Shown here: positions 1-64,000 of the stretch, piece by piece
How positions within the stretch are numbered: position 1 is the stretch's first letter
Layout of the letters: each line of letters begins with the position of its first letter
Origin: an uncultured Croceicoccus sp.
GTDB taxonomy: Bacteria; Pseudomonadota; Alphaproteobacteria; Sphingomonadales; Sphingomonadaceae
Direction: 5' to 3'
DNA: 64,000 nucleotides
Assembly (NCBI RefSeq): GCF_947496385.1
Contig: NZ_CANMCP010000001.1
Location: 719,416-783,415 of the forward strand
Made by a program: the position numbers and the translations under genes
The notes under the pieces: generated by a model
What the model was told of the DNA's origin: nothing
The model's database searches: none
What the model saw: the letters and a program-made list of their open reading frames with translations, nothing else

Positions 1-918
1 ATTGCGCAGCCCCGCGGCGATGGCCTCTGCCGACACGGTGACGAAATCCTGATGCCGGAGCATCGCGATGGCGAGCCCGGCATTCTCCGCCTGAAACGCG
101 CCGGAAAGCGCGGGCGGGGGGAGGGTGAGCGCGCCGTGCCGGTCATGATATTCCAGCATGTCGCCGCCCGTGATCGACCAATCCGCCCCGCGCATGTGCA
201 GCGGCGCACCGGCGGTGCGCGCCGCACGCTCCACCTCGGCCTGCGCATCGGGTCCGTAGGATTGGGTGACGACCGGGCGCCCCGGCTTCACGATGCCTGA
301 CTTTTCGAACGCAATGCGCGCCATCGGTTCGGCAGGCGCGCCATCCTCCGGTGCGAGCAGGAATTGTTCGTGGTCGAGCCCGAGCGACGCGATCCCGCAA
401 CAGGCCGGATCCGCAATGACATTTGTCGCATCGAACCTGCCGCCAAGCCCGACCTCCACGATGGCGGCATCGGCCTCGTGCCGGGCGAAGGCGAGGAACG
501 CCGCCGTTGTCGTAATCTCGAAAAAGCTCGCCGCGATCGACCCGCGCGCGTCGAGCACCTCGCCCAGCAGATCGGCCAGCATGGCATCGCCGATCAGTTC
601 GCCCGCGATGCGAATCCGTTCGTTGTAACGGACGAGATGCGGGCTGGTGAACTGGTGGACCCGCTTTCCATCCGCCTCCAGCATGGCGCGCAGGAACGCG
701 CAGGTCGACCCCTTGCCATTGGTGCCCGCGACATGGAACACCGGCGCAAGGCGCAGATGCGGATCGCCCAGCGCGGCGAGCAATTGCCGCACGGGGCGCA
801 GGCTTAACCGCCCCTGCGGCAGCGACAGCGCGGCCAGCCGGTTCAGCTGTTCCTGAACCCGCGGATCGTCCGACGTCGCGAAATCGCGCGGGCGTGCGGG
901 CTCAGGCGGCCCTGGCAC
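1..918 (-). CDS. folC: Bifunctional folylpolyglutamate/dihydrofolate synthase, C-terminus off window
   Basis: Mur-ligase family enzyme that adds glutamate to dihydropteroate or tetrahydrofolate in the cytosol, with ATP. The ORF track misses it because the gene runs off the window start. Reading the minus strand gives [17 protein letters not shown], the P-loop [11 protein letters not shown], then [15 protein letters not shown] and GLDHEQFL, all typical of FolC. The likely start is a GTG at 918 that overlaps the accD stop, matching the coupled starts in the rest of this operon. It is the last visible gene of the lapA-to-folC operon. About 305 of the usual 430 residues are visible. The family call is firm; the start is inferred. 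Confidence 0.9.
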
Positions 919-1753
919 CGGCCATCAGATAGTCGATGATCGTCACCAGCCGTTCGCGCAGGTCGTGCCGGTCGACCACCATGTCGATCATCCCGTGCTC
1001 GAGCAGATATTCCGCGCGCTGAAACCCGTCGGGCAGTTTTTCGCGGATCGTGTCCTGAATGACGCGCTGTCCGGCAAAGCCGATGAGCGCACCGGGTTCC
1101 GCCATCTGAATATCGCCGAGCATGGCATAGCTTGCCGTGACGCCGCCCGTCGTCGGGTCGGTCAGCACGACGATATAGGGCAGGCCCGCTTCTTTCAGCC
1201 GGCGGATCGCGACCGTGGTGCGCGGCATCTGCATGAGCGACAGAATGCCTTCCTGCATGCGCGCGCCGCCCGCCGCGGTAAAGATGACGAACGGGCATTT
1301 TTCCTTCACCGCCCGGTCCACCCCGGCAAGGAACGCGGCGCCCACCGCCATGCCCATGGAGCCGCCCATGAAGCCGAAATCCTGCACCGCGACGACCGCG
1401 CGGCGCCCGTCGATCGTGCCCAGCGCATTGGTCAGCGCATCGGGATGCGGTGCATTGTGGCGCGCGGCCTTCAGCCTGTCGGCATATTTCTTGGTGTCAC
1501 GGAACTTGAGCGGATCCTCGCTCACCGCGGGCGAGGGCAGCACTTCGTAGCCAGCGTCCATGATCTGCGTCAGGCGGGTATCGGCGCCGATCCGCCCGTG
1601 ATGCTCGCACCGTGGACAGACCCAGAGGTATTCCTCGTAATCCTTGACGAAGAGCATCTCTTCGCAGGACGGGCACTTGACCCACAGATTGTCGGGCGTT
1701 TCCCGCTTCGTGGTGAAGGGCAGGCGATTGCGTACCTGCGTGAGCCAGCTCAT
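902..1753 (-). CDS. accD: Acetyl-CoA carboxylase carboxyltransferase subunit beta
   Basis: Carboxyltransferase beta subunit, which with AccA moves the carboxyl group from biotin to acetyl-CoA, the first committed step of fatty-acid synthesis. At 283 aa it has the usual length. The N-terminal zinc ribbon is intact, with CPSC at residues 27-30 and CPRC at 46-49, and the crotonase-like fold follows ([32 protein letters not shown]). The ATG overlaps the trpA stop as ATGA, so translation is coupled. The trpA-accD-folC order is common in alphaproteobacteria. Nothing odd is seen. Confidence 0.97.
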
Positions 1754-2541
1754 GCGATTTCCTTTCTTGCGCCGTGCACCGCATCGGCCAGCGCCTTCGT
1801 CAGCTCGCGAATCGGGTCCGCCGCCGCGTTCCCGTGTTCGGCGATCAGCTCGACCAGCGCGGAGCCAACCACGACCCCGTCGGCAACCGCGGCGATGGCG
1901 CCCGCCTGTTCCGGGGTGCGCACGCCGAAACCGACCGCCACCGGGAGTTCGGTTCGGGCCTTCAATGCGGCGACCGCCGTTTCGATGGAGGCCATCGCGG
2001 CCTGCTGCTTGCCGGTGATGCCGGCGACCGACACGTAGTACAGAAACCCGCCCGCACCGTCGAGCACGGCGGGCAGCCGCGCCGCGTCCGTGGTCGGCGT
2101 GGCGAGACGGATGATGTCGAGCCCTTCGCCGCGAAGATGCGTGCCGAGCTCGCTATCCTCCTCGGGCGGAATGTCGACGCAGATGACGCCGTCGACGCCC
2201 GCATCCTTCGCCGCGCGCGCGAACCAGTCCGCCCCGCGCCGCACCATCGGATTGGCATAGCCCATGAGCACGAGCGGCACGTCGGGATGGCGGTCGCGAA
2301 ACCCCCTCGCCAGGTCGAGGATGTCCCGCGTCGTCGTGCCCTTGGCCAGCGCGCGCAGGTTCGCATTCTCGATCGCGGGGCCGTCGGCCATCGGATCGGT
2401 GAACGGCATGCCCAGTTCGATCACATCGGCGCCGCCCGCGACCAGCGCGTCGAGATTGGCGGCGGTATCGCCATCGCCCGCCGTCACGAAACAGATGAGC
2501 GCGGGGTGCCCCTTGCCGAATGCCTTTTGAAAGCGGTTCAC
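1750..2541 (-). CDS. trpA: Tryptophan synthase alpha chain
   Basis: Alpha subunit of tryptophan synthase, which cleaves indole-3-glycerol phosphate and passes indole to TrpB. The track extends the ORF to 2598, but the protein begins sensibly at a GTG ([20 protein letters not shown]) at 2541, whose last bases overlap the trpB stop as GTGA. This gives 263 aa, the normal length. The motif [16 protein letters not shown] holds the catalytic Glu and Asp, and [11 protein letters not shown] near the end is the phosphate-binding loop. It is coupled to trpB upstream and to accD downstream. Confidence 0.96.
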
Positions 2542-3785
2542 AGCTCCACTCCCAATGCTTCGGCGACGGTGAAGATGTCCTTGTCCCCGCGTCCGCACAG
2601 ATTGGCGAGGATGATCGCGTCCTGCGGCATTTCGCGCGCGCGTTTCACGACCGCGGCAATGGCATGGCTGGGTTCGAGCGCGGGGATGATCCCCTCCGTC
2701 CGGCAGAGCAGCTGAAACGCGTCGAGCGCTTCCTTGTCCGTGATGTGCGAATAATCGACCCGGCCCGATTCCTTGAGCCAGCTGTGTTCGGGGCCGATGC
2801 CGGGATAGTCGAGGCCTGCACTGATCGAGTGGCCCTCGATGATCTGCCCGTCCTCGTCCTGCAGCAGGTAGGTCTTGTTGCCGTGGAGAATGCCCGGCGA
2901 TCCGCCCGCGAGCGAGGCGGCGTGTTCCTTGTCGAGGCCGTGGCCCGCCGCCTCGATCCCGAGCATGCCGACATCCGCATCGTCGAGGAAGGGATGGAAC
3001 AGCCCGATGGCGTTCGACCCGCCGCCGATCGCCGCGACGAGCAGGTCGGGCAGGCGTCCGGTGCGCTGCATCATCTGCTCGCGCGCTTCGTGGCCGATGA
3101 CGCTTTGAAAATCGCGGACCATTTCGGGGTAGGGGTGCGGCCCGGCGGCCGTGCCGATGATGTAGAACGTGTCATGCACATTCGCGACCCAGTCGCGCAT
3201 GGCATCGTTCATCGCGTCCTTGAGCGTCGCCGAACCGGAACTGACCGGCACCACCTTCGCGCCGAGCAGCCGCATGCGGAATACGTTGGGCTGCTGCCGC
3301 TTTACGTCCTTTGCCCCCATGTAGATGACGCAGGGCAGGCCGAAACGCGCCGCCACCGTCGCCGTCGCCACGCCATGCTGTCCGGCGCCGGTTTCCGCGA
3401 TGATCCGCGTCTTGCCCATGCGCACGGCGAGCAGGATCTGCCCGATGCAATTGTTGATCTTGTGCGCGCCGGTGTGATTGAGTTCGTCACGCTTGAACCA
3501 GATCTGAGCGCCCTTGCCGTCGGGCGCATCCTTGCGCAATTCCTCGGTCAGTCGTTCCGCGAAATAGAGCGGGCTGGGCCGTCCGACGTAATGGGTGAGG
3601 AGATCCTGGAACTCCGCGTCGAAGGCGGGGTCTTCCTTCGCCGCGCGATATTCCCGGTCGAGATCGAGGATCAGCGGCATCAGCGTTTCGGACACGTAGC
3701 GCCCGCCGAACTGGCCGAAATGGCCCCGGTCGTCAGGCTGGTTGCGAAAGCTGTTGGGCATGCCGGTTTGCGATGTGGTTTCCAT
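2538..3785 (-). CDS. trpB: Tryptophan synthase beta chain
   Basis: PLP enzyme that condenses indole with serine to make tryptophan, in an alpha2-beta2 complex with TrpA. At 415 aa, with [12 protein letters not shown] at the N-terminus, the PLP lysine in [10 protein letters not shown] (K109) and the phosphate-binding GGGSNAIG, it is a standard TrpB1. Residue 9 is also a methionine (MPNSFRNQ), so the true start may be at 3761; neither start has a clear Shine-Dalgarno. It lies 42 bp after trpF and overlaps trpA by 4 bp. Confidence 0.97.
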
Positions 3786-3827
3786 GCGCCCGCGATTGGC
3801 AGAGCATCGCGGCGAAGTCCAGATGTG

Positions 3828-4466
3828 TCAGCGCGTGCGCACCGCGCGGGCAAAGGCGGCGATGGCGGCGGCATCCTTCACACCGGGCGCACTTTCCACA
3901 CCGGACGACACGTCGACGAGTGCGGGCCGCGCCTCGGCCATCGCCTCGCCGACATTCGCGGGGGACAATCCGCCCGCAAGACCCCATGGCACGCCGCCAT
4001 CGTAACCATGCACCAGCGCCCAGTCGAAGCGCAGGCCCATGCCGCCCGGAAGCTGTCCCACCGGCGTCTTCGCATCGAACAGGAGCATGTCGACCGCGCC
4101 GGTATAATCGCGCGCCCGCGCAATGTCGTCCGGCCCTGCGATGGGGAGCGCCTTCCACACCGCGATGCCAAAACGGGAACGCAGCGCAGCGGCGCGTTCC
4201 GGCGTTTCATCCCCGTGGAGCTGAATGGCGCTCAACCCGCCTGCGCTCACGCCTTCGGCAATCGCGTCGTCGCCCGCATCCACGAACAGCCCGGTGCGCC
4301 GGATCGAATCGCCCGAAATCGCGGCCAGTTTCCGCGCGCCGGCCGCATCGACATGGCGCGGCGACCGGGCAAAGAAGACCAGCCCCGCATAATCGATGCG
4401 CGCGGCGATCGCCGCCTCCATGGCCGCGGGCGTATTGATGCCGCATATCTTGATGCGCGGGGTCAC
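3828..4466 (-). CDS. trpF: Phosphoribosylanthranilate isomerase
   Basis: Isomerises phosphoribosylanthranilate to CdRP in tryptophan synthesis. The track starts the ORF at 4697 by running into the next gene. The real start is a GTG at 4466 (VTPRIKICGINTPAAM), whose bases overlap the upstream GNAT stop as GTGA. This gives 212 aa, usual for the TIM-barrel TrpF. KICGI with its catalytic Cys, LFVDAGDD, LQLHGDE-like AIQLHGDETPE and the end motif VDVSSGVESAPGVKD are present. It heads the trpFBA block. Confidence 0.95.
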   Translation of the reverse strand: MTPRIKICGINTPAAMEAAIAARIDYAGLVFFARSPRHVDAAGARKLAAISGDSIRRTGLFVDAGDDAIAEGVSAGGLSAIQLHGDETPERAAALRSRFGIAVWKALPIAGPDDIARARDYTGAVDMLLFDAKTPVGQLPGGMGLRFDWALVHGYDGGVPWGLAGGLSPANVGEAMAEARPALVDVSSGVESAPGVKDAAAIAAFARAVRTR

Positions 4467-4975
4467 AGCGTTTTTTCCAAGACGATGAAGAACAACGCAG
4501 GCGTCTGCGGCACGGGGAAGGGGCGGCGTTCGCCCGTGCGCTTGTACCCCTTGCGCAGGTACCAGGCGATCAGCGTGTCGCGATTTTCGATGACGGTCAT
4601 CTCGATCCGCGCGGCGCCGATGGATGCGGCGCGTGCCTCCCCTGCATGGAGCAGCATGGTGCCGAGGCCCGCGCTCTGCAATTCGGGCGCGATGCACAGC
4701 ATGCCGAGATAGGAAAGCCCGCCGCCCCGGTCCGTAATCGCGACGCAGCCGATGGCGGCCCCCGTCGCCCGATCCGTGGCCAGCAGCATGTGCACCGCAG
4801 GATCGCGCAACATCGCGTGAAGCTCGGCCTCGGCAATGCGCTCACCCTGAACGATGTCGGCCTCGTGCGTCCAGCCCAGCCGCGCATGATCGCCGCGATA
4901 TGCCCCTTCGAGCAGGGGTTTGAGCATGGCGGCATCGTCCGGCCCGGCCCGGCGTATCTCAGGTTCTGAGGCCAT
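4463..4975 (-). CDS. GNAT-family N-acetyltransferase
   Basis: A 170-aa single-domain GNAT protein. The acetyl-CoA-binding motif A is visible as LGMLCIAPELQSAGLGTMLL and motif B as VIENRDTLIAWYLRKGYKRTGERRPFP. The substrate is not predictable. It sits between pyrF (12 bp spacing) and trpF (4-bp overlap), so it is co-expressed with tryptophan and pyrimidine genes. A link to either pathway is not shown by the sequence. Confidence 0.85.
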   Translation of the reverse strand: MASEPEIRRAGPDDAAMLKPLLEGAYRGDHARLGWTHEADIVQGERIAEAELHAMLRDPAVHMLLATDRATGAAIGCVAITDRGGGLSYLGMLCIAPELQSAGLGTMLLHAGEARAASIGAARIEMTVIENRDTLIAWYLRKGYKRTGERRPFPVPQTPALFFIVLEKTL

Positions 4976-4987
4976 GCGGTCGGTGGC

Positions 4988-5662
4988 TCAGAGCGTCGCT
5001 TCGATCGCGCGCGCCGCGGCGAGCGGGTCGGGCGCTTTCGAAATCGGCCGCCCGATGACCAGCACGCTCGCGCCATTGTCGCGGGCGCTGCGCGGGGTGA
5101 CGGTGCGTTTCTGATCGCCCGTTTCGCTGCCCGCGGGGCGCAGGCCGGGCACCACGAGATAGCCGCCCTTCCACTGTGCATGGACGGCGGCGACTTCCTC
5201 GCCCGAACATACAATCCCGTCGAGCCCGGCCTTCTCGGCGAGCTCGGCAAGGCGCATGACCTGATCGTGGGCGGTGCCGGCGACGCCGGTGCGCGACAGA
5301 TCCTTGTCATCGAGGCTGGTGAGCATGGTCACGGCGACGACGCGCGTATGTTCGCCGGCCGCGGCCTTGGCATCTTCCATCATGGCGCGGCCGCCGCTTG
5401 CATGGACGGTCACGATCGCCGGTTCGAGCACGTGGATCGCCTGCATCGCGCCCGCCACCGTATTGGGAATGTCGTGCAGTTTCAGGTCGAGAAAGATCGG
5501 CAGGCCGAGCTGCGCCAGCTCATGCACGCCGTGATGGCCATGCGCGCAAAAGAATTCGAGCCCCAGCTTCAACCCGCCGACATGCCCCATGACCTTTTTC
5601 GCCAGCGCCTTCGCGGCATCGAGCTGCGGCACGTCGAGCGCGAGATAAACGGGATTGGTCAT
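4988..5662 (-). CDS. pyrF: Orotidine 5'-phosphate decarboxylase
   Basis: Makes UMP from OMP, the last step of pyrimidine nucleotide synthesis. At 224 aa it has the group-1 signature FLDLKLHDIPNTV (residues 57-69) with the catalytic D-x-K-x-x-D (D59, K61, D64). VVPGLRPAGSETGDQKRTVTP forms the phosphate-binding region, and the C-terminal VIGRPISKAPDPLAA is standard. The start overlaps the lapA stop as ATGA, so it is coupled to that gene. Confidence 0.97.
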   Translation of the reverse strand: MTNPVYLALDVPQLDAAKALAKKVMGHVGGLKLGLEFFCAHGHHGVHELAQLGLPIFLDLKLHDIPNTVAGAMQAIHVLEPAIVTVHASGGRAMMEDAKAAAGEHTRVVAVTMLTSLDDKDLSRTGVAGTAHDQVMRLAELAEKAGLDGIVCSGEEVAAVHAQWKGGYLVVPGLRPAGSETGDQKRTVTPRSARDNGASVLVIGRPISKAPDPLAAARAIEATL

Positions 5663-5979
5663 GGCTCTGTCCTGCGCAGCGGGGCGTCATCTGCATCGTG
5701 GGGGCGGTGGGCGGGATCGGCCTGCTGGCTCGAAACAAGGCTGCGATGCGAGGTTTCGAGCGAGGCGATCCGCCGTTTGAGCCGCCATTTCGCCGATTTG
5801 TGATAGAGCCACATGGGAACCAGCCCGATGAGGAACGCGGCAAGGATCACCATCGGCAGCTTCGTTTCGAGCACCAGGTTTTCCCAGATTCGCACATCCA
5901 CGGGATACCAGTTGAACGCGGCGAACAGCGCCAGCGCCACCAGCAGCGCCACCCATATTATCGTGCGAAGAACCTGCAT
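5659..5979 (-). CDS. lapA: LapA (DUF1049) domain membrane protein
   Basis: Small inner-membrane protein of the LapA/YciS family, 106 aa. Two transmembrane helices are visible (about residues 5-24, TIIWVALLVALALFAAFNWY, and 44-60, MVILAAFLIGLVPMWLY), followed by a charged cytosolic tail. In E. coli LapA works with LapB in the control of lipopolysaccharide synthesis; no lapB is visible here. In alphaproteobacteria this gene often lies between ihfB and pyrF. Here it is first in the operon, with no ihfB before it. Confidence 0.85.
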   Translation of the reverse strand: MQVLRTIIWVALLVALALFAAFNWYPVDVRIWENLVLETKLPMVILAAFLIGLVPMWLYHKSAKWRLKRRIASLETSHRSLVSSQQADPAHRPHDADDAPLRRTEP

Positions 5980-6073
5980 GGCGGTCCTGGCCTCCTCTCG
6001 GGATCGGGTCGTCGGGCGTGCAGCCTACGCCGCAACGCCCGTTTGGCCAACCCTGCTGCAATCGCGGCCGGGT

Positions 6074-7384
6074 TCAGCCGAACACGCGGTCGAAGATGGT
6101 GTCCACCTGCCGGAAATGGTAATCGAGGTCGAATTTCTCCTCGATCTGCTGCGTCGTGAGGGCCGCGGTGACTTCCCCGTCCGCCTTCAGCAGTTCGAGC
6201 AGCGAAAGCTCGCCATCCGATTCCCACACCTTCATCGCATTGCGCTGCACCAGGCGATAGGCATCCTCGCGGCTGACGCCGGCCTGCGTGAGCGCGAGCA
6301 GAACCCGCTGCGAATGGACGAGCCCGCCCATCCGGTCGAGATTCTTCTGCATGCGTTCGGGATAGACGAGCAGCTTTTCCACCACCCCGGTCAACCGCGC
6401 GAGCGCGAAATCCAGCGTGATGGTCGCATCCGGCCCGATGAACCGTTCGACCGAGGAATGCGATATGTCGCGTTCGTGCCACAGCGCCACATTCTCCATC
6501 GCGGGCATCACGGCGGAGCGCACCACGCGCGCAAGCCCGGTGAGGTTCTCGGTCAGCACCGGGTTACGCTTGTGCGGCATGGCGCTCGACCCCTTCTGGC
6601 CGGGGGAGAAATATTCCTCCGCCTCGAGTACTTCGGTACGCTGGAGGTGCCGCACCTCGACCGAAAGCCGCTCGATCGAACTCGCAATCACGCCCAGCAC
6701 GGCAAAGAACATCGCGTGACGGTCGCGCGGGATCACCTGCGTCGAGACGGGCTCGATCGCGAGGCCCATCTTTTCCGCGACATGTGCCTCCACCGACGGG
6801 TCGATATTGGCAAAGGTACCGACCGCACCCGAAATCGCGCAGGTGGCGATTTCACGTCGCGCGAATTCGAGCCGTTCGCGGCACCGGCTGAACTCGGCAT
6901 AAGCCTCCGCCATTTTCAGGCCGAAGGTGACGGGTTCGGCATGGATGCCGTGGCTGCGCCCGATGGTGGGGGTGTATTTATGCTCCTCGGCGCGCTTCTT
7001 GATCGCGGCGAGGAGTGCGTCAATGTCGTCGAGCAGCATCGCCGCCGCCCGGTCGAGCTGCACCGCGAGCGTCGTGTCGAGCACGTCGGAGCTCGTCATG
7101 CCCTGATGCATGAAGCGGGCCTCGTCGCCGACCTGTTCCGCGACCCACGTGAGGAACGCGATGACGTCGTGCTTGGTCACCGCCTCGATCGCGTCGATCG
7201 CCTCCACGTCGATTTTCGGGTCGGTCGCCCACCAGTCCCACAATGCCTTTGCCGCGCTTTCGGGCACGACGCCCAATTCGCCGAGCTTCTGCGTGGCGTG
7301 GGCCTCGATCTCGAACCAGATGCGATATTTCGCCTCCGGCTCCCAGATCGCGGTCATGGCGGGGCGGGCATAGCGTGGGACCAT
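6074..7384 (-). CDS. purB: Adenylosuccinate lyase
   Basis: Fumarase-superfamily lyase acting twice in purine synthesis, on SAICAR and on adenylosuccinate. The superfamily signature GSSAMPHKRNP is intact, as is the TSSDVLDT segment. The track adds seven residues, but ATG 7384 has a GGAG about 9 nt upstream and starts MVPRYARPAMTAIW, the usual PurB N-terminus. That gives 436 aa. A gap of about 95 bp separates it from lapA, so it is probably a separate transcription unit. Confidence 0.96.
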   Translation of the reverse strand: MVPRYARPAMTAIWEPEAKYRIWFEIEAHATQKLGELGVVPESAAKALWDWWATDPKIDVEAIDAIEAVTKHDVIAFLTWVAEQVGDEARFMHQGMTSSDVLDTTLAVQLDRAAAMLLDDIDALLAAIKKRAEEHKYTPTIGRSHGIHAEPVTFGLKMAEAYAEFSRCRERLEFARREIATCAISGAVGTFANIDPSVEAHVAEKMGLAIEPVSTQVIPRDRHAMFFAVLGVIASSIERLSVEVRHLQRTEVLEAEEYFSPGQKGSSAMPHKRNPVLTENLTGLARVVRSAVMPAMENVALWHERDISHSSVERFIGPDATITLDFALARLTGVVEKLLVYPERMQKNLDRMGGLVHSQRVLLALTQAGVSREDAYRLVQRNAMKVWESDGELSLLELLKADGEVTAALTTQQIEEKFDLDYHFRQVDTIFDRVFG

Positions 7385-7476
7385 CGGGCGTACTCCGGTT
7401 CGCAAGAATTGGGGGCTTTGGCCGCGCGGCTAGGGCGCAGGCGCGCATTTGGCAAGTGCGGCGGGCGCGATGCGGC

Positions 7477-8187
7477 TCAGATCAGGCCCTTCGCCTTCAT
7501 CGAGACGGTCCCCTCGCGCCCGATGATGACGTGATCGTGTACCGCGATGTTCAGAAGCCGGCCGGCCTCGGCAATGCGATTGGTGATCTGGATGTCGGCG
7601 CGGCTGGGCTGCGGATTGCCGCTGGGGTGATTATGCGCGAGGATGAGCGCGGCCGCGCCCAGTTCCATCGCCCGGCCGATCACCTCGCGCGGGTGGATCG
7701 CGGCCTCGTCGAGGGAGCCATCCCCCAGATGTTCGTCGCGGATGAGCCGGTTCTTCTTGTCGAGATAGAGCACGCGCACACGCTCCACCCGCAGATGCGC
7801 CATGTCGATGGTGAGATAGTCGAGCAAGGCCTGCCAGCTTCCCAGCACCGGCTTGTCCATGACCTCCGCCCGGGCGAGCCGGCGGGTGGCCACGGCGACG
7901 ATCTTCATCGCCGCGGCGCTGGTCTCGCCCATGCCGGGGTGGTTTTCGAGCGCGGTCCTGTCGGCGTTGAAGATCCCGGCAAGGCTTCCGAACCGGCTCA
8001 TCAGCGCGCGGGCCAGCGGTTTCACGTCGCGGCGCGGGATGGCCGTCATCAACAGATATTCGACGATCTCGTAATCGGCCAGCGCGTCGCTGCCCCCTTG
8101 AAGGAGGCGTTTGCGCAGGCGCGCGCGATGGCCGCTGGGGTCGGTTCCGGCTTTCGGCTCGACCGGCGTCGTGGGCCCTGCGTCCAT
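7477..8187 (-). CDS. radC: RadC-family JAB-domain protein
   Basis: RadC/YeeS family protein with an N-terminal helix-hairpin-helix region (FNADRTALENHPGMG) and a C-terminal JAB/MPN metalloprotease-like fold. The zinc motif is complete: ALILAHNHPSGNPQPSRAD (HxH-x10-D). Its cellular role is unsettled, and the old link to recombination repair in E. coli was not upheld. The track starts at 8397 and runs into the divergent ydbH start. I prefer ATG 8187 (236 aa); GTG 8214 is possible. Confidence 0.88.
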   Translation of the reverse strand: MDAGPTTPVEPKAGTDPSGHRARLRKRLLQGGSDALADYEIVEYLLMTAIPRRDVKPLARALMSRFGSLAGIFNADRTALENHPGMGETSAAAMKIVAVATRRLARAEVMDKPVLGSWQALLDYLTIDMAHLRVERVRVLYLDKKNRLIRDEHLGDGSLDEAAIHPREVIGRAMELGAAALILAHNHPSGNPQPSRADIQITNRIAEAGRLLNIAVHDHVIIGREGTVSMKAKGLI

Positions 8188-8396
8188 CGGCAATTCGTCC
8201 TGCGGTTTTGTCACGATGCGCTTTTCCGCGAGCGGTAGCAGCACGCACAGCAGCGCGCGTGTCGGGGAGGGCCAAAGCGCCCCGCCGGGAAGGTGTGTGG
8301 ACAGATCATGCTTTCCATTGCCTTTCGCCGCGATGCTGCGCAAGTCTGCGCCGCCGCGGTTCCGCGCGGTCGCACGAGGAATGACGGCAGGACGCA

Positions 8397-11300
8397 ATGA
8401 CGCAAGGCGAGGACGATAGGGCGGTGGGCGATTCGCCCGTACGCCGCCGTCGCTGGCCCCGCATCGTCGCGGGGCTTTTCGCGGTCGTGGCTCTTTTCGC
8501 GGCTGGAATCTGGATCGCGCGGGAACGGCTCGCGCGCGGTGCGGTGGACGACATGCTCGCGGACATGGATGTGCCGGCCCGCTACGACATCGTCGAAATC
8601 GGCCCGGATCGCCAGGTGCTCGCCAATATCGTGGTTGGCGACCCAGACCGTCCCGACCTTGTGATCGAACGGGCGGTGGTTGCCACGCGCCTGCGTTTCG
8701 GGACGCCGGAAATCACCGGGATACGGCTCGTGCGGCCCCGGCTTTATGGCGTGCTGCGCGGCGACAGGGTCAGTTTCGGCACTCTCGATCCGGTGCTCTA
8801 TCCCGAAAGCACGGGGGAGCCGTTTCGCCTGCCCGATCTCGACATCGACATTCTGGATGGGCGGGCGCGCGTGCTGTCGCCTTATGGCAATCTCGGTGTG
8901 AAGCTTACCGGCGGGGGCAATCTTCGCGACGGGTTCGCCGCGACGATGGGTGCGGTGGTGCCGCGCCTTTCCGCCAAAGGCTGCACCGCGCAAGGGCTCA
9001 GCCTTTATGGCCGGCTCGCCATCGCGGACGAGGCGCCGCGCTTTGTCGGGCCGCTGCGCGCCGATGTGGCGCGCTGTCCCGAATCGGACCTTTCGCTGGC
9101 GCAGGCGAGCTGGACCGTGCGCGGGGAGACCGGCGCGGATTTGCGCCGCGCCATGGTGAGCGGCGCGCTTCGCACCGGGCGGGTTGCGGTGGGCGGCAAT
9201 GCGGTCGGCGCGCTGAACGGGCGGCTTGCGGTATCGGTGCGCGAAAGCGGCGCGATGGTGGCGGATTTCGACCTTTCCGGGCGCGACGCGGCGTTTGCGG
9301 GGGCCGCGGTTGCGCGCGTCGCGCTCGACGGCAATATCCGGAGCGCGGGCGGGTTCGATCGCTGGCAATTGTCCGGTGATGTGTCCGGCGGCGGGTTCGA
9401 CCTGTCCGGCGTCGTCGATCCGGCGCTGGAACAGGTGCAGAGATCCGGCGCCGATACCTTGCTCGCGCCGCTCGCAGGCCGGGTGCGCGCCGTGCTGCGC
9501 CGCTCCATGCCGCGAGCATCCTTTTCCGCCGCGCTACAGGCGCGCGCCGCCGAGGGGGAGACGCGCATTGCCATCGCGCGGGCGGGGCTTCGCGGCGGGG
9601 ACGGCGCGCCGCTGCTCTCGCTCAATCAGGTGCAGATCGGGTTGGGCGAGAGCCTGCGTCTCTATCGCGCGCGTTTCGCCACGGGCGGCACGGGCATGCC
9701 CCGGCTCGTCGGCGCGATCGACGGGGAGGGGGATGCGCCGCTGCTCCGCCTGCGCATGGCGGATTATGCGGCGGGCGACGCGCGCATCGCGATCCCCGAA
9801 ATGCAGGTGCGGCAATCGCGCGACGGGTTCGTCATGAACGGCGAGATACTGGCGAGCGGCCCGCTCCCCGGCGGCGCGGTGGAGGGGCTGCGCCTGCCGG
9901 TATCGGGGACGTATTTGTCGCGTCGCGGCTTGCGGATGTGGGATGATTGCATGGCGCCGCGCTTCGATTCGCTGCGCTATGCGAATTTCACGCTCAATCG
10001 GCAGAGTCTGCTGCTGTGCCCGGCGGGCGGGTCCGCCATGCTGGCCATCGGGCCGGGCGGCACGCGCGTGGCCGTCGGGGCGCCGCGGCTCGATCTTTCG
10101 GGACGGCTTGGTGAAACGCCGGTGCGCCTTGTGTCCGGGCCGGTCGGGCTTGCCTTGCGCGGGGGGCAGCCTGCGGTGGTTCGCGCCCGGACGATGAATG
10201 TGGCGCTCGGACCGCAGGCGACGGCGGTGCGCTTTGCCATCGACGATCTCACCGCGCGGATCGGGCGCGACATCGGCGGCGCGTTTTCCGGGACCGAGGT
10301 GACGCTTCCGTCCGTGCCGCTCGACATCGGGGAGGCGGGCGGCGAATGGTCGTATCGCGACGGGGCCTTGCGGATCGAGGACGGCGCCTTCGTCCTCACC
10401 GACCGGCAGGACGACGCGCGATTCGAGCCCATGATCGCAAGGGGCGCGACCCTCGTCCTTGCCGATAACATCATCAGCGCAGAGGCGCTTTTCCGCGAGC
10501 CAAGGACCGGAATTGCCATCGTCGATGCCGATATTCGCCACGACCTGACCGACGGGCAGGGCCGGGCCGATCTTTCGGTCGCGGGAATTGCTTTCGGCGA
10601 CGACCTGCAACCGACCGACATCACGCGGCTCGCTCTCGGCAATATTGCCAATGCGCGCGGGTCGGTGCGCGGGCGGGGGCGGATCGACTGGAACGGCGAG
10701 GGCGTCAAATCGACCGGGGTGGTCAGCACCGATTCGCTGGATTTCGCGGCTGCCTTCGGCCCGGTCACTGGGATGGCGGGGACGTTGCGCTTTACCGATC
10801 TTCTGAACCTCGAAACCGCGCCGGACCAGCGGTTGTCTATTGCGGAGCTGAACCCCGGCGTGCCGGTGTCCGATGGCGAGGTGTTCGTGACATTGCGCCC
10901 GGGATTGCGGCTCGACCTCAATGGGGGCAGCTGGCCGTTCCTGGGCGGAAGGCTCGTTCTGGAGCCGACCTCGCTGACGCTCGGCGCGACGGAGCGGCGC
11001 AGTTTCACGCTCGTCATCGCCGGGCTGGACGCGGGGCGGGTGATCGAACGGCTCGGCGTCGCGAATCTGAGTGCGAGCGGCACGTTCGACGGGCGCATTC
11101 CCATCGTGTTCGACGAGGCGGGCGGCCGGGTGGAGGGCGGTAGCCTGCAATCGCGTCCGCCGGGGGGCAACATCGCCTATGTCGGGGAATTGAGTTACAA
11201 GGATCTGTCGCCCATCGCCAATTTCGCCTTCGCGGCGCTGCGCTCGCTCGATTACAAGCGGATGAGCGTCGCGATCGACGGCGCGCTCGAAGGGGAGATC

Positions 11301-11603
11301 GTCACGCGGGTCCGCTTCGACGGCGTGTCGCAGGGGCCGGGCACGCAATCGAACTTCCTCACCCGGCGCATCGCGAAGCTTCCGTTCCGCTTCAACGTGA
11401 ACATACGCGCACCGTTCTATCAACTCATCGGCAGCCTCAAGTCACTCTACGATCCTTCGGCGGTTCGCGATCCGCGCGAATTGGGGCTGGTCGACGACGA
11501 CGGGGTGCGATTGATCCCCGACGACCGCGCCGTCCCCGCGCCATCGCCGGACGCCGAGCCGACCCCCATCATTCAGCCCGCAGAAAGCGAGACCGTGCCA
11601 TGA
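8397..11603 (+). CDS. ydbH: YdbH-like AsmA-family envelope protein
   Basis: A 1068-aa protein with an N-terminal signal anchor (about residues 21-40, WPRIVAGLFAVVALFAAGIW) and a very long beta-rich, repetitive periplasmic region of the AsmA-like type. The C-terminal part (SFTLVIAGLDAGRVIERLGV, FDGRIPIVFDEAGGRVEGG) matches the YdbH 'dicarboxylate transport' domain as I know it. In E. coli YdbH with YnbE forms an intermembrane bridge, redundant with TamB and YhdP, for phospholipid supply to the outer membrane. Here too it is followed directly by ynbE and ydbL, which supports the call. It is divergent from radC. Confidence 0.85.
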   Translation: MTQGEDDRAVGDSPVRRRRWPRIVAGLFAVVALFAAGIWIARERLARGAVDDMLADMDVPARYDIVEIGPDRQVLANIVVGDPDRPDLVIERAVVATRLRFGTPEITGIRLVRPRLYGVLRGDRVSFGTLDPVLYPESTGEPFRLPDLDIDILDGRARVLSPYGNLGVKLTGGGNLRDGFAATMGAVVPRLSAKGCTAQGLSLYGRLAIADEAPRFVGPLRADVARCPESDLSLAQASWTVRGETGADLRRAMVSGALRTGRVAVGGNAVGALNGRLAVSVRESGAMVADFDLSGRDAAFAGAAVARVALDGNIRSAGGFDRWQLSGDVSGGGFDLSGVVDPALEQVQRSGADTLLAPLAGRVRAVLRRSMPRASFSAALQARAAEGETRIAIARAGLRGGDGAPLLSLNQVQIGLGESLRLYRARFATGGTGMPRLVGAIDGEGDAPLLRLRMADYAAGDARIAIPEMQVRQSRDGFVMNGEILASGPLPGGAVEGLRLPVSGTYLSRRGLRMWDDCMAPRFDSLRYANFTLNRQSLLLCPAGGSAMLAIGPGGTRVAVGAPRLDLSGRLGETPVRLVSGPVGLALRGGQPAVVRARTMNVALGPQATAVRFAIDDLTARIGRDIGGAFSGTEVTLPSVPLDIGEAGGEWSYRDGALRIEDGAFVLTDRQDDARFEPMIARGATLVLADNIISAEALFREPRTGIAIVDADIRHDLTDGQGRADLSVAGIAFGDDLQPTDITRLALGNIANARGSVRGRGRIDWNGEGVKSTGVVSTDSLDFAAAFGPVTGMAGTLRFTDLLNLETAPDQRLSIAELNPGVPVSDGEVFVTLRPGLRLDLNGGSWPFLGGRLVLEPTSLTLGATERRSFTLVIAGLDAGRVIERLGVANLSASGTFDGRIPIVFDEAGGRVEGGSLQSRPPGGNIAYVGELSYKDLSPIANFAFAALRSLDYKRMSVAIDGALEGEIVTRVRFDGVSQGPGTQSNFLTRRIAKLPFRFNVNIRAPFYQLIGSLKSLYDPSAVRDPRELGLVDDDGVRLIPDDRAVPAPSPDAEPTPIIQPAESETVP

Positions 11604-11833
11604 ACCGGACCAATTTGACGATAGCTGTGCATGGCGTTCGAAGGCGTGCCATTATGATACGCGGCATTGTGATGGTCGCGATGCTCGGCCCGTTTGTCAC
11701 CGCATGCGTGAATGTGACGGCGCCGTCCGACCCGATCGTCATCGAATTGAACGTGAACATCAAACAGGAAGTTCTCTACAGGCTCGTCGCCTCGGCCGAA
11801 GAGAACATCGAAAGCAATCCGGAGATATTCTGA
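11600..11833 (+). CDS. ynbE: YnbE-like outer-membrane lipoprotein
   Basis: Small lipoprotein of 77 aa. A hydrophobic signal segment ends in VTAC, a lipobox-like site near residue 36, followed by a short mature part rich in I/V (PIVIELNVNIKQEV). YnbE in E. coli is the outer-membrane partner of YdbH. The ATG overlaps the ydbH stop by 4 bp and the stop overlaps the next gene as TGATG, so the three are made as a unit. An internal methionine (MIRGIVMVAML) could be the true start and would give a more usual signal length. Confidence 0.8.
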   Translation: MNRTNLTIAVHGVRRRAIMIRGIVMVAMLGPFVTACVNVTAPSDPIVIELNVNIKQEVLYRLVASAEENIESNPEIF

Positions 11834-12240
11834 TGCCCCGCCACACTCTTGCCCGCCGCCTTGCCGGCCTCGCCCTGCCGGCGTTCGCGCTTCTCGCCAT
11901 GGCGCAGCCTGCCGGCGCGATGCAGCGCGAACCCGCCTATGCCGAGGCGCGCGCCAACGGCACCGTCGGCGAGAGGATCGACGGCTATCTCGGCTTTACC
12001 GGCGCGCCGCCGGCCGGGCTTCGCGCGGTGATCGACGACATCAATATCCGCCGCAAGGCCAGCTATGCCGACCGTGCCCGGGCCGCCGGCGTCACGATCG
12101 AGGAATTCGCCTTTGCCCAGGGCTGCATCCTCATCGCGCGCACCTCGCCGGGCGAAAAGTATCAGGCACCGGGTGGAAGCTGGCAGACCCGCGGGAGCGG
12201 CGCGCCGCAGCTCGATCCGCGCTGTCCCGCGGTGGGCTGA
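11833..12240 (+). CDS. ydbL: YdbL-family periplasmic protein (DUF1318)
   Basis: A 135-aa secreted protein. The signal peptide is residues 1 to about 28 (LALPAFALLAMAQPAGA). The mature part has DUF1318 features: EARANGTVGERIDGYLGF and IDDINIRRKASYADRARAAG. YdbL is the third member of the ydbH-ynbE-ydbL set and has been proposed to assist YdbH-YnbE assembly. The ATG overlaps the ynbE stop by 1 bp. The C-terminal tail (SPGEKYQAPGGSW) is typical of the longer alphaproteobacterial versions. Confidence 0.82.
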   Translation: MPRHTLARRLAGLALPAFALLAMAQPAGAMQREPAYAEARANGTVGERIDGYLGFTGAPPAGLRAVIDDINIRRKASYADRARAAGVTIEEFAFAQGCILIARTSPGEKYQAPGGSWQTRGSGAPQLDPRCPAVG

Positions 12241-12318
12241 ACGTCCGGGGGGCCGCCGCATCGATGGGTGCGCGGGAACGATCCTTCGCCGCTACTGCGA
12301 TGAAGGCGTGCGCTTGTG

Positions 12319-12347
12319 TTGACTTGCCCGAACCCCTTTCCTAAAGG
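12319..12347 (+). promoter_or_regulatory. Candidate sigma-70 promoter of the atp operon
   Basis: TTGACT at 12319-12324 and TAAAGG at 12342-12347 are separated by exactly 17 bp, about 70 bp before atpI. The same TTGACY-N17-TAARRN layout precedes the two tRNA genes. The rest of the 12241-12415 gap shows nothing else clear. Confidence 0.6.
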
Positions 12348-12415
12348 AGCGGCGCCCTCGACGGGCAGCTAATCGCACTTGCCGAGCGGACTTCTTGGTT
12401 GGAGGAGCTACAGGC

Positions 12416-12733
12416 ATGGGTGAAGAGCGGTCCGGGCGGGAGCCACTTGGCGAGGATGCGCGAATCGACGCGCTCGACGCGCAGCTCAAGGCTGCGAAAG
12501 AGCGGGAAGAGCAACGCAACCGGCCGCAATCCCACGGGACCGATGCGAATTATCGCATGGGAAACAGGGTGCTTGCGGAATTGCTGGGCGGGCTTATCGG
12601 CGGCGCGCTGATCGGTTGGGTGATCGACCGGTTTGCAGGTACCGGGCCGTGGGGTCTGTTGGTGATGCTGTTCCTCGGGATAGTCGTTGCTTTCAGAAAC
12701 ATAATTAGGATTTCGAACACGCGTTCCGATTGA
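12416..12733 (+). CDS. atpI: F0F1 ATP synthase assembly protein AtpI
   Basis: AtpI/AtpQ family protein, 105 aa, with a charged N-terminal region and two transmembrane helices (LLGGLIGGALIGWVIDRF and GPWGLLVMLFLGIVVAFRNI). AtpI helps assemble the c-ring and may aid Mg2+ supply. The start at 12416 has a perfect GGAGGAG 8 nt upstream; the track start at 12395 is upstream of that site and is unlikely. It heads the F0 operon atpI-atpB-atpE-b'-b. Confidence 0.88.
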   Translation: MGEERSGREPLGEDARIDALDAQLKAAKEREEQRNRPQSHGTDANYRMGNRVLAELLGGLIGGALIGWVIDRFAGTGPWGLLVMLFLGIVVAFRNIIRISNTRSD

Positions 12734-12882
12734 TCTGCCTGGCTTTACGGGCAGTATCGAAAGGGGCGCCGGTGTTTTTGCATAGCTGCGATCGTCGCCC
12801 ACACGGGGCGGGGACGCGTTGAGGGATAAGGGACGATCCGGGCAGATTGCCATGGGCCGCCTCGAACGACAGGGACAATCGC

Positions 12883-13668
12883 GTGGCAACCGAAGCCAAG
12901 GTCGATCCGATGCACCAGTTCACCATCGAGCCGCTTTTCGGCTCCGATGGGTGGGAAGTGGCCGGATATAATCTCGCATTCACGAATTCGGCGCTCTGGA
13001 TGGCGCTGACGGCGGTCGTGCTCTGGGGCTTCGTCGCGCTGGGCATGAAGGGGCAGCTCGTCCCCGGGCGCTGGCAGATGGCGGTCGAAAGCTTCACCGG
13101 CTTCGTCGACGACATGCTGGAGGCGAACATCGGCAAGGCCGGGCGCAAATACGTGCCCTACGTGTTCTCGCTGTTCATGTTCATCCTGTTCGCCAACGTG
13201 CTCGGCCTGCTGCCGCTCGGCGTCGTCGGCCTGCACCCCTTTACCTTCACCAGCCATTTCACGGTCACCGGCATTCTCGCGATCATGTCGTTCTCGATCG
13301 TGCTGATCGTCGGATTTGCGAAGCACGGGATCGGTTTTCTGTCGCTGTTCGTGCCGCATGGCACGCCCGCGCTGATGATCCCGTTCATCTTCCTGGTCGA
13401 GCTGGTCAGCTTCATGGTCCGCCCGTTCAGCCTCGCGCTGCGGCTTTTCGTGGCGATGATGGCCGGGCACCTTCTGCTCGAGGTCCTGTCGGGCTTCGTC
13501 ATCAGCAGCTCGAACGCGGGGGTCGGCACCGGCGTGCTCGTCGGCATTCCCACGTTCCTCCTGATGATCGGCATCTGCGCGCTCGAACTGCTCGTCGCTG
13601 CCGTGCAGGCCTATGTTTTCGCCCTGTTGACCGCGCTCTACATCAATGACGCGGAAAACCTTCACTAA
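12883..13668 (+). CDS. atpB: ATP synthase F0 subunit a
   Basis: Membrane subunit a, which forms the two proton half-channels against the c-ring. The track starts at a TTG (12847). The family N-terminus (VDPMHQFTIEPLF) fits better with the GTG at 12883 or the ATG at 12910. The protein has five or six helices. The essential Arg lies in MVRPFSLALRLFVAMMAGHLLLE, and the closing helix is LELLVAAVQAYVFALLTALYIND. F1 genes are not in the window, as is usual in alphaproteobacteria, where F0 and F1 are split. Confidence 0.95.
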   Translation: MATEAKVDPMHQFTIEPLFGSDGWEVAGYNLAFTNSALWMALTAVVLWGFVALGMKGQLVPGRWQMAVESFTGFVDDMLEANIGKAGRKYVPYVFSLFMFILFANVLGLLPLGVVGLHPFTFTSHFTVTGILAIMSFSIVLIVGFAKHGIGFLSLFVPHGTPALMIPFIFLVELVSFMVRPFSLALRLFVAMMAGHLLLEVLSGFVISSSNAGVGTGVLVGIPTFLLMIGICALELLVAAVQAYVFALLTALYINDAENLH

Positions 13669-13708
13669 GTCTTCGAATTACCGAATCTACGAAAGGGAGT
13701 TTATTACC

Positions 13709-13936
13709 ATGGACGCAGAAAGCGCACGCATGCTCGGTGCCGGTCTCGCCGCTGTCGGTGCCGGTCTGGCATCGCTGGGTGTCGGCAATGTCTTTGCAAA
13801 GTTCCTGGAAGGCGCGCTGCGCAATCCGGGCGCCGCAGACGGTCAGCAGGGCCGCCTGTTCATCGGCTTCGCCGCTGCCGAACTTCTCGGTCTGCTGGCG
13901 TTCGTCGTGGCGATGATCCTGGTCTTCGTGGCCTGA
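13709..13936 (+). CDS. atpE: ATP synthase F0 subunit c
   Basis: Proteolipid c subunit, 75 aa, two helices joined by a polar loop (LEGALRNPGAADGQQG). The proton-carrying acidic residue is the Glu in GFAAAELLGLLAF. The true start is ATG 13709, with AAGGGAG 9 nt upstream; the track adds 21 spurious residues. It sits 40 bp after atpB and is followed by a strong hairpin before the b' gene. Confidence 0.96.
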   Translation: MDAESARMLGAGLAAVGAGLASLGVGNVFAKFLEGALRNPGAADGQQGRLFIGFAAAELLGLLAFVVAMILVFVA

Positions 13937-13951
13937 TCGCATTGCCTGTGC

Positions 13952-13983
13952 GATCCGGCCGGGGCAGGGGCCCTGGCCGGATC
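13952..13983 (+). other. Intra-operon hairpin after atpE
   Basis: GATCCGGCC and GGCCGGATC form a perfect 9-bp stem around a GC-rich loop, between atpE and the b' gene. No T-run follows, so it is more likely an RNA-stabilising or attenuating structure than a full terminator. Confidence 0.55.
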
Positions 13984-14016
13984 GATACCTATCCAATCAT
14001 GCCTTCGGACTGATCG

Positions 14017-14511
14017 ATGCCACAAATCGAACAAATCGCCGCGACCTATGCCAGCCAGATCTTCTGGCTGCTGCTGATTTTCGGTCTCGTGTTTTTCGTG
14101 GTCGGAAAAGGCATGGTGCCCAAGGTCATGGGCACGGTCGACATGCGCGACAAGCGTATCGCCGACGATCTTACCGCCGCCGAAACCGCCCGCCGCGAAG
14201 CGGACGAGCAGGAAGAGGCATGGCGCAAACGTGAAAACGACAATCGCGCGCGGGCTCAGGCTCTCATCGCGGAGGCGAAAGCCGATGCCGCCGGCCAGAC
14301 CGAGCGTGCCGTCGCCGAGGCACAGTCCCGCATCGACGAGAAGCTCGCCGCGGCCGAGGCACGCATCGATGCCTCGCGCCGCAATGCCGCGACCGAGATC
14401 GAGAATGTCGCCACCGAAGCGACCCAGGACATCGTGAAGCGCATTGCCGCGCTCAACGTGTCGCAGGCCGAGGCGCACAACGCCGTCAAGGAGGTCATGG
14501 TCCGTGGCTGA
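14017..14511 (+). CDS. atpF': ATP synthase F0 subunit b'
   Basis: The b' (AtpG-type) peripheral-stalk subunit, 164 aa: one N-terminal membrane helix (ASQIFWLLLIFGLVFFVVG) and a long charged coiled coil that reaches to F1. Two different b-type genes (b' then b) are typical of alphaproteobacteria and phototrophs, where the stalk is a heterodimer. The stop overlaps the b start by 8 bp. Confidence 0.92.
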   Translation: MPQIEQIAATYASQIFWLLLIFGLVFFVVGKGMVPKVMGTVDMRDKRIADDLTAAETARREADEQEEAWRKRENDNRARAQALIAEAKADAAGQTERAVAEAQSRIDEKLAAAEARIDASRRNAATEIENVATEATQDIVKRIAALNVSQAEAHNAVKEVMVRG

Positions 14512-15109
14512 TTACCAACTGTTTCTGAACGGCATGGCCGTTACCTCCGTCGGGGTCGAGGAACGCCTCGATCATGCTGCCGAACTCGAAGGCATGACCG
14601 AGGACCACGGCGGCGAGCATGTCGAACCTGTGGCGTTCGGCTTCATCGGGCCGGGTGCATGGGTGTCGATGGCGATGCTCGTGTTCATCCTTATCCTGTT
14701 GTGGAAAGGTGTGCCGAAACTCGTCGCAGGCAGCCTGGATGCGCGTATCGCTGCCATCCGGGAGCAGCTCGACGATGCAAAGCGCCTGCGCGGCGAAGCC
14801 GAAGCTCTTCGCAAAGAATATGCCGACAAGATTGCCGGTGCCGAACGCGACGCGGAGGCCATGCTCGAAAATGCGCGGCGCGAGGCCGGTGCCATTGTCG
14901 AGCGTGCGGAAACCGACACGGCGGCGATGATCGCCCGCCGCGAACGCATGGCGCAGGACAAGATTGCCGGCGCCGAACGCGCCGCGGTCGAGGAACTGCG
15001 CGCGCAGGCAGCCCGCGCCTCGGCCGAAGCATCGGGGCAGATCATCGCCCGCAACCACAACGCGGTCGCCGATCGTGCGCTGGTTGACAAGGCGATCGCC
15101 AGCTTCTGA
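14504..15109 (+). CDS. atpF: ATP synthase F0 subunit b
   Basis: Second stalk subunit, 201 aa from the GTG at 14504 (VADYQLFLNGMAV); the track start at 14444 lies inside b' and is not credible. A longer N-terminal extension precedes the membrane helix (GPGAWVSMAMLVFILILLW), followed by an Ala/Glu/Arg-rich coiled coil. The 8-bp overlap with b' suggests coupled synthesis of the heterodimer partners. A strong terminator follows 22 bp after the stop. Confidence 0.92.
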   Translation: MADYQLFLNGMAVTSVGVEERLDHAAELEGMTEDHGGEHVEPVAFGFIGPGAWVSMAMLVFILILLWKGVPKLVAGSLDARIAAIREQLDDAKRLRGEAEALRKEYADKIAGAERDAEAMLENARREAGAIVERAETDTAAMIARRERMAQDKIAGAERAAVEELRAQAARASAEASGQIIARNHNAVADRALVDKAIASF

Positions 15110-15130
15110 CCCTATTGCCAGCGTCAGAAT

Positions 15131-15164
15131 AAAAGCCCGGCGGGAGCGATCCTGCCGGGCTTTT
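15131..15164 (+). terminator. Rho-independent terminator of the atp operon
   Basis: AAAAGCCCGGCGGG and CCTGCCGGGCTTTT form a 14-bp stem with a 6-nt loop ending in TTTT. The A-run on the left makes it work in both directions, so it also serves gloB, which ends at 15198 on the other strand. Confidence 0.9.
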
Positions 15165-15197
15165 CGTATTTGTCAGCTATCGCGGCGCAAGCTGATC

Positions 15198-15956
15198 TCA
15201 AAATGCATCCTTCGCGGCGCGCAGGGCTGCAAACGTCGCCACCGCATCACCGCCACCCCAGCGCCCCTGCATTCCGGCGTCATCGGCCCGAAGAAACGGG
15301 TTGGACGCCAGTTCCCGTTCCAGCGTCGTGGGAACCGTCGGCTTGCCTTGCGCCCGCAGCGCCTCCACCTCTTCGGCATAGTCGCGAAGTGCGCCATTAT
15401 CGGGATCCGCATGCAGCGCGAATCGGGCGTTTGCGGCGGTATATTCATGTGCGCAATAAATCGTCGTCTGCGGCGGCAATGACTTAAGGCGCAGCAGGCT
15501 GTTCCAGAATTGATCGGCCGTCCCCTCGAACATGCGGCCACAGCCGAGCGCGAACAACGCGTCACCGACAAAGGCGATTTCCGCGTCGGGTAGGTGATAG
15601 GCAATATGGCCGTGGGTATGGCCACCGACATCGATGATCTGCGCCTCGTGCGCGCCGACGCGAACCGTGTCGCGGCCCGCGACGGTGCGGTCGATCGCCG
15701 CGATTTTCGGTGCTTCTGCGGCGGGCGCGACGATATGGCATCCGGTCGCGGCCTTGATCGCCTCGTTTCCACCGGCGTGGTCGGGATGCCAGTGCGTGTT
15801 CCAGATCTGCGTGATCGTCCAGCCCTTGCTTTCTGCCTCACGCAGATACGCGTCGGCATCGGGCGTATCGATGCAGACGGTCTCCCCGCTTTCCGCATTG
15901 TGCAGGAGGTATCCGTAATTGTCGGACAGGCAGGGAAACTGGTGAATGTGCAACAT
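15198..15956 (-). CDS. gloB: Hydroxyacylglutathione hydrolase (glyoxalase II)
   Basis: Metallo-beta-lactamase-fold thioesterase that releases D-lactate and glutathione from S-lactoylglutathione in methylglyoxal detoxification. At 252 aa it has the metal motif THWHPDH (H55, H57, D59, H60), VGGHTHGH, and FVGDALFALGCGRMFEG with the bridging Asp. HEYTAANARFAL is the C-terminal glutathione-binding region of true glyoxalase II. It is a single gene convergent with the atp operon. Confidence 0.95.
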   Translation of the reverse strand: MLHIHQFPCLSDNYGYLLHNAESGETVCIDTPDADAYLREAESKGWTITQIWNTHWHPDHAGGNEAIKAATGCHIVAPAAEAPKIAAIDRTVAGRDTVRVGAHEAQIIDVGGHTHGHIAYHLPDAEIAFVGDALFALGCGRMFEGTADQFWNSLLRLKSLPPQTTIYCAHEYTAANARFALHADPDNGALRDYAEEVEALRAQGKPTVPTTLERELASNPFLRADDAGMQGRWGGGDAVATFAALRAAKDAF

Positions 15957-16067
15957 GGCGGTCCTTCGATCGGCAGAATGGAACTATGGCGGCCTGCGTT
16001 CTCCGTATCAATCCGCCGGCCCCTTCGCCGGTTCCGGGGCGACGACAGATGCAGGCCCGCAATAGCA

Positions 16068-16104
16068 AAAGCCCGCCCGCTGTTTCCAGCGGACGGGCCT
16101 TTGT
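16068..16104 (-). terminator. Rho-independent terminator of rpsA
   Basis: On the minus strand GGCCCGTCCGCTG pairs with CAGCGGGCGGGC around GAAA, followed by TTTT. It lies 28 bp past the rpsA stop. Confidence 0.88.
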
Positions 16105-16131
16105 TGTTTCCGTAGGGAAAGCGTGAAGGGC

Positions 16132-17835
16132 TTAGTTCTTGCCCTTCAGCGCCTCGCCCAGGATGTCGCCGAGCGATGCGCCCGAATCGGACGAGCCGTA
16201 CTGCGCAACCGCTTCCTTCTCTTCGGCCAGCTGACGGGCCTTGATCGAGAAGTTGGGCTTCTTCGTGCGGTCGAAACCGGTGACCATCGCATCGACCTTC
16301 TGTCCGGTCTGGAAACGGTCGGGACGCTGCTCGTCGCGGTCGCGGCCAAGGTCCGAACGCTTCACGAAACCGGTCGCGCCGTCTTCGCCGACCTGCACTT
16401 CGAGCCCGCCATCGCGAACCTCGAGAACGGTGACGGTGACGACTTCGCCGCGGCGCAGGCCGTCGGTCGCGCCGCCGCCAACGGCCGGTGCGCCCTTTTC
16501 GAGCTGCTTCATGCCGAGCGAGATGCGCTCCTTCTCGACGTCGATGTCGAGCACGACGGCTTCGACTTCCTCACCCTTGCGGTGCAGGGCGAGGGCGTCT
16601 TCACCCGAAATGCCCCACGCGATGTCGGACATGTGAACCATGCCGTCGACGTCGCCATCGAGGCCGATGAACAGGCCGAATTCGGTCGCGTTCTTGACTT
16701 CGCCGGTGACGGTGGAGCCGATCGGGTGCTTCTCCGCGAAATCGTCCCAGGGGTTCGACTGCGCCTGCTTGAGGCCGAGCGAGATGCGGCGCTTTTCCGA
16801 ATCGACTTCGAGGACCATGACTTCCACTTCCTGGCTCGTCGAAACGATCTTGCCGGGGTGGACGTTCTTCTTGGTCCAGCTCATCTCGGAGACGTGGACG
16901 AGGCCTTCGATGCCCGGTTCCAGTTCGACGAACGCACCATATTCGGTGATGTTCGTGACCGTGCCCGACATCTTCATGCCGACCGGATACTTGGCCGCGA
17001 CACCGTCCCACGGATCGCTTTCAAGCTGCTTCATGCCGAGCGAGATACGCTGCGTCTCGGCATTGATGCGGATGATCTGCACGGTGACGGTGTCGCCGAT
17101 GTTCACGATCTCGTTCGGGTGGTTGACCCGCTTGTAGCTCATGTCGGTGACGTGGAGCAGGCCGTCGATCCCGCCCAGATCCACGAACGCGCCATAATCG
17201 GTGATGTTCTTCACCACGCCGTCGATCACCTGACCCTCGGCCAGCTTCTCGATCAGTTCCTGACGCTGCTCTGCGCGGGTTTCTTCGAGGACGGCGCGGC
17301 GCGACACGACGATATTGCCGCGGCGGCGATCCATCTTCAGCACCTGGAAAGGCTGCGGAATGCCCATCAGCGGGGCAATGTCGCGCACGGGGCGGATATC
17401 GACCTGCGAGCCGGGCAGGAACGCCACGGCGCCGTCGAGATCGACGGTGAAGCCGCCCTTGACGCGGCCGAAAATCTGACCCTCGACGCGCTTGCCTTCG
17501 CCGAATTCGCTTTCGAGGCGGTCCCATGCGGCTTCGCGGCGGGCGCGGTCGCGCGACAGCATCGCTTCGCCGTCGGCATTTTCCACCCGGTCGACATACA
17601 CTTCGACTTCGTCACCGACGGACAGGCCGTGCGGCTGACCCTGCGGCGCGAATTCGGACAGGCGGATGCGGCCTTCGCTCTTCAGGCCGACGTCGATGAT
17701 CGCCTTGTCATTCTCGATACCGGTGACGGTGCCCATGACGACGCGGCCTTCGAAGCCGCCATCGGCCTCATTACCAAGCGTTTCGTCGAGCATTGCCGCG
17801 AAATCGTCGCGGCTCGGATTTGCCGAAGTGGCCAT
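16132..17835 (-). CDS. rpsA: 30S ribosomal protein S1
   Basis: S1 binds mRNA leaders and helps initiation on structured messages. At 567 aa from ATG 17835 (MATSANPSRDDFAAML) it has six S1 repeats. The first two are the divergent ribosome-binding ones; the later ones show the RNA-binding pattern (ITDYGAFVDLGGIDGLLHVTD, ITEYGAFVELEPGIEGLVHVSE). The track's 672-aa version includes 105 residues of untranslated leader; the shorter start has AGGA upstream and the family N-terminus. It follows cmk, but ihfB, usual downstream in proteobacteria, is absent. Confidence 0.97.
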   Translation of the reverse strand: MATSANPSRDDFAAMLDETLGNEADGGFEGRVVMGTVTGIENDKAIIDVGLKSEGRIRLSEFAPQGQPHGLSVGDEVEVYVDRVENADGEAMLSRDRARREAAWDRLESEFGEGKRVEGQIFGRVKGGFTVDLDGAVAFLPGSQVDIRPVRDIAPLMGIPQPFQVLKMDRRRGNIVVSRRAVLEETRAEQRQELIEKLAEGQVIDGVVKNITDYGAFVDLGGIDGLLHVTDMSYKRVNHPNEIVNIGDTVTVQIIRINAETQRISLGMKQLESDPWDGVAAKYPVGMKMSGTVTNITEYGAFVELEPGIEGLVHVSEMSWTKKNVHPGKIVSTSQEVEVMVLEVDSEKRRISLGLKQAQSNPWDDFAEKHPIGSTVTGEVKNATEFGLFIGLDGDVDGMVHMSDIAWGISGEDALALHRKGEEVEAVVLDIDVEKERISLGMKQLEKGAPAVGGGATDGLRRGEVVTVTVLEVRDGGLEVQVGEDGATGFVKRSDLGRDRDEQRPDRFQTGQKVDAMVTGFDRTKKPNFSIKARQLAEEKEAVAQYGSSDSGASLGDILGEALKGKN

Positions 17836-18100
17836 GTAGGTGAAATCCTGTTCAATCGATGTTTCCGGCCAGGCGGTTTTTCCGCCGGTCTTTTGGCCGA
17901 ACTGCCCGCACGGCCCCATGCCGATACAGGCGTCCTTCGGGGTTTTCGCCGGTCGAAAGCGGACGGAATTGCGAAACACAGGCGGCGTGGCCCGACGAAC
18001 GGGACAACACGAAACCAAGCGATGCGCGCAAAGGATGCGCCTGTCGGTGCGTCCTGCCAGCCTTCGAACGACGTTTTCAAAAACCCGTCGAACGGGCGCG
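17836..18100 (-). other. Long rpsA leader
   Basis: About 260 nt separate the candidate promoter from the rpsA ATG and contain no believable gene. S1 represses its own translation in E. coli through a structured leader, so a leader of this size is a plausible site for the same control. The sequence alone does not show binding. Confidence 0.45.
18079..18096 (-). terminator. Short hairpin with T-run after cmk
   Basis: On the minus strand CCCGT-TCG-ACGGG is followed directly by TTTTTG. The stem is only 5 bp, so this is a weak terminator for cmk or a hairpin at the 5' end of the rpsA transcript. Confidence 0.4.
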
Positions 18101-18129
18101 CGCCTAAGTGAATTTGCGGAGAATTGCAA
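18101..18129 (-). promoter_or_regulatory. Candidate rpsA promoter
   Basis: On the minus strand TTGCAA and TAGGCG are spaced by 17 bp, in the cmk-rpsA gap. The position would give a leader of about 255 nt. Both boxes are only moderate matches. Confidence 0.45.
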
Positions 18130-18164
18130 GCGAAACCGCCCGCGCGGCAAGCTTTCGTCTTCGG

Positions 18165-18794
18165 TCAGGCCTGCTCGCCGCGCCGCCTTTCGACCAGCGC
18201 GATGGCCGCGGCCAGCGATTCGGCTGCATCGAGGTCTGAATTGTCGAGCACCATCGCATCCGCTGCCTCGACCAGAGGCGCCTCCGCCCGGTTGCGGTCG
18301 CGCGCGTCCCGCCGCACCAGATCGGCGTGGATCGCGTCCAGCGTGACATCCTCGCCCCGGCTCTGGCTTTCGCGGAAACGGCGCATGGCCCGTGCCTCGA
18401 GGCTGGCCGTGACGAACAGTTTTACCGGGGCGTCGGGCGCGATCACCGTGCCGATGTCGCGTCCGTCCAGCACCGCGCCGCCGGGCCGCGCGGCAAAGGC
18501 GCGTTGCCGCGCCAGCAACGCCGCCCGGACGCGCTTGTGCACCGACACCCGGCTCGCCAGCGCGCCGACCGCCTCTGTTCGAAGCATCGGTTCGGCGAGC
18601 AGGCTGTCCGGGAATTCGCAGGCCCGCGCCGCGTCGAGCGGATCGTCCGGATCTCCGCCATTCAGCCGCACCTGCCGCCCGACCGCGCGATAAAGAAGGC
18701 CGGTGTCGAGATGCGGCAGCTGGTAATGCCGGGCCAACCCCTTGGCGATGGTACCCTTGCCCGATGCGGTCGGGCCGTCCACGGCGATGATCAT
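18165..18794 (-). CDS. cmk: Cytidylate kinase
   Basis: Phosphorylates CMP and dCMP. At 209 aa from ATG 18794 it has an AGGAG about 8 nt upstream; the track start is 60 bp too early. The P-loop [15 protein letters not shown] opens the protein, followed by [32 protein letters not shown] and [14 protein letters not shown], the CMP-binding and lid segments. It sits in the conserved aroA-cmk-rpsA order and overlaps the small membrane gene before it by 4 bp. Confidence 0.96.
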
Positions 18795-19045
18795 GGCACG
18801 CTCCTGCGGGCGGCGGCGGCCTTCACCAGGCCCCAGATGGCAACGCATGCCCATATGCCTTCGAGCACGAGCGAGGGCAGATTGGTGTTCACGGTGAGCG
18901 AGATCGCCAGCAAACCGGCGCCGAGTAGGTTCACGCTGTGGACGACGAACGGGTTGGGCGCCTCACGCGCGGTGAGATAACCATAGGCCGACACGATGCA
19001 CAGCATGCCGGCAAATCCCACGATATTGGCGGTACCGCTCGTCAC
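18791..19045 (-). CDS. Small membrane protein (CBU_0592-like)
   Basis: An 84-aa protein from GTG 19045, read in the frame the track buries in a long 293-aa ORF. It has two to three hydrophobic helices ([48 protein letters not shown]). It resembles the small CBU_0592-type membrane family; the function is unknown. The GTG overlaps the aroA stop as GTGA and the stop overlaps cmk, so it is translated as part of aroA-cmk. Confidence 0.75.
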
Positions 19046-20391
19046 CGCGCGGCCTCGTCGAGCAGCCGCTCGAACGCGGGAAAGCTGGTGGCGATGGGCG
19101 TCACATCGTCGATTTCGACGCCGTTCACGCTGCACAGGCCGGCGATGGCCATGCTCATGGCGATGCGATGGTCGAGATGGGTAGCGACCTGCGCGCCATC
19201 GGGCGTGCCGGGGAGGGGGTCGCCGCCGCGCCCGTCGATGACCAGCCCGTCGGCGGTTTCCTCCACCTGCGCCCCCGCGAGCGTGAGCGCCGCCGCCATC
19301 GCGGAAAGCCGGTCCGATTCCTTGACCCGCAATTCCTCGAGCCCGCGCGTCACCGTGCGCCCGCTTGCCATCGACGCCGCCACGAAGAGCACAGGAAACT
19401 CGTCGATCATGGCCGGCGCGACGGCGGGGTCCACCTCCACGCCCGAAAGCGCGGAATGCCGCACGCGCAGATCGGCCACAGGCTCGCCGCCGACCTCGCG
19501 GCGGTCCTGCTCCTCGATCGAGCCGCCCATGGCGCGCAGCACGTCGAGAAGCGCCGCGCGGGTGGGGTTCAGCCCGACATTTTCGAGGATCAGATCGGAG
19601 CCCGGCACAAGCAATGCAGCCACGACGAAAAACGCGGCGGAGGACGGATCGCCGGGCACAACGATATTGCACGCGTGCAATTCGGAAGGCCCGGCGAGCG
19701 TGATGACCCGCGCGCCGTTTTCCTCACCGACGGAAAGATCGGCACCGAACCCGCGCAGCATCCGCTCCGAATGATCGCGCGTCGCGACCGGCTCGATGAC
19801 GCTGGTTTCCCCCGCGATATTCAGCCCCGCCAGAAGCACCGCGCTCTTCACCTGCGCCGAGGCGACGGGCAGTTCGTAGCGGATCGGCACGCCGGGATGC
19901 GCACCCCGCATGGTGAGCGGGAGGCGCCCGCCGGGACTGGCCGTAAATTCGGCCCCGATGCGCGAAAGCGGTTCGATCACCCGGCCCATCGGCCGCTTCG
20001 ACAGGCTGGCGTCGCCCGTGAAGGTCGCAGTGATCCCATGGCTTGCGATGAGCCCCATCAGCAGCCGCGTCGATGTGCCCGAATTGCCCATCTCCAGCGC
20101 GGTTTCGGGTTGCAGCAATCCGCCGCTTCCCACCCCGTCGACATGCCAGATGCCGTCGTCATTGCGCACGACCGTCGCGCCCATCGCCCGCATGGCGGCC
20201 GCCGTGGCAAGCACATCCTCGCCTTCGAGCAGGCCGGAAATCGTGCTTTGCCCAACGGCCAGTGAGGACAGCATGATGGAGCGGTGGCTGATCGATTTGT
20301 CGCCGGGCACGCGCATGCGCCCGGTCAATGCGCCCGGCTTGCGAAAACGGCGGGGACGCAGACGATCTGCGTGGGGATCGGGTGCGGTCAT
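19042..20391 (-). CDS. aroA: 3-phosphoshikimate 1-carboxyvinyltransferase (EPSP synthase)
   Basis: Transfers enolpyruvyl from PEP to shikimate-3-phosphate, the sixth step of the shikimate pathway. The signature PGDKSISHRS and GNSGTSTRLLMG are present, with RVKESDRLSAMA near the end; this is an alphaproteobacterial class II type. About 449 aa from ATG 20391 (MTAPDPHADRLRP). ATG 20415 is an alternative, and neither has a clear ribosome site. It is first in the aroA-cmk unit. Confidence 0.94.
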   Translation of the reverse strand: MTAPDPHADRLRPRRFRKPGALTGRMRVPGDKSISHRSIMLSSLAVGQSTISGLLEGEDVLATAAAMRAMGATVVRNDDGIWHVDGVGSGGLLQPETALEMGNSGTSTRLLMGLIASHGITATFTGDASLSKRPMGRVIEPLSRIGAEFTASPGGRLPLTMRGAHPGVPIRYELPVASAQVKSAVLLAGLNIAGETSVIEPVATRDHSERMLRGFGADLSVGEENGARVITLAGPSELHACNIVVPGDPSSAAFFVVAALLVPGSDLILENVGLNPTRAALLDVLRAMGGSIEEQDRREVGGEPVADLRVRHSALSGVEVDPAVAPAMIDEFPVLFVAASMASGRTVTRGLEELRVKESDRLSAMAAALTLAGAQVEETADGLVIDGRGGDPLPGTPDGAQVATHLDHRIAMSMAIAGLCSVNGVEIDDVTPIATSFPAFERLLDEAAR

Positions 20392-20571
20392 CGTGCGGGG
20401 TCCGGGTGTGGTCATTGCGGCGGGCTTTTGACAGGGGGACCGGCCTATGGCAAGGCGCGCGCTCTTCGCAGGGACGGACATGCGGTTGAAGCCCGCCCCT
20501 CGCGCGCCCATTTAATATTGCAGCCAGATATGCCGGCGCAGTTTTGCCGGCATCGCCAGACGAGGAATTTC

Positions 20572-20898
20572 ATGGTCAAGCCCGAATGGGGTGCAAAGCA
20601 CACCTGCCCGAAATGCGGAACCCGCTTCTACGATCTCGGCAAGGACGACCCGGTCCACTGCATCGAGTGCGGGAACGAATGGACGCCCGAACCCGTGCTG
20701 AAAAGCAAGCAGCCCATCCCCTTCGAGGAAACGAAGGACAAGAAGAAGGAAGACGATTCCGATCTGGGCGATGACGATCTGGACAATGATCTGGACGTGG
20801 ACGACGACGATGATTCGCCGGACAACGACGTCGATCTTGGCGGGGACGACGATCTCGGTGTCGCCAATGTGAAGGACGACGACGAAGAGGACAGCTGA
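20572..20898 (+). CDS. FYDLN acid domain protein (TIGR02300)
   Basis: A 108-aa cytosolic protein of the alphaproteobacterial FYDLN-acid family. The N-terminus is a zinc ribbon with CPKCGTRFYDLGKDDPVHCIEC, and the C-terminal half is almost wholly Asp/Glu. The function is unknown. ATG 20572 has CGAGGA upstream; the track start at 20284 lies inside aroA on the other strand. Confidence 0.93.
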   Translation: MVKPEWGAKHTCPKCGTRFYDLGKDDPVHCIECGNEWTPEPVLKSKQPIPFEETKDKKKEDDSDLGDDDLDNDLDVDDDDDSPDNDVDLGGDDDLGVANVKDDDEEDS

Positions 20899-20906
20899 TC
20901 CTCGAT

Positions 20907-20945
20907 GGCGCGCGAAGCGGGGACGATCCCCGGCCTTCGCGCGCC
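20907..20945 (+). terminator. Large hairpin after the FYDLN gene
   Basis: GGCGCGCGAAG pairs with CTTCGCGCGCC around an inner CGGGGA/TCCCCG stem, just after the stop. There is no T-run, so termination is possible but not certain. Confidence 0.5.
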
Positions 20946-21014
20946 GTTCCGGCCGGCCAGTGAGCGACAGGGGCGGATGAATGGGGTGAGGTCGGAAATT
21001 TGCAATTTTTCCGC

Positions 21015-21043
21015 TTGCCAGCATCGAAACCTCTCCCTAAAGA
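21015..21043 (+). promoter_or_regulatory. Candidate promoter of tRNA-Ala
   Basis: TTGCCA and TAAAGA separated by 17 bp, about 70 bp before the tRNA. Confidence 0.55.
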
Positions 21044-21112
21044 GCCGGCTCCCGACGCGATGACGTCGGCGAAACGAAGGCCGCGGCCCATCGCCGCCTT
21101 CGGGAAAATGAC

Positions 21113-21188
<76 letters not shown>

Positions 21189-21345
21189 TTTTCCCTTATC
21201 CCTCCTTATATCTCCGAAACGCATGCGGCCTTCGGCTGCCGCGCTTCTCATGCGTTTTGCCTTCGCTTGTGCAATTTGCCCGGCTGCGTCTTGCGCCCGC
21301 GTGCGCGATCCCTATGCACGGCCAAAGCTTGAAAGGGAGGCAGAA

Positions 21346-21759
21346 ATGGCGCGTCGATACTGGCTGATGAAGTCGGAGCCCGATGTCTATTCGTGGGACG
21401 ATCTGGTGGAGCAGGGCGAAGGCACCTGGGACGGCGTCCGCAATCACAAGGCGAAAAACAATCTGATCGCGATGAAAAAGGGCGATCAGGCGTTCTTCTA
21501 TCACTCGAATATCGGGCTGGAGATCGTCGGCATCGTCGAGATCAGCGAGGATGGTATCACCGATCCGACGGATGAAACCGGCAAATGGGCCGCGGTGAAG
21601 GTGAAACCCGTTCGCAAGCTCGAAAACCCTGTCACGTTGAAGCAGGTCAAGGCCACACCCGAACTCGAAGAAATGGAGCTGGTGAAGCTCTCCCGGCTTT
21701 CGGTGGGCGAGGTTCGTGAGGAGGAATGGGAGCTGATCCTCAAGATGGCGAAGGATTGA
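21346..21759 (+). CDS. EVE-domain protein
   Basis: A 137-aa single EVE (PUA-like) domain protein of the thymocyte nuclear protein 1 type: YWLMKSEPDVYSWDDL, TWDGVRNHKAKNNL, KKGDQAFFYHS and the closing ELVKLSRLSVGEV. EVE domains bind modified bases in DNA or RNA; the native ligand is unknown here. ATG 21346 has AAGGGAGG 6 nt upstream; the track start at 21223 is spurious. Confidence 0.92.
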   Translation: MARRYWLMKSEPDVYSWDDLVEQGEGTWDGVRNHKAKNNLIAMKKGDQAFFYHSNIGLEIVGIVEISEDGITDPTDETGKWAAVKVKPVRKLENPVTLKQVKATPELEEMELVKLSRLSVGEVREEEWELILKMAKD

Positions 21760-21913
21760 GCGCCGCCCGGACACCGTCCCGAATCGAGACAGGCTCGCCC
21801 GATCGGTCCAATGCCGGGTCGATCGCTGGTGCGGACGAAACGAATTGGTTACCATTCCGTTAAAATGAGATCCGGGCCATTACGTAGGTCCGGCGGAAAG
21901 CGGAGATCAACCG

Positions 21914-22135
21914 ATGCCCCCCTTGCCAGCCTCCCTGATATTCGTGCGCGAAACCGCGGTCGAGGGGCGTACGGTCCTCTTCGGGCAGGCTACGCGGCAT
22001 AGGGATGGCAAGCCGGCGCGCCGGTCGCTTCTGGCCCGGTTGCCCGCGTTCGCGCGTCCGAGCATGCAGGATACGCGCGATTTCCTGCTGGCCTATTGCG
22101 CGGGTTTCCTCGCGGTCGGCGCCTTCATCTTCTGA
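21914..22135 (+). CDS. Small hypothetical membrane protein
   Basis: A 73-aa ORF with a CGGAGA site upstream. The C-terminus is hydrophobic (DFLLAYCAGFLAVGAFIF), compatible with one membrane helix; the rest is basic. I do not recognise a family. It is kept because of the ribosome site and the fit between the EVE gene and the convergent transporter. Confidence 0.45.
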   Translation: MPPLPASLIFVRETAVEGRTVLFGQATRHRDGKPARRSLLARLPAFARPSMQDTRDFLLAYCAGFLAVGAFIF

Positions 22136-22157
22136 CGAGCATCGAGCGCCGGCGAGC

Positions 22158-23468
22158 CTAGCCCGCGCTCGCCAGCCGTTTTTCCGCGCGATACAGGACG
22201 AAGCCGAGCCACGCCGAGCCGATGCACATCGCCGCGGCGAGAAGCAACTGATCCTCGATCGAGACGCCCATCCCCGTCAGCATCACGGCGAGCAGCGACC
22301 CGCCCGTCATGGCGATCGCGTTCAGGATATTGTTCGCCGCGATGGTGCGCGCGGTCTGCGTCTTTTTCACGACCGTGGTAAGAAAGGCGTAGAGCGGCAC
22401 CACGAACATGCCCCCGCTGACCGCGATGCCCAGGAGGCAGGCAAGCAGCGGCCATGCCAGCGGACGCGCAATGAACTGCAACGGTCCGAGCAGTCCGGAA
22501 GCCAGCGGCGTCCAGGCGAGACAGACGAAGTGGAACAGCACGATGAAAATGCCCATCGCGATGACCGATACGGGGGCATAGCGGGCCGAAACCTTGCCCT
22601 TCAGCAACCCGTTGATCGCCATGGATCCGATCGCGACGCCGACCGAAAATACCACGAGGAAAAGGCTGCCCACTTCCTTGCTCGCGGTGAGGACATTCTT
22701 GGCAAGCGGCGGAAATTCGATGAAGAGCACCGCCCCGATGGTCCAGAAGAAGCTGATCGCGATGATGGCGTAGAACACGCGCGAATCGACCATGGTGTCG
22801 CGAATGACCCGGATCGAACTGCGCCAGACATTATAGTCGATCGCCTCGACATCGCCCTGCGCCGGGGCGGGGGGCACCTGACGCCCCGCGACATATCCCG
22901 CGATGGCGAGGAGGATCACGAGGATCGCCGCCCATTCCACCGCCACCCATCCCGCGAGGATCGTCCCCGCCAGAATGGCGAGATAGGTCCCGGCCTCGAC
23001 CAGCCCGGTCCCGGCCAGCACCTCGTCATCATGCAGATGTTGCGGCAGGATCGCGTATTTGATCGGCCCGAAGAATGTCGAGTGCACTCCCATCGCGAAC
23101 AGCGCGGCCAGCAGCAGGGGTATCGCCATGCTTTCCACCGCGATCGATTGCCAGGCAAGCACAAGCCCGGCGGCACCGGCGAGCATGATCCCGATCTCGG
23201 CCATCTTGATCCATCGGATGATCGCGGCCTTGTCGCGCATGTCAGCCAATTGCCCGGCGAGCGCGGAAAACAGGAAATAGGGCAGGATGAACACCGCCGA
23301 CGCGATGGCCGAAAACCGGGCCTCCGCCGCTTCGGAGCTGTACACCGAATACACGACGAACAGCACCATCGCGTTTTTATAGAGGTTGTCGTTGAACGCG
23401 CCCAGCATCTGCGTGACGAAGAGGGGCACGAACCGCCGTTGCTTCATGAGTGGAGTCGATAGGGTCAT
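22158..23468 (-). CDS. MFS transporter, LplT-like (lysophospholipid)
   Basis: A 12-helix MFS protein of about 436 aa. The N-terminus FVPLFVTQMLGAFNDNLYKN is the LplT signature and HSTFFGPIKYAILPQHL is the MFS loop 2-3. LplT flips lysophospholipids inward for re-acylation. The matching acyltransferase domain (Aas) is not fused or adjacent here. I chose ATG 23468 (MTLSTPLMKQRRF); 23447 is an alternative. It is divergent from pgsA. Confidence 0.85.
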   Translation of the reverse strand: MTLSTPLMKQRRFVPLFVTQMLGAFNDNLYKNAMVLFVVYSVYSSEAAEARFSAIASAVFILPYFLFSALAGQLADMRDKAAIIRWIKMAEIGIMLAGAAGLVLAWQSIAVESMAIPLLLAALFAMGVHSTFFGPIKYAILPQHLHDDEVLAGTGLVEAGTYLAILAGTILAGWVAVEWAAILVILLAIAGYVAGRQVPPAPAQGDVEAIDYNVWRSSIRVIRDTMVDSRVFYAIIAISFFWTIGAVLFIEFPPLAKNVLTASKEVGSLFLVVFSVGVAIGSMAINGLLKGKVSARYAPVSVIAMGIFIVLFHFVCLAWTPLASGLLGPLQFIARPLAWPLLACLLGIAVSGGMFVVPLYAFLTTVVKKTQTARTIAANNILNAIAMTGGSLLAVMLTGMGVSIEDQLLLAAAMCIGSAWLGFVLYRAEKRLASAG

Positions 23469-23600
23469 GCAATATCCGGTCGCGGTCCTTGGCCATGGCA
23501 TTAAACGCTGGCGGGCGCGGCACAACCCCTTCGGCACGGGGCGGGTGCCGCAATTTGTTTCATTGCGGCGAAGTTTCCCGCTATGCGCGCAGGCGACATC

Positions 23601-24167
23601 ATGCTGACCTTACCGAATCTCCTCACCCTGTCGCGAATTTTCGCTGTTCCGCTGCTCGCCGTGCTGATGTGGTGGCCGGGATGGACGATCGGCTATCTTG
23701 CTGCGTTCGTCGTCTATTCGCTGGCGGGGATCACCGATTATTTCGACGGCTATCTCGCGCGGGCGAGCGGGCGGGTCAGCCGGCTCGGCATTTTTCTCGA
23801 CCCCATCGCGGACAAGATCATGGTGGCCGCGGTCATCCTCGTGCTGACGGCGCAGGGGGCGTTGCGCGGGCCGTATCTTGGCGATCTGCACGTGGTGGCG
23901 GGGCTGATCATCCTCATTCGCGAGATTGCGGTGTCGGGCCTGCGCGAATTTCTTGCCGGCGTGCAGGTCTCGGTGCCCGTGTCCCGCCTCGCCAAGTGGA
24001 AAACCACGTTACAGATCATTTCGCTCGGCGCGCTGATCCTGGCGCAGGGGATACCTGGGCAGGTGTGGATCCACCTCGTCGGCATCGTGAGCCTGTGGGG
24101 CGCGGCGGTGCTCACCGTCATCACCGGGTGGGATTATTTGCGCATCGGCCTGCGCCACATGGATTGA
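23601..24167 (+). CDS. pgsA: CDP-diacylglycerol--glycerol-3-phosphate 3-phosphatidyltransferase
   Basis: Membrane enzyme that makes phosphatidylglycerol phosphate. It has the CDP-alcohol phosphotransferase motif DGYLARASGRVSRLGIFLD, which fits D-G-x2-A-R-x8-G-x3-D, followed by PIADK, plus about five membrane helices. I start at ATG 23601 (MLTLPNLLTLSRI), the family N-terminus; the track start at 23583 adds six residues. It lies beside an LplT-like gene, so phospholipid metabolism is a shared theme. Confidence 0.94.
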   Translation: MLTLPNLLTLSRIFAVPLLAVLMWWPGWTIGYLAAFVVYSLAGITDYFDGYLARASGRVSRLGIFLDPIADKIMVAAVILVLTAQGALRGPYLGDLHVVAGLIILIREIAVSGLREFLAGVQVSVPVSRLAKWKTTLQIISLGALILAQGIPGQVWIHLVGIVSLWGAAVLTVITGWDYLRIGLRHMD

Positions 24168-24187
24168 TCCTTCGCCGCGAAAGGGCG

Positions 24188-25087
24188 TCACCCTTCGCGC
24201 AATTCCTGCGCGAGCAGGCGGAATTCGTCGCCGCGCGGGCTGTTCCGGCGCCAGACCAGCGCAATCTCGCGCGTCGGGTTTTCGGATTGCAGCGGCCGCG
24301 CCACCACGTCGGTATCGCGCAATATGCCCGCATCGATCGCCATTTGCGGCAACATGGTAAGGCCGAGCCCGTTGTCCACCATCTGCACCAGCGTGTGCAG
24401 GCTGGTCCCGATCATCGTCGCATTGGCGCGCAGTTCGGGGCGGTTGCACGCGGCCAGCGCATGTTCCTTGAGGCAATGCCCATCCTCGAGCAGGAGCAGC
24501 CGCCCTTCGTCGATCATGGCCGGCGGGATGATTTCGGGCGGATCGCGCGGATCGTCCTTGGGAAAGGCGATGAGCAATTCGTCGTGCGAAATATGCTCGT
24601 GCTCGACATCCCCCACCGCGAAGGGCAGCGCGAGGAGCACGCAATCCGCCCGCCCGTGATGGAGCGATTCGATGGCGTCGGCACTCGGCTCCTCGCGCAG
24701 AAAAAGCTTTAACTGCGGACGTTCGCGGCGCAGGCGCGGCAGAATGCGCGGGAGCAGGAACGGCGCGATGGTGGGGATGACACTCATCCTGAGCTCACCC
24801 GAAAGCGGCTTTCCGGCCGAGGCGACGAGCTCGCTCAATTCCTCCGCTTCGCGCAAGAGCCGGTGCGCCTTGTCCACGACGCGATTGCCGAGCGGGGTAA
24901 AGCGCACGACCCGCCGCGTGCGTTCGACCAGCGTCACGCCGAGCAGCGATTCCAGCTCGCGTATTCCGGCCGAAAGCGTCGATTGCGAGACATAGACGCT
25001 TTCCGCCGCGCGCCCGAAATGCCCCTGCTCATGCAGCGCCAGCAGATATTGCAGCTGTTTCAGCGTGGGCAGGTAACTGTTTTTCAT
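24188..25087 (-). CDS. oxyR: LysR-type regulator, OxyR-like peroxide sensor
   Basis: A 299-aa LysR protein with an N-terminal winged helix (residues 5-65, LKQLQYLLALHEQGHFGRAA) and a periplasmic-binding-like sensor. The sensor carries LLLEDGHCLKEHALAAC: cysteines 205 and 214 with eight residues between them, the same spacing and context as the redox pair Cys199/Cys208 of E. coli OxyR. ATMIGTSLHTLVQMVDNGLG is also OxyR-like. It probably activates peroxide defence genes, but none is adjacent except a peroxiredoxin 6 kb away. Confidence 0.88.
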   Translation of the reverse strand: MKNSYLPTLKQLQYLLALHEQGHFGRAAESVYVSQSTLSAGIRELESLLGVTLVERTRRVVRFTPLGNRVVDKAHRLLREAEELSELVASAGKPLSGELRMSVIPTIAPFLLPRILPRLRRERPQLKLFLREEPSADAIESLHHGRADCVLLALPFAVGDVEHEHISHDELLIAFPKDDPRDPPEIIPPAMIDEGRLLLLEDGHCLKEHALAACNRPELRANATMIGTSLHTLVQMVDNGLGLTMLPQMAIDAGILRDTDVVARPLQSENPTREIALVWRRNSPRGDEFRLLAQELREG

Positions 25088-25106
25088 CGCTGCGCAGGGC
25101 TGGCCA

Positions 25107-26291
25107 TCACACGGTCGGCACCGGCCTGTCGTCGACCCGCGTCATGGTGATTCGCCCATCCTTCACGGCAAAGGCCATCTTGCCCTCCACCAGGTCGAGC
25201 GCGTCGCGGCCAAATTGTTCGTACCGCCACCCTTCGAGCAGGGGCAGCCCCTTGCGCGCGCCGGCGGCGAGGTTTTCGAGATCGTCGGACCGCGCGATCA
25301 GGCGCGATGCAACGTCGATTTCCCGGCTCCGGATTTTCAGCAGCAGTTTCAGCAGATCGGCGACAAGCGCCCCTTCCTTGCCCAGCGGAGTGCCGCGCTT
25401 GCGTTCCGGCATTTCGTCGGCGGGGAGGGGGGCGGCGGCGGACAGGACGTCCATCAATCGCTTCCCGATGTCATTGTCCTTCCACCCGTTGGACAGGCCG
25501 CGCACCTTGGCAAGATCGCCCTGTTGCCGCGGGGGATGGGCGGCAATGTCGGCGAGCGTTTCGTCGCGCATGATGCGACCACGCGGGATGTCTTTGTCCT
25601 GCGCCTCGATCTCGCGCCACGCGGCCAGCGCCTTCAACCGGCCGAGCACGTCGGGCTTGCGCCCCTGCGCGCGGATGCGGCGCCATTGTTCGTCCGGATC
25701 GTTGCGGTAATGCTCCGGATCGGCGAGCTTTTCCATCTCGACATTGAGCCATTCGCCGCGCCCGGTTTCCATCAGGCGATCCAGCATGCGGGGAAATATC
25801 TCCGCCAGATGGGTGACGTCGCCAATCGCATATTCGAGCTGCCGGTCGGTCAGCGGACGGCGTGACCAGTCGGTAAAGCGCGCGCCCTTGTCGACCGAGA
25901 AATTGAGCCATGTCTCGACCAGGTTGGAATAGCCGATCTGCTCCGACTGGCTGATGGCCATCATCGCGATCTGCGTGTCGAAAATCGGGTGCGGCGTCTT
26001 GCCGGTGAGGTTGTAGATGATCTCCACATCCTGCCCGCCGGCGTGGAAGATTTTCAGCACGTCCTCATTATCGGTAAGGAGGTCGAGCAGCGGCGTCAGG
26101 TCGATCCCGTCGGCCAGCGGGTCGATGGCGGCGGCTTCCTTCCCGTCGGAAATCTGCACGAGGCAGAGCAGCGGCCAATAGGTCGATTCCCGCATGAATT
26201 CGGTATCGACCGCCACGAAGTCGGCGGAGGCCATACGGTCGCACAGGGCGGTCAGCGCGGCGGTGTCGGTGATCAGGTCATGTATCTTCAT
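25107..26291 (-). CDS. rnd: Ribonuclease D
   Basis: 3'-to-5' exoribonuclease for tRNA 3'-end trimming. The DEDD exonuclease domain shows [11 protein letters not shown] (motif I), [11 protein letters not shown] (motif II) and YAIGDVTHL (motif III), followed by an HRDC domain in the C-terminal half ([24 protein letters not shown]). About 394 aa from ATG 26291 ([11 protein letters not shown]); the track start is three codons earlier. It is divergent from aspS. Confidence 0.94.
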
Positions 26292-26388
26292 CTGACGCAT
26301 GCGTTACGCCGAAGTGGGGGCAGGTTCAATAAGCACGCGCGCCTTCGTGGGGGCGCGGCGCCATTGCCCACTGGAAAAGCGGCGCGCT

Positions 26389-26417
26389 TTGACCTAGGGC
26401 GCCGGTCATTCTTTCAT
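26389..26417 (+). promoter_or_regulatory. Candidate aspS promoter
   Basis: TTGACC and TTTCAT with 17-bp spacing; the -10 box ends 24 bp before the aspS ATG. Confidence 0.5.
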
Positions 26418-26441
26418 TCTTTCATAAAGCACGAAATTCTC

Positions 26442-28262
26442 ATGCACCCCTATCGCACCCATAATTGCGGCGCCCTGACCGCCGCCAACACCGGCGAGAC
26501 CGTTCGCCTGTCCGGATGGATCCATCGCAAGCGCGACCACGGCGGCGTATTGTTCGTCGACCTGCGCGACAATTACGGCATCACGCAGCTCGTCGCGGAC
26601 GAGGACAGCCCCGCGCTCGACGTGCTGGACCGGCTCCGCGTGGAGAGCGTCATCACGATCGATGGCGAGGTGAAGGCCCGCAATGCCGCCACGGTGAATG
26701 CGAACCTGCCCACCGGCGAGATCGAGGTGTTCGTGCGCGAGATCACGGTGCAGAGCCGCGCCGACGAATTGCCGATGCCGGTCGCCGGCGATGCCGAATA
26801 TCCCGAGGAAATCCGGCTGAAGCACCGCTTCCTCGACCTGCGCCGCGAAAAGGTGCACGCCAATATCCTGCTGCGTTCGAAGGTCATCACCTCGATCCGG
26901 AGCCGCATGGTCGATCAGGGCTTTACCGAGTTCCAGACCCCGATCCTCACCGCCAGCAGCCCCGAAGGCGCGCGCGATTTCCTCGTGCCGAGCCGTCTGC
27001 ACGCGGGCAAGTTCTACGCGCTGCCGCAGGCGCCGCAGATGTTCAAGCAGATGCTCATGGTCGCAGGGTTCGACCGCTATTTCCAGATCGCGCCCTGTTT
27101 CCGGGACGAGGATCTGCGCGCCGATCGCAGCCTGGAATTCTACCAGCTCGATTTCGAGATGAGCTATGTCACGCAGGAAGACGTGTTTCAGACGCTTGAA
27201 CCCGTGCTCGCCGGCGTGTTCGAGGAATTCGCGAACGGCAAGAGCGTGACGAAGGCGGGCGATTTTCCCCGCATTCCCTATGCCGAGGCGATGCTGAAAT
27301 ACGGGAGTGACAAGCCCGACCTTCGCAATCCGCTCATCATTTCGGACGTGACCCGTCATTTCGAGACGTCGGGTTTCGGCCTGTTCGAGAAGATCGTCGG
27401 ATCGGGCGGCGTCGTGCGCGCGATCCCGGCGCCCAACACCGCGGACAAGAGCCGCAAGTTCTTCGACGACATGAACAACTGGGCACGCGGCGAAGGATTT
27501 GCAGGGCTCGGCTATGTCACGCGCAAGGGTGGCACGTTCGGCGGCCCGATCGCCAAGAACCACGGCGAAGAAGGCATGGCGAAGCTTTACGAGGAGCTGG
27601 GCCTGGGCGAGGACGACGGCCTGTTCTTTGCCGCGGGCAAGGAGAAGGAAGCGGCCAAGCTCGCCGGCGCGGCCCGCACCCGCACGGCGCAGGAGCTCGA
27701 CCTGATCGAGAAGGATTGTTTCAAGTTCTGCTGGATCGTCGATTTCCCGATGTTCGAATATGACGAAGAGCAGAAGCGCATCGATTTCAGCCATAACCCG
27801 TTCTCCATGCCGCAGGGCGAGCTGGAGGCGCTGGAGACGAAGGACCCGCTCGATATTCTCGCGTGGCAGTACGACATCGTGTGCAATGGCTACGAATTGT
27901 CGTCGGGAGCGATCCGGAACCACCGGCCCGACATTATGTACAAAGCGTTCGAGATCGCCGGATATTCGCAAGCCGACGTGGACGCGAATTTCTCGGGCAT
28001 GATCAACGCGTTCAAATATGGCGCGCCGCCGCACGGCGGTTCGGCACCGGGCATCGACCGCATCGTCATGCTGCTCGCCGATGAACCGAACATTCGCGAG
28101 GTCATCGCCTTCCCTCTGAACCAGAAGGGCGAGGATCTGATGATGGCGGCGCCGTCCGCCGTGACCGCGAAACAGCTGAAGGAACTGCACATTCGCACGG
28201 TCGAACCGCCCAAGCCGGCGACCGAGCAGGCCGTGCGCACGGACCGTCTGGGCGACGGCTGA
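26442..28262 (+). CDS. aspS: Aspartyl-tRNA synthetase
   Basis: Class II synthetase of the bacterial type, 606 aa. The OB-fold anticodon domain ([20 protein letters not shown]) comes first, then motif 2 ([18 protein letters not shown]), a GAD insertion and motif 3 ([17 protein letters not shown]). The track's ORF begins 453 bp upstream, inside rnd; the ATG at 26442 ([12 protein letters not shown]) is the family start. Whether it also charges tRNA-Asn cannot be seen. Confidence 0.96.
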
Positions 28263-28337
28263 ATTCATGGCGGGCGGGCACGGGCCGATGATGGTGAAAT
28301 ATTTGAACCCCATCGGCACTTGCCAGCCCGCAAACCG

Positions 28338-28366
28338 TTGACTAGGGCGAACCCCTGATTTTTAAC
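28338..28366 (+). promoter_or_regulatory. Candidate acpP promoter
   Basis: TTGACT and TTTAAC with 17-bp spacing; the -10 box ends 23 bp before the acpP start. Confidence 0.55.
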
Positions 28367-28389
28367 CGCTTTGAGCGAGAGGGCATTTC

Positions 28390-28626
28390 ATGAGCGATAC
28401 CGAGGAACGCGTAAAGAAGATCGTGGTCGAGCATCTGGGCGTCGAAGCCGACAAGGTGACGATGGATGCGAGCTTCATCGACGATCTGGGCGCGGACAGC
28501 CTCGACATCGTCGAGCTGGTCATGGCATTCGAAGAGGAATTCGGTGTCGAGATTCCCGACGATGCCGCCGAGAAGATCACCACCGTGGGCGACGCGGTGA
28601 AATATATCGAAGAGCACAAGGGCTGA
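28390..28626 (+). CDS. acpP: Acyl carrier protein
   Basis: A 78-aa acidic carrier of fatty-acid intermediates. The phosphopantetheine serine is S37 in [13 protein letters not shown]. It is followed by fabF, as in many proteobacteria, though the upstream fabD and fabG are not here. Confidence 0.98.
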
Positions 28627-28639
28627 TAACACGGTCCTT

Positions 28640-28677
28640 GCCCGCCATGCCTTGACCATTGCAAGGCGTGGGCGGGC
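28640..28677 (+). terminator. Hairpin between acpP and fabF
   Basis: GCCCGCCATGCCTTG pairs with CAAGGCGTGGGCGGGC, with one bulge. The stem is strong but has no T-run. It could attenuate readthrough into fabF and keep ACP mRNA in excess. Confidence 0.45.
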
Positions 28678-28799
28678 CGCTTACCGACAGGCTCGGCCCG
28701 CTGGGCTGGGCCTGTTGCGTATCCGGCCCCGCAAATCGGATATATGCATAATGGAACCGGCCATGGCATGTGGCCGAACGGAACAATCGGAGTGTGCTG

Positions 28800-30059
28800 A
28801 TGCGTCGTGTGGTCGTTACCGGTCTGGGTCTGGTGACCCCGCTTGGGGCCGATGTCGAAACGGTCTGGAAAAACATCCTGGCCGGAAAATCGGGCGCGGG
28901 TCCGATCGAACGTTTCGATGCCAGCAACCAGAAATGCCGCATCGCATGCGAGGTGAAGCCGGCCGACCATGAATATGGCTTCGACGCGAACAAGCGTGTC
29001 GACCACAAGATTCAGCGGCAGGTCGACCCCTTCATCGTGTATGGCATCGACGCCGCCGGCCAGGCGATCGAGGATGCCGGCCTGCTCGACATGAGCGGCG
29101 AGGAACGGTTCCGCGCCGGGTGCTCCATCGGTTCGGGCATTGGCGGCCTTCCGGGGATCGAGAAGGAATCGCTCATCCTCGCCGAAAAGGGACCGGGTCG
29201 CGTATCACCGCATTTCGTTCACGGCCGGCTGATCAACCTGATCTCGGGTCAGGTTTCGATTCGCTACGGGTTGATGGGTCCGAACCACGCGGTCGTGACC
29301 GCCTGCTCGACCGGCGCCCATTCCATCGGCGATGCCGCGCGCATGATCCGCGAAGGTGACGCCGATGTCATGCTGGCGGGCGGGGCGGAGGCGACGATCT
29401 GCCCCATCGGCATCGCCGGTTTCGCGCAGGCGCGTGCCCTGTCCACCAATTTCAACGACGATCCCACCCGGGCGAGCCGTCCCTATGACGTGGACCGCGA
29501 CGGTTTCGTCATGGGCGAGGGTGCCGGCGTCGTCGTGCTCGAGGAATATGAGAAGGCGAAGGCCCGCGGCGCCAAGATCTATGCCGAGGTGCTGGGCTAT
29601 GGCCTTTCGGGCGATGCGCACCATGTGACGGCGCCGCATCCCGAAGGATCGGGGGCGTATCGTTCGATGGAGATGGCGCTTCGCAAGGCGGGCGTCGATG
29701 TGTCCGAGATCGATTACATCAACGCGCACGGTACCTCGACGCCGCTTGGTGACGAGCTGGAACTCGGCGCGGTTCGGCGGCTTTTCGGAAACGCGATCGA
29801 TACGCTTTCCATGAGCAGCACGAAATCCGCGATCGGCCATCTGCTCGGCGGGGCGGGTGCGGTCGAATCGATCTTCTGCATCCTCGCCATGCGCGATTCG
29901 GTCGTGCCGCCCACGCTCAATCTCGATAACCCGAGCGAGAGCTGCAAGGGCGTCGATCTCGTCCCCCACACGGCGAAGGAGCGCAAGGTCAAGGCCGTGC
30001 TCAACAACAGCTTCGGCTTTGGCGGGACGAACGCGTCGCTGGTGATGAAGGCGGTCTGA
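28800..30059 (+). CDS. fabF: Beta-ketoacyl-ACP synthase II
   Basis: Elongating condensing enzyme of fatty-acid synthesis, 419 aa from ATG 28800 (CGGAG upstream). The catalytic triad is complete: Cys169 in VVTACSTGAHS, the His in NAHGTSTPLGDE and the His in KSAIGHLLGGAGA. It acts on acyl-AcpP from the gene before it. The mltG start follows the stop almost at once. Confidence 0.97.
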   Translation: MRRVVVTGLGLVTPLGADVETVWKNILAGKSGAGPIERFDASNQKCRIACEVKPADHEYGFDANKRVDHKIQRQVDPFIVYGIDAAGQAIEDAGLLDMSGEERFRAGCSIGSGIGGLPGIEKESLILAEKGPGRVSPHFVHGRLINLISGQVSIRYGLMGPNHAVVTACSTGAHSIGDAARMIREGDADVMLAGGAEATICPIGIAGFAQARALSTNFNDDPTRASRPYDVDRDGFVMGEGAGVVVLEEYEKAKARGAKIYAEVLGYGLSGDAHHVTAPHPEGSGAYRSMEMALRKAGVDVSEIDYINAHGTSTPLGDELELGAVRRLFGNAIDTLSMSSTKSAIGHLLGGAGAVESIFCILAMRDSVVPPTLNLDNPSESCKGVDLVPHTAKERKVKAVLNNSFGFGGTNASLVMKAV

Positions 30060-30060
30060 T

Positions 30061-31050
30061 ATGGCGGCGGGGCGGACGGTTCGGCGCTGGCTGCTCGGTG
30101 GGATCGCCGCGGGCATCCTCGCCGTCCTGATCGTCGTCGTCATTTTCGCAAGCGGGTGGTATGGCGCTGCGAACCTCGATGAAGAGCGGCCCTTCGTCGT
30201 TCCGTCGGGCGCGACGCTGACGGCCATCGCGCAAAAACTGGAGAGCGAGGACATCATCGGTTCGGCCGACGGGTTCCTCTTGCGCGCGAAAATCTTCGGC
30301 GGCGGCGATCCGGTTCAGGCGGGCGAGTTCCTCCTGCCCGCGGATGCGTCGCCGGCGCGTATCCTCGATATTTTTCAGAACGGCGACGTCATCCGCCGTT
30401 TCGTCACCATCCCCGAGGGTCTGCCCTCCATCATGGTGCACGAAAGGCTGATGGCGGAGCCTTTGCTGACGGGTACGATTCCGGTGCCGAGGGAAGGCGC
30501 GATCCTCCCCGACAGCTATGATTTCGAGCGGGGCGAAAGCCGCGCCGACGTTCTTGCCCGCATGGAGGCGGCGATGGATGAATTCCTTGCCGAAGCATGG
30601 GCGCAGCGTGCGAAGGATATCGCGGTTTCCAGCCCCGCCGAAACGCTGGCGCTGGCATCCGTGGTGGAAAAGGAAACCGGCGTGCCGAAGGAACGGCGCA
30701 TGGTTGCCGGGCTCTACTCCAACCGGTTGAAGACCGGCATGCGGCTTCAGGCCGACCCGACGATCATCTATCCCATTACCAAGGGCAAGCCGCTCGGCCG
30801 CAGGATCCGCCGATCCGAGATCGATGCGGTCAACGGTTACAACACCTATTCGATGGACGGGCTGCCCAAGGGTCCGATCACCAATCCCGGACGCGAATCG
30901 ATCCGTGCGGTGCTGAACCCCGCAGACACCGATGCGCTGTACATGGTGGCGGACGGAACGGGCGGGCACGTGTTTGCCGATACGCTGGCCGGGCATAACG
31001 AAAACGTGCGCAAATGGCGCGCGATCCGGCGCAAGCGCGGCGAAATCTGA
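30061..31050 (+). CDS. mltG: Endolytic transglycosylase MltG
   Basis: Inner-membrane lytic transglycosylase that cuts nascent glycan strands. At 329 aa it has an N-terminal membrane helix (WLLGGIAAGILAVLIVVVIF), a LysM-like segment and the YceG domain with the catalytic Glu in LASVVEKETGVPKER (E203). DPTIIYP and YNTYSMDGLPKGPI NPG-type motifs close the domain. It is often found next to fabF, as here, with one base between stop and start. Confidence 0.94.
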   Translation: MAAGRTVRRWLLGGIAAGILAVLIVVVIFASGWYGAANLDEERPFVVPSGATLTAIAQKLESEDIIGSADGFLLRAKIFGGGDPVQAGEFLLPADASPARILDIFQNGDVIRRFVTIPEGLPSIMVHERLMAEPLLTGTIPVPREGAILPDSYDFERGESRADVLARMEAAMDEFLAEAWAQRAKDIAVSSPAETLALASVVEKETGVPKERRMVAGLYSNRLKTGMRLQADPTIIYPITKGKPLGRRIRRSEIDAVNGYNTYSMDGLPKGPITNPGRESIRAVLNPADTDALYMVADGTGGHVFADTLAGHNENVRKWRAIRRKRGEI

Positions 31051-31156
31051 ACGCCAGCGGGGGCCGGCGCCAACCTTGCCTCTCGGAACCGGGAGGCGGC
31101 GGCGCCGTTCCCTTCGCAAATCTCAGATTCCGTCAAGGCCAACAGGGGGCATATCC

Positions 31157-31684
31157 GTGCACAAGCAAATTCCCGACGTCACATTGAAGACCCGCATTCG
31201 CGACGAAAGCGTCGAGGGTGAAAACCCCTTCCGCTGGCGCGATTTTCCGGTGCGCGACGAATGGGCGGGAAAGACGATTGTCGCATTTTCGCTGCCGGGC
31301 GCGTTCACGCCGACCTGCACCAACGAACAATGCCCCAGCTACGAATCGATGTATGACGATTTCAAGGCCGCCGGTGCGGACGGGGTATACTGCATCGCCG
31401 TCAACGATGCGTTCGTCATGTATCAGTGGTCGAAGCATCTCGGCCTGGAAAAGGTGAAGATGCTGCCCGATGGCTCCGGCGATTTTACCCGGCGCATGGG
31501 CATGCTGATCAACAAGGATCACCTCGGCTTCGGACAGCGGTCCTGGCGATACGCCATGATCGTGAAGGATAATGTCGTCACCGACTGGTTCGAGGAGCCG
31601 GGCATCAACGATGTCGGCGCCGACGAAGACCCGTATGGCGTTTCCGCGCCGGAAAAGGTGCTGGCCGCGCTCAAGAATGATTGA
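31157..31684 (+). CDS. Peroxiredoxin, Prx5 type
   Basis: Thiol peroxidase of 175 aa. The peroxidatic Cys lies in PGAFTPTCTNEQCPSY, and the later GSGDFTRRMGM and GFGQRSWRYAMIV are typical of the Prx5 group, which uses glutathione, glutaredoxin or thioredoxin. The start is GTG 31157 with AGGGGG upstream; the track start is 225 bp too early. The stop overlaps the next gene by 8 bp. Confidence 0.9.
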   Translation: MHKQIPDVTLKTRIRDESVEGENPFRWRDFPVRDEWAGKTIVAFSLPGAFTPTCTNEQCPSYESMYDDFKAAGADGVYCIAVNDAFVMYQWSKHLGLEKVKMLPDGSGDFTRRMGMLINKDHLGFGQRSWRYAMIVKDNVVTDWFEEPGINDVGADEDPYGVSAPEKVLAALKND

Positions 31685-32219
31685 TCGGGCGAGGGGGGAG
31701 GCCGGCGATCCGGCTCCTCTTATCGTGACCGCGACCCTGCCGCCCGAGCTTTTTTCCTGGGCGGAGGGTTTGCGACGCGAGTATTTTCCGCCGGAGCGCA
31801 ATCATATCGATGCGCATGTGACGCTATTTCATGCGATTCCCCCGTCGTGCGAGAGGGAATTGAAAAACCTGCTGGCCGATCTTTGCGCGCAGACGGCGCC
31901 GATACCGGCAACCCTCGACTCGGTCATGTCATTGGGGCGCGGAACGGCCTTCAAGATTATCAGCCCTGAATTGCTGAACCTGCGCGCCATCGCGGCGGAC
32001 CGTTTCGCGGGGTCGCTGACCGCACAGGACAGCCATCGGCCCAATCTCCATGTCACCGTTCAAAACAAGGTTTCCGCGGCCGATGCAAAGCTCTTGCAGG
32101 CCCGTCTGCGCAGCGATTTCAAGCCGCGCACGTTCGAATTCACCGGCCTCGAAGCGCATTATTATCGGGGCGGGCCATGGGAAAATGCGGCACGCTGGCG
32201 CTTTCGTAAAAAGCGGTGA
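31677..32219 (+). CDS. 2H phosphoesterase / RNA 2',3'-cyclic phosphodiesterase-like
   Basis: A 180-aa protein with the two H-x-T motifs of the 2H superfamily: HVTLFH (residues about 44-49) and NLHVTVQN. Related to 2'-5' RNA ligase family proteins such as ThpR, but divergent, and the substrate is unknown. It overlaps the peroxiredoxin stop by 8 bp, so both are one unit. The start is ATG 31677. Confidence 0.78.
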   Translation: MIDRARGEAGDPAPLIVTATLPPELFSWAEGLRREYFPPERNHIDAHVTLFHAIPPSCERELKNLLADLCAQTAPIPATLDSVMSLGRGTAFKIISPELLNLRAIAADRFAGSLTAQDSHRPNLHVTVQNKVSAADAKLLQARLRSDFKPRTFEFTGLEAHYYRGGPWENAARWRFRKKR

Positions 32220-32228
32220 GCAAAGCAG

Positions 32229-32257
32229 TTGACCCTTTCGAAAACCGCGCCTAAGAC
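32229..32257 (+). promoter_or_regulatory. Candidate promoter of tRNA-Met
   Basis: TTGACC and TAAGAC separated by 17 bp; transcription would start about 35 bp before the tRNA. Confidence 0.65.
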
Positions 32258-32300
32258 GCCCGCCTGTCGGGTGGTTTCGCGACCATTCGGTGCCTTTCGG

Positions 32301-32377
32301 GGCGGAGTAGCTCAGCTGGTTAGAGCAGCGGAATCATAATCCGCGTGTCGGGGGTTCGAGTCCCTCCTCCGCTACCA
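32301..32377 (+). tRNA. tRNA-Met(CAT), elongator type
   Basis: A 77-nt cloverleaf: acceptor GGCGGAG/CTCCGCT, D arm AGCTGGTTA, anticodon stem GCGGA/TCCGC around ATCATAA (anticodon CAT), T loop TTCGAGT, encoded ACCA. G1-U72 pairing and lack of the three G-C pairs of an initiator argue for an elongator. A CAT anticodon could also be a lysidine-modified tRNA-Ile, which the sequence alone does not fully exclude. Confidence 0.92.
32350..32377 (+). other. Likely left attachment site (attL) in tRNA-Met 3' end
   Basis: The T arm and acceptor 3' half (GGGGGTTCGAGTCCC and on to ACCA) lie 178 bp before a P4-type integrase gene, the standard target of this integrase class. No second copy was seen in the window, so the other end of the element lies beyond 64 kb. 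Confidence 0.6.
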
Positions 32378-32387
32378 TTCCTTGATC

Positions 32388-32416
32388 CGGAAGCTTCCAC
32401 TAGCTTCCGCATTTTT
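32388..32416 (+). terminator. Terminator of tRNA-Met
   Basis: CGGAAGCT and AGCTTCCG form an 8-bp stem with a 6-nt loop, followed by CATTTTT. If attL is within the tRNA, this terminator belongs to the mobile element. Confidence 0.75.
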
Positions 32417-32501
32417 CCGAAAATCGAAAGAAAAGCAGAGGGTTGCGGGTGATTCGCGTCCGCATGCGCCCATGGTCTTCCACATGCAGCCGGATTTGGT
32501 G

Positions 32502-32555
32502 TGGGGGTATTTTGGGGGTATTTTCGCGGAGTATCGGAAAGGAGCGATACCCCCA
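32502..32555 (+). repeat. TGGGGGTATTT repeats around the integrase ribosome site
   Basis: TGGGGGTATTT occurs twice in tandem (32502-32512 and 32513-32523), and an inverted copy ATACCCCCA ends right before the integrase ATG. The AAAGGAG ribosome site lies between the inverted arms, so a hairpin could hide it, or the repeats could be operator sites. Confidence 0.6.
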
Positions 32556-33809
32556 ATGCCTCTCACGGAGATTCAGGCCCGAAATTCCAAGCCACGCGAG
32601 CGCGCCTACAAGATGGCCGACGGGGAGGGCTTGTTCCTGTTCGTACAGCCGAACGGGTCAAAGTTATGGCGGATGAAGTACCGCTTCGCGGGCAAGGAGA
32701 AGTTGCTCTCCTTCGGCGCTTACCCAGATCTCGGGATAGCTGCCGCGCGCGACAAGCGCACAGTCGCAAAGGCGTTGCTAGCCGAGGGCAAGGATCCAAT
32801 GAAATCCAAGGGAGAAGTGATCTCGCAGGAAGGAGCCACCTTCTTCGAGGTCGCAAAGCGCTGGCATGAAAATCGAAAGAGCGCGTTGAATGCCGCGCAT
32901 GCCGAACGCGTCTGGTCGCGCATGGAAAGGGACGTCTTTCCAGTCATCGGCGAGAAACTCGTGAATGAAATCACGGCACCCGACGTCCTGGCCATGATCC
33001 GCAAGATCGAAGCAAGAGGCGCGCTCGATATCAGCCGGCGTGCGAAACAAGGGGTGGGGCAAGTCTTCCAGTTCGCAATCGCGTGTGGTCTGGCCTCGAA
33101 CGATCCGACGACGCATTTGCGCGGGGCTCTAAAGCCGCGACCAAGAGTGAAGCATATGAGCCGGCTGCCGCTCAGCGAGTTGCCCGCATTCATCGAGAAG
33201 CTGCATGCCTATCAGGAAGAGGGCGAACGACGGGCCGCGATCACCCGTGACGCAGTTCTCTTTGCGCTCCTGACTTGGGTTCGAACCAAGGAACTGCGTT
33301 TCGCCGCCAAATCCGAGTTTGAAGACCTGGGCGGAAAATCACCTGTCTGGAGGATACCAGCCGAGCGAATGAAGATGGGACGAGAGCATTTGGTACCCCT
33401 CTCGCAGCAGGCAACGCACATCGCGAAATCCATGATAGCAGCAGCGCCTGGCGAGTTTCTCTTCCCGGGCAACGGCCCGAACAAGCCGCTTTCAGAGAAC
33501 ACAATGATCTACGCGCTCTATCGCCTCGGATACCACAGCCGCCAAACCGTACACGGCTTCAGGGGCTTGGCGAGCACCTGGGCCAATGAGCAGTTGGTCG
33601 AGTTCGGTAAGCCGCCCATGTGGATCAGGAAATACCATGAGGATTGGGTCGAACTACAGCTCGCGCATTCGGAGAAAAACGACGTGCGTGGAGCTTACAA
33701 TGCCGCTGAATACCTGGCTCCCCGGCGCCGGATGATGCAGGACTGGGCTGACTATCTGAGCGGCGGGAAGGTGATCGACATCAAGAAGGCAGGGAAGCGC
33801 GCAGCCTGA
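32556..33809 (+). CDS. int: P4-type tyrosine integrase
   Basis: Site-specific recombinase of 417 aa. The N-terminal DUF4102 arm-binding domain (GLFLFVQPNGSKLWRMKYRF, LLSFGAYPDLGIAAARDKR) precedes a core-binding region and the catalytic domain, with Arg in LLTWVRTKELRF, HGFRGLAST, and LAHSEKNDVRGAYNAAEY holding the last His and the nucleophile Tyr. The start ATG 32556 has AAAGGAG 11 nt upstream. Position next to tRNA-Met indicates it inserted the region that follows. Confidence 0.93.
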   Translation: MPLTEIQARNSKPRERAYKMADGEGLFLFVQPNGSKLWRMKYRFAGKEKLLSFGAYPDLGIAAARDKRTVAKALLAEGKDPMKSKGEVISQEGATFFEVAKRWHENRKSALNAAHAERVWSRMERDVFPVIGEKLVNEITAPDVLAMIRKIEARGALDISRRAKQGVGQVFQFAIACGLASNDPTTHLRGALKPRPRVKHMSRLPLSELPAFIEKLHAYQEEGERRAAITRDAVLFALLTWVRTKELRFAAKSEFEDLGGKSPVWRIPAERMKMGREHLVPLSQQATHIAKSMIAAAPGEFLFPGNGPNKPLSENTMIYALYRLGYHSRQTVHGFRGLASTWANEQLVEFGKPPMWIRKYHEDWVELQLAHSEKNDVRGAYNAAEYLAPRRRMMQDWADYLSGGKVIDIKKAGKRAA

Positions 33810-33824
33810 TAACTATGGCTTCGA

Positions 33825-34022
33825 TCAGACCGGTCCAATCCAGTCTGCGCGCAAACGATCTCGACCTGCGACAACGCCTTCGACAATCACTGCTAATCCG
33901 ACGAATTCGCATTCGGATTCGTCGCTCTCGATGATCCAGACGACTTCGTCTGTTGTGGTCAGGAACATTCCGCGTCTACCGCGGCTTAACATCCCCGACA
34001 CGCGTATTCGACCTGCACTCAC
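33825..34022 (-). CDS. DUF5818-like small protein
   Basis: A 65-aa beta-rich protein (RIRVSGMLSRGRRGMFLTT, VVWIIE, GLAVIVEGVVAGRDRLRADWIGP) that fits the DUF5818 pattern known from sphingomonad accessory DNA: a short domain resembling an OB-like fold of unknown role. A longer relative with a membrane anchor lies at 56278-56586. The family call is from memory. Confidence 0.6.
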   Translation of the reverse strand: MSAGRIRVSGMLSRGRRGMFLTTTDEVVWIIESDESECEFVGLAVIVEGVVAGRDRLRADWIGPV

Positions 34023-34034
34023 AATGCCCCCCGC

Positions 34035-34694
34035 TCAAAAACGCCAATGGCGCAGCACTTCGCGCACATAGGCCGGCGTCTCGCCGTTGCGTGGAACACC
34101 GCCGGCGCGCTCGACGGCACCGGGACCTGCATTGTAGGCGGCGAGGGCCAGATGAACTACCCCGAACTTGTCGAGCATCTGACGCAAGTATCGGGCCGCA
34201 CCCAAGATGTTCGCCTTGGGATCGAAGCGATTTGAAACGCCAAGGTCCCGCGCTGTACCTGGCATCAATTGGCCCAGACCTGCGGCGCCAGCCTTGCTGA
34301 TCGCCAGAGGATTATATCGGGACTCCGTCCATACAAGCGCGTCGAGAAGGCCCCTTGGTAGCGAGTATTGAGCCTCAGCGGCGTAAACATGAGGAAGGTA
34401 GCTTGCCCGACGGAAGCCGGATGGCGCGCTGCCCTGGGGCTTTGGATATCGATAGGGCAGATAGGTTCGACCCGCATCGGTAGCCGGCGGCTCGGACGAG
34501 CCCTCTGGAGGCATTCTCCAAATGCCGTGTTCGACGAGACGAAAGCCATCGGTTCCTTCTGCAACGCGGAAGCCATCGGGCGTCAATTCCGAAGCAACGG
34601 TCACCTGAGGAGGCTCAATATCCTGCGCGTGAGCGGGGAGCGCGAGCCCAAATCCTGTCGTTGCCGCAGCAGCTACTGTCCATTTCAGTCTCAT
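34035..34694 (-). CDS. Lytic transglycosylase, VirB1-like
   Basis: Secreted peptidoglycan hydrolase, 219 aa from ATG 34694, which gives a clear signal peptide ([19 protein letters not shown]). The SLT domain has the catalytic Glu in [18 protein letters not shown], then [15 protein letters not shown] and [14 protein letters not shown]. Such enzymes open the wall for conjugation machinery; here it may serve transfer, though no T4SS genes are nearby. The start used by the track includes 16 extra residues. Confidence 0.85.
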
Positions 34695-34755
34695 TCCCGA
34701 ATCCTTTGATGGCCGAATCGGGAAAGAACATATATAGAACATATGATGTAGGAAA

Positions 34756-35730
34756 ATGAAACGTCAGCGACGCAGAGCGGAGGCTGCGCGGGTGGAGGCA
34801 CGTTACGATGGAAATGCCCCCATGCACCAACACCGATCATCCCAATCCCAAGGCTTGCAACTGGAAAACCGCGCACGCAAGATAGTCGAGCAGCTGGGCG
34901 GTATCTGGTCGCGTTCGCGCGGGATGTGCTGCTGCCCGGCCCACGACGACCGCACTCCTTCGTTAAGCATCACGCTCGGAAGGCGCGCAATCCTTGTTCA
35001 TTGCTTTGCCGGCTGCACGAACGAGGCGGTGATAGAAGGCATGGCCGGGTTCGGAATACGAATTGCGGACCCGTTCGATGGCACGAGTGGTCCGATCGTG
35101 GCCGAACCGCGCGAGGAAGTCGCCAATCGCAATGCGCTGAGGCTCTGGCGTGAGGCGTCGATCATCGCTGGCAGCCCCGCCGAGAAGTACCTCGCGTCCA
35201 GAGGCATCACGATTGCTTCGCCGGAGCTGCGTTTCCACCGGCGTATGCCGCTGGGGCCAAAGGGTGCTGTCCGGTTTCTACCCGCGATGGTGGCGGCCGT
35301 GCGCAATGATGCCGGAATTCTGGCGCTGCACCGCTCCTTCCTTGACCTCGACAAAACCAGCATGGCTTCTTTCGATCAGCCTAGGCGTGCGTTAGGCAGC
35401 CCCGGTTCTGGGGCGGTGCGTTTCGCGTACCCGACTGGGGGACGCCTTGGCCTCGCAGAAGGAAACGAAACGGCCCTCTCCGCGATGCAATTGTTCAATG
35501 TTCCCTGCTGGGCGACGCTGGGAAACGAACGCTTCGGCCTGGCCACCATCCCTCAATCGGTGCGGCAGCTGTATCTCTTTGTCGACAATGATGCGGGCGG
35601 GCACCTTGCTGAGGAGCGCGCGCGCAAGGCTTACGCTTGCGAAGGGCGGCTGATTGTCACCAGGCGCCCGGAGCTAACCGGCGACGACTGGAATGATGTG
35701 CTCATGCGCTCAGTACGAGCTGCGGTCTGA
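34756..35730 (+). CDS. Toprim-domain primase-like protein
   Basis: A 324-aa protein with an N-terminal CHC2-like zinc finger ([15 protein letters not shown], then HCFAGC), a DUF7146-like middle and a C-terminal toprim domain ([16 protein letters not shown] with the catalytic Glu, and [11 protein letters not shown] with the DxD-type metal site). It resembles primase-helicase parts found in plasmids and phages. It probably acts in element replication or repair and precedes the Strawberry-notch gene by about 100 bp. An ATG at 34822 is an alternative start. Confidence 0.82.
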
Positions 35731-35833
35731 ATGCCGGTGAGAGGAAAGCGGGCTTGGGGCCTTGTGAGGCCCCCGGGCGGATCCATCTGAACGGACACCC
35801 GGACAAACCCAGGGCCTCTTCAGGAGGTCTCTC

Positions 35834-38800
35834 ATGTCACACGCAAATACCGCTTTCGCATTCTCCGATCCCGCCGAGCCGCAAGTGTTGGCAGCGGCGA
35901 GGGCGCTGGCCGCGCGGCTAGGTTCAGATGAAGCAATCGCACGGCACACTGTGAATGCAACAATGGCCGATCATTTCGGCGGTAGCGACGCCGAAGGACG
36001 CTGGTCCGTACGCGATGCCCATGCTGCACTTGAATTGGCGCAGGTGCTGTTCCTGGCGCAGGCAACTGAATTCTCTCTCGCGATGCCATCCAGCGCTGCC
36101 GATGAGGCTTTCACGCGCCTTGAAGGTCTGGTCCCGACCCAGTCCAACCGGAGCGATGAGCAGATCGAGTGGCAACAATTCGCAACGCCGCCCCGTCTGG
36201 CCTGGATGGCTGCAAAGGCTTGCGCGATTTCTGCCGTTGAACTGGTTCTCGAACCGTCGGCCGGGACCGGGATCCTAGGCGTATGGGCAGCAAAGGCAGC
36301 TGCGCGTCTCGCTCTCAACGAGATATCACCGCTGCGCCGCGAATGCCTGGGCACCGTGTTTCCGGAGGCGACAGTCACGGGATTTGACGGGGAACTGATC
36401 GACGAACTTCTCACGCCCGACGTGGGTCCGAGCGTGGTGCTGATGAACCCGCCCTATTCACATGGTATTGAGAGGGGCCACGATAGCCGCACTGGCGACA
36501 GGCACTTGCGCTCTGCCTTGAAGCGCCTTCTGCCCGGTGGCCGCCTGGTCGCAGTGATGCCCGATTGGTTCGAGCTTCCGAAGTTCCTTGCCGGGATCGC
36601 CGGCCCCGTCTCGTTGCGCCTCAACGCGACGATCGAGCGCGGTTTCGTCAAGCAGGGCACCTCAATCTCAACCCGGCTCCTGGTTCTCGACAAGGCTGAG
36701 GATGGTACCAGCCCGATCATCGCCCAGCCGACAAACTTTGCCGAGCTTCATTTGCTGATCGATATGCTGCCTGGCCGGGTAAGCCTGCCCGCCGAACCCA
36801 GCATCGGCACCAAGCCAGCATTGCCGCTTCGACTGGTGGCGAACAGGACGAAACCGGTTCCACTTAGGGGCCATCCAGCAGTTGCGGCGCCGTCGATCCT
36901 GCCGCTCGAATTTACTCCGCTCGAAGCACCTGCGCCGATCGAAAGCCAGGTTGGGCATTATTTGCCCTACCGGCCGAGCCGGATCTCGATTGCAGATGCT
37001 GTCCCGCATCCAACCCCGCTGGTCGAGTCCGTTGCGATGGGTTCGATAACCGCACCCGTGCCCGAAGTAGTGCCTCAGCTTCCGTCGAGCCTCATTGCTG
37101 GAGGCGCCTTATCCGCTGCGCAGGCCGAGACCCTGATCTATGCTGCAAGCGCGCATGCCCGCGACCTGCCGGGACGGTTCGAGCCCGACGACAAAGGCTG
37201 CGCCTTGAAGGCGAGCGCCGAGGGGCACGCCTACCGCATGGGCTACTTTCTTGGTGACGGGACTGGTGCAGGGAAGGGACGGCAGGTCGCTTCCGTCATC
37301 CTCGACCGGTGGGTGAGGGGTGAACGGCGCCACATCTGGATTTCCAAGAACGAAGCTTTGCTCGAAGATGCCCGCCGCGATTGGAATGCGCTCGGCGGTC
37401 TTCCCATCGACGTCCAGCCCCTTCGCCAATGGAAGCTCGGTGTCCCGATCGGGATGCGCGAAGGCATACTCTTCGTCACTTACCCGACGCTGCGTTCGGG
37501 CCGAAGCGACGCCACCCGGCTCGAGCAAATTCTCGAATGGGCAGGGGAGGACTTCGACGGGCTCATCGTCTTTGACGAAGCCCATGCGATGGCCAACGCA
37601 GCTGGCGGGGAGGGCTCACGTGGTAAGGTCAAAGGATCAGAGCAGGGCATTGCCGGTGTTCGCATCCAGAACCTGCTGCCGCGCGCCCGCGTGCTCTACG
37701 CTTCGGCGACCGGGGCATCCGACGTCAATAATCTCGCCTATGCCACCCGTTTGGGCCTGTGGGGTCCCGAGACAGCTTTTGCCAATCGCGAAGCCTTCGT
37801 CGCAGACATCCGCGATGGCGGTATCGCGGCCATGGAACTGGTCGCGCGCGATCTGAAATCACTGGGGCTGTATGCGGCGAGGGCACTTTCATTTGCTGGG
37901 GTTGAGTACGAGATTCTCGAACATTACCTGAACCCCGACCAGGTAGCGGTTTATGACGCCTATGCAGACGCCTGGGCAATCATTCATGCCAATTTGCGCG
38001 AGGCACTCGAGGCAACTCGGATCGTCGACACTGACAGCGGCGATACCCTGAATTCAGGTGCCAAATCGGCGGCGCTCTCGGTGTTTGAAGGCACCGAGCA
38101 GCGCTTCTTCGCGCAGCTACTTCTATCGATGAAGCTGCCGAGCCTGCTGCCTGCGATTGATACGGCACTTGCCGACGGCAACGCTGTTGTAGTGCAACTC
38201 GTCTCGACCGCCGAAGCCATGCTCAACCGCCGCCTCGCTGATCTCTCCGATGCGGAACGTGAAGCACTCGAAATCGATCTCTCCCCCCGCGAATACGTCG
38301 TCGATTACCTCACCAAAAGCTTTCCGGTGCGGTTGATGTCCGTTTTTACGGACGAGAACGGCAATGCTCGGTCCGAACCGATGAGCGATGAGAAAGGTGC
38401 TCCAGTTCTCTGTCGTTCGGCGCTTGCCGCGCGCGATCGCATGATCGAGCAACTCTGTGCCTTGCCGCCGATCGCGACGGCGCTCGATGCAATCATCGAA
38501 CGGTTCGGTGTCGATCAGGTCGCCGAAGTCACCGGCCGTACCCGCCGCCTGATCGTCGGACGCGATGGACGCCAGGTGCTCCAGTCGCGCTCTCCGCGCG
38601 CCAATGTCGCCGAGACGCGAGATTTTATGGACGGGACCAAACGAATCCTGGTTTTCTCCGATGCCGGTGGCACCGGCCGCAGTTATCATGCCGACCTCGC
38701 GGCAAAGAACCAGATGCGCCGGGTCCACTTCCTGCTTGAGCCGGGCTGGCGGGCCGATGCCGCAATTCAAGGGCTTGGCCGTACCAACCGCACCAATCAG

Positions 38801-40066
38801 GCGTCGGCCCCTCTGTTCCGCCCCGTGACCACCGATGTGCGTGGCGAACGTCGGTTTATATCGACCATTGCACGTCGGCTCGATAGCCTCGGGGCACTGA
38901 CCCGCGGGCAACGTCAGACGGGTGGGCAGAACCTCTTCGATCCTGCCGACAATCTCGAGAGCACATGCGCCAAGGAGGCGCTTCACCGCTGGTTCGGCCT
39001 GTTGTTCGAAGGCAAGCTGGAAGCCGTTACGCTTTCTCGGTTTGAGGAATTGAGCGGGCTCAGGGTCGAAGGAGCCGACGGCGGGATGATCGATGACCTG
39101 CCAACAATCCAGCGCTGGCTCAATCGCATCCTCGCGTTGCCGATTGTTTTGCAAAACGGCATATTTGACGAGTTTCTCGGCCTCGTCGAAGCGCGGATCG
39201 ATGCCGCACGCCAGGCGGGCACGCTCGACATTGGGGTTGAGACCATTGCGGTCGAGCATTTCGAGGTGCTGACCGATACGCTTCTGCGCACCGATGCGCT
39301 GTCGGGTGCGACTACGCATCTCCTGGAACTCGAGATTGCCCGCGCGCTCAAGCCTTTGCGTCTCGAACGGCTCGAGGAGCTCTACGGCTTTTCAGGTTCG
39401 CGTCAGCAACTTCTGCGTAATGCGCGCTCAGGCCGGATCGGGCTGCTTGTCCCGGCGCGTAGTCTGCTCACCGACGAAGGTATGCGTGTGGCCCGCTTCG
39501 AGCTAGTTCGTCCCTTAAAGCACGGACACATTACTGCCGATCAACTCGCGGAGAGCAGCTGGGAAACGGTGGATGCAACCGAATTTCGCCGCCTGTGGCA
39601 GGTGGAGGTCGATGACGCCGCATCAAATCACAAGCGCGAGCGACTGCATCTTGCAACGGGCCTGCTGCTTCCGGTGTGGGACAAACTCCCTTCCGACTAT
39701 GTTCGGGTCAGCCGGATTTCGGCGCGAGACGGACGCTCGCTGTTAGGCCGGGAGGTTCCGCTCCATTGCGTGCCCGAACTATGCCAGGCGCTTGGACTTG
39801 AAGACGAACATGCCTTCTCGGCAGAGCAAATCGTCGATGCGGTGCTCGGGACCGGGCGGCCGATGCAAATCAAAAGCCGCGAAGCGCTTACGCTCAAGCG
39901 CAGCCTCGTCAATGGCGCGCAGCGGCTCGAACTGGCTGGTTGGTCGGCGTCGCGCCTCGACTGGTACAAGGCACATGGGTGCTTCACCGAGATCATACGC
40001 TATCAGACGCGACTTTTCGTCCCGACGACGAACGCGGTGGCGGTCTTGGCGGGACTTGTCGGATGA
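35834..40066 (+). CDS. Strawberry-notch-type methylase/helicase fusion
   Basis: A giant 1410-aa protein. The N-terminal part is a Rossmann methyltransferase-like domain with LEPSAGTGILGVWAA and VVLMNPPYSHG (residues about 205), an N6-adenine methylase signature. The second half is a Strawberry-notch SF2 ATPase: FLGDGTGAGKGRQ (Walker A, about residue 474), IVFDEAHAM (DEAH, about 579), and a helicase C region with QGLGRTNRTNQ. Relatives occur in many plasmids and islands, where the role is unknown; anti-defence and DNA repair have been suggested. An AGGAGG site precedes the ATG. Confidence 0.85.
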   Translation: MSHANTAFAFSDPAEPQVLAAARALAARLGSDEAIARHTVNATMADHFGGSDAEGRWSVRDAHAALELAQVLFLAQATEFSLAMPSSAADEAFTRLEGLVPTQSNRSDEQIEWQQFATPPRLAWMAAKACAISAVELVLEPSAGTGILGVWAAKAAARLALNEISPLRRECLGTVFPEATVTGFDGELIDELLTPDVGPSVVLMNPPYSHGIERGHDSRTGDRHLRSALKRLLPGGRLVAVMPDWFELPKFLAGIAGPVSLRLNATIERGFVKQGTSISTRLLVLDKAEDGTSPIIAQPTNFAELHLLIDMLPGRVSLPAEPSIGTKPALPLRLVANRTKPVPLRGHPAVAAPSILPLEFTPLEAPAPIESQVGHYLPYRPSRISIADAVPHPTPLVESVAMGSITAPVPEVVPQLPSSLIAGGALSAAQAETLIYAASAHARDLPGRFEPDDKGCALKASAEGHAYRMGYFLGDGTGAGKGRQVASVILDRWVRGERRHIWISKNEALLEDARRDWNALGGLPIDVQPLRQWKLGVPIGMREGILFVTYPTLRSGRSDATRLEQILEWAGEDFDGLIVFDEAHAMANAAGGEGSRGKVKGSEQGIAGVRIQNLLPRARVLYASATGASDVNNLAYATRLGLWGPETAFANREAFVADIRDGGIAAMELVARDLKSLGLYAARALSFAGVEYEILEHYLNPDQVAVYDAYADAWAIIHANLREALEATRIVDTDSGDTLNSGAKSAALSVFEGTEQRFFAQLLLSMKLPSLLPAIDTALADGNAVVVQLVSTAEAMLNRRLADLSDAEREALEIDLSPREYVVDYLTKSFPVRLMSVFTDENGNARSEPMSDEKGAPVLCRSALAARDRMIEQLCALPPIATALDAIIERFGVDQVAEVTGRTRRLIVGRDGRQVLQSRSPRANVAETRDFMDGTKRILVFSDAGGTGRSYHADLAAKNQMRRVHFLLEPGWRADAAIQGLGRTNRTNQASAPLFRPVTTDVRGERRFISTIARRLDSLGALTRGQRQTGGQNLFDPADNLESTCAKEALHRWFGLLFEGKLEAVTLSRFEELSGLRVEGADGGMIDDLPTIQRWLNRILALPIVLQNGIFDEFLGLVEARIDAARQAGTLDIGVETIAVEHFEVLTDTLLRTDALSGATTHLLELEIARALKPLRLERLEELYGFSGSRQQLLRNARSGRIGLLVPARSLLTDEGMRVARFELVRPLKHGHITADQLAESSWETVDATEFRRLWQVEVDDAASNHKRERLHLATGLLLPVWDKLPSDYVRVSRISARDGRSLLGREVPLHCVPELCQALGLEDEHAFSAEQIVDAVLGTGRPMQIKSREALTLKRSLVNGAQRLELAGWSASRLDWYKAHGCFTEIIRYQTRLFVPTTNAVAVLAGLVG

Positions 40067-40078
40067 GGCCTCCTATAT

Positions 40079-40090
40079 TGCCAATTGGCA
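40079..40090. promoter_or_regulatory. Palindrome before the toxin-antitoxin genes
   Basis: TGCCAATTGGCA is a perfect 12-bp palindrome 37 bp before the antitoxin start. It is a likely operator for the Xre-type antitoxin, since such pairs are self-repressed. Confidence 0.5.
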
Positions 40091-40126
40091 TCCAAAGTGA
40101 TATATGATGCCATATGGAGAATGCTC

Positions 40127-40540
40127 ATGTTGGCACTGCAACCCGTTGATACCGTCCCCCACGCCTTCCGACCCGATCCTATAACTCAGGAGGAAGCATC
40201 GGCGATGTTCCGCGCCGTGCTGAACCTGTTCGGCAAATGGGAACTCACAGACGAGCAGGCAGCGACTCTGCTCGACATGCCGGTTCGGTCCTACCGGCGG
40301 TGGAAGGCTGAGGGTGCGGGCCGTGTCTCGCGCGATGGTGCGGCGCGGCTCTCCAACCTGATGGGTATCCACAAGGCGCTGAGGATCATCTTTTCCGAAG
40401 CCCAACGTGGCTACGCCTGGATCAAGGCAGGTAACGCTGCCTTTGCCGGAGTGAGTGCGCTCGACGTCATGCTTGGCGGCGAGCTGACTGATATCATGCG
40501 GGTGCGTCGCTATCTTGATGCCGAACGTGGTGCCTGGTGA
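40127..40540 (+). CDS. MbcA/ParS/Xre-type antitoxin
   Basis: A 137-aa antitoxin that neutralises the RES toxin encoded next. The N-terminal Xre-like helix-turn-helix (LTDEQAATLLDMPVRSYRRW) and the C-terminal MbcA/ParS toxin-binding domain (ALDVMLGGELTDIMRVRRYL) are in the usual order. GGAGA lies 6 nt before ATG 40127; the track start is 14 codons earlier. The stop overlaps the toxin GTG by 3 bp. Confidence 0.88.
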   Translation: MLALQPVDTVPHAFRPDPITQEEASAMFRAVLNLFGKWELTDEQAATLLDMPVRSYRRWKAEGAGRVSRDGAARLSNLMGIHKALRIIFSEAQRGYAWIKAGNAAFAGVSALDVMLGGELTDIMRVRRYLDAERGAW

Positions 40541-41256
40541 TTGATCCCAAGGCGATTCCGGTTGCCCAGGTCGAGTGGAAAGGTGCTGTACGGATTATCC
40601 GCAGTGCCTTTCCACCGATTGACCTGTTCGAAGACATCGCAGACCCTGCAGATTGGCCGCTGCTGATCTCCGCCGAGCAAAAAACCAATCCTCGCATTAT
40701 GGCGACGATCGGCAATCTCGATCTGGTACCTGCTGACCGCCGGGTAGGGGGCAACGGCGCATCCTATCTGATGGCCCCGTTCACGCATGTCAGCACGGAC
40801 CGACCAAGTCGCTTCACCGATGGGACCTACGGCGTCCTATACGCGGGGGATGCATTCGAAACTGCGCTATTCGAGACAATCCATCATCATGCCCGCTTCA
40901 TGGCTCAAACCGTAGAAGCGCCAGGCTGGACCTCACAGTTCCGTGAGATCATCCTTTCGGTAAGCGCCGATCTTCACGATCTCAGGAGCCTTGCCGCAGG
41001 CAATCCCGCGCTTGATCCCGACAACCATGCTGCATCGCAAGCCCTCGCTGTTGAGCTCAAAGGGGGCGGGGCCGAAGGTGTTGTCTATCCGAGCATCCGG
41101 CATCCGGGTGGTGAATGTGTCGGCTTGTTCTACCCGGATTGTGCATCCGACCCCACTCAGGGACGTCACCTCGACTATCACTGGGACGGAATGGGTGTCG
41201 ATCTGGTTCGAGACGCTGGTACAGGGGCGGTGTTTCGGGTGGTGGGTTCTGCTTGA
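40537..41256 (+). CDS. RES-domain toxin (NAD+-degrading)
   Basis: A 239-aa RES protein: RFTDGTYGVLYAGDAFETALFET contains the conserved Arg, Tyr and Glu of the NAD+ phosphorylase active site, followed by VVYPSIRHPGGECVGLF with the conserved Ser. Toxins of this class, such as MbcT, deplete NAD+. The GTG start overlaps the antitoxin stop (GTGA). It should stabilise the element by post-segregational killing. Confidence 0.9.
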   Translation: MIDPKAIPVAQVEWKGAVRIIRSAFPPIDLFEDIADPADWPLLISAEQKTNPRIMATIGNLDLVPADRRVGGNGASYLMAPFTHVSTDRPSRFTDGTYGVLYAGDAFETALFETIHHHARFMAQTVEAPGWTSQFREIILSVSADLHDLRSLAAGNPALDPDNHAASQALAVELKGGGAEGVVYPSIRHPGGECVGLFYPDCASDPTQGRHLDYHWDGMGVDLVRDAGTGAVFRVVGSA

Positions 41257-41295
41257 GCGAACGATCCACGGGAAGCAGGCCAAAAGGCAATCCAG

Positions 41296-41820
41296 CTATG
41301 AAACGACATCCGCCCAACTTAATTTCAACGAATTGCCCTTCACCTTAGGCAGGGCTTTGCGGTCGATCAGCTTGCCCTGCACCTCAAAGTCAGAATCAAT
41401 CTTCACGATCAAGACCTTGCTAAAGTTGCGCTTGAGATTGAGCGCAATTGTGTCGTTGCTCTTGAAAGGCGTAATCGTCTTCACTTCAACGAAATGATTG
41501 CCAATTTTGCCGTCCGACCCTTGTGCGTAATTCCGGTGCAGTTTGAGCCCGTGAGTGATGGCCCCATAGAGTTCACCGAGATCGCCATACACCTGAAGGT
41601 GGCTGCCCGTGAGCTCGTAATAGTTCTGCGCAACAGCGAGCAAGTCTTGAAATATCGGAACCAGATCGACGTCGAGGTTCGGGAACCGGGCTTCGAACTC
41701 CAAACGCGCCAGATGTGTGTTGATCTCAGTCCAGGTAATCCATTCACCATCGTCGTAAATGGCGTTGTCTTCGTTCCACATGTCTGTTGGGCCGTGCATC
41801 ATATTGGCGTGACATGCCAT
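41296..41820 (-). CDS. Hypothetical protein with nuclease-like D...ExK motif
   Basis: A 174-aa soluble protein convergent with the RES gene. The middle reads ELYGAITHGLKLHRNYAQGS followed by DGKIGNHFVEVKTI. The D-x(n)-E-x-K pattern is what is seen in PD-(D/E)xK nucleases, and the KVLIVKID strand follows as in that fold. It may belong to a DUF of the DUF6998 kind. The activity is inferred only. The ATG lies just after an inverted repeat. Confidence 0.6.
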   Translation of the reverse strand: MACHANMMHGPTDMWNEDNAIYDDGEWITWTEINTHLARLEFEARFPNLDVDLVPIFQDLLAVAQNYYELTGSHLQVYGDLGELYGAITHGLKLHRNYAQGSDGKIGNHFVEVKTITPFKSNDTIALNLKRNFSKVLIVKIDSDFEVQGKLIDRKALPKVKGNSLKLSWADVVS

Positions 41821-41823
41821 CTT

Positions 41824-41840
41824 ACCAGTAAATGACTGGT
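41824..41840. promoter_or_regulatory. Inverted repeat before the ExK protein
   Basis: ACCAGT-AAATG-ACTGGT, a 6-bp inverted repeat with 5-nt spacer, ends 3 bp before the start of the minus-strand gene. It may be an operator in the gap shared with parB. Confidence 0.4.
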
Positions 41841-41948
41841 TTCCCTATCAACGACTGCGCCCATAGAAGAGGAAAGGAAGCTTGCTTCTGACTGAGCCGA
41901 AGGAGCCTCGATGGTCGATGCTTGAGCTCGCAATCAGGAGTAAGTCCC

Positions 41949-43937
41949 ATGATCAAGGCGATCCCGCTGACCAAGTTGGTCCAGTCCCCTCGCAATGTGC
42001 GCCGTCACGGCGACCCCGCCGCAGATGCCGAACTGAAAGCGAGCATTGCAGCCCATGGTTTGTTGCAGAACCTCATCGTTCGGCCTGCTGCTCGTGGAAA
42101 ATTCGAGGTCGAAGCAGGAGAGCGCCGCCGGTGCGCCTTGCTGGCGCTTGCCGAAGAGAAAGTTCTGCCGAAGGGCTACGAGGTTACCTGCCTCGTGCTT
42201 GAGGACGATGCGGAAATAGCCGTCGAAACGAGCCTGGCCGAAAACTTCCATCGCCTCGCGATGAACCCAGCCGATGAAGCGCAGGCGTTCGCTGCCCTTA
42301 TTGATGCTGGTGCCTCGACGGAAGATGTCGCGCGCCGCTTCGGACTGACGGTCCGCTTCGTCGAAGGCCGGCTGCGTCTCGCGACCCTTGCACCCGTCGT
42401 CTTCGATGCTCTGGCATCCGGCGAAATCACTCTCGATCTCGCCAAAGCGTTCGGCGCGACCTCCGATCAAGAAATTCAGGCTCGCGTCTATGAGCAAGCG
42501 TCTTCGGGCTATTATGCGCCCAGCGCCGACAGTATCCGGCGCATGGTGCTCTCCGGCACGGTTCACGGCAGCGATGCTCGGGCCCGTCTTGTCGGTCGCG
42601 AAGCCTATCTCGCTGCAGGTAGCCGGATCGAACGCGAACTCTTCGACGACGATGACAGCGAGTCCTGGGTCGATGTCGCGCTTCTCGAAACGCTCGCCGC
42701 AGAGGAGATGGAAAAGCGCGCCAAGGCGCTCGCAGCAGAGCAGGGTCTTGCCTGGGTCAAGCCGACGCTTGACGCCTATGCCAGTCACGATCTCGTCGAA
42801 GGCCTCATTCGACTTCCAGCCGAGCCGGCTCCGTTGACTGACGCCGAACTGGCCCGCCTTGATGAGCTCGATGCCTCGTACGACGAGCATGCGGCCATTC
42901 TTGAAGACGAAGACAGCGCCGAAGAAGCAATTGCTGCGGCCGAGGCGACGATCGAAGCGATCGAGCGCGAATGCCAGGACATTCGGGCAAAGCCCCCGGA
43001 GCTGGCACCCGAACTGAAGGCCGATGCCGGAATGATCCTCGTCCTCTCGCGCGACGGCACACCGGTTCTCCAGCCAGTGTTCTACGGCGAACGCGACATC
43101 GAAGTCGTTGGTGACGAAGATGTCGTCGAAGTCGTCGCGAGTGTCGGCAGTGATGGCAAACGCCGTGCAGCGCTTTCCAAGCGTCTGGTCGACGAACTTG
43201 CGATGCAACGTCGTGACGTGCTCGCGCTCCACGTGGCATCGGATCCCGGCCTTTCGCTCGACATCATGGTCTTCACCCTCGCGGATGCCGACACCCACGA
43301 CTGGCGGTCACGCGCGGCCACGACCCTGCGTGGCGGCGTCCCCGCGGGTCCGATTGTCGGGTTCGAAGCGAAGGATGCGCCGGCAAGCGCGTCCCTTGCG
43401 GACCTGCGCTCGGGTCTCGATGAGAGCTGGCGATCTGGCGAAGACGCTTCGTCGCGCTTCAAGATGTTTCGGGCACTCGCTGATGAAAGTCGCGCAGCAT
43501 GGCTCGGCTTCGTCGTCGCTCGCACACTCGAGGCGAGCCTCAACATGGCAGGCGAACGTCAGATCACGTTCCAGGATCATCTGGGCAGCACGATCGGCAT
43601 CGACATGGCGCAATGGTGGCGTCCGACCGCGGCAAACTACTTCGACCGCGTCTCGAAGCAGGTCATCCTTGATGCGCTCACCGATGTTGGCGGTTTGGAA
43701 CTGTCCTCACGCTTTGCATCGGTGAAAAAGGGCGATCTCGCGATGAGCGCCGAGCGCGTCTTCGCGGGGACCTACATCACCGAGGTCGAAGTTCGGGAAA
43801 GAGCCCTCGCCTGGGTGCCCGAAGTCATGCGTTTTGCCGACCAGCCGGAAATTCCTGCCGATAACGAAGCGCAAAGTCCCGATGCGGATTTCGTCGCCAA
43901 CGACGACAATCAGCCCCCGAGCGAGCTGGCCGCCTGA
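41949..43937 (+). CDS. ParB-like partition/nuclease-domain protein
   Basis: A 662-aa protein whose first 300 residues are ParB/Spo0J-like: PLTKLVQSPRNVRRHGDP, then GLLQNLIVRP and EAGERRRCALL (the ParB CTPase/nuclease motifs), and a helix-turn-helix (STEDVARRFGLTVRFVEGRL). The rest is acidic and helical with no domain I recognise. No ParA gene adjoins, unlike true partition pairs. AGGAG precedes ATG 41949. Such large ParB proteins are common on sphingomonad plasmids. Confidence 0.87.
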   Translation: MIKAIPLTKLVQSPRNVRRHGDPAADAELKASIAAHGLLQNLIVRPAARGKFEVEAGERRRCALLALAEEKVLPKGYEVTCLVLEDDAEIAVETSLAENFHRLAMNPADEAQAFAALIDAGASTEDVARRFGLTVRFVEGRLRLATLAPVVFDALASGEITLDLAKAFGATSDQEIQARVYEQASSGYYAPSADSIRRMVLSGTVHGSDARARLVGREAYLAAGSRIERELFDDDDSESWVDVALLETLAAEEMEKRAKALAAEQGLAWVKPTLDAYASHDLVEGLIRLPAEPAPLTDAELARLDELDASYDEHAAILEDEDSAEEAIAAAEATIEAIERECQDIRAKPPELAPELKADAGMILVLSRDGTPVLQPVFYGERDIEVVGDEDVVEVVASVGSDGKRRAALSKRLVDELAMQRRDVLALHVASDPGLSLDIMVFTLADADTHDWRSRAATTLRGGVPAGPIVGFEAKDAPASASLADLRSGLDESWRSGEDASSRFKMFRALADESRAAWLGFVVARTLEASLNMAGERQITFQDHLGSTIGIDMAQWWRPTAANYFDRVSKQVILDALTDVGGLELSSRFASVKKGDLAMSAERVFAGTYITEVEVRERALAWVPEVMRFADQPEIPADNEAQSPDADFVANDDNQPPSELAA

Positions 43938-43975
43938 CCTCCTCCTGACAGGAACGGCTGCTCGCCACCGTGAAG

Positions 43976-44010
43976 CGGTCCTCCGGCACATGCCGGGGGG
44001 CCGTTTCCTT
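43976..44010 (+). terminator. Terminator after parB
   Basis: CGGTCCTCCGGCA and TGCCGGGGGGCCG form a 13-bp stem followed by TTTCCTT. Confidence 0.75.
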
Positions 44011-44092
44011 CATGGAAAGAGAGCGGAGCGGGCTCCGGGATCTCCGGCACTGACCGACGGAACTGTCGTCAGGCCATTTCAGGAGATACAAC

Positions 44093-45034
44093 ATGGCCTA
44101 TCGCAAGGGACAAAGCGGCGGAGTGTCGCCTGCTACCCGTATCACCCAGGAAATCATCGCCCGCCTCGAGTCCGGCACGAAGCCCTGGATCAAGCCATGG
44201 CGCGGTGTGCCAGTCTCGCGCCCATTGCGGGCGTGCGGCATCCCTTATCGCGGCATGAATGTATTCTGGCTCTGGATGGTTGCCGACATGTGCGGTTACG
44301 CCTCGCCGTTCTGGATGACCTACAATCAGGCCAAAGAACTGGGCGCACAGGTGCGCAAGGGTGAAAAATCCACCATCGCCATCTTCTACAAGAGCTACAC
44401 CAAGGAAGTAGAAGCACCCGACACCGGCGAAAAAACCGACGAAAGTCGTCGCGTGTTGAAGGCCTATCCGGTTTTCAATGCTGATCAGGTCGAAGGTCTT
44501 CCGGAACGTTTCCATCCCGCCGCGACGCTTGAGGTGGTGGAGCCCGAGGGCCGTCAGGCTGAACTCGACTCATTCTTTGCCATTATTCCGGCCGTCCTGC
44601 GTCATCAGGGCGACGAAGCCTATTATGAGCCGGTAGCTGACCGGGTGACAATGCCGCCCTTGCATCTCTTCTCAGGCTTCGACCACTATTACGCGACGCT
44701 CGCGCACGAGCTATCGCATTGGACCGGTCATGCCAGCCGCCTCGACCGTAATCTCAAGAATCGATTTGGCTCTGCAGCTTACGCTGCCGAGGAACTCATT
44801 GCCGAACTTTCGAGCGCCATGCTCGGCGCTGAACTCGGTCTGCCAGTCACACACTTGGATAGCCATGCGAGCTATATCGAGCATTGGCTCAAGCTCCTGA
44901 AGCAGGATGACCGTGCCATTCTCACCGCTGCCGCAAAGGCGGAGGAAGCATCAAGGCTTCTGCTCAGACTCGGGGGACGGACCTCTGCCGATGATATTGA
45001 CGAAGCGTCTGACGACGCTGCGCTGGCCGCTTGA
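44093..45034 (+). CDS. ardC: ArdC-type antirestriction / zincin protein
   Basis: A 313-aa protein with the N-terminal ArdC ssDNA-binding domain (ARLESGTKPWIKPWRG, PYRGMNVFWLWM) and a C-terminal zincin metalloprotease-like domain with HELSHWTGH (about residue 205), followed by AAEELIAELSSAML, which carries the third ligand region. ArdC proteins protect incoming plasmid DNA from restriction. AGGAG lies upstream of the ATG. Confidence 0.9.
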   Translation: MAYRKGQSGGVSPATRITQEIIARLESGTKPWIKPWRGVPVSRPLRACGIPYRGMNVFWLWMVADMCGYASPFWMTYNQAKELGAQVRKGEKSTIAIFYKSYTKEVEAPDTGEKTDESRRVLKAYPVFNADQVEGLPERFHPAATLEVVEPEGRQAELDSFFAIIPAVLRHQGDEAYYEPVADRVTMPPLHLFSGFDHYYATLAHELSHWTGHASRLDRNLKNRFGSAAYAAEELIAELSSAMLGAELGLPVTHLDSHASYIEHWLKLLKQDDRAILTAAAKAEEASRLLLRLGGRTSADDIDEASDDAALAA

Positions 45035-45045
45035 AGGAGGGCATC

Positions 45046-45468
45046 ATGGGCCGATCGGTCAGCTATCCCAGCGGGGCCATTGTCGCCTTCACCGTGCTCG
45101 AAGTCGAAAACGACGACGACTGGGACTTGGAATATGAATGGCTCCGCGAGGATCTGCGCGAGCGCGCAGGGCAGGCATTCCCTTCCCTGATCGCGCACGA
45201 CGGTTGGCGAGGCCGCGAAGACCGTATCCTCATGCGCAATGCCTATGCGGATTTCGGCGTGTCGGTTTACGCCGGCTTGGTTGCGGTGTGGATCGTCGAG
45301 CGCGACGATGGCGCCTATTGGGATGCCGATTGGCGCACGGCCAGATCGCCCAGAGCACAACGCTGGCTGTCCCAGATCGCCTCGCGCTTTGAAGCGTTAT
45401 TCGGCGACTACGTCTGCCTCGGTCACATGTCGAACGGTGAGGGCGTCTACGCAAAACGGGTGGCCTGA
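45046..45468 (+). CDS. Hypothetical protein
   Basis: A 140-aa acidic, Trp/Tyr-rich protein (ENDDDWDLEYEWLREDL, VWIVERDDGAYWDADW) that follows ardC by 11 bp, with AAGGAGG upstream of ATG 45046. It has no membrane segment or motif that I recognise. Position suggests shared expression with ardC. Confidence 0.7.
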   Translation: MGRSVSYPSGAIVAFTVLEVENDDDWDLEYEWLREDLRERAGQAFPSLIAHDGWRGREDRILMRNAYADFGVSVYAGLVAVWIVERDDGAYWDADWRTARSPRAQRWLSQIASRFEALFGDYVCLGHMSNGEGVYAKRVA

Positions 45469-45769
45469 ATGCGCCACTCAATCGTGAGCGAACACATGTA
45501 CCAGTCCTGACTGACGAAGCCTGCATGTGCACTCATGGTCTGAAGCCATGCGAGAGAGGCCCTGGGCCAGCCGCCAGTCTTCCGCAACCCGGCTTGCGCA
45601 GGCCCGAGTTGGCCCGGCCCTGTGGGCCGTTGGCCTGCCCGCGCCAGCCTGCCCAAGCGGGTTTCCCCTGTCGGGTGCGGAGACTGCCTCAAGCTGGCCC
45701 TGACGGGCTCTCGCTGGCGCAGCCATGAGCGGGTGCGTCAGCCTCACGCCAGTCAGGAGGACAATACCC
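45469..45769. other. Gene-free GC-rich repetitive gap
   Basis: 301 bp without a credible gene. The middle is full of overlapping GGCC, GCCTG and GCCAG units (GTTGGCCCGGCCCTG, TTGGCCTGCCCG), able to form several hairpins. The right end has the CAGGAGG site of the next gene. ORFs drawn across it on both strands have no coding look. Confidence 0.6.
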
Positions 45770-46723
45770 ATGCACTCATCATTTTCTGACCAACTTGCCG
45801 GCCTCGATCTTTCCGGTTTTTCGATTGGTCCTGCCCCGGTTTCCACCAATGATTTTCCGGTCCACGAAGCGGTCGTCCAGACGCTCGAAGCTGTCTGGTC
45901 CGATCTTTTTGCGATGGTCTCTGGGACTGCGCTGGAGGCCGATGCCGAGGACCTCGGCTGGGCGTTCGTCAACATCTTTCACCGTTCCGCGACCCGCAAA
46001 TCGACCGCAGTCGACCGCGCAACCGACGAAGTCCGAGCGCTCCTGGCCACTGCAGATGGATCCGAAATTCATACCCATGAACTCGAGACCCAGGTTGAGC
46101 GTGCGCAGTGTGCCGAAGGGGCCATGATCGCTCTCGAGGAGATGCGCGAAGTGGCCGCTGCCCTCTATCTCAACGAATTCGGCTCCTCGTGGAAGCCCGT
46201 GTCGAGTTCGCGCTTCAATCACAGCGCCATGCTGACTTCCGCGCTCGTGGAGGGCCGCGAGTTCATCCGAGCCCGGTGCGAAGCCAAGCGCCGCGCCGCC
46301 ATGCCAGAAGGAACGCCGGTGATCTTTGCCGGTGGCCGCACACGCCATCCAAACGAGCAGGACGCTCTCACTTTCGCCAACAACGTCTGGGCTACTCTGG
46401 ACAAGGTTCACGACCGGGTTCCTGACATGGTTCTTGTCCACGGCGGTGATACCAAGGGCGTTGACCGTCTGGCATCTTCATGGGCGGAACGACGCAGTAT
46501 CCCCCAAATCAGCTTCTCCCTCGACATGCGCCTGGGGGCACGCGCAGGCTTCAAGCGCAACGAGCGTATGCTCTCGCTCGACCCCCGTTATGTCGTGGCC
46601 TTTCCCGGAAACGGGGTCCTAGAGCGCTTGGTCATCGAAGCCAAATCCCGTCGGATTACCGTCGTTGATCGCCGTGGTCCGCTTGGCACTTCACCCAAGC
46701 GCGCGGCTCAGGATACCGACTGA
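45770..46723 (+). CDS. DUF2493 / SLOG-domain protein
   Basis: A 317-aa protein whose last third is the DUF2493 (YspA-like, SLOG superfamily) nucleotide-binding domain: PVIFAGGRTR, VLVHGGDTKGVDRLASSWA and YVVAFPGNGV. The N-terminal 180 residues are helical and of unknown role. SLOG proteins bind nucleotide-derived ligands and occur in stress and defence settings. AGGAGG lies 10 nt before ATG 45770; the track start is 15 codons early. Confidence 0.82.
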   Translation: MHSSFSDQLAGLDLSGFSIGPAPVSTNDFPVHEAVVQTLEAVWSDLFAMVSGTALEADAEDLGWAFVNIFHRSATRKSTAVDRATDEVRALLATADGSEIHTHELETQVERAQCAEGAMIALEEMREVAAALYLNEFGSSWKPVSSSRFNHSAMLTSALVEGREFIRARCEAKRRAAMPEGTPVIFAGGRTRHPNEQDALTFANNVWATLDKVHDRVPDMVLVHGGDTKGVDRLASSWAERRSIPQISFSLDMRLGARAGFKRNERMLSLDPRYVVAFPGNGVLERLVIEAKSRRITVVDRRGPLGTSPKRAAQDTD

Positions 46724-46841
46724 TGCGTCTGGCATCGCGCCAGCGCCATCGGCGCTGGCGCAGCCTGTCAGAGGAGAGAAATCGCCTGTCATCGTGGGCA
46801 AGACGATTGGTGCTTGCCCCCCACATTGCAGGAGAAATTTC

Positions 46842-47279
46842 ATGACTGATTTTCAGGCGATCATGGCGGATTTTGCTGTCCGCCAGACCGAGCGCGCGGC
46901 GCAGGCACAAAGTGAAGTCCAACGGCTCAAGGCAGCTATCATTGCCCCGCTGCGCAATGCCGAAATTGCCCGCGTAGAAATCCGTTTCGATGGGTGTGGC
47001 GACAGCGGTGCGGTCGAAGAATGCGTCTTCTCTGACGCCGTGGGGGCGAGTGTTCCGTGTCCCGAAGTGACGATCGCCTGTGTTGGAGAAGGCGACGACC
47101 AGAGCCTCAATTCCGCCCTCGAGCAACTGACTTACCTTGCTCTCGAACGCCATCATCCTGGGTGGGAAATCAATGATGGTGCCTGCGGCGAACTGGTCAT
47201 CGACGTGGCTATGCCGAGTTTCGTTCTGGACTGCCAGCTGCGGTACACGGCGACCGACGACCATTCGACTGATCTCTAG
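46842..47279 (+). CDS. DUF6878-like protein
   Basis: A 145-aa protein with an N-terminal helix (IMADFAVRQTERAAQAQSEV) and a mixed alpha/beta rest (ARVEIRFDGCGDSGAVEECV) with a conserved-looking DGCGDSG, as in the DUF6878 family of sphingomonad accessory DNA. The function is unknown. AGGAG sits 9 nt before ATG 46842; the track start is wrong. Confidence 0.72.
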   Translation: MTDFQAIMADFAVRQTERAAQAQSEVQRLKAAIIAPLRNAEIARVEIRFDGCGDSGAVEECVFSDAVGASVPCPEVTIACVGEGDDQSLNSALEQLTYLALERHHPGWEINDGACGELVIDVAMPSFVLDCQLRYTATDDHSTDL

Positions 47280-47289
47280 GAGAGGTGTG

Positions 47290-47718
47290 ATGGCTCATTG
47301 CTATTATCACGCCCTATCGTCAGTCCGGAAATGGGGAGGGGTGGTGGAAGATTACCTGCCGCTCCACCAATGGTTTGACCAGTCGAAGGCGATCTTTGCT
47401 GATCCGCGGCACCGGGCCCTTCGGCACCATGCCGAAGGCATTTTCATGCTCGAAACGCTGTTCGGGCCTACCATCCTCAACGCCGACAGCCGTGTCGTGC
47501 CCGTTCGCCTTGTAGGCGAGCAGCACGTCCGCGAGGATTTGGGCACGATTCCTTCCTTTGCGGATTGGGGACGCCTCATCACGCCCCAAGACTGGATGTT
47601 GCGGGGCCATCGTCTGGACGAGCCTATGCCGCTTGGCACTGTGGAGACGGCTGCTGGCGGCGCGTTTTCAGGGGGGCTTTCGTCCGCTTCGGGAGGAGCG
47701 TCGGTAGTCGAGATATGA
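47290..47718 (+). CDS. DUF6915-like protein
   Basis: A 142-aa protein rich in His (MAHCYYHALSSVRKWGG, RHRALRHHAEGIFMLE), with PVRLVGEQHVREDLGTIPS and DWGRLITPQDWMLRG, the features of DUF6915 as I know it. The function is unknown. It starts 10 bp after the DUF6878 gene with AGGAG upstream; the two form a pair. The C-terminus is low-complexity Gly/Ser. Confidence 0.72.
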   Translation: MAHCYYHALSSVRKWGGVVEDYLPLHQWFDQSKAIFADPRHRALRHHAEGIFMLETLFGPTILNADSRVVPVRLVGEQHVREDLGTIPSFADWGRLITPQDWMLRGHRLDEPMPLGTVETAAGGAFSGGLSSASGGASVVEI

Positions 47719-48016
47719 TGTCGCCTTGAAGGCAAGCGAGGTCAGGGGGGACGTGGCAACCTGTTAATGCGAAAAGTCATGGCTTGGCCTGTGCAAGGCA
47801 CTCGGGACCAACCCGGCCTGTAAGCAAACCTTTCCTGAAGCATCCCCGTCGAGACGCGCAACCCCGATCAGGTCCGGCCGAGTTGCCGGGCTGCGCCCGG
47901 CTGCCCGCACCACCCGAACCAGATCGAGGTTTCCCTTCGGTGCGCTTCGCCGTGGCCGCTTCCTAGTCGGGTTTGCAGCCGGGATGGACCCGGAATGCTC
48001 GATCAGGAGAAAGACC
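47719..48016. other. Gap before ssb with a hairpin
   Basis: About 300 bp without a gene. GCCGGGC-TGC-GCCCGGC at 47885-47901 is a perfect 7-bp hairpin. The end holds the CAGGAGA site of ssb. No clear promoter was found. Confidence 0.5.
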
Positions 48017-48406
48017 ATGACCAATCTCGTTATCCTCGTTGGCCGCATCGCCCGCGATCCCGAAACCCGCACGACCCAGGGCGGTACCAGCATCACCTCG
48101 ATCTCGGTCGTCACCGACCGTCCCGCACGCAAGGACGGCAAGACCTACAAGGACGAAAACGGCTACACCGCCAAGGACAGCGAATTCCACCGCGTGACCT
48201 GCTTCAACGGTCTCGGCCAGAACGTCGCCAAGTACTGCACCAAGGGCCAGCTCGTGACGGTCGAGGGGCGCATCCACTATACGCAGTGGGAAGACCAGGA
48301 CGGCACCAAGCGCTACGGCTGCGAGATCATCGCCGACAAGGTGGACTTCCTCACCAAGGGCCGAGCGTCGAACAATGAAGGTGCGCCCGACATTGATGAG
48401 GACTGA
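48017..48406 (+). CDS. ssb: Single-stranded DNA-binding protein
   Basis: A 129-aa OB-fold protein: MTNLVILVGRIARDPETR, HRVTCFNGLGQNVAKYCTKG, LVTVEGRIHYTQWEDQDG. It lacks the long Gly-rich linker of chromosomal SSB but ends acidic (APDIDED). Probably an element-borne SSB used in single-strand transfer or replication. The start ATG 48017 has CAGGAG upstream and a strong terminator follows. Confidence 0.93.
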   Translation: MTNLVILVGRIARDPETRTTQGGTSITSISVVTDRPARKDGKTYKDENGYTAKDSEFHRVTCFNGLGQNVAKYCTKGQLVTVEGRIHYTQWEDQDGTKRYGCEIIADKVDFLTKGRASNNEGAPDIDED

Positions 48407-48424
48407 GTGCCTCCCGCAAACGAC

Positions 48425-48460
48425 AAGGCTCCGATGGTTCGCGCCATCGGGGCCTTTTTT
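48425..48460 (+). terminator. Terminator of ssb
   Basis: AAGGCTCCGATGG and CCATCGGGGCCTT form a 13-bp stem with TTCGCG loop, followed by six T. Confidence 0.92.
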
Positions 48461-48522
48461 GTGCTCGCAGGCGTGAACGGCGGGGCGGGGCATCGAGCCC
48501 ACACCCCGCCGCGGTTGAAGTG

Positions 48523-48753
48523 TCAGGCGGGGGAGAGCCGCTTGAGAGCATCGTCGATCCCGATGGTGAGCGATGCGCGGATGAGCTGCTTCAGTTGCGC
48601 AGGTTCGACCGTCTCGGCTCCGCATTCGAGAAGAACCTTGCCCAGTTCGCCGGCTGCTTCATCACGGAGCCTGGCCTCCTGTGCATCGAGTTCTTCGCGC
48701 TGCTCGCGCAGCTTCTTGAGCGCGTTCCGCGCGCTCGGTTTGGACCTGGCCAT
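48523..48753 (-). CDS. DUF6437-like small helical protein
   Basis: A 76-aa charged, helical protein (ARNALKKLREQREELDAQEA is a probable coiled coil) of the DUF6437 type, from ATG 48753 with AAGGA upstream. The track's 146-aa version runs through a GC-rich leader and is unlikely. The function is unknown. Confidence 0.68.
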   Translation of the reverse strand: MARSKPSARNALKKLREQREELDAQEARLRDEAAGELGKVLLECGAETVEPAQLKQLIRASLTIGIDDALKRLSPA

Positions 48754-49079
48754 GAGTTTGTCCTTTCGCTGGCCGTTGGTCCCCTCCACGCGCGACAGTG
48801 CCAGCAAGGGGCCATGTAGGAAAACGGTTTTTGCCGCGATGCCAGTGCTTTTCTCGCTGACGTTGGAGAGGTCTCTCTCGCAGAAAGGCCAAGTGTGATG
48901 CGGGCTTTGGGGCCGCGTCAAGGACGACGGGGCCCCACCATTTTTACCGGGCAAGCCCGGCAAAAATCGTTTCCCCCATCGCCGCTTCGCGGCCGCGCTA
49001 TGCGCGGTCCCTGACCCGGCCCGTCACCCACATCCTCGCAGCTCCTGATGCGACGCATCGAACATCAGGAGGAAAGATC
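48754..49079. other. Gap with a bidirectional hairpin
   Basis: 326 bp with no believable gene. It holds the leader of the DUF6437 gene and, at 48940-48967, ATTTTTACCGGGC and GCCCGGCAAAAAT, a 13-bp stem with one mismatch that looks like a terminator usable in both directions. The right end has AGGAGG for the next gene. Confidence 0.6.
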
Positions 49080-49316
49080 ATGTACGCTTCACTGAATATC
49101 GCGCAGGGCTCATTCCAGGCAGATCAGGCAGCTTTCGTTGCCGCACTCGACAAGGCTCATGCCCGGTCCCTTCACAGCTACTTCACCCAATATGTCCTGA
49201 CCGATGGTGAGGCAGGTTACATCGCGGTCGATGAGGGCGATTACGGCGCACTGCCCAAGGCCATGCTGGACCGGGTCATCGACACAGTGCCAGGAAAGCT
49301 GAGCGATGAATTCTGA
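49080..49316 (+). CDS. Small hypothetical protein
   Basis: A 78-aa protein with AGGAGG 7 nt upstream and a strong terminator after it, so it is a real single-gene unit. FVAALDKAHARSLHSYFTQY and VLTDGEAGYIAVDEGDYGAL are ordinary soluble-protein sequence. No family recognised. Confidence 0.68.
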   Translation: MYASLNIAQGSFQADQAAFVAALDKAHARSLHSYFTQYVLTDGEAGYIAVDEGDYGALPKAMLDRVIDTVPGKLSDEF

Positions 49317-49326
49317 TGCCACACAC

Positions 49327-49363
49327 AAGGAGGAAGTCCGTCAGGGCTTCCTCCTTTCTTTTT
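49327..49363 (+). terminator. Terminator after the 78-aa gene
   Basis: AAGGAGGAAGTCC and GGGCTTCCTCCTT form a 13-bp stem with GTCA loop, followed by TCTTTTT. Confidence 0.9.
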
Positions 49364-49418
49364 GCTCGGGTCCCGTTTTGTCGCTCCCGTACGTATCGCG
49401 CGAGCATTCCGTGCAACA

Positions 49419-49613
49419 TCAGTCTTCGGCGTCCGACGCGTCGAACTTCTCCAGCCGATCGGGCATGTCGAGCACCTTCATGGCCGCGGCTGAAATGGCT
49501 TCGGCCTTCGTCGGAAAGGCTTCTGCCGAACTGATCGATACGCCGTTGGAATGGGTCACGGTTGCCTGGAATCCGTTGCCTTTGGGTGTCGCGCTCAGTG
49601 TTACGTCCGCCAT
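49419..49613 (-). CDS. Small hypothetical protein
   Basis: A 64-aa protein (MADVTLSATPKGNGFQATVT, AEAFPTKAEAISAAAMKVLD) from ATG 49613 with AGGGAG 8 nt upstream. The second half resembles a short helix-strand DUF that occurs in sphingomonad plasmids; the function is unknown. Confidence 0.58.
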   Translation of the reverse strand: MADVTLSATPKGNGFQATVTHSNGVSISSAEAFPTKAEAISAAAMKVLDMPDRLEKFDASDAED

Positions 49614-50054
49614 AACCATGCTCCCTGTGGGATGCCCGGCACACCATTCTTCCTGCCGGCAAGCTCAATCAATCTTTAGCACAATCGGCAGTCGAACGGG
49701 ATCGTCCTCATCCCCTGGTTTTGGGACTTCAAAACCGCCGATCCCGTGCAGGTCATAACACTGGGTCCTACCCTCTAAGCTGGGGACAGAAGAGCACACC
49801 CTACGCGACAAATCGCAAGCGGGGGGCGGTAAAAAAGATAGTAAAGACAATGTGGTACTGGATTCTGGCAAAAATGGCAGCTTCTCAATCAGAAATGAAT
49901 TGTCGCCAATTCGCCAATCGGATTCGATTGACGACAGCCAGAAATGGCGCATTCCTGCGCATCTCGCATGTTCTTGACATGTTCTCGTTTCTGATTTAGA
50001 CAATAACCGCCTTTCGCAGTGCGTTCCGGGCTCCTGACCACAAGGAGTCCGTGC
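49614..50054. other. Gene-free region before the mobilisation genes, candidate oriT
   Basis: 441 bp, more AT-rich than its surroundings, with no credible gene on either strand. It has the hairpin CAATCG-GATT-CGATTG at 49915-49930, repeated CAGAAATG units, and a promoter near the right end. In MobF systems oriT usually lies right before the RHH-traD-traI genes, which is the arrangement here. The nic site cannot be placed by eye. Confidence 0.45.
49974..50002 (+). promoter_or_regulatory. Promoter of the mobilisation operon
   Basis: TTGACA and TAGACA with 17-bp spacing, 52 bp before the RHH gene start. The -35 box is a perfect consensus. Confidence 0.68.
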
Positions 50055-50387
50055 ATGACACGGCCAAAATCTCTCTAGGTACATGTCACCGTCGAGCTCG
50101 CTGAGCGGGTTCGTACTGCAGCAAAGCGGCGCGATATAAGCGTCAGCGAATGGATCCGGTCGCTGCTTTCGCAGGCATGCGAAAATGATGATCTTGCATC
50201 CAAGCTCGAAACATCGGTCGACCGCGTCAGCCGTCAATCGGTGTTCACAATGGTCGGCGTCGATGCTCTTCTTGCAGGGCATGCCGATCACGGGCTGCGT
50301 GAGCGAGCCCATCAGGCCTATGCGCGCAAATGCAAGGAACTGGGACTCACCGCAAACACCGGCGAGGGAGGTTCCGATGAAGCGTAA
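50055..50387 (+). pseudogene. Ribbon-helix-helix relaxosome protein with in-frame TAG
   Basis: The ORF track misses this gene because codon 8 is TAG (50076-50078). Otherwise the frame is open for 110 codons with AAGGAG 7 nt before the ATG: MTRPKSL, stop, then VHVTVELAERVRTAAKRRDI and SVSEWIRSLLSQACE. This is a typical CopG/RHH DNA-binding pattern, as in the accessory protein that precedes TraD in MobF operons. No in-frame start follows soon after the stop. It is a nonsense pseudogene unless TAG is read through. The end overlaps traD by 11 bp. Confidence 0.78.
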
Positions 50388-50550
50388 CCTCGTCAACTTC
50401 ACGCGCGGAAGTCAGCTGCTCGGGCACTTCAGCTTCATGTTTGCAGCAGGTCTCAAGGGGCCGCTGATCATCGCCGCTATCGGCATTTCCTAGACTAGCT
50501 GGTGGACCATTTCGGCAGGGCTGAGCGATCACGAAACCTACCTTGTCTGG
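50377..50550 (+). pseudogene. traD: Detached N-terminus of traD (in-frame TAG)
   Basis: The traD frame clearly begins at ATG 50377 (MKRNLVNFTRGSQLLGHFSF) with GGGAGG upstream, but a TAG at 50491-50493 interrupts it after 38 codons. The same frame continues as TSWWTISAGLSDHETYLVWM into the long ORF. The lost part holds the first membrane helix (FMFAAGLKGPLIIAAIGI). Confidence 0.78.
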
Positions 50551-52761
50551 ATGCGAATTTATGCTGCCATCTACGGCTTCATGGAGTTCGATCCGGCCAA
50601 ACAGGTCGCACTCGAAACGGGGTTGGGAGGAACCGTCCAGCTCCCCATCATCATACTCGATGCCTATCCACCGGTGATCAATGCCTGGGATCATTTGCTC
50701 GACTTGCTGGGCGATGCTTTGGTGCGTTCGGCCTTGCTTCTCGTGCCGGCGTTCGTGCTGTTCTACTGGTTCGCAGCGCGCTTCGGCAGCCGTTCAAAAG
50801 AGCGCAAACATGAGCGCGGGGCCATGCTCGTTACACTACCGGAACTGGTCGATGAACTGCGCGGGCACAACCAGCGCGAGCGCGCCCGTGAGCTCTCGAG
50901 CTCTATGGGTTGGAAATGGCATCTGTGTTCGCCCAAGGAACTGTCTGCGGCATTTCCATACCGGCCCTCGCATCTTGCGACGGTTGTCTATCCCTGGCGG
51001 CTTGAACAGAGCCACGCCATGCTCATCGGGACCACCGGCATGGGCAAGACAGTCGCCATGTCGGACATGATTGCTGAAGCCCGCGCCAAGGGACAGCGCT
51101 GCGTCGTGTTCGACCTAACCGGCGCTTTTATCGAACACTTCTACCAGGCCGACCGGGACATCATTCTGAACCCGCTCGACGCGCGCTGTCCGCAATGGAG
51201 CCTCTTCGACGAATGCCGCACCGAAGGTGAATTCTGGGCGGCAGCGGAAGCCATCGTACCCCATGACGGGGGCGGGGAGGCGCAATTCTGGGTTATCGCG
51301 GCGCGTGCGCTGTTCGTCGAATTCTGCCTCAAACTGGTGGCCGAAGGGCGGGGCACCAATGCTGCGCTTGCCCGCGAACTGATGACCGCTGATCTCTCGC
51401 GGGTCCACGCAATGATGCGAGGCACGATCGCCGATCCCCTAACCGCTCCTGAAGCCGCGCGCATGGCGGAATCGATCCGGGCAGTGTTCAACGTGAACGC
51501 CAAGGCGCTGAAGCTCCTGCCCACTTCCGGGCGCCGCTTTTCAATCCGCGACTGGATCGAGGAGGGCGCCCATAACGACGAAGGCACTAACGCCAAAAGA
51601 AGTGGCTCCATGGTCTTCATCTCCGCGCGCTACGTCGACATGAGCGTGTGCGCGCAGCTGCTTACGCTGTGGCTCGATACGGCGATGAACACGCTTATGA
51701 CGATGCCTCGCACCAAGGACCTCAAATGCTGGTTCTTCATTGACGAACTGGGCGCGCTTCACCGGCTCCCCGCTCTCGAAAAAGGCCTGCAGACGGCGCG
51801 TAATTTCGGCGGCGCGATCGTCACCGGCATCCATGCCTATGCCAAGCTCAAGGAGGTCTACGGTGAGAACATGGCGATGACGCTTGCATCGCTTGCCCGG
51901 ACAAAATTGATCCTCGGTACGGCAGATCGCGAGACCGCCACCTGGTGTTCCGACTTCATCGGTCATCGCCAGGTTCGCGACATGGAAGAAGGCTACACCT
52001 ACGGCTACAACAATGCCCGCGACGCCGTCAGCCTGACGCCGCGCAAGCATATCGAGCCTTTGCTGCTGCCCGACCAGTTGATGAACCTGCCGCGCCTGTC
52101 AGGCTTCATCAAATTCCCCGACGGCTTTCCAGCAGCGCCGGTCCGTCTGAAGCCGATAGACCGGGAAAGAATCGCGCATGTCTTCGTCGGTCGGGCCAAG
52201 GATCGAGAACCAATCCGGCAGGTCGATGGCAAGAGTGAAGGCGACGAGACGGCTGCCAATCCGCCCGCAAGTCAGAGCGAACATCCCTCGTCGAACGATG
52301 ACGGGGCGGGCAAGCCCGTCGTCCCAAAGCAAGGTACTCTTTCACTAGAGTCGGCAGTGGATGTCGATGCCAAGCAATCACGCCAGCGGGTGACGAAGCA
52401 GGCCGAAAAGGACGTTCTCGACGACACCAGGAAGGTGTCAGCCAAATCCGATCATCCGCGACGATCGTCGCCCGAAGGGCGCGCGGCAACGCCGCGTAAT
52501 TCCCGTCCGCTGCTGCCGACGAATGCGGCGTTTCGCAAAGGCGATCATCCCGATGAGAAGGATCCATCGAATAGCGTGAAGGAGGGACGCCGAAGCGACT
52601 TGCCGCGGGCCAATCCGCCCTCGGATAAGCCGCAAGCCGTCGATCGGATAGCCCAGCGCCAGCGAGAGGCAGAAGCCCGCAAGCTCATGCTCGAAGACGG
52701 CGTTCCCGAGCAGGATCAGCCTTCGCACGAGGGTCCCGACCTCGGCGATTTTGAACTGTGA
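50551..52761 (+). CDS. traD: TraD-type coupling protein (truncated by TAG or restarted)
   Basis: Type IV coupling protein, an inner-membrane hexameric ATPase that feeds the relaxase-DNA complex to the secretion channel. Seen from ATG 50551 it has 736 aa; the original frame begins at 50377 and is broken by TAG. It keeps the second membrane helix (ALLLVPAFVLFYWFAARFG), the Walker A IGTTGMGKTVAMSD, Walker B-like KCWFFIDELGALHRL and a disordered, charged C-terminus (about 200 residues). Without the first helix membrane insertion would be altered. The gene lies 37 bp before the relaxase. Confidence 0.85.
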   Translation: MRIYAAIYGFMEFDPAKQVALETGLGGTVQLPIIILDAYPPVINAWDHLLDLLGDALVRSALLLVPAFVLFYWFAARFGSRSKERKHERGAMLVTLPELVDELRGHNQRERARELSSSMGWKWHLCSPKELSAAFPYRPSHLATVVYPWRLEQSHAMLIGTTGMGKTVAMSDMIAEARAKGQRCVVFDLTGAFIEHFYQADRDIILNPLDARCPQWSLFDECRTEGEFWAAAEAIVPHDGGGEAQFWVIAARALFVEFCLKLVAEGRGTNAALARELMTADLSRVHAMMRGTIADPLTAPEAARMAESIRAVFNVNAKALKLLPTSGRRFSIRDWIEEGAHNDEGTNAKRSGSMVFISARYVDMSVCAQLLTLWLDTAMNTLMTMPRTKDLKCWFFIDELGALHRLPALEKGLQTARNFGGAIVTGIHAYAKLKEVYGENMAMTLASLARTKLILGTADRETATWCSDFIGHRQVRDMEEGYTYGYNNARDAVSLTPRKHIEPLLLPDQLMNLPRLSGFIKFPDGFPAAPVRLKPIDRERIAHVFVGRAKDREPIRQVDGKSEGDETAANPPASQSEHPSSNDDGAGKPVVPKQGTLSLESAVDVDAKQSRQRVTKQAEKDVLDDTRKVSAKSDHPRRSSPEGRAATPRNSRPLLPTNAAFRKGDHPDEKDPSNSVKEGRRSDLPRANPPSDKPQAVDRIAQRQREAEARKLMLEDGVPEQDQPSHEGPDLGDFEL

Positions 52762-52798
52762 CGAACGAGGCAGATGCCGCCGGGCGGAGTGACGCCTG

Positions 52799-55735
52799 AT
52801 GCTCTCTGTAGCCAACGTCCGCACGGCTGGCGGCGCTGCCAACTACTTTGCCGCTGACAATTACTATACCCGCGCCGATGCCGAGCGATCTGGTCAATGG
52901 CTTGGCAAAGGCGCGGAGGCGCTTGGACTGCGAGGCGTCGTCGAAGCCTCGCAGTTCGAGGCCGTGCTCAAGGGCATGCTGCCCGATGGAAGCCGTGTCG
53001 GGAGCGATAACAGGGCGCATCGCGCCGGCACCGACCTCACATTCTCGATGCCCAAGAGCTGGTCCATCCTTGCCCTCGTCGGCGGCGACAGGCGTATCCT
53101 CGATGCCTATGGTGCGGCCGTCCGCGAGACTCTGGCCTGGGCTGAGAAGAATCTCGCCGAAACCCGCATGGAAGTCCGAGGCAAGGAGCGGGTGGTCGCG
53201 ACACGCAATCTCGTGATCGGGCTTTTCCAGCACGACACGAACCGCAATCAGGAGCCCAACGCGCACTTTCACGCCGTGGTTGCCAATGTCACCCAGGGAC
53301 CCGATGGCAAATGGCGAGCGCTGAGGAATGACAAGATCTGGGAGCACAACACGCTGCTCAATGCCATGACCATGGCGCGCTTCCGCTTGGCCGTAGAAAA
53401 GCTCGGCTACCAGGTCGGCGAATTCGGCAAGCATGGCAATTTCGAAGCGGTGGGCGTCCCAAAACCCGTTCGTGACGCCTTCAGTTCGCGCCGTACCGAG
53501 ATTCTCGAGGCATACTCGACCATGGAGGCAAAAGGTCCGGCCGCACTGGATGCAGCCACATTGATGACCCGCGCGGACAAAGGGCCGGTGGCGGACCGCC
53601 AGGCTCTCGTGAACCAATGGCGCGAGGCAGCGGCACAGTTGGGCTTTGATCCGAGGCTTGTCATTTCACAGGCCAATGCACGGGCCGCCACCGACATTGG
53701 CTCCGTCTCCGGAATTGGAAATTCGGTCCGATCGATCGGTCAGCGGGCGCGCCTTTTGGCTGCGACCTTCGCGGAGCGTCTGGGGCTACGTCAGGGCGAT
53801 CCGCTTGTGCCTCGCGACATCGAGCGCCGGACGCCCGAACAGATCGCCGCCGTTCATGCGGTCGCATCGGCAATCCGGCATTTGGGCGAGCGCGAGGCGG
53901 CGTTCTCGCGGACCGAGATATATCGCTCAGCGCTAGGCTTTGCCTTGCCCACCACGCTCCCCGACATCGAACACCGCGTCGACCAGTTGCTGCGCCAGGG
54001 CCACCTGCAAAAAGGCAAGGGTGCAGATCGCAATCTTGTTACGACCCGCGATGCGATCGGGCTCGAACAGCGCATCATCGCCGCCGTCGAAACCGGACGT
54101 GGCCATGGGTCTGCCGTGGTCGAAGCTGATGTGGCCGGAGAGCGGCTACAGGCGCTCTCTCAGCTCAAATATGGCCTGACCTTGAACCCTGGCCAGGAAG
54201 GGGCAGGGTGCCTGCTTCTCGCCTCGCATAACCGGATTGTCGCGATTCAGGGTGTGGCGGGCGCCGGCAAGAGTACCGTCCTCAAACCTGTGGCGGACAT
54301 CTTGCGCGAGGAAGGCAGGTCCGTGCTCGGACTAGCAGTCCAGAACACGCTCGTGCAGATGCTTGAACGTGACACCGGCATTCCCTCGATGACGGTCGCG
54401 CGCTTTCTACGCCAACATCAGGGCCTTCTGGAAGGAGCAGACCAGGCGAGGCTTGCCGAGACCCGCGCGTCTCTGCGCGGCACCACGGTGCTACTCGACG
54501 AAGCCTCGATGGTCGGCAATGCCGACAAGGAAAAGCTGGTGCGCCTCGCCAACCTGCTTCAGCTCGACCGCTTCGCCAGCATAGGGGACAGGAACCAATT
54601 GGGCGCTGTCGATGCGGGCAAACCCTTCGACGTCATGCAGAAGGCAGGCGTCGAAACGGCTACCATGAACACCAATCTCCGGGCCCGCGATAAGGCGTTG
54701 CGCGACGCTCAATATGCAGCGCAGGGCGGAAACATCGACGAGGCCTTGCGACATCTTGGCCCGCATGTCGTCGCGTCGGGAAATACAGCTGCCGTCGACG
54801 CCGCGGCGGCCTGGCTATCGCTTTCGCCTGCAGAGCGGGAGATGACCGCGATTTATGCTTCGGGTCGCAACTTGCGCGGACAGGTGAATGAAGCAGTCCA
54901 AATCGGGCTCAAGGCCAATGGCGAATTGGGACCGGGTTCCTTGGGTCTCACTGTGCTGTCGCGCGTCAATCTGACGCGTGAGGAAATGCGCTATGCGCGC
55001 AGCTATGCGGCCGGCATGGTGCTCGAAGTCGACCGCCGGCAAAGGGGGCAGGGGCTGCAGAAGGGCCGCTATGATGTGATCGAAACCGATCCCACCCGCG
55101 AACGCGTGATGCTGCAGAACGAGCGGGGCAAGCGCTTTGAATTCCGGCCGGGCCAGATACGACCGCAGGGTGAGCAGGATCCCCTGCGTCTGTTTGAGGT
55201 TCGCCCACTAGAAATCTACGATGGCGACCGCGTTCGCTGGACGGCGACCGATCACAAGCGCGGACTGCTCAACGCCGATCAGGCGCGCATCATGGCGGTT
55301 GATGCGAAGGGTGTCACGGTGAAAACGTCGCTCGGCACCGAACACCTGCTGGGGCTGGGCGACCCCATGCTTGAGCGTCTAGATCTCGCCTACGCGCTCA
55401 ATGCGCACATGGCGCAGGGTCTGACCTCCGACCGCGGGATCGCCGTCATGGATAGCCGCGAACGCAATCTTGCCAATCAGCAGACATTTCTCGTGACGAT
55501 AACCCGCCTGCGCGATGGTCTGACCCTGTTTGTCGACAATGCGGGCAAGCTCGAAGCAGCTGTTGAGCGCAATCCGGGAATGAAGCGCTCGGCACTCGAA
55601 ACGGTCAATCAGCTGCGCAATGCGGCAGCAATTGGCCAGGCTAAGGGCAAGGCGTCTGATCGTTCGCAAGAACCGGCTCGCGAGCCGCCCGAACTCGATC
55701 GCTCGATCACCAAGCCCTTCGAAATCGGGATCTGA
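52799..55735 (+). CDS. traI: MobF-family relaxase/helicase (TraI/TrwC-like)
   Basis: Conjugative relaxase of 978 aa that nicks oriT and unwinds the strand. The TrwC domain has the catalytic tyrosines in NYYTRADAERSG (Y22/Y23) and the three-His metal site in EPNAHFHAVVANVT (about residue 150), with TDLTFSMPKSWSI between them. The C-terminal half is a RecD-like helicase with GVAGAGKSTVLKP (about residue 485), LLDEASMVGN and a closing ALNAHMAQGLTSDRG. The gene is intact, unlike the two before it. Confidence 0.93.
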   Translation: MLSVANVRTAGGAANYFAADNYYTRADAERSGQWLGKGAEALGLRGVVEASQFEAVLKGMLPDGSRVGSDNRAHRAGTDLTFSMPKSWSILALVGGDRRILDAYGAAVRETLAWAEKNLAETRMEVRGKERVVATRNLVIGLFQHDTNRNQEPNAHFHAVVANVTQGPDGKWRALRNDKIWEHNTLLNAMTMARFRLAVEKLGYQVGEFGKHGNFEAVGVPKPVRDAFSSRRTEILEAYSTMEAKGPAALDAATLMTRADKGPVADRQALVNQWREAAAQLGFDPRLVISQANARAATDIGSVSGIGNSVRSIGQRARLLAATFAERLGLRQGDPLVPRDIERRTPEQIAAVHAVASAIRHLGEREAAFSRTEIYRSALGFALPTTLPDIEHRVDQLLRQGHLQKGKGADRNLVTTRDAIGLEQRIIAAVETGRGHGSAVVEADVAGERLQALSQLKYGLTLNPGQEGAGCLLLASHNRIVAIQGVAGAGKSTVLKPVADILREEGRSVLGLAVQNTLVQMLERDTGIPSMTVARFLRQHQGLLEGADQARLAETRASLRGTTVLLDEASMVGNADKEKLVRLANLLQLDRFASIGDRNQLGAVDAGKPFDVMQKAGVETATMNTNLRARDKALRDAQYAAQGGNIDEALRHLGPHVVASGNTAAVDAAAAWLSLSPAEREMTAIYASGRNLRGQVNEAVQIGLKANGELGPGSLGLTVLSRVNLTREEMRYARSYAAGMVLEVDRRQRGQGLQKGRYDVIETDPTRERVMLQNERGKRFEFRPGQIRPQGEQDPLRLFEVRPLEIYDGDRVRWTATDHKRGLLNADQARIMAVDAKGVTVKTSLGTEHLLGLGDPMLERLDLAYALNAHMAQGLTSDRGIAVMDSRERNLANQQTFLVTITRLRDGLTLFVDNAGKLEAAVERNPGMKRSALETVNQLRNAAAIGQAKGKASDRSQEPAREPPELDRSITKPFEIGI

Positions 55736-55798
55736 CGCAGCGTTTATCCGCATGGGTTCATATGGCACCGGTTGACTGTTAGTTCTGTTTTTGTTCTC

Positions 55799-56047
55799 AT
55801 GGCGGCCATGTCCCGAATCGCCGATGAAATCCTGTTCACGCATATCGAAGTCGCGATTGCCATCGCGTCCGAAGCAACGCTTGTCGGGCTCGGCGCTGAC
55901 GACCCGCGAACCCAGCGCAATGCTCGTGTCGATCTCGCGCGCCACCTGGTCGAACGCATGCAGGGTTTGGAGTTCGAAGGAAAGGGGAATGCCGGCAGGA
56001 GCTCTCAGCCCACTCTCTTTCCGGGCGATCTCTCGCCGATGGGCTGA
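55799..56047 (+). CDS. Hypothetical protein
   Basis: An 82-aa ORF (MSRIADEILFTHIEVAIAIA, NARVDLARHLVERMQGLEFE), all helical and soluble. It follows the relaxase by 63 bp without a clear ribosome site. The start may be 55799 or 55808. I recall similar short proteins beside MobF genes in sphingomonads, but no function. Confidence 0.6.
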   Translation: MAAMSRIADEILFTHIEVAIAIASEATLVGLGADDPRTQRNARVDLARHLVERMQGLEFEGKGNAGRSSQPTLFPGDLSPMG

Positions 56048-56080
56048 CCAGCATTTAGATGTGGCTGAGGTAATACTGGC

Positions 56081-56278
56081 TTATTGCAGGCGCGTCGGGC
56101 GATCCTTCCCCATCAGCTCTGCAATGCGTTTGGCGATGGCTTTCCAGGTGGCGACGCCCGCCTCGTCCTGTGCCAGCGCGAGCGCGCCGATCTGCTCGGC
56201 GACATGAAGCGGTGCATTCTCACCATGGGTTTTCAGCACCTGGTTGGCGCAAGCCCAGAGTTCCCAATCGCTCAACAT
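56081..56278 (-). CDS. DUF6961-like small protein
   Basis: A 65-aa protein with MLSDWELWACANQVLKTHGE at the N-terminus, the typical opening of the DUF6961 family of sphingomonads, then HVAEQIGALALAQDEAGVAT. Its start overlaps the stop of the DUF5818 gene by 1 bp (TGATG). The function is unknown. Confidence 0.75.
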   Translation of the reverse strand: MLSDWELWACANQVLKTHGENAPLHVAEQIGALALAQDEAGVATWKAIAKRIAELMGKDRPTRLQ

Positions 56279-56586
56279 CAGCCGAGACGTCCAACAAGGC
56301 CGAGGAAGAACGCGATCAAACCATAGCCCACGACACTGCTGGCGAGGAGCAGTTCAATATTGAATTTGGAGCGAGGAGGGCGGGGTTGTCCTGCTGGCCA
56401 GATCTGATCGCAGATGAGCTCGTTGAAACCTGCGCGGCGTCCGCAGACTTCCACTTCGCGTCCGAGCAACCGGCGTGTTCCACGCCCGGTGTCGAGTTCC
56501 CACACCCCGCCACCCGAATGGAGTTCAAGTCCGAAGGGGCCTTCGGCAAGACGGCCTGTCAGACAGAGTTCCGGGCCTAGCGGCAC
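56278..56586 (-). CDS. DUF5818-like membrane protein
   Basis: A 102-aa protein with a beta-rich N-terminal domain (LTGRLAEGPFGLELHSGGGV, REVEVCGRRAGFNEL) like the 65-aa protein at 33825, and a C-terminal membrane helix (IELLLASSVVGYGLIAFFLGLVG). It overlaps the nuclease gene by 10 bp and DUF6961 by 1 bp. The function is unknown. Confidence 0.65.
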   Translation of the reverse strand: MPLGPELCLTGRLAEGPFGLELHSGGGVWELDTGRGTRRLLGREVEVCGRRAGFNELICDQIWPAGQPRPPRSKFNIELLLASSVVGYGLIAFFLGLVGRLG

Positions 56587-57002
56587 GCAGGCCCCTTCCA
56601 GTAGCGATTCCAGTGCAGCACAGTGCGTGTCTGGATCATGGAGCAGGAGAGATCAGCCCCGCTTGGCAGTCGGCACCAGGCAGCCGTCCGGTTGCCGCCT
56701 GCCGAACCTTCCGACCGGCACGTCAATCTCGGTCCACGAACCACGACATGCCCTGTCGAGATGGTCCCGCGAGGGCCGCCAAGAAGATCGACGAGCGCGT
56801 CGCGCGCTTCGATTGCCGACGCGTCGGGGCAAGGCTGGTTGGTCCGGCATGTTCCTTCCATTTCGCGCGCGGCGATCCCGGCGATGCGGACATGGGGGCC
56901 TTCGGCGCACCATATGGGCCCGTCGCCATCCCAGACATGCGTGGGTGTGCAGGTAAAGGTCTGGCCGGCAGCGACGATCGAGGCAGCGAGGAGGGCAAGC
57001 AT
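56577..57002 (-). CDS. Secreted thermonuclease-like protein
   Basis: A 141-aa SNase-like protein from ATG 57002, which gives a short signal peptide (MLALLAASIVAAG). The metal motif VWDGDG and the Arg in VRIAGIAARE are seen; six or more cysteines suggest disulphides in the periplasm. The active-site Glu/Arg pair in the second half is less clear, so activity is not certain. It is downstream of the S24 regulator by 11 bp. Confidence 0.75.
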   Translation of the reverse strand: MLALLAASIVAAGQTFTCTPTHVWDGDGPIWCAEGPHVRIAGIAAREMEGTCRTNQPCPDASAIEARDALVDLLGGPRGTISTGHVVVRGPRLTCRSEGSAGGNRTAAWCRLPSGADLSCSMIQTRTVLHWNRYWKGPACR

Positions 57003-57013
57003 TGGCGAGCTAC

Positions 57014-57658
57014 CTAGCGAAGCGCGCGGCCGAACCAAAGCACGCGGCCGACGATATTGATCGTCCGCTTCTCCAGTCCGCGCCAACTGGGATAGGCCGG
57101 ATTGTCGCTGAGCACCGAGACCCGCTTGCCTTGCGGCTCGATTGCGACCCGCTTGACGCTGAGCATGTCGTCCATGCGCAGCACATAGATCCCGTCGCGC
57201 AGCCGCGACTGTCCATCGTTGAGATCGACCATGACTTCATCGCCGTCATGCAGCGTTGGCTCCATCGAATCCCCGTGCACGGCGATGATCGAAAGGCTCG
57301 TCGCCTTGCTTGCGGTCAGACGGCGCAGCCACTTCTCGTCAAACCCGAACTGGGCGCATTTGGATTCCATTTCGGCCAAAGCGCCGTGCCCCGCCGAGGC
57401 TTCGACATCGAGAACCGGAACATGGACCAGTTCGACGACCGGGCCGGATCGCCGCTCGGGAGCGCCAAGGATTTTTTCGTCCACGCCGAAGAAGCGGGCG
57501 AGCACGGAGCGGTCCTGCTCGTCCAGTTGGCGGGGACTGCCGCGGCGGATGTATTGCTGGATGTAGGCCGCGTTGCGTCCGAGAAGGCGAGAAATCGAAG
57601 AGTAATTACAGCCTCGTTGCCGGATCAGATCGTCCAGGGCTTTGCGTGCATCTTCCAT
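57014..57658 (-). CDS. S24-family LexA/CI-like repressor
   Basis: A 214-aa regulator: an N-terminal Xre-like helix-turn-helix (CNYSSISRLLGRNAAYIQQY) and a C-terminal S24 peptidase domain with the nucleophile Ser in IIAVHGDSMEPTLHDGDEVM and the Lys in MDDMLSVKRVAI. Such proteins cleave themselves when RecA is active, so the operon and its divergent neighbour should respond to DNA damage. It heads an operon with the nuclease, DUF5818 and DUF6961 genes. Confidence 0.9.
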   Translation of the reverse strand: MEDARKALDDLIRQRGCNYSSISRLLGRNAAYIQQYIRRGSPRQLDEQDRSVLARFFGVDEKILGAPERRSGPVVELVHVPVLDVEASAGHGALAEMESKCAQFGFDEKWLRRLTASKATSLSIIAVHGDSMEPTLHDGDEVMVDLNDGQSRLRDGIYVLRMDDMLSVKRVAIEPQGKRVSVLSDNPAYPSWRGLEKRTINIVGRVLWFGRALR

Positions 57659-57683
57659 CGCGCGGCGGGTCCTATCGCATCCG

Positions 57684-57722
57684 TCTAGGAAATTAGATCC
57701 TAGACTCTAGGAAGTCTTCCTA
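57684..57722. promoter_or_regulatory. Operator array between the S24 repressor and the divergent gene
   Basis: Four half-sites lie in 39 bp: TCTAGGA at 57684, TCCTAGA at 57698, TCTAGGA at 57706 and TTCCTA at 57717. They form two palindromes, one with 7-nt spacing and one TAGGAA-GTC-TTCCTA. Their place in the divergent promoter region makes them the likely binding sites of the S24 repressor. Confidence 0.68.
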
Positions 57723-57766
57723 ATAAGAACATAACAAGAACGCAAGCGGAAAGCGAGTCGAAGGCG

Positions 57767-57940
57767 ATGGAGCTCCTGGACCAGATTGAGGGCTACTTGG
57801 CGCGTAGCGGTACGAAGGCCAGCATGTTTGGTAGGCAGGCAGTTGGGGACCCACGGTTTGTTCAGGATCTTCGCGAAGGCAGAAGGCCAAGGGAAAAGAC
57901 GCGGCAACGTGTAAGGCAGTTCCTAGAAGGAAACCCCTAG
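57767..57940 (+). CDS. Small regulator-like protein, below track cut-off
   Basis: A 57-aa ORF not on the track: MELLDQIEGYLARSGTKASM, then FGRQAVGDPRFVQDLREGRR and a basic C-terminus. The pattern resembles short alphaproteobacterial DNA-binding proteins (GDPRFVxDLRxGR). It is divergent from the S24 gene across the operator array, so it is probably under its control, as a Cro-like partner. The ribosome site is weak (GAAGG). Confidence 0.65.
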   Translation: MELLDQIEGYLARSGTKASMFGRQAVGDPRFVQDLREGRRPREKTRQRVRQFLEGNP

Positions 57941-57996
57941 CATCCTATCGAATATATCATCATGATGTAGACAAGTTTTTACAAATTTATGGAAAT

Positions 57997-59403
57997 CTAT
58001 TGAATCCTCACAAGGACCTTGTCTTCATTTATGCATTCTTGTTTTTTCCTTTCTAGTTCTATAGAGCGCTGTTGTGATCGTGAAGACATGCCAAAAACGT
58101 CGGCCTTGCGCAGCAAAACGCGTCGATCACTCCGAACAATCACGTCTTGTCGTTTCAAATCTATAGTGACTGACGTGTCGGTTTCGGGAAATGAATTGCG
58201 CCTGCCTGAAATGCGGAAGAGGGTGGCGCGTCGACGCATAGGGTCGACGCGGATAATGTGTTCATCATTCATCTCGCCTGACAAATACAACGCACATCCG
58301 ATAAAGCACCTGATAATCCCTTCGAGTTCAGCCACACGCCTGTTGTCAATTACAAGCCGACCATCCTCGTCGATTGCACCTAGCCTACTTTTAGACGCTC
58401 GAAGAATCGCATCAACTGTGCGGTGTGGGTCTGAAAGGCCATGAAGATATTCCATTGCTTGTTCGACGAACTGCTGCTGGCTTCCGAAAAGGTGGCGGAT
58501 GTCACGAACAATCGAAGGGCCTGGCCGGGCGGCTGATCGAGACCGGTTCAGGATGTTCAGCGCCTGATGGACCAGCAAATCCTCACGACGCTGTGCTTCT
58601 GCTTGAGCAAGGAGCTCATCGCTGATCCCTCCGCCTCTAGTTGCATCGAGTGCGCGCGCGAACGAAACCCGTTCCCTGACGAGGATATCATGAACATCTG
58701 ACGGTATCTCGTCGGGGTGAGGCATTCGTCCGCGTTGGGCAGCAAACGCTGCGACAACATCGATTACGGGAGCAAGCCGTTCCTGAAGATGCGGCTGAAT
58801 TGGCTTTGATCCGACTGGCCGGTCGCTACGATATGCGCTCGTCGAGGCCCTGCGCCCGCGTCTACGCTCCAGAAGGAAATCTTGCTCTTCCTCAGGTGAA
58901 CGGAATAGCGCGAAAATTCCAGGAGCAAGTGCGATCGGCTCAACGTCAACAACTTGCGTCAACAGTGCTTTGAGTTCGGCCTGTTGGAAGTACTTCTGGA
59001 ATGTCCCTCTTGTCGTAAGGTAGCCATCGCCGAAGGGTTTCAATCCGTCTACGGGTACAGCCCCGACGACCATTACTGAGACGATGAGCACGCGCCGCGT
59101 TAGACCCCAAGCTGTGGTGAGGGCGTCCACTCTCTCGACCGGATCTTCAATTACATTGAGGACGAAACCGATGTTGACGACTTCCGCCTCCCGTCTATCT
59201 CGGTCCGTAGCAAAATAAGGATCCCATCCATTGGCCTCAATGCCCGCCGCTGCGAGTGCACGCAGATCGTCGCCCTGACCACAGCCATAGTCGAAGACGG
59301 TCACGCCCGGACGGACCAGCCCATGTCTCACTGCGAGGGACATGGGTTGGGACAGCGTATGACGGACCATCGCCGTGCGATGACGCTGGACCTCTACGCT
59401 CAT
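57997..59403 (-). CDS. DNA phosphorothioation-associated putative methyltransferase
   Basis: A 468-aa protein from ATG 59403, whose start overlaps the previous stop as ATGA. It opens with VEVQRHRTAMVRHTLSQPM, then the SAM-binding VTVFDYGCGQGDDLRALAAA and VVNIGFVLNVIEDPVERVDA, the signature of the family found with dnd clusters (TIGR04096 by memory). The C-terminal 250 residues are helical and unassigned. Its true substrate is unknown. Last gene of the dptH unit. Confidence 0.82.
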   Translation of the reverse strand: MSVEVQRHRTAMVRHTLSQPMSLAVRHGLVRPGVTVFDYGCGQGDDLRALAAAGIEANGWDPYFATDRDRREAEVVNIGFVLNVIEDPVERVDALTTAWGLTRRVLIVSVMVVGAVPVDGLKPFGDGYLTTRGTFQKYFQQAELKALLTQVVDVEPIALAPGIFALFRSPEEEQDFLLERRRGRRASTSAYRSDRPVGSKPIQPHLQERLAPVIDVVAAFAAQRGRMPHPDEIPSDVHDILVRERVSFARALDATRGGGISDELLAQAEAQRREDLLVHQALNILNRSRSAARPGPSIVRDIRHLFGSQQQFVEQAMEYLHGLSDPHRTVDAILRASKSRLGAIDEDGRLVIDNRRVAELEGIIRCFIGCALYLSGEMNDEHIIRVDPMRRRATLFRISGRRNSFPETDTSVTIDLKRQDVIVRSDRRVLLRKADVFGMSSRSQQRSIELERKKQECINEDKVLVRIQ

Positions 59404-59867
59404 GATTCCACGACCTCGTCGCCAACTACCAGTAGACCTGCCGCAGCAAGACGCGCCGACCAGAGCTTCTGTCTTCCAATCAGGTGACTGTTTTCGAAAA
59501 GGCCCTTTTCCACTAGCTGCTTCGTTGTCGTTGCCCATCTTGCCACCCTCGGGTCTCGATCGCCAAATAGCTGTTCTTTTCTATGAAGAATTAGTGGGTT
59601 TTCCGATCGACTGAAGTCTGTGCGCTTGGTTTCGCCAGTTGATAAGTTCAATCTCGTCGACGCGATCAGACGTGGAAACGCGGCGCTATCGAAGTCCTCG
59701 TATTCAAGAAGGCCGACAATGTCACCTTGAAGTCTCGCGACATTCCAGTTCACGCCTCTCGATATGGCGGTCGCCTTGTCGAGCAATTTGCGTGCCTCGG
59801 GCGCCAGCTCTGCAACTGCCGTGCGGTGAACATAGAGTGCCCCCCGAACTACTTTCCCAACCGACAT
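59400..59867 (-). CDS. Partner protein of the phosphorothioation-associated methyltransferase
   Basis: A 155-aa protein (GKVVRGALYVHRTAVAELAP, LLEYEDFDSAAFPRLIAST, SENPLILHRKEQLF). I recall the LYVHR and NPxILHRKE motifs as part of the same phosphorothioation-associated methyltransferase family, where they can be fused to it; here they form a separate gene. The ATG follows the dptH stop with no gap and its stop overlaps the methyltransferase start, so the set is translated together. Confidence 0.7.
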   Translation of the reverse strand: MSVGKVVRGALYVHRTAVAELAPEARKLLDKATAISRGVNWNVARLQGDIVGLLEYEDFDSAAFPRLIASTRLNLSTGETKRTDFSRSENPLILHRKEQLFGDRDPRVARWATTTKQLVEKGLFENSHLIGRQKLWSARLAAAGLLVVGDEVVES

Positions 59868-62800
59868 CTATTCTGCCGCTTCCCGTCTCACCTCCAGCCA
59901 CGTTTCGATCACGGCGTCGGCAAGCTCCTCAACCTCGTCATCCCCGATGAAGGGGACCTGCAGGTAGATCTTATCATCGGTGTCCAATTTTGCGATCAAG
60001 TGTCCTTTCCCCAGTAGGCGGTCAGCTCCCACCTCTCCAAGTGCGATACGGGAACTTCCTTCGTCGCCGAGGTGCAGGATCAGCTTGTTGCCCAGGTTGG
60101 TTCTCAACTGCATCGTCATCACTTGGTTGTCGGCTCGTTGGTACACCATGAACAGGTGGAAGCCAGCGGCGCGGGACTTGGTAGCGATCTTGTTGATTAG
60201 GCCATCGACTTCCTTCTTGAACTCGTCGTCCTGCATCCAGTTGGCAACTTCATCAAAGAAGATGACGATGCGCGGCATTTTCCGTTCAGGCTGCACCTTT
60301 CGATTATATTGATCGATGTTGCGGCAGTTCTCTCGGCTAATCTCGTCGTACCGCCGGTCCATATCGGCGACCAAACGCTCAAGTAATGCCAGAGCTTCGT
60401 CCTGGTCGTCTATGATCCCGCCCCTCAAGTGCGGAAGTCGCCGCGCCCAAGCGTAGTCGACCCCCCGCTTTGGGTCGATCAGATGCATTTCCAGTTCATC
60501 AGGACTGTTTAGGGCACAGAGGTCGAGTATGAGGTTAGTAACAAGGATGCCTTTGCCGCTCCCGGTCGTCCCTGAGACGAGACTGTGGGGCGCCGCCCGT
60601 TCTTGCGAGAGATAGCCGCTGGCAAGTGGTAGGTAGCACAAGCTTCCGTCGTCTTCCTTCTCGCCCAGAAGCGGCGAGGTCCGCTGCCCTTCGACCGGGT
60701 CAGATGCGCGTTTTAGCCAAGCATCAGCAAGATGCAGGATAGCCCGCGCAGGCCGACGCAGTCCGATCGCGATCTGACCGGGCAAAGGGGATATCCGCAC
60801 GATGTCGAGACCATAGCGCGTCAACAGGTCGGTTCGTTTTCTCTCCAGCCAAGCCACAGTCAGGGTGCGTCCCCCCACATAGACGAGGCCAGTGTTCGGC
60901 GTGAGCCGCTGCCCCATTACCGGAGCGTCCATTCCCTCGCCTTGCAGTGCGGCGCGGAGGGCGTCGATCTGCGACGCTAGCCAGGAATTGCCCTCCGCCT
61001 CATCGCCTGCATTTCTGAGGCGATGAAGCACCGAGTTAATCCGCTGACTCCAAGGACCATTGGGCTCCATTGGGTCATCGTCCACGGCGTCTTCAGTTAG
61101 CAGTTTAGCTTCTTCATCAGGTGTTGGCCCGTCGGGCTGAGGATCACGTTGTGGCGGAGCGTCATCTGGGGGACTGTTATCGCCCATGCCGGCATCACGC
61201 TGCTGCGCTTCGGGCTGTTTCCCTTCAATCGTCTCGTCGAAGGACGTTGACTGGGGCCACCCAGTGGGAACGTGGACTATCCCGGGTTGCGCGTCATCGG
61301 CTAGGCCCCGCAGGGCTTTGGCGGTTTCAGCGCGTGAGAATACCCATTGTGCGAGACGTCGTCGGTCGGCGATAACCTTGGCCTCGTCGGGTAGATGAGG
61401 CATCGGCTCGAATACCGTGTCGAGTTCATGGCTGAACACTATCGAGTGACCGTCGACAGATATGGGGAATGAGCCGTCTCTCAGCCCTTCAAGCCACCGA
61501 TCTTGAGTAATTCCGCCAACTTGGTCGAAGGGGTCCATGTGTTCGAGGACCATGTCCGCGAGGCGATGCCGCCAGATCGCGGGGTCGAGATTGGCAGATC
61601 CTCCGAGCAAGCGTTGGTTGAGCGCAGTCCAGGTTGACTCTAGTTGCCCTGCGGAACGCTTACGCTGATCGGAGATCCCATCCTGTCCGACGTATTTCGC
61701 CTCGGCAACTACAACACGGATTTCCGGTCCGTTCGCACTCACTGCGAAGTCGATGGCTAGTATGTCCGCCATCTCTCCGGTCAGATCGAGCCAGTCGCGA
61801 TAGTCATCGAGGAAAAACCATGCAGTCCGGTTCTCGCGATCAACCTTGAGCAAGCGGTCCAGTTCGCGTTGTGAAAGGACGAGCCCAAGCAGTTCGTGCG
61901 CGTAGTTCGCCCATTGTGCACCGCGCATGACAACGCCTCCGGAGAGCTGTGCCGCGCGGATAAATAGCTGATGGCGCAAAGCTGAAAGATCGTCGGTTCC
62001 GATGCCTTGGAGCAAGATGCCAACGTCGACGTCGATGCAGTCGCCAAGGTCGTCCTCGGTTATCTCGGTCGAGACGATCACGTTGTGCGTCGATCCCGGC
62101 ACGCTAAAGTATCGGATGATGCGACGTTCGTTGGTGGCGATCAGCCGCCGATCCGCGACGCGATCGAACGTCATGACCCAGTTTCCGAGGCTGTGCGCCT
62201 TGCCGAGGATTTGACTGACTTCGCCTGCCTTGAATTCTACCTCCTGAACGGGGAGCCAAGGTTCTGGATTCGTTGCGACGTCCCGCATCATGATCGTGCG
62301 GAGGGCGTCGACGTAAATACGGCCCGCCAATGGCTGCCGCGGGGCTGTCAAATAGAGCGCAGACGTGGTGTTGCCTTTCCGGAACGGGCGACGTTTCGAC
62401 CGAGCGGTAGGGACGAACGTGGCAAAATCTTCGCTGGACCCGTCGTCAAAACCCTTAGTCCATCGCACATTGCTGCTGCGAGCGATCACGTCCCGTAGAA
62501 GGACGACATCGTTGGCCTTCTGGGTTTCCTGAGCCAGAGTTTCCGGGCTGAAGATGCCTACGCGCAGACGCGAAAGGAAATTGCGGGCGGCCTCGCTGGC
62601 GAGGCTCGTGTCGATCTCGTGGCTTATGCGGCGGTTCTGCCTTTCGTAAACTTGCCGAAGTCGGATTGGATCGTCATCGGTAACCACCAGTTCGCACCTG
62701 ATTTCGCTGTCGTCCTCGACACGACGTGACAATCCATTCGCCATTGCCAGAGGGAGGTTCTCTGAATCCGCGTTGAGAATGACGACCGAGAAATTGGCGC

Positions 62801-63692
62801 GCTCGTGAGGCCGCAGCTTTAGATACTCGTTGGCGACGCGGTCGAAAGCCTTGATGGCTGCGTCTGTGGGTTCGTTAGTGACACCATGTTGGGATCCGCC
62901 GGACAGTGGTTCGAGAAGGCTGTAGTCCATCACTGCCTGGGTTTCAGCTACGAGTTGTGCGTCGAGGCCAGGAAGCACGGCGACATCGCCGTAATACGTC
63001 CCGCCAAGGGTTGCGATGCGGTCCTCTACGAAGTCCTCTACTCCACTGCGCTGTTCTTGATTGCTCGTGACAACGTCAGTGATGGCACTGGCCAATTGGC
63101 GTGCCTTCGCCCCGATTTCGGCGAGCCGCAGCGGATGCCAAGGAGTCAGTATCGCGGAGGGGGTGTCTCCGTCGATCAAGATGAGCCCGATGCGCGCCAG
63201 AGGGGCAAGCAGATCCCGGATGCACAGTTCCTGAGGGGCTATCGTCATGACGCTACGAAGCAGGTCACCATAGACCTCGGCTTGGAGAAGAAGCTCGTCG
63301 GCGCCCACTCCGGTGCCACGGAGGAGCGCTTCGATCGCTGCGCCATAGGCAGTAATGAAAGCATCGTAAGCGTTACCGAGTTCCTGTCCTTCGGTCGCTG
63401 TGATCACACCGCTCTCGACGATCGCTTCCAGCGACTGCGGCCAAGTGACGTCGATCCGATTCTCGTCACGCCCAGGATTGGCGAGCAGGCCCTCGCTCTG
63501 TTGGAACGCATCCAACACCGTGCTGCGCTGTGCCAGATCAACTACACTTGGCGCGGCATTCCGGCTCGCTCGATTATGATGGATGCGACCTGAAATGAGG
63601 AAGGTCGGCTGTGTCGCATCCTGCTTGCGAATTTGACGTAGATCTATCGACAAGGATAAGCCGAGCGCCTCTGGCTTCGGCTTCCAAGTCAT
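59868..63692 (-). CDS. dptH: DptH-like phosphorothioation-dependent restriction ATPase, N-terminus lost
   Basis: DptH acts with DptF and DptG to cut DNA lacking phosphorothioate marks. The visible 1274 aa end in an FtsK/HerA-like ATPase: Walker A SLVSGTTGSGKGILVTN (about residue 1040), HLIDPKRGVDYAW, Walker B RIVIFFDEVANW (about 1140) and VYQRADNQVMTMQLRTNLGN. Upstream motif TPWHPLRLAEIG fits the family. DptH is usually about 1,600-1,800 aa, and the frame clearly continues before this ATG, so the gene is truncated. Base use is less GC-rich than the core genes. Confidence 0.82.
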   Translation of the reverse strand: MTWKPKPEALGLSLSIDLRQIRKQDATQPTFLISGRIHHNRASRNAAPSVVDLAQRSTVLDAFQQSEGLLANPGRDENRIDVTWPQSLEAIVESGVITATEGQELGNAYDAFITAYGAAIEALLRGTGVGADELLLQAEVYGDLLRSVMTIAPQELCIRDLLAPLARIGLILIDGDTPSAILTPWHPLRLAEIGAKARQLASAITDVVTSNQEQRSGVEDFVEDRIATLGGTYYGDVAVLPGLDAQLVAETQAVMDYSLLEPLSGGSQHGVTNEPTDAAIKAFDRVANEYLKLRPHERANFSVVILNADSENLPLAMANGLSRRVEDDSEIRCELVVTDDDPIRLRQVYERQNRRISHEIDTSLASEAARNFLSRLRVGIFSPETLAQETQKANDVVLLRDVIARSSNVRWTKGFDDGSSEDFATFVPTARSKRRPFRKGNTTSALYLTAPRQPLAGRIYVDALRTIMMRDVATNPEPWLPVQEVEFKAGEVSQILGKAHSLGNWVMTFDRVADRRLIATNERRIIRYFSVPGSTHNVIVSTEITEDDLGDCIDVDVGILLQGIGTDDLSALRHQLFIRAAQLSGGVVMRGAQWANYAHELLGLVLSQRELDRLLKVDRENRTAWFFLDDYRDWLDLTGEMADILAIDFAVSANGPEIRVVVAEAKYVGQDGISDQRKRSAGQLESTWTALNQRLLGGSANLDPAIWRHRLADMVLEHMDPFDQVGGITQDRWLEGLRDGSFPISVDGHSIVFSHELDTVFEPMPHLPDEAKVIADRRRLAQWVFSRAETAKALRGLADDAQPGIVHVPTGWPQSTSFDETIEGKQPEAQQRDAGMGDNSPPDDAPPQRDPQPDGPTPDEEAKLLTEDAVDDDPMEPNGPWSQRINSVLHRLRNAGDEAEGNSWLASQIDALRAALQGEGMDAPVMGQRLTPNTGLVYVGGRTLTVAWLERKRTDLLTRYGLDIVRISPLPGQIAIGLRRPARAILHLADAWLKRASDPVEGQRTSPLLGEKEDDGSLCYLPLASGYLSQERAAPHSLVSGTTGSGKGILVTNLILDLCALNSPDELEMHLIDPKRGVDYAWARRLPHLRGGIIDDQDEALALLERLVADMDRRYDEISRENCRNIDQYNRKVQPERKMPRIVIFFDEVANWMQDDEFKKEVDGLINKIATKSRAAGFHLFMVYQRADNQVMTMQLRTNLGNKLILHLGDEGSSRIALGEVGADRLLGKGHLIAKLDTDDKIYLQVPFIGDDEVEELADAVIETWLEVRREAAE

Positions 63693-63873
63693 CTGCGCCC
63701 GATTTGCGTGGGGCTTGCTCGTCCGGTTCTTCCTAAGGGCGTCTAATTCCTCGGCGGTTACCAGATACGCCTCGAACTCGAATTCCGTTGCTGCCTTGCC
63801 AACGCTCGCATTTTCCTCCTTTACGCTCTGCTCCCATTCGCCTTCCCAACAGCGACCAAAGTCGAGGACGGCG
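63693..63873 (-). pseudogene. dptH: Upstream part of the dptH frame, cut by an insertion sequence
   Basis: Read in the dptH frame, this stretch codes for plausible protein (AVLDFGRCWEGEWEQSV, EFEFEAYLVTAEELDALRK) with no start codon until 63692 and no stop until 63896. The open frame therefore belongs to dptH, and the break lies near 63874, where the insertion sequence begins. Confidence 0.7.
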
Positions 63874-63927
63874 TGAGGTGCGAGTGTTCCCCGTCAGCAC
63901 CCATGGCACAGATTTGAGGTTGTAATT

Positions 63928-63988
63928 AAGGAGGGTTTGGGCTTCGTCGTAGTGACGAAGGAACGAAGATGAAGCCCAAACCCTCCTT
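63928..63988. repeat. 18-bp perfect inverted repeat over the transposase start
   Basis: AAGGAGGGTTTGGGCTTC (63928-63945) and GAAGCCCAAACCCTCCTT (63971-63988) are perfectly complementary with a 25-nt loop. The loop holds the AAGGA ribosome site, and the right arm starts at the G of the ATG. In a transcript from outside the element this hairpin would hide the start. Confidence 0.85.
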
Positions 63989-64000
63989 GAAAAATTCACT
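63969..64000 (+). CDS. Transposase OrfA, first residues only
   Basis: MKPKPSLKNSL with AAGGA 7 nt upstream, cut by the window end after 10 codons. Assigned to an IS3-family OrfA by its opening residues and context; too short for proof. Confidence 0.5.
   Translation, partial: MKPKPSLKNS

Follow-up and report, generated by a model that had tools for sequence, protein, structure and literature searches.

The window, by which we mean the whole 64,000-nt stretch of the Croceicoccus contig analyzed here, carries near its end the 3′ part of sspH, a gene of the phosphorothioate-linked Ssp system (SspBCD-SspFGH). The gene is cut by an IS3-family element whose left end abuts it, and all other ssp genes are absent from the assembled genome. 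Most likely, the element inserted into sspH and an IS-associated deletion removed the upstream remainder of the cluster, with both the marking and the attacking half of the system gone. The remnant is thus an ordinary wreck of a lost defense system and not a modification-only one, and the cell should be neither phosphorothioated nor protected by the Ssp system.

Results

The truncated gene encodes SspH

The original prediction had named the interrupted gene dptH. We found instead that the protein encoded by the truncated minus-strand ORF matched the PADLOC profile for SspH (PDLC02806, 1488 bits, profile positions 497–1765 of 1766), while the Dnd/Dpt restriction models among the NCBIfam and PADLOC profiles gave no match to it. 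As only SspH models matched, we rejected an identity as DptH/DndH. The C terminus of the remnant matched FtsK_SpoIIIE (PF01580, E = 1.9e-26), and this ATPase domain is intact. In intact relatives from the same taxonomic family, sspH open frames span 1739–1803 aa and their products match profile positions 1–1765. The closest relative that we found was sspH of Sphingobium sp. C100 (1779 aa, TTG start), whose product shares 94% amino-acid identity with the remnant. Alignment with these intact relatives showed that, as predicted, the missing part is N-terminal: residues 1–441 of about 1779 (C100 numbering) are gone, so that the window does not hold a full-length SspH. FtsK chains in the PDB were the matches for the intact SspH homologue; the predicted model of the lost N terminus was fairly confident (pLDDT 82), and its fold had no significant PDB match.

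An IS3-family element cuts sspH at codon 441/442

The frame had been predicted to stay open for about 60 codons before its first ATG and to break at about 63874. The first of these points held, with 64 open and protein-like codons counted 5′ of the first internal ATG (63692), and the break was moved to 63884/63885, where homology to the intact C100 gene ends at the junction base (window 63884 = C100 9809) and the IS terminus TGTTCCCCGTCAGCACC begins. From the junction the remnant runs uninterrupted to its natural stop; in the other direction, the sspH frame enters the IS and reaches a stop after three IS codons. That an IS3-like element cuts the gene was borne out by the last 116 bases of the window, whose resemblance to an IS3-family left end is far beyond chance and from which the transposase reads away from sspH. 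The contig (C1) ends inside the IS, with window 64000 corresponding to C1:783415. The features are collected in Table 1.

Table 1. Features of the truncated ssp region and the adjoining conjugative module (window coordinates).
Feature	Position	Strand	Basis
traD-like coupling protein	50551–52761	+	PF10412/PF08751 matches in traD-traI region
MobF-type relaxase traI	52799–55735	+	PF10412/PF08751 matches in traD-traI region
S24-type repressor gene, edge of cargo slot	57014–57658	−	PF00717
Phosphorothioation-associated putative methyltransferase	57997–59403	−	TIGR04096, 333.6 bits (cut-off 150)
155-aa gene directly after sspH	59400–59867	−	Matches C-terminal third of TIGR04096
sspH 3′ part	59868–63884	−	Codons 442–1779 of intact gene (Sphingobium sp. 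C100 numbering)
Junction, sspH codon 442/IS end	63884–63885		IS terminus and limit of C100 homology
IS3-family left terminal 116 bp	63885–64000	+	Terminal repeat TGTTCCCCGTCAGCACC, then 23-bp hairpin over transposase start codon

In Sphingomonadales plasmids, this left end recurs at 88–96% identity ahead of genes annotated as “IS3 family transposase”, and complete plasmid copies, likewise annotated as IS3 family, are about 1.52 kb long and encode orfA (HTH_Tnp_1) and orfB (rve). Since the window holds just the first codons of orfA, both domains were tested on a complete copy that is 96% identical over the shared end (L038), in which orfA with HTH_Tnp_1 is followed by an overlapping orfB with rve (DDE), as in IS3. 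The inverted terminal repeats begin with TG (left, TGTTCCCCGTCAG; right, ...CTGACGACGGACA, the latter read in other copies only). The 23-bp hairpin (63926–63989, z = −5.5) covers the transposase start, and across nine IS copies two of its pairs had changed on both sides with pairing kept (G-C/A-U and U-A/G-C). In some other IS elements, such a hairpin blocks translation of the transposase from outside transcripts, and by analogy the hairpin found here may do the same.

Near-identical IS ends also mark the ends of seven further contigs in the host genome: they are 75–120 bp long on C2, C7, C15, C20, C26 and C28, and the one near the start of C23 is split by a second copy. The recurrence of one IS end on many contig ends indicates that this repeat broke the assembly. 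At the start of C23 (L029, 1–123), one IS copy has inserted within the left end of a second, and C28 (L031, 6956 bp), which is bounded by an IS right end on one side and a left end on the other, carries a Gabija pair (GajA, GajB) along with an S24 gene. The assembly holds no intact IS body and five right ends to seven or eight left ends, which means that the draft lacks some of the junctions. The left flank at the sspH junction, CGAG, equals no IS right flank in the assembly. Target duplication cannot decide the insertion history, because this IS rarely leaves one: six of seven complete plasmid copies (L038, L039, L090–L094) had none. The seventh had a 14-bp flanking repeat, which is unusual for IS3. 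When IS ends were paired by target duplication, only C26 and C9 shared 4 bp (CCAT), with about 0.14 such matches expected by chance among 35 pairs.

The remainder of the ssp cluster is absent from the assembly

We searched the host genome with the whole intact C100 cluster (bases 1–15700), in which recovery of the 3′ part served as a built-in positive control. The sole match joined C1:777422–783299 to C100 9809–15686 at 86% nucleotide identity, and C100 bases 1–9808 matched nowhere in the assembly. Thus sspB, sspC, sspD, sspF, sspG and the part encoding SspH 1–441 are not in the assembled genome, which therefore holds no complete system. A search for SspG was positive in 5 of 5 cluster-bearing relatives and returned 0 hits in the host genome; searches of the host genome for the SspD and DndC families and for the SspH N terminus found nothing. 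This verdict of absence rests on an assembly of 3.34 Mb in 55 contigs that is rated 100% complete.

The missing 5′ part had been expected on the far side of the IS, but no IS right end in the assembly leads into sspH 5′ sequence, and none of the five flanks ssp sequence of any kind. To reach the sequence beyond the IS by way of the conjugative element, we compared the corresponding slots of two other genomes (G121 and G038) with contig ends and small contigs totaling 764 kb. This returned only a different copy on C16 (about 75–82%), and the traG side of the element was not found beside any IS right end. The original prediction further held that loss of the DptH N terminus should inactivate restriction and leave any modification genes working. 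Restriction must indeed be lost through the truncation, but the marking genes are absent from the assembly along with the attacking genes, and with no sspB, sspC, sspD or dndC present we rejected a modification-only state.

Downstream genes and intact clusters in relatives

The two genes downstream of the remnant that match the model for a phosphorothioation-associated putative methyltransferase are not the phosphorothioate-making genes. The likely start of the methyltransferase gene is the ATG at 59403, although its open frame reaches 59538. TIGR04096 is split in permuted order, the gene for the C-terminal third coming first and the methyltransferase after it, and this arrangement, with the methyltransferase gene in the same position, is conserved in three other loci (L034; L050, from C100; and L095, from a gentR plasmid). 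We rejected the idea of a damaged methyltransferase (two ORFs under one model), since intact clusters also carry two genes.

Sphingobium sp. C100 (NZ_AYOY01000187.1) carries sspB-C-D-F-G-H and two methyltransferase-associated genes. A second relative (G157), whose stretch ends within sspC, shares the order sspC-D-F-G-H, and in both sspH is followed first by a ~155-aa gene and then by the phosphorothioation-associated methyltransferase. The cluster on the Sphingomonas sp. gentR plasmid (NZ_CP144671.1) has a cysteine desulfurase gene upstream, and in two further genomes (G035 and G222) sspFGH lies on the strand opposite to sspC-D.

The remnant lies in a cargo slot of a conjugative element

The ssp remnant adjoins the traD-traI-S24 module of a conjugative element. 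The host genome (3.3 Mb) holds at least five related traD-traI modules, on C1, C7, C9, C14 and C16. Another genome in the genus (G121) matches the window at 93% identity between about 49.8 kb and about 57.9 kb (57912) and then diverges. Between S24 and traG it carries a DUF499/DUF1156-methyltransferase system, and in the same slot G038 carries a methyltransferase and McrBC-like genes. The cargo of the S24-traG slot (57912–64000 in the window) is therefore variable, differing in each genome examined (L083/L084, L086), and is rich in restriction and defense genes; the slot is likely a defense hotspot.

The remnant shows no sign of decay

The 1338 codons of the sspH remnant contain no stops or frameshifts, and comparison with Sphingobium C100 gave dN = 0.029 and dS = 0.413 (dN/dS about 0.07). 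Polarized with Tianweitania populi, 22 amino-acid changes were assigned to the window and 25 to C100. The remnant thus shows no visible relaxation of constraint and no excess of amino-acid change, and the loss is therefore likely recent; the change counts fit recent loss and continued constraint alike and cannot separate them.

Discussion

We infer both the deletion route and its recent date. An SspBCD-SspFGH cluster would first have been carried as cargo of the conjugative element beside the S24 repressor gene; the IS3-family element would then have landed in sspH at codon 441/442, and sspH 1–441, sspG, sspF, sspD, sspC and sspB (about 9.7 kb) would have been lost following the insertion or coupled with it. 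The deletion would most likely have been IS-associated, through recombination of two IS copies or through an adjacent deletion made by one. SspFGH is toxic to cells that lack the SspBCD mark (PMC8092258), and loss of sspBCD alone would hence be harmful; disruption of sspH ahead of the rest, or removal of the whole set at once, would be tolerated, which makes joint loss the tolerable outcome. Against a deletion stands the fact that the contig ends inside the IS, with some junctions missing and the other deletion edge not found. The same contig break, together with the several IS right-end junctions that are unrepresented, would suit a simple insertion, in which the remainder of the cluster lies just beyond the IS, was dropped from the draft, and may still support modification. 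We consider this unlikely, as unique sequence amounting to about 9.7 kb should have formed a contig of its own, and none of it was found in 3.34 Mb rated as 100% complete.

It is very unlikely that this lineage never had the complete cluster and that the fragment came already truncated and was captured beside the IS through horizontal transfer or recombination: the variable cargo slot of a mobile element and the abundance of IS ends at contig ends speak for such a capture, but the operon order with the downstream genes is kept, and the lack of excess amino-acid change places the remnant recently in a working cluster. The intact frame, low dN/dS and complete translocase domain could also mean that a shortened SspH (442–1779, or from the ATG at 63692) is kept with the methyltransferase pair as a working unit. 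This is highly improbable, since the low dN/dS would mostly reflect the time before the truncation, and SspF and SspG, which like SspH are each required for defense (PMC8092258), are gone; in addition, a weak test found no promoter-like site in the last 500 bases. We give equally little credence to the truncated translocase and methyltransferase pair persisting as a functional leftover with a role independent of phosphorothioation.

The locus is a clear, IS-bounded example of phosphorothioate defense loss in which marking and attacking genes went together, and such joint loss agrees with the toxicity reported for SspFGH when SspBCD is lacking. It also warns that truncation at a contig end is not to be read as a modification-only state. 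The case is an ordinary one and its wider value is small.

Among known systems, the closest is SspABCD-SspFGH (mBio 2021, PMC8092258): the window gene is SspH by profile and shares the C-terminal FtsK/SpoIIIE similarity described there, and its intact relatives have sspBCD beside sspFGH, whereas in the window sspH is reduced to its 3′ three quarters, with the methyltransferase genes after it as the only other survivors. DndFGH/DptFGH is also tied to phosphorothioation, and DndH too resembles DNA translocases; the SspH remnant, however, lacks any DptH/DndH profile match, and SspFGH has no significant identity or similarity to DndFGH/DptFGH (PMC8092258). The C100 and gentR plasmid clusters share the gene order of the window, including the separate gene of about 155 aa and the TIGR04096 methyltransferase, but are complete and lie in other surroundings (sugar-metabolism genes in C100, a plasmid in gentR). 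The IS3-family element on Sphingopyxis granuli pRW412b (NZ_CP063841.1) is 96% identical in its left end, hairpin and orfA start and carries orfA with HTH_Tnp_1 and orfB with rve, of which the window shows the first 116 bp only.
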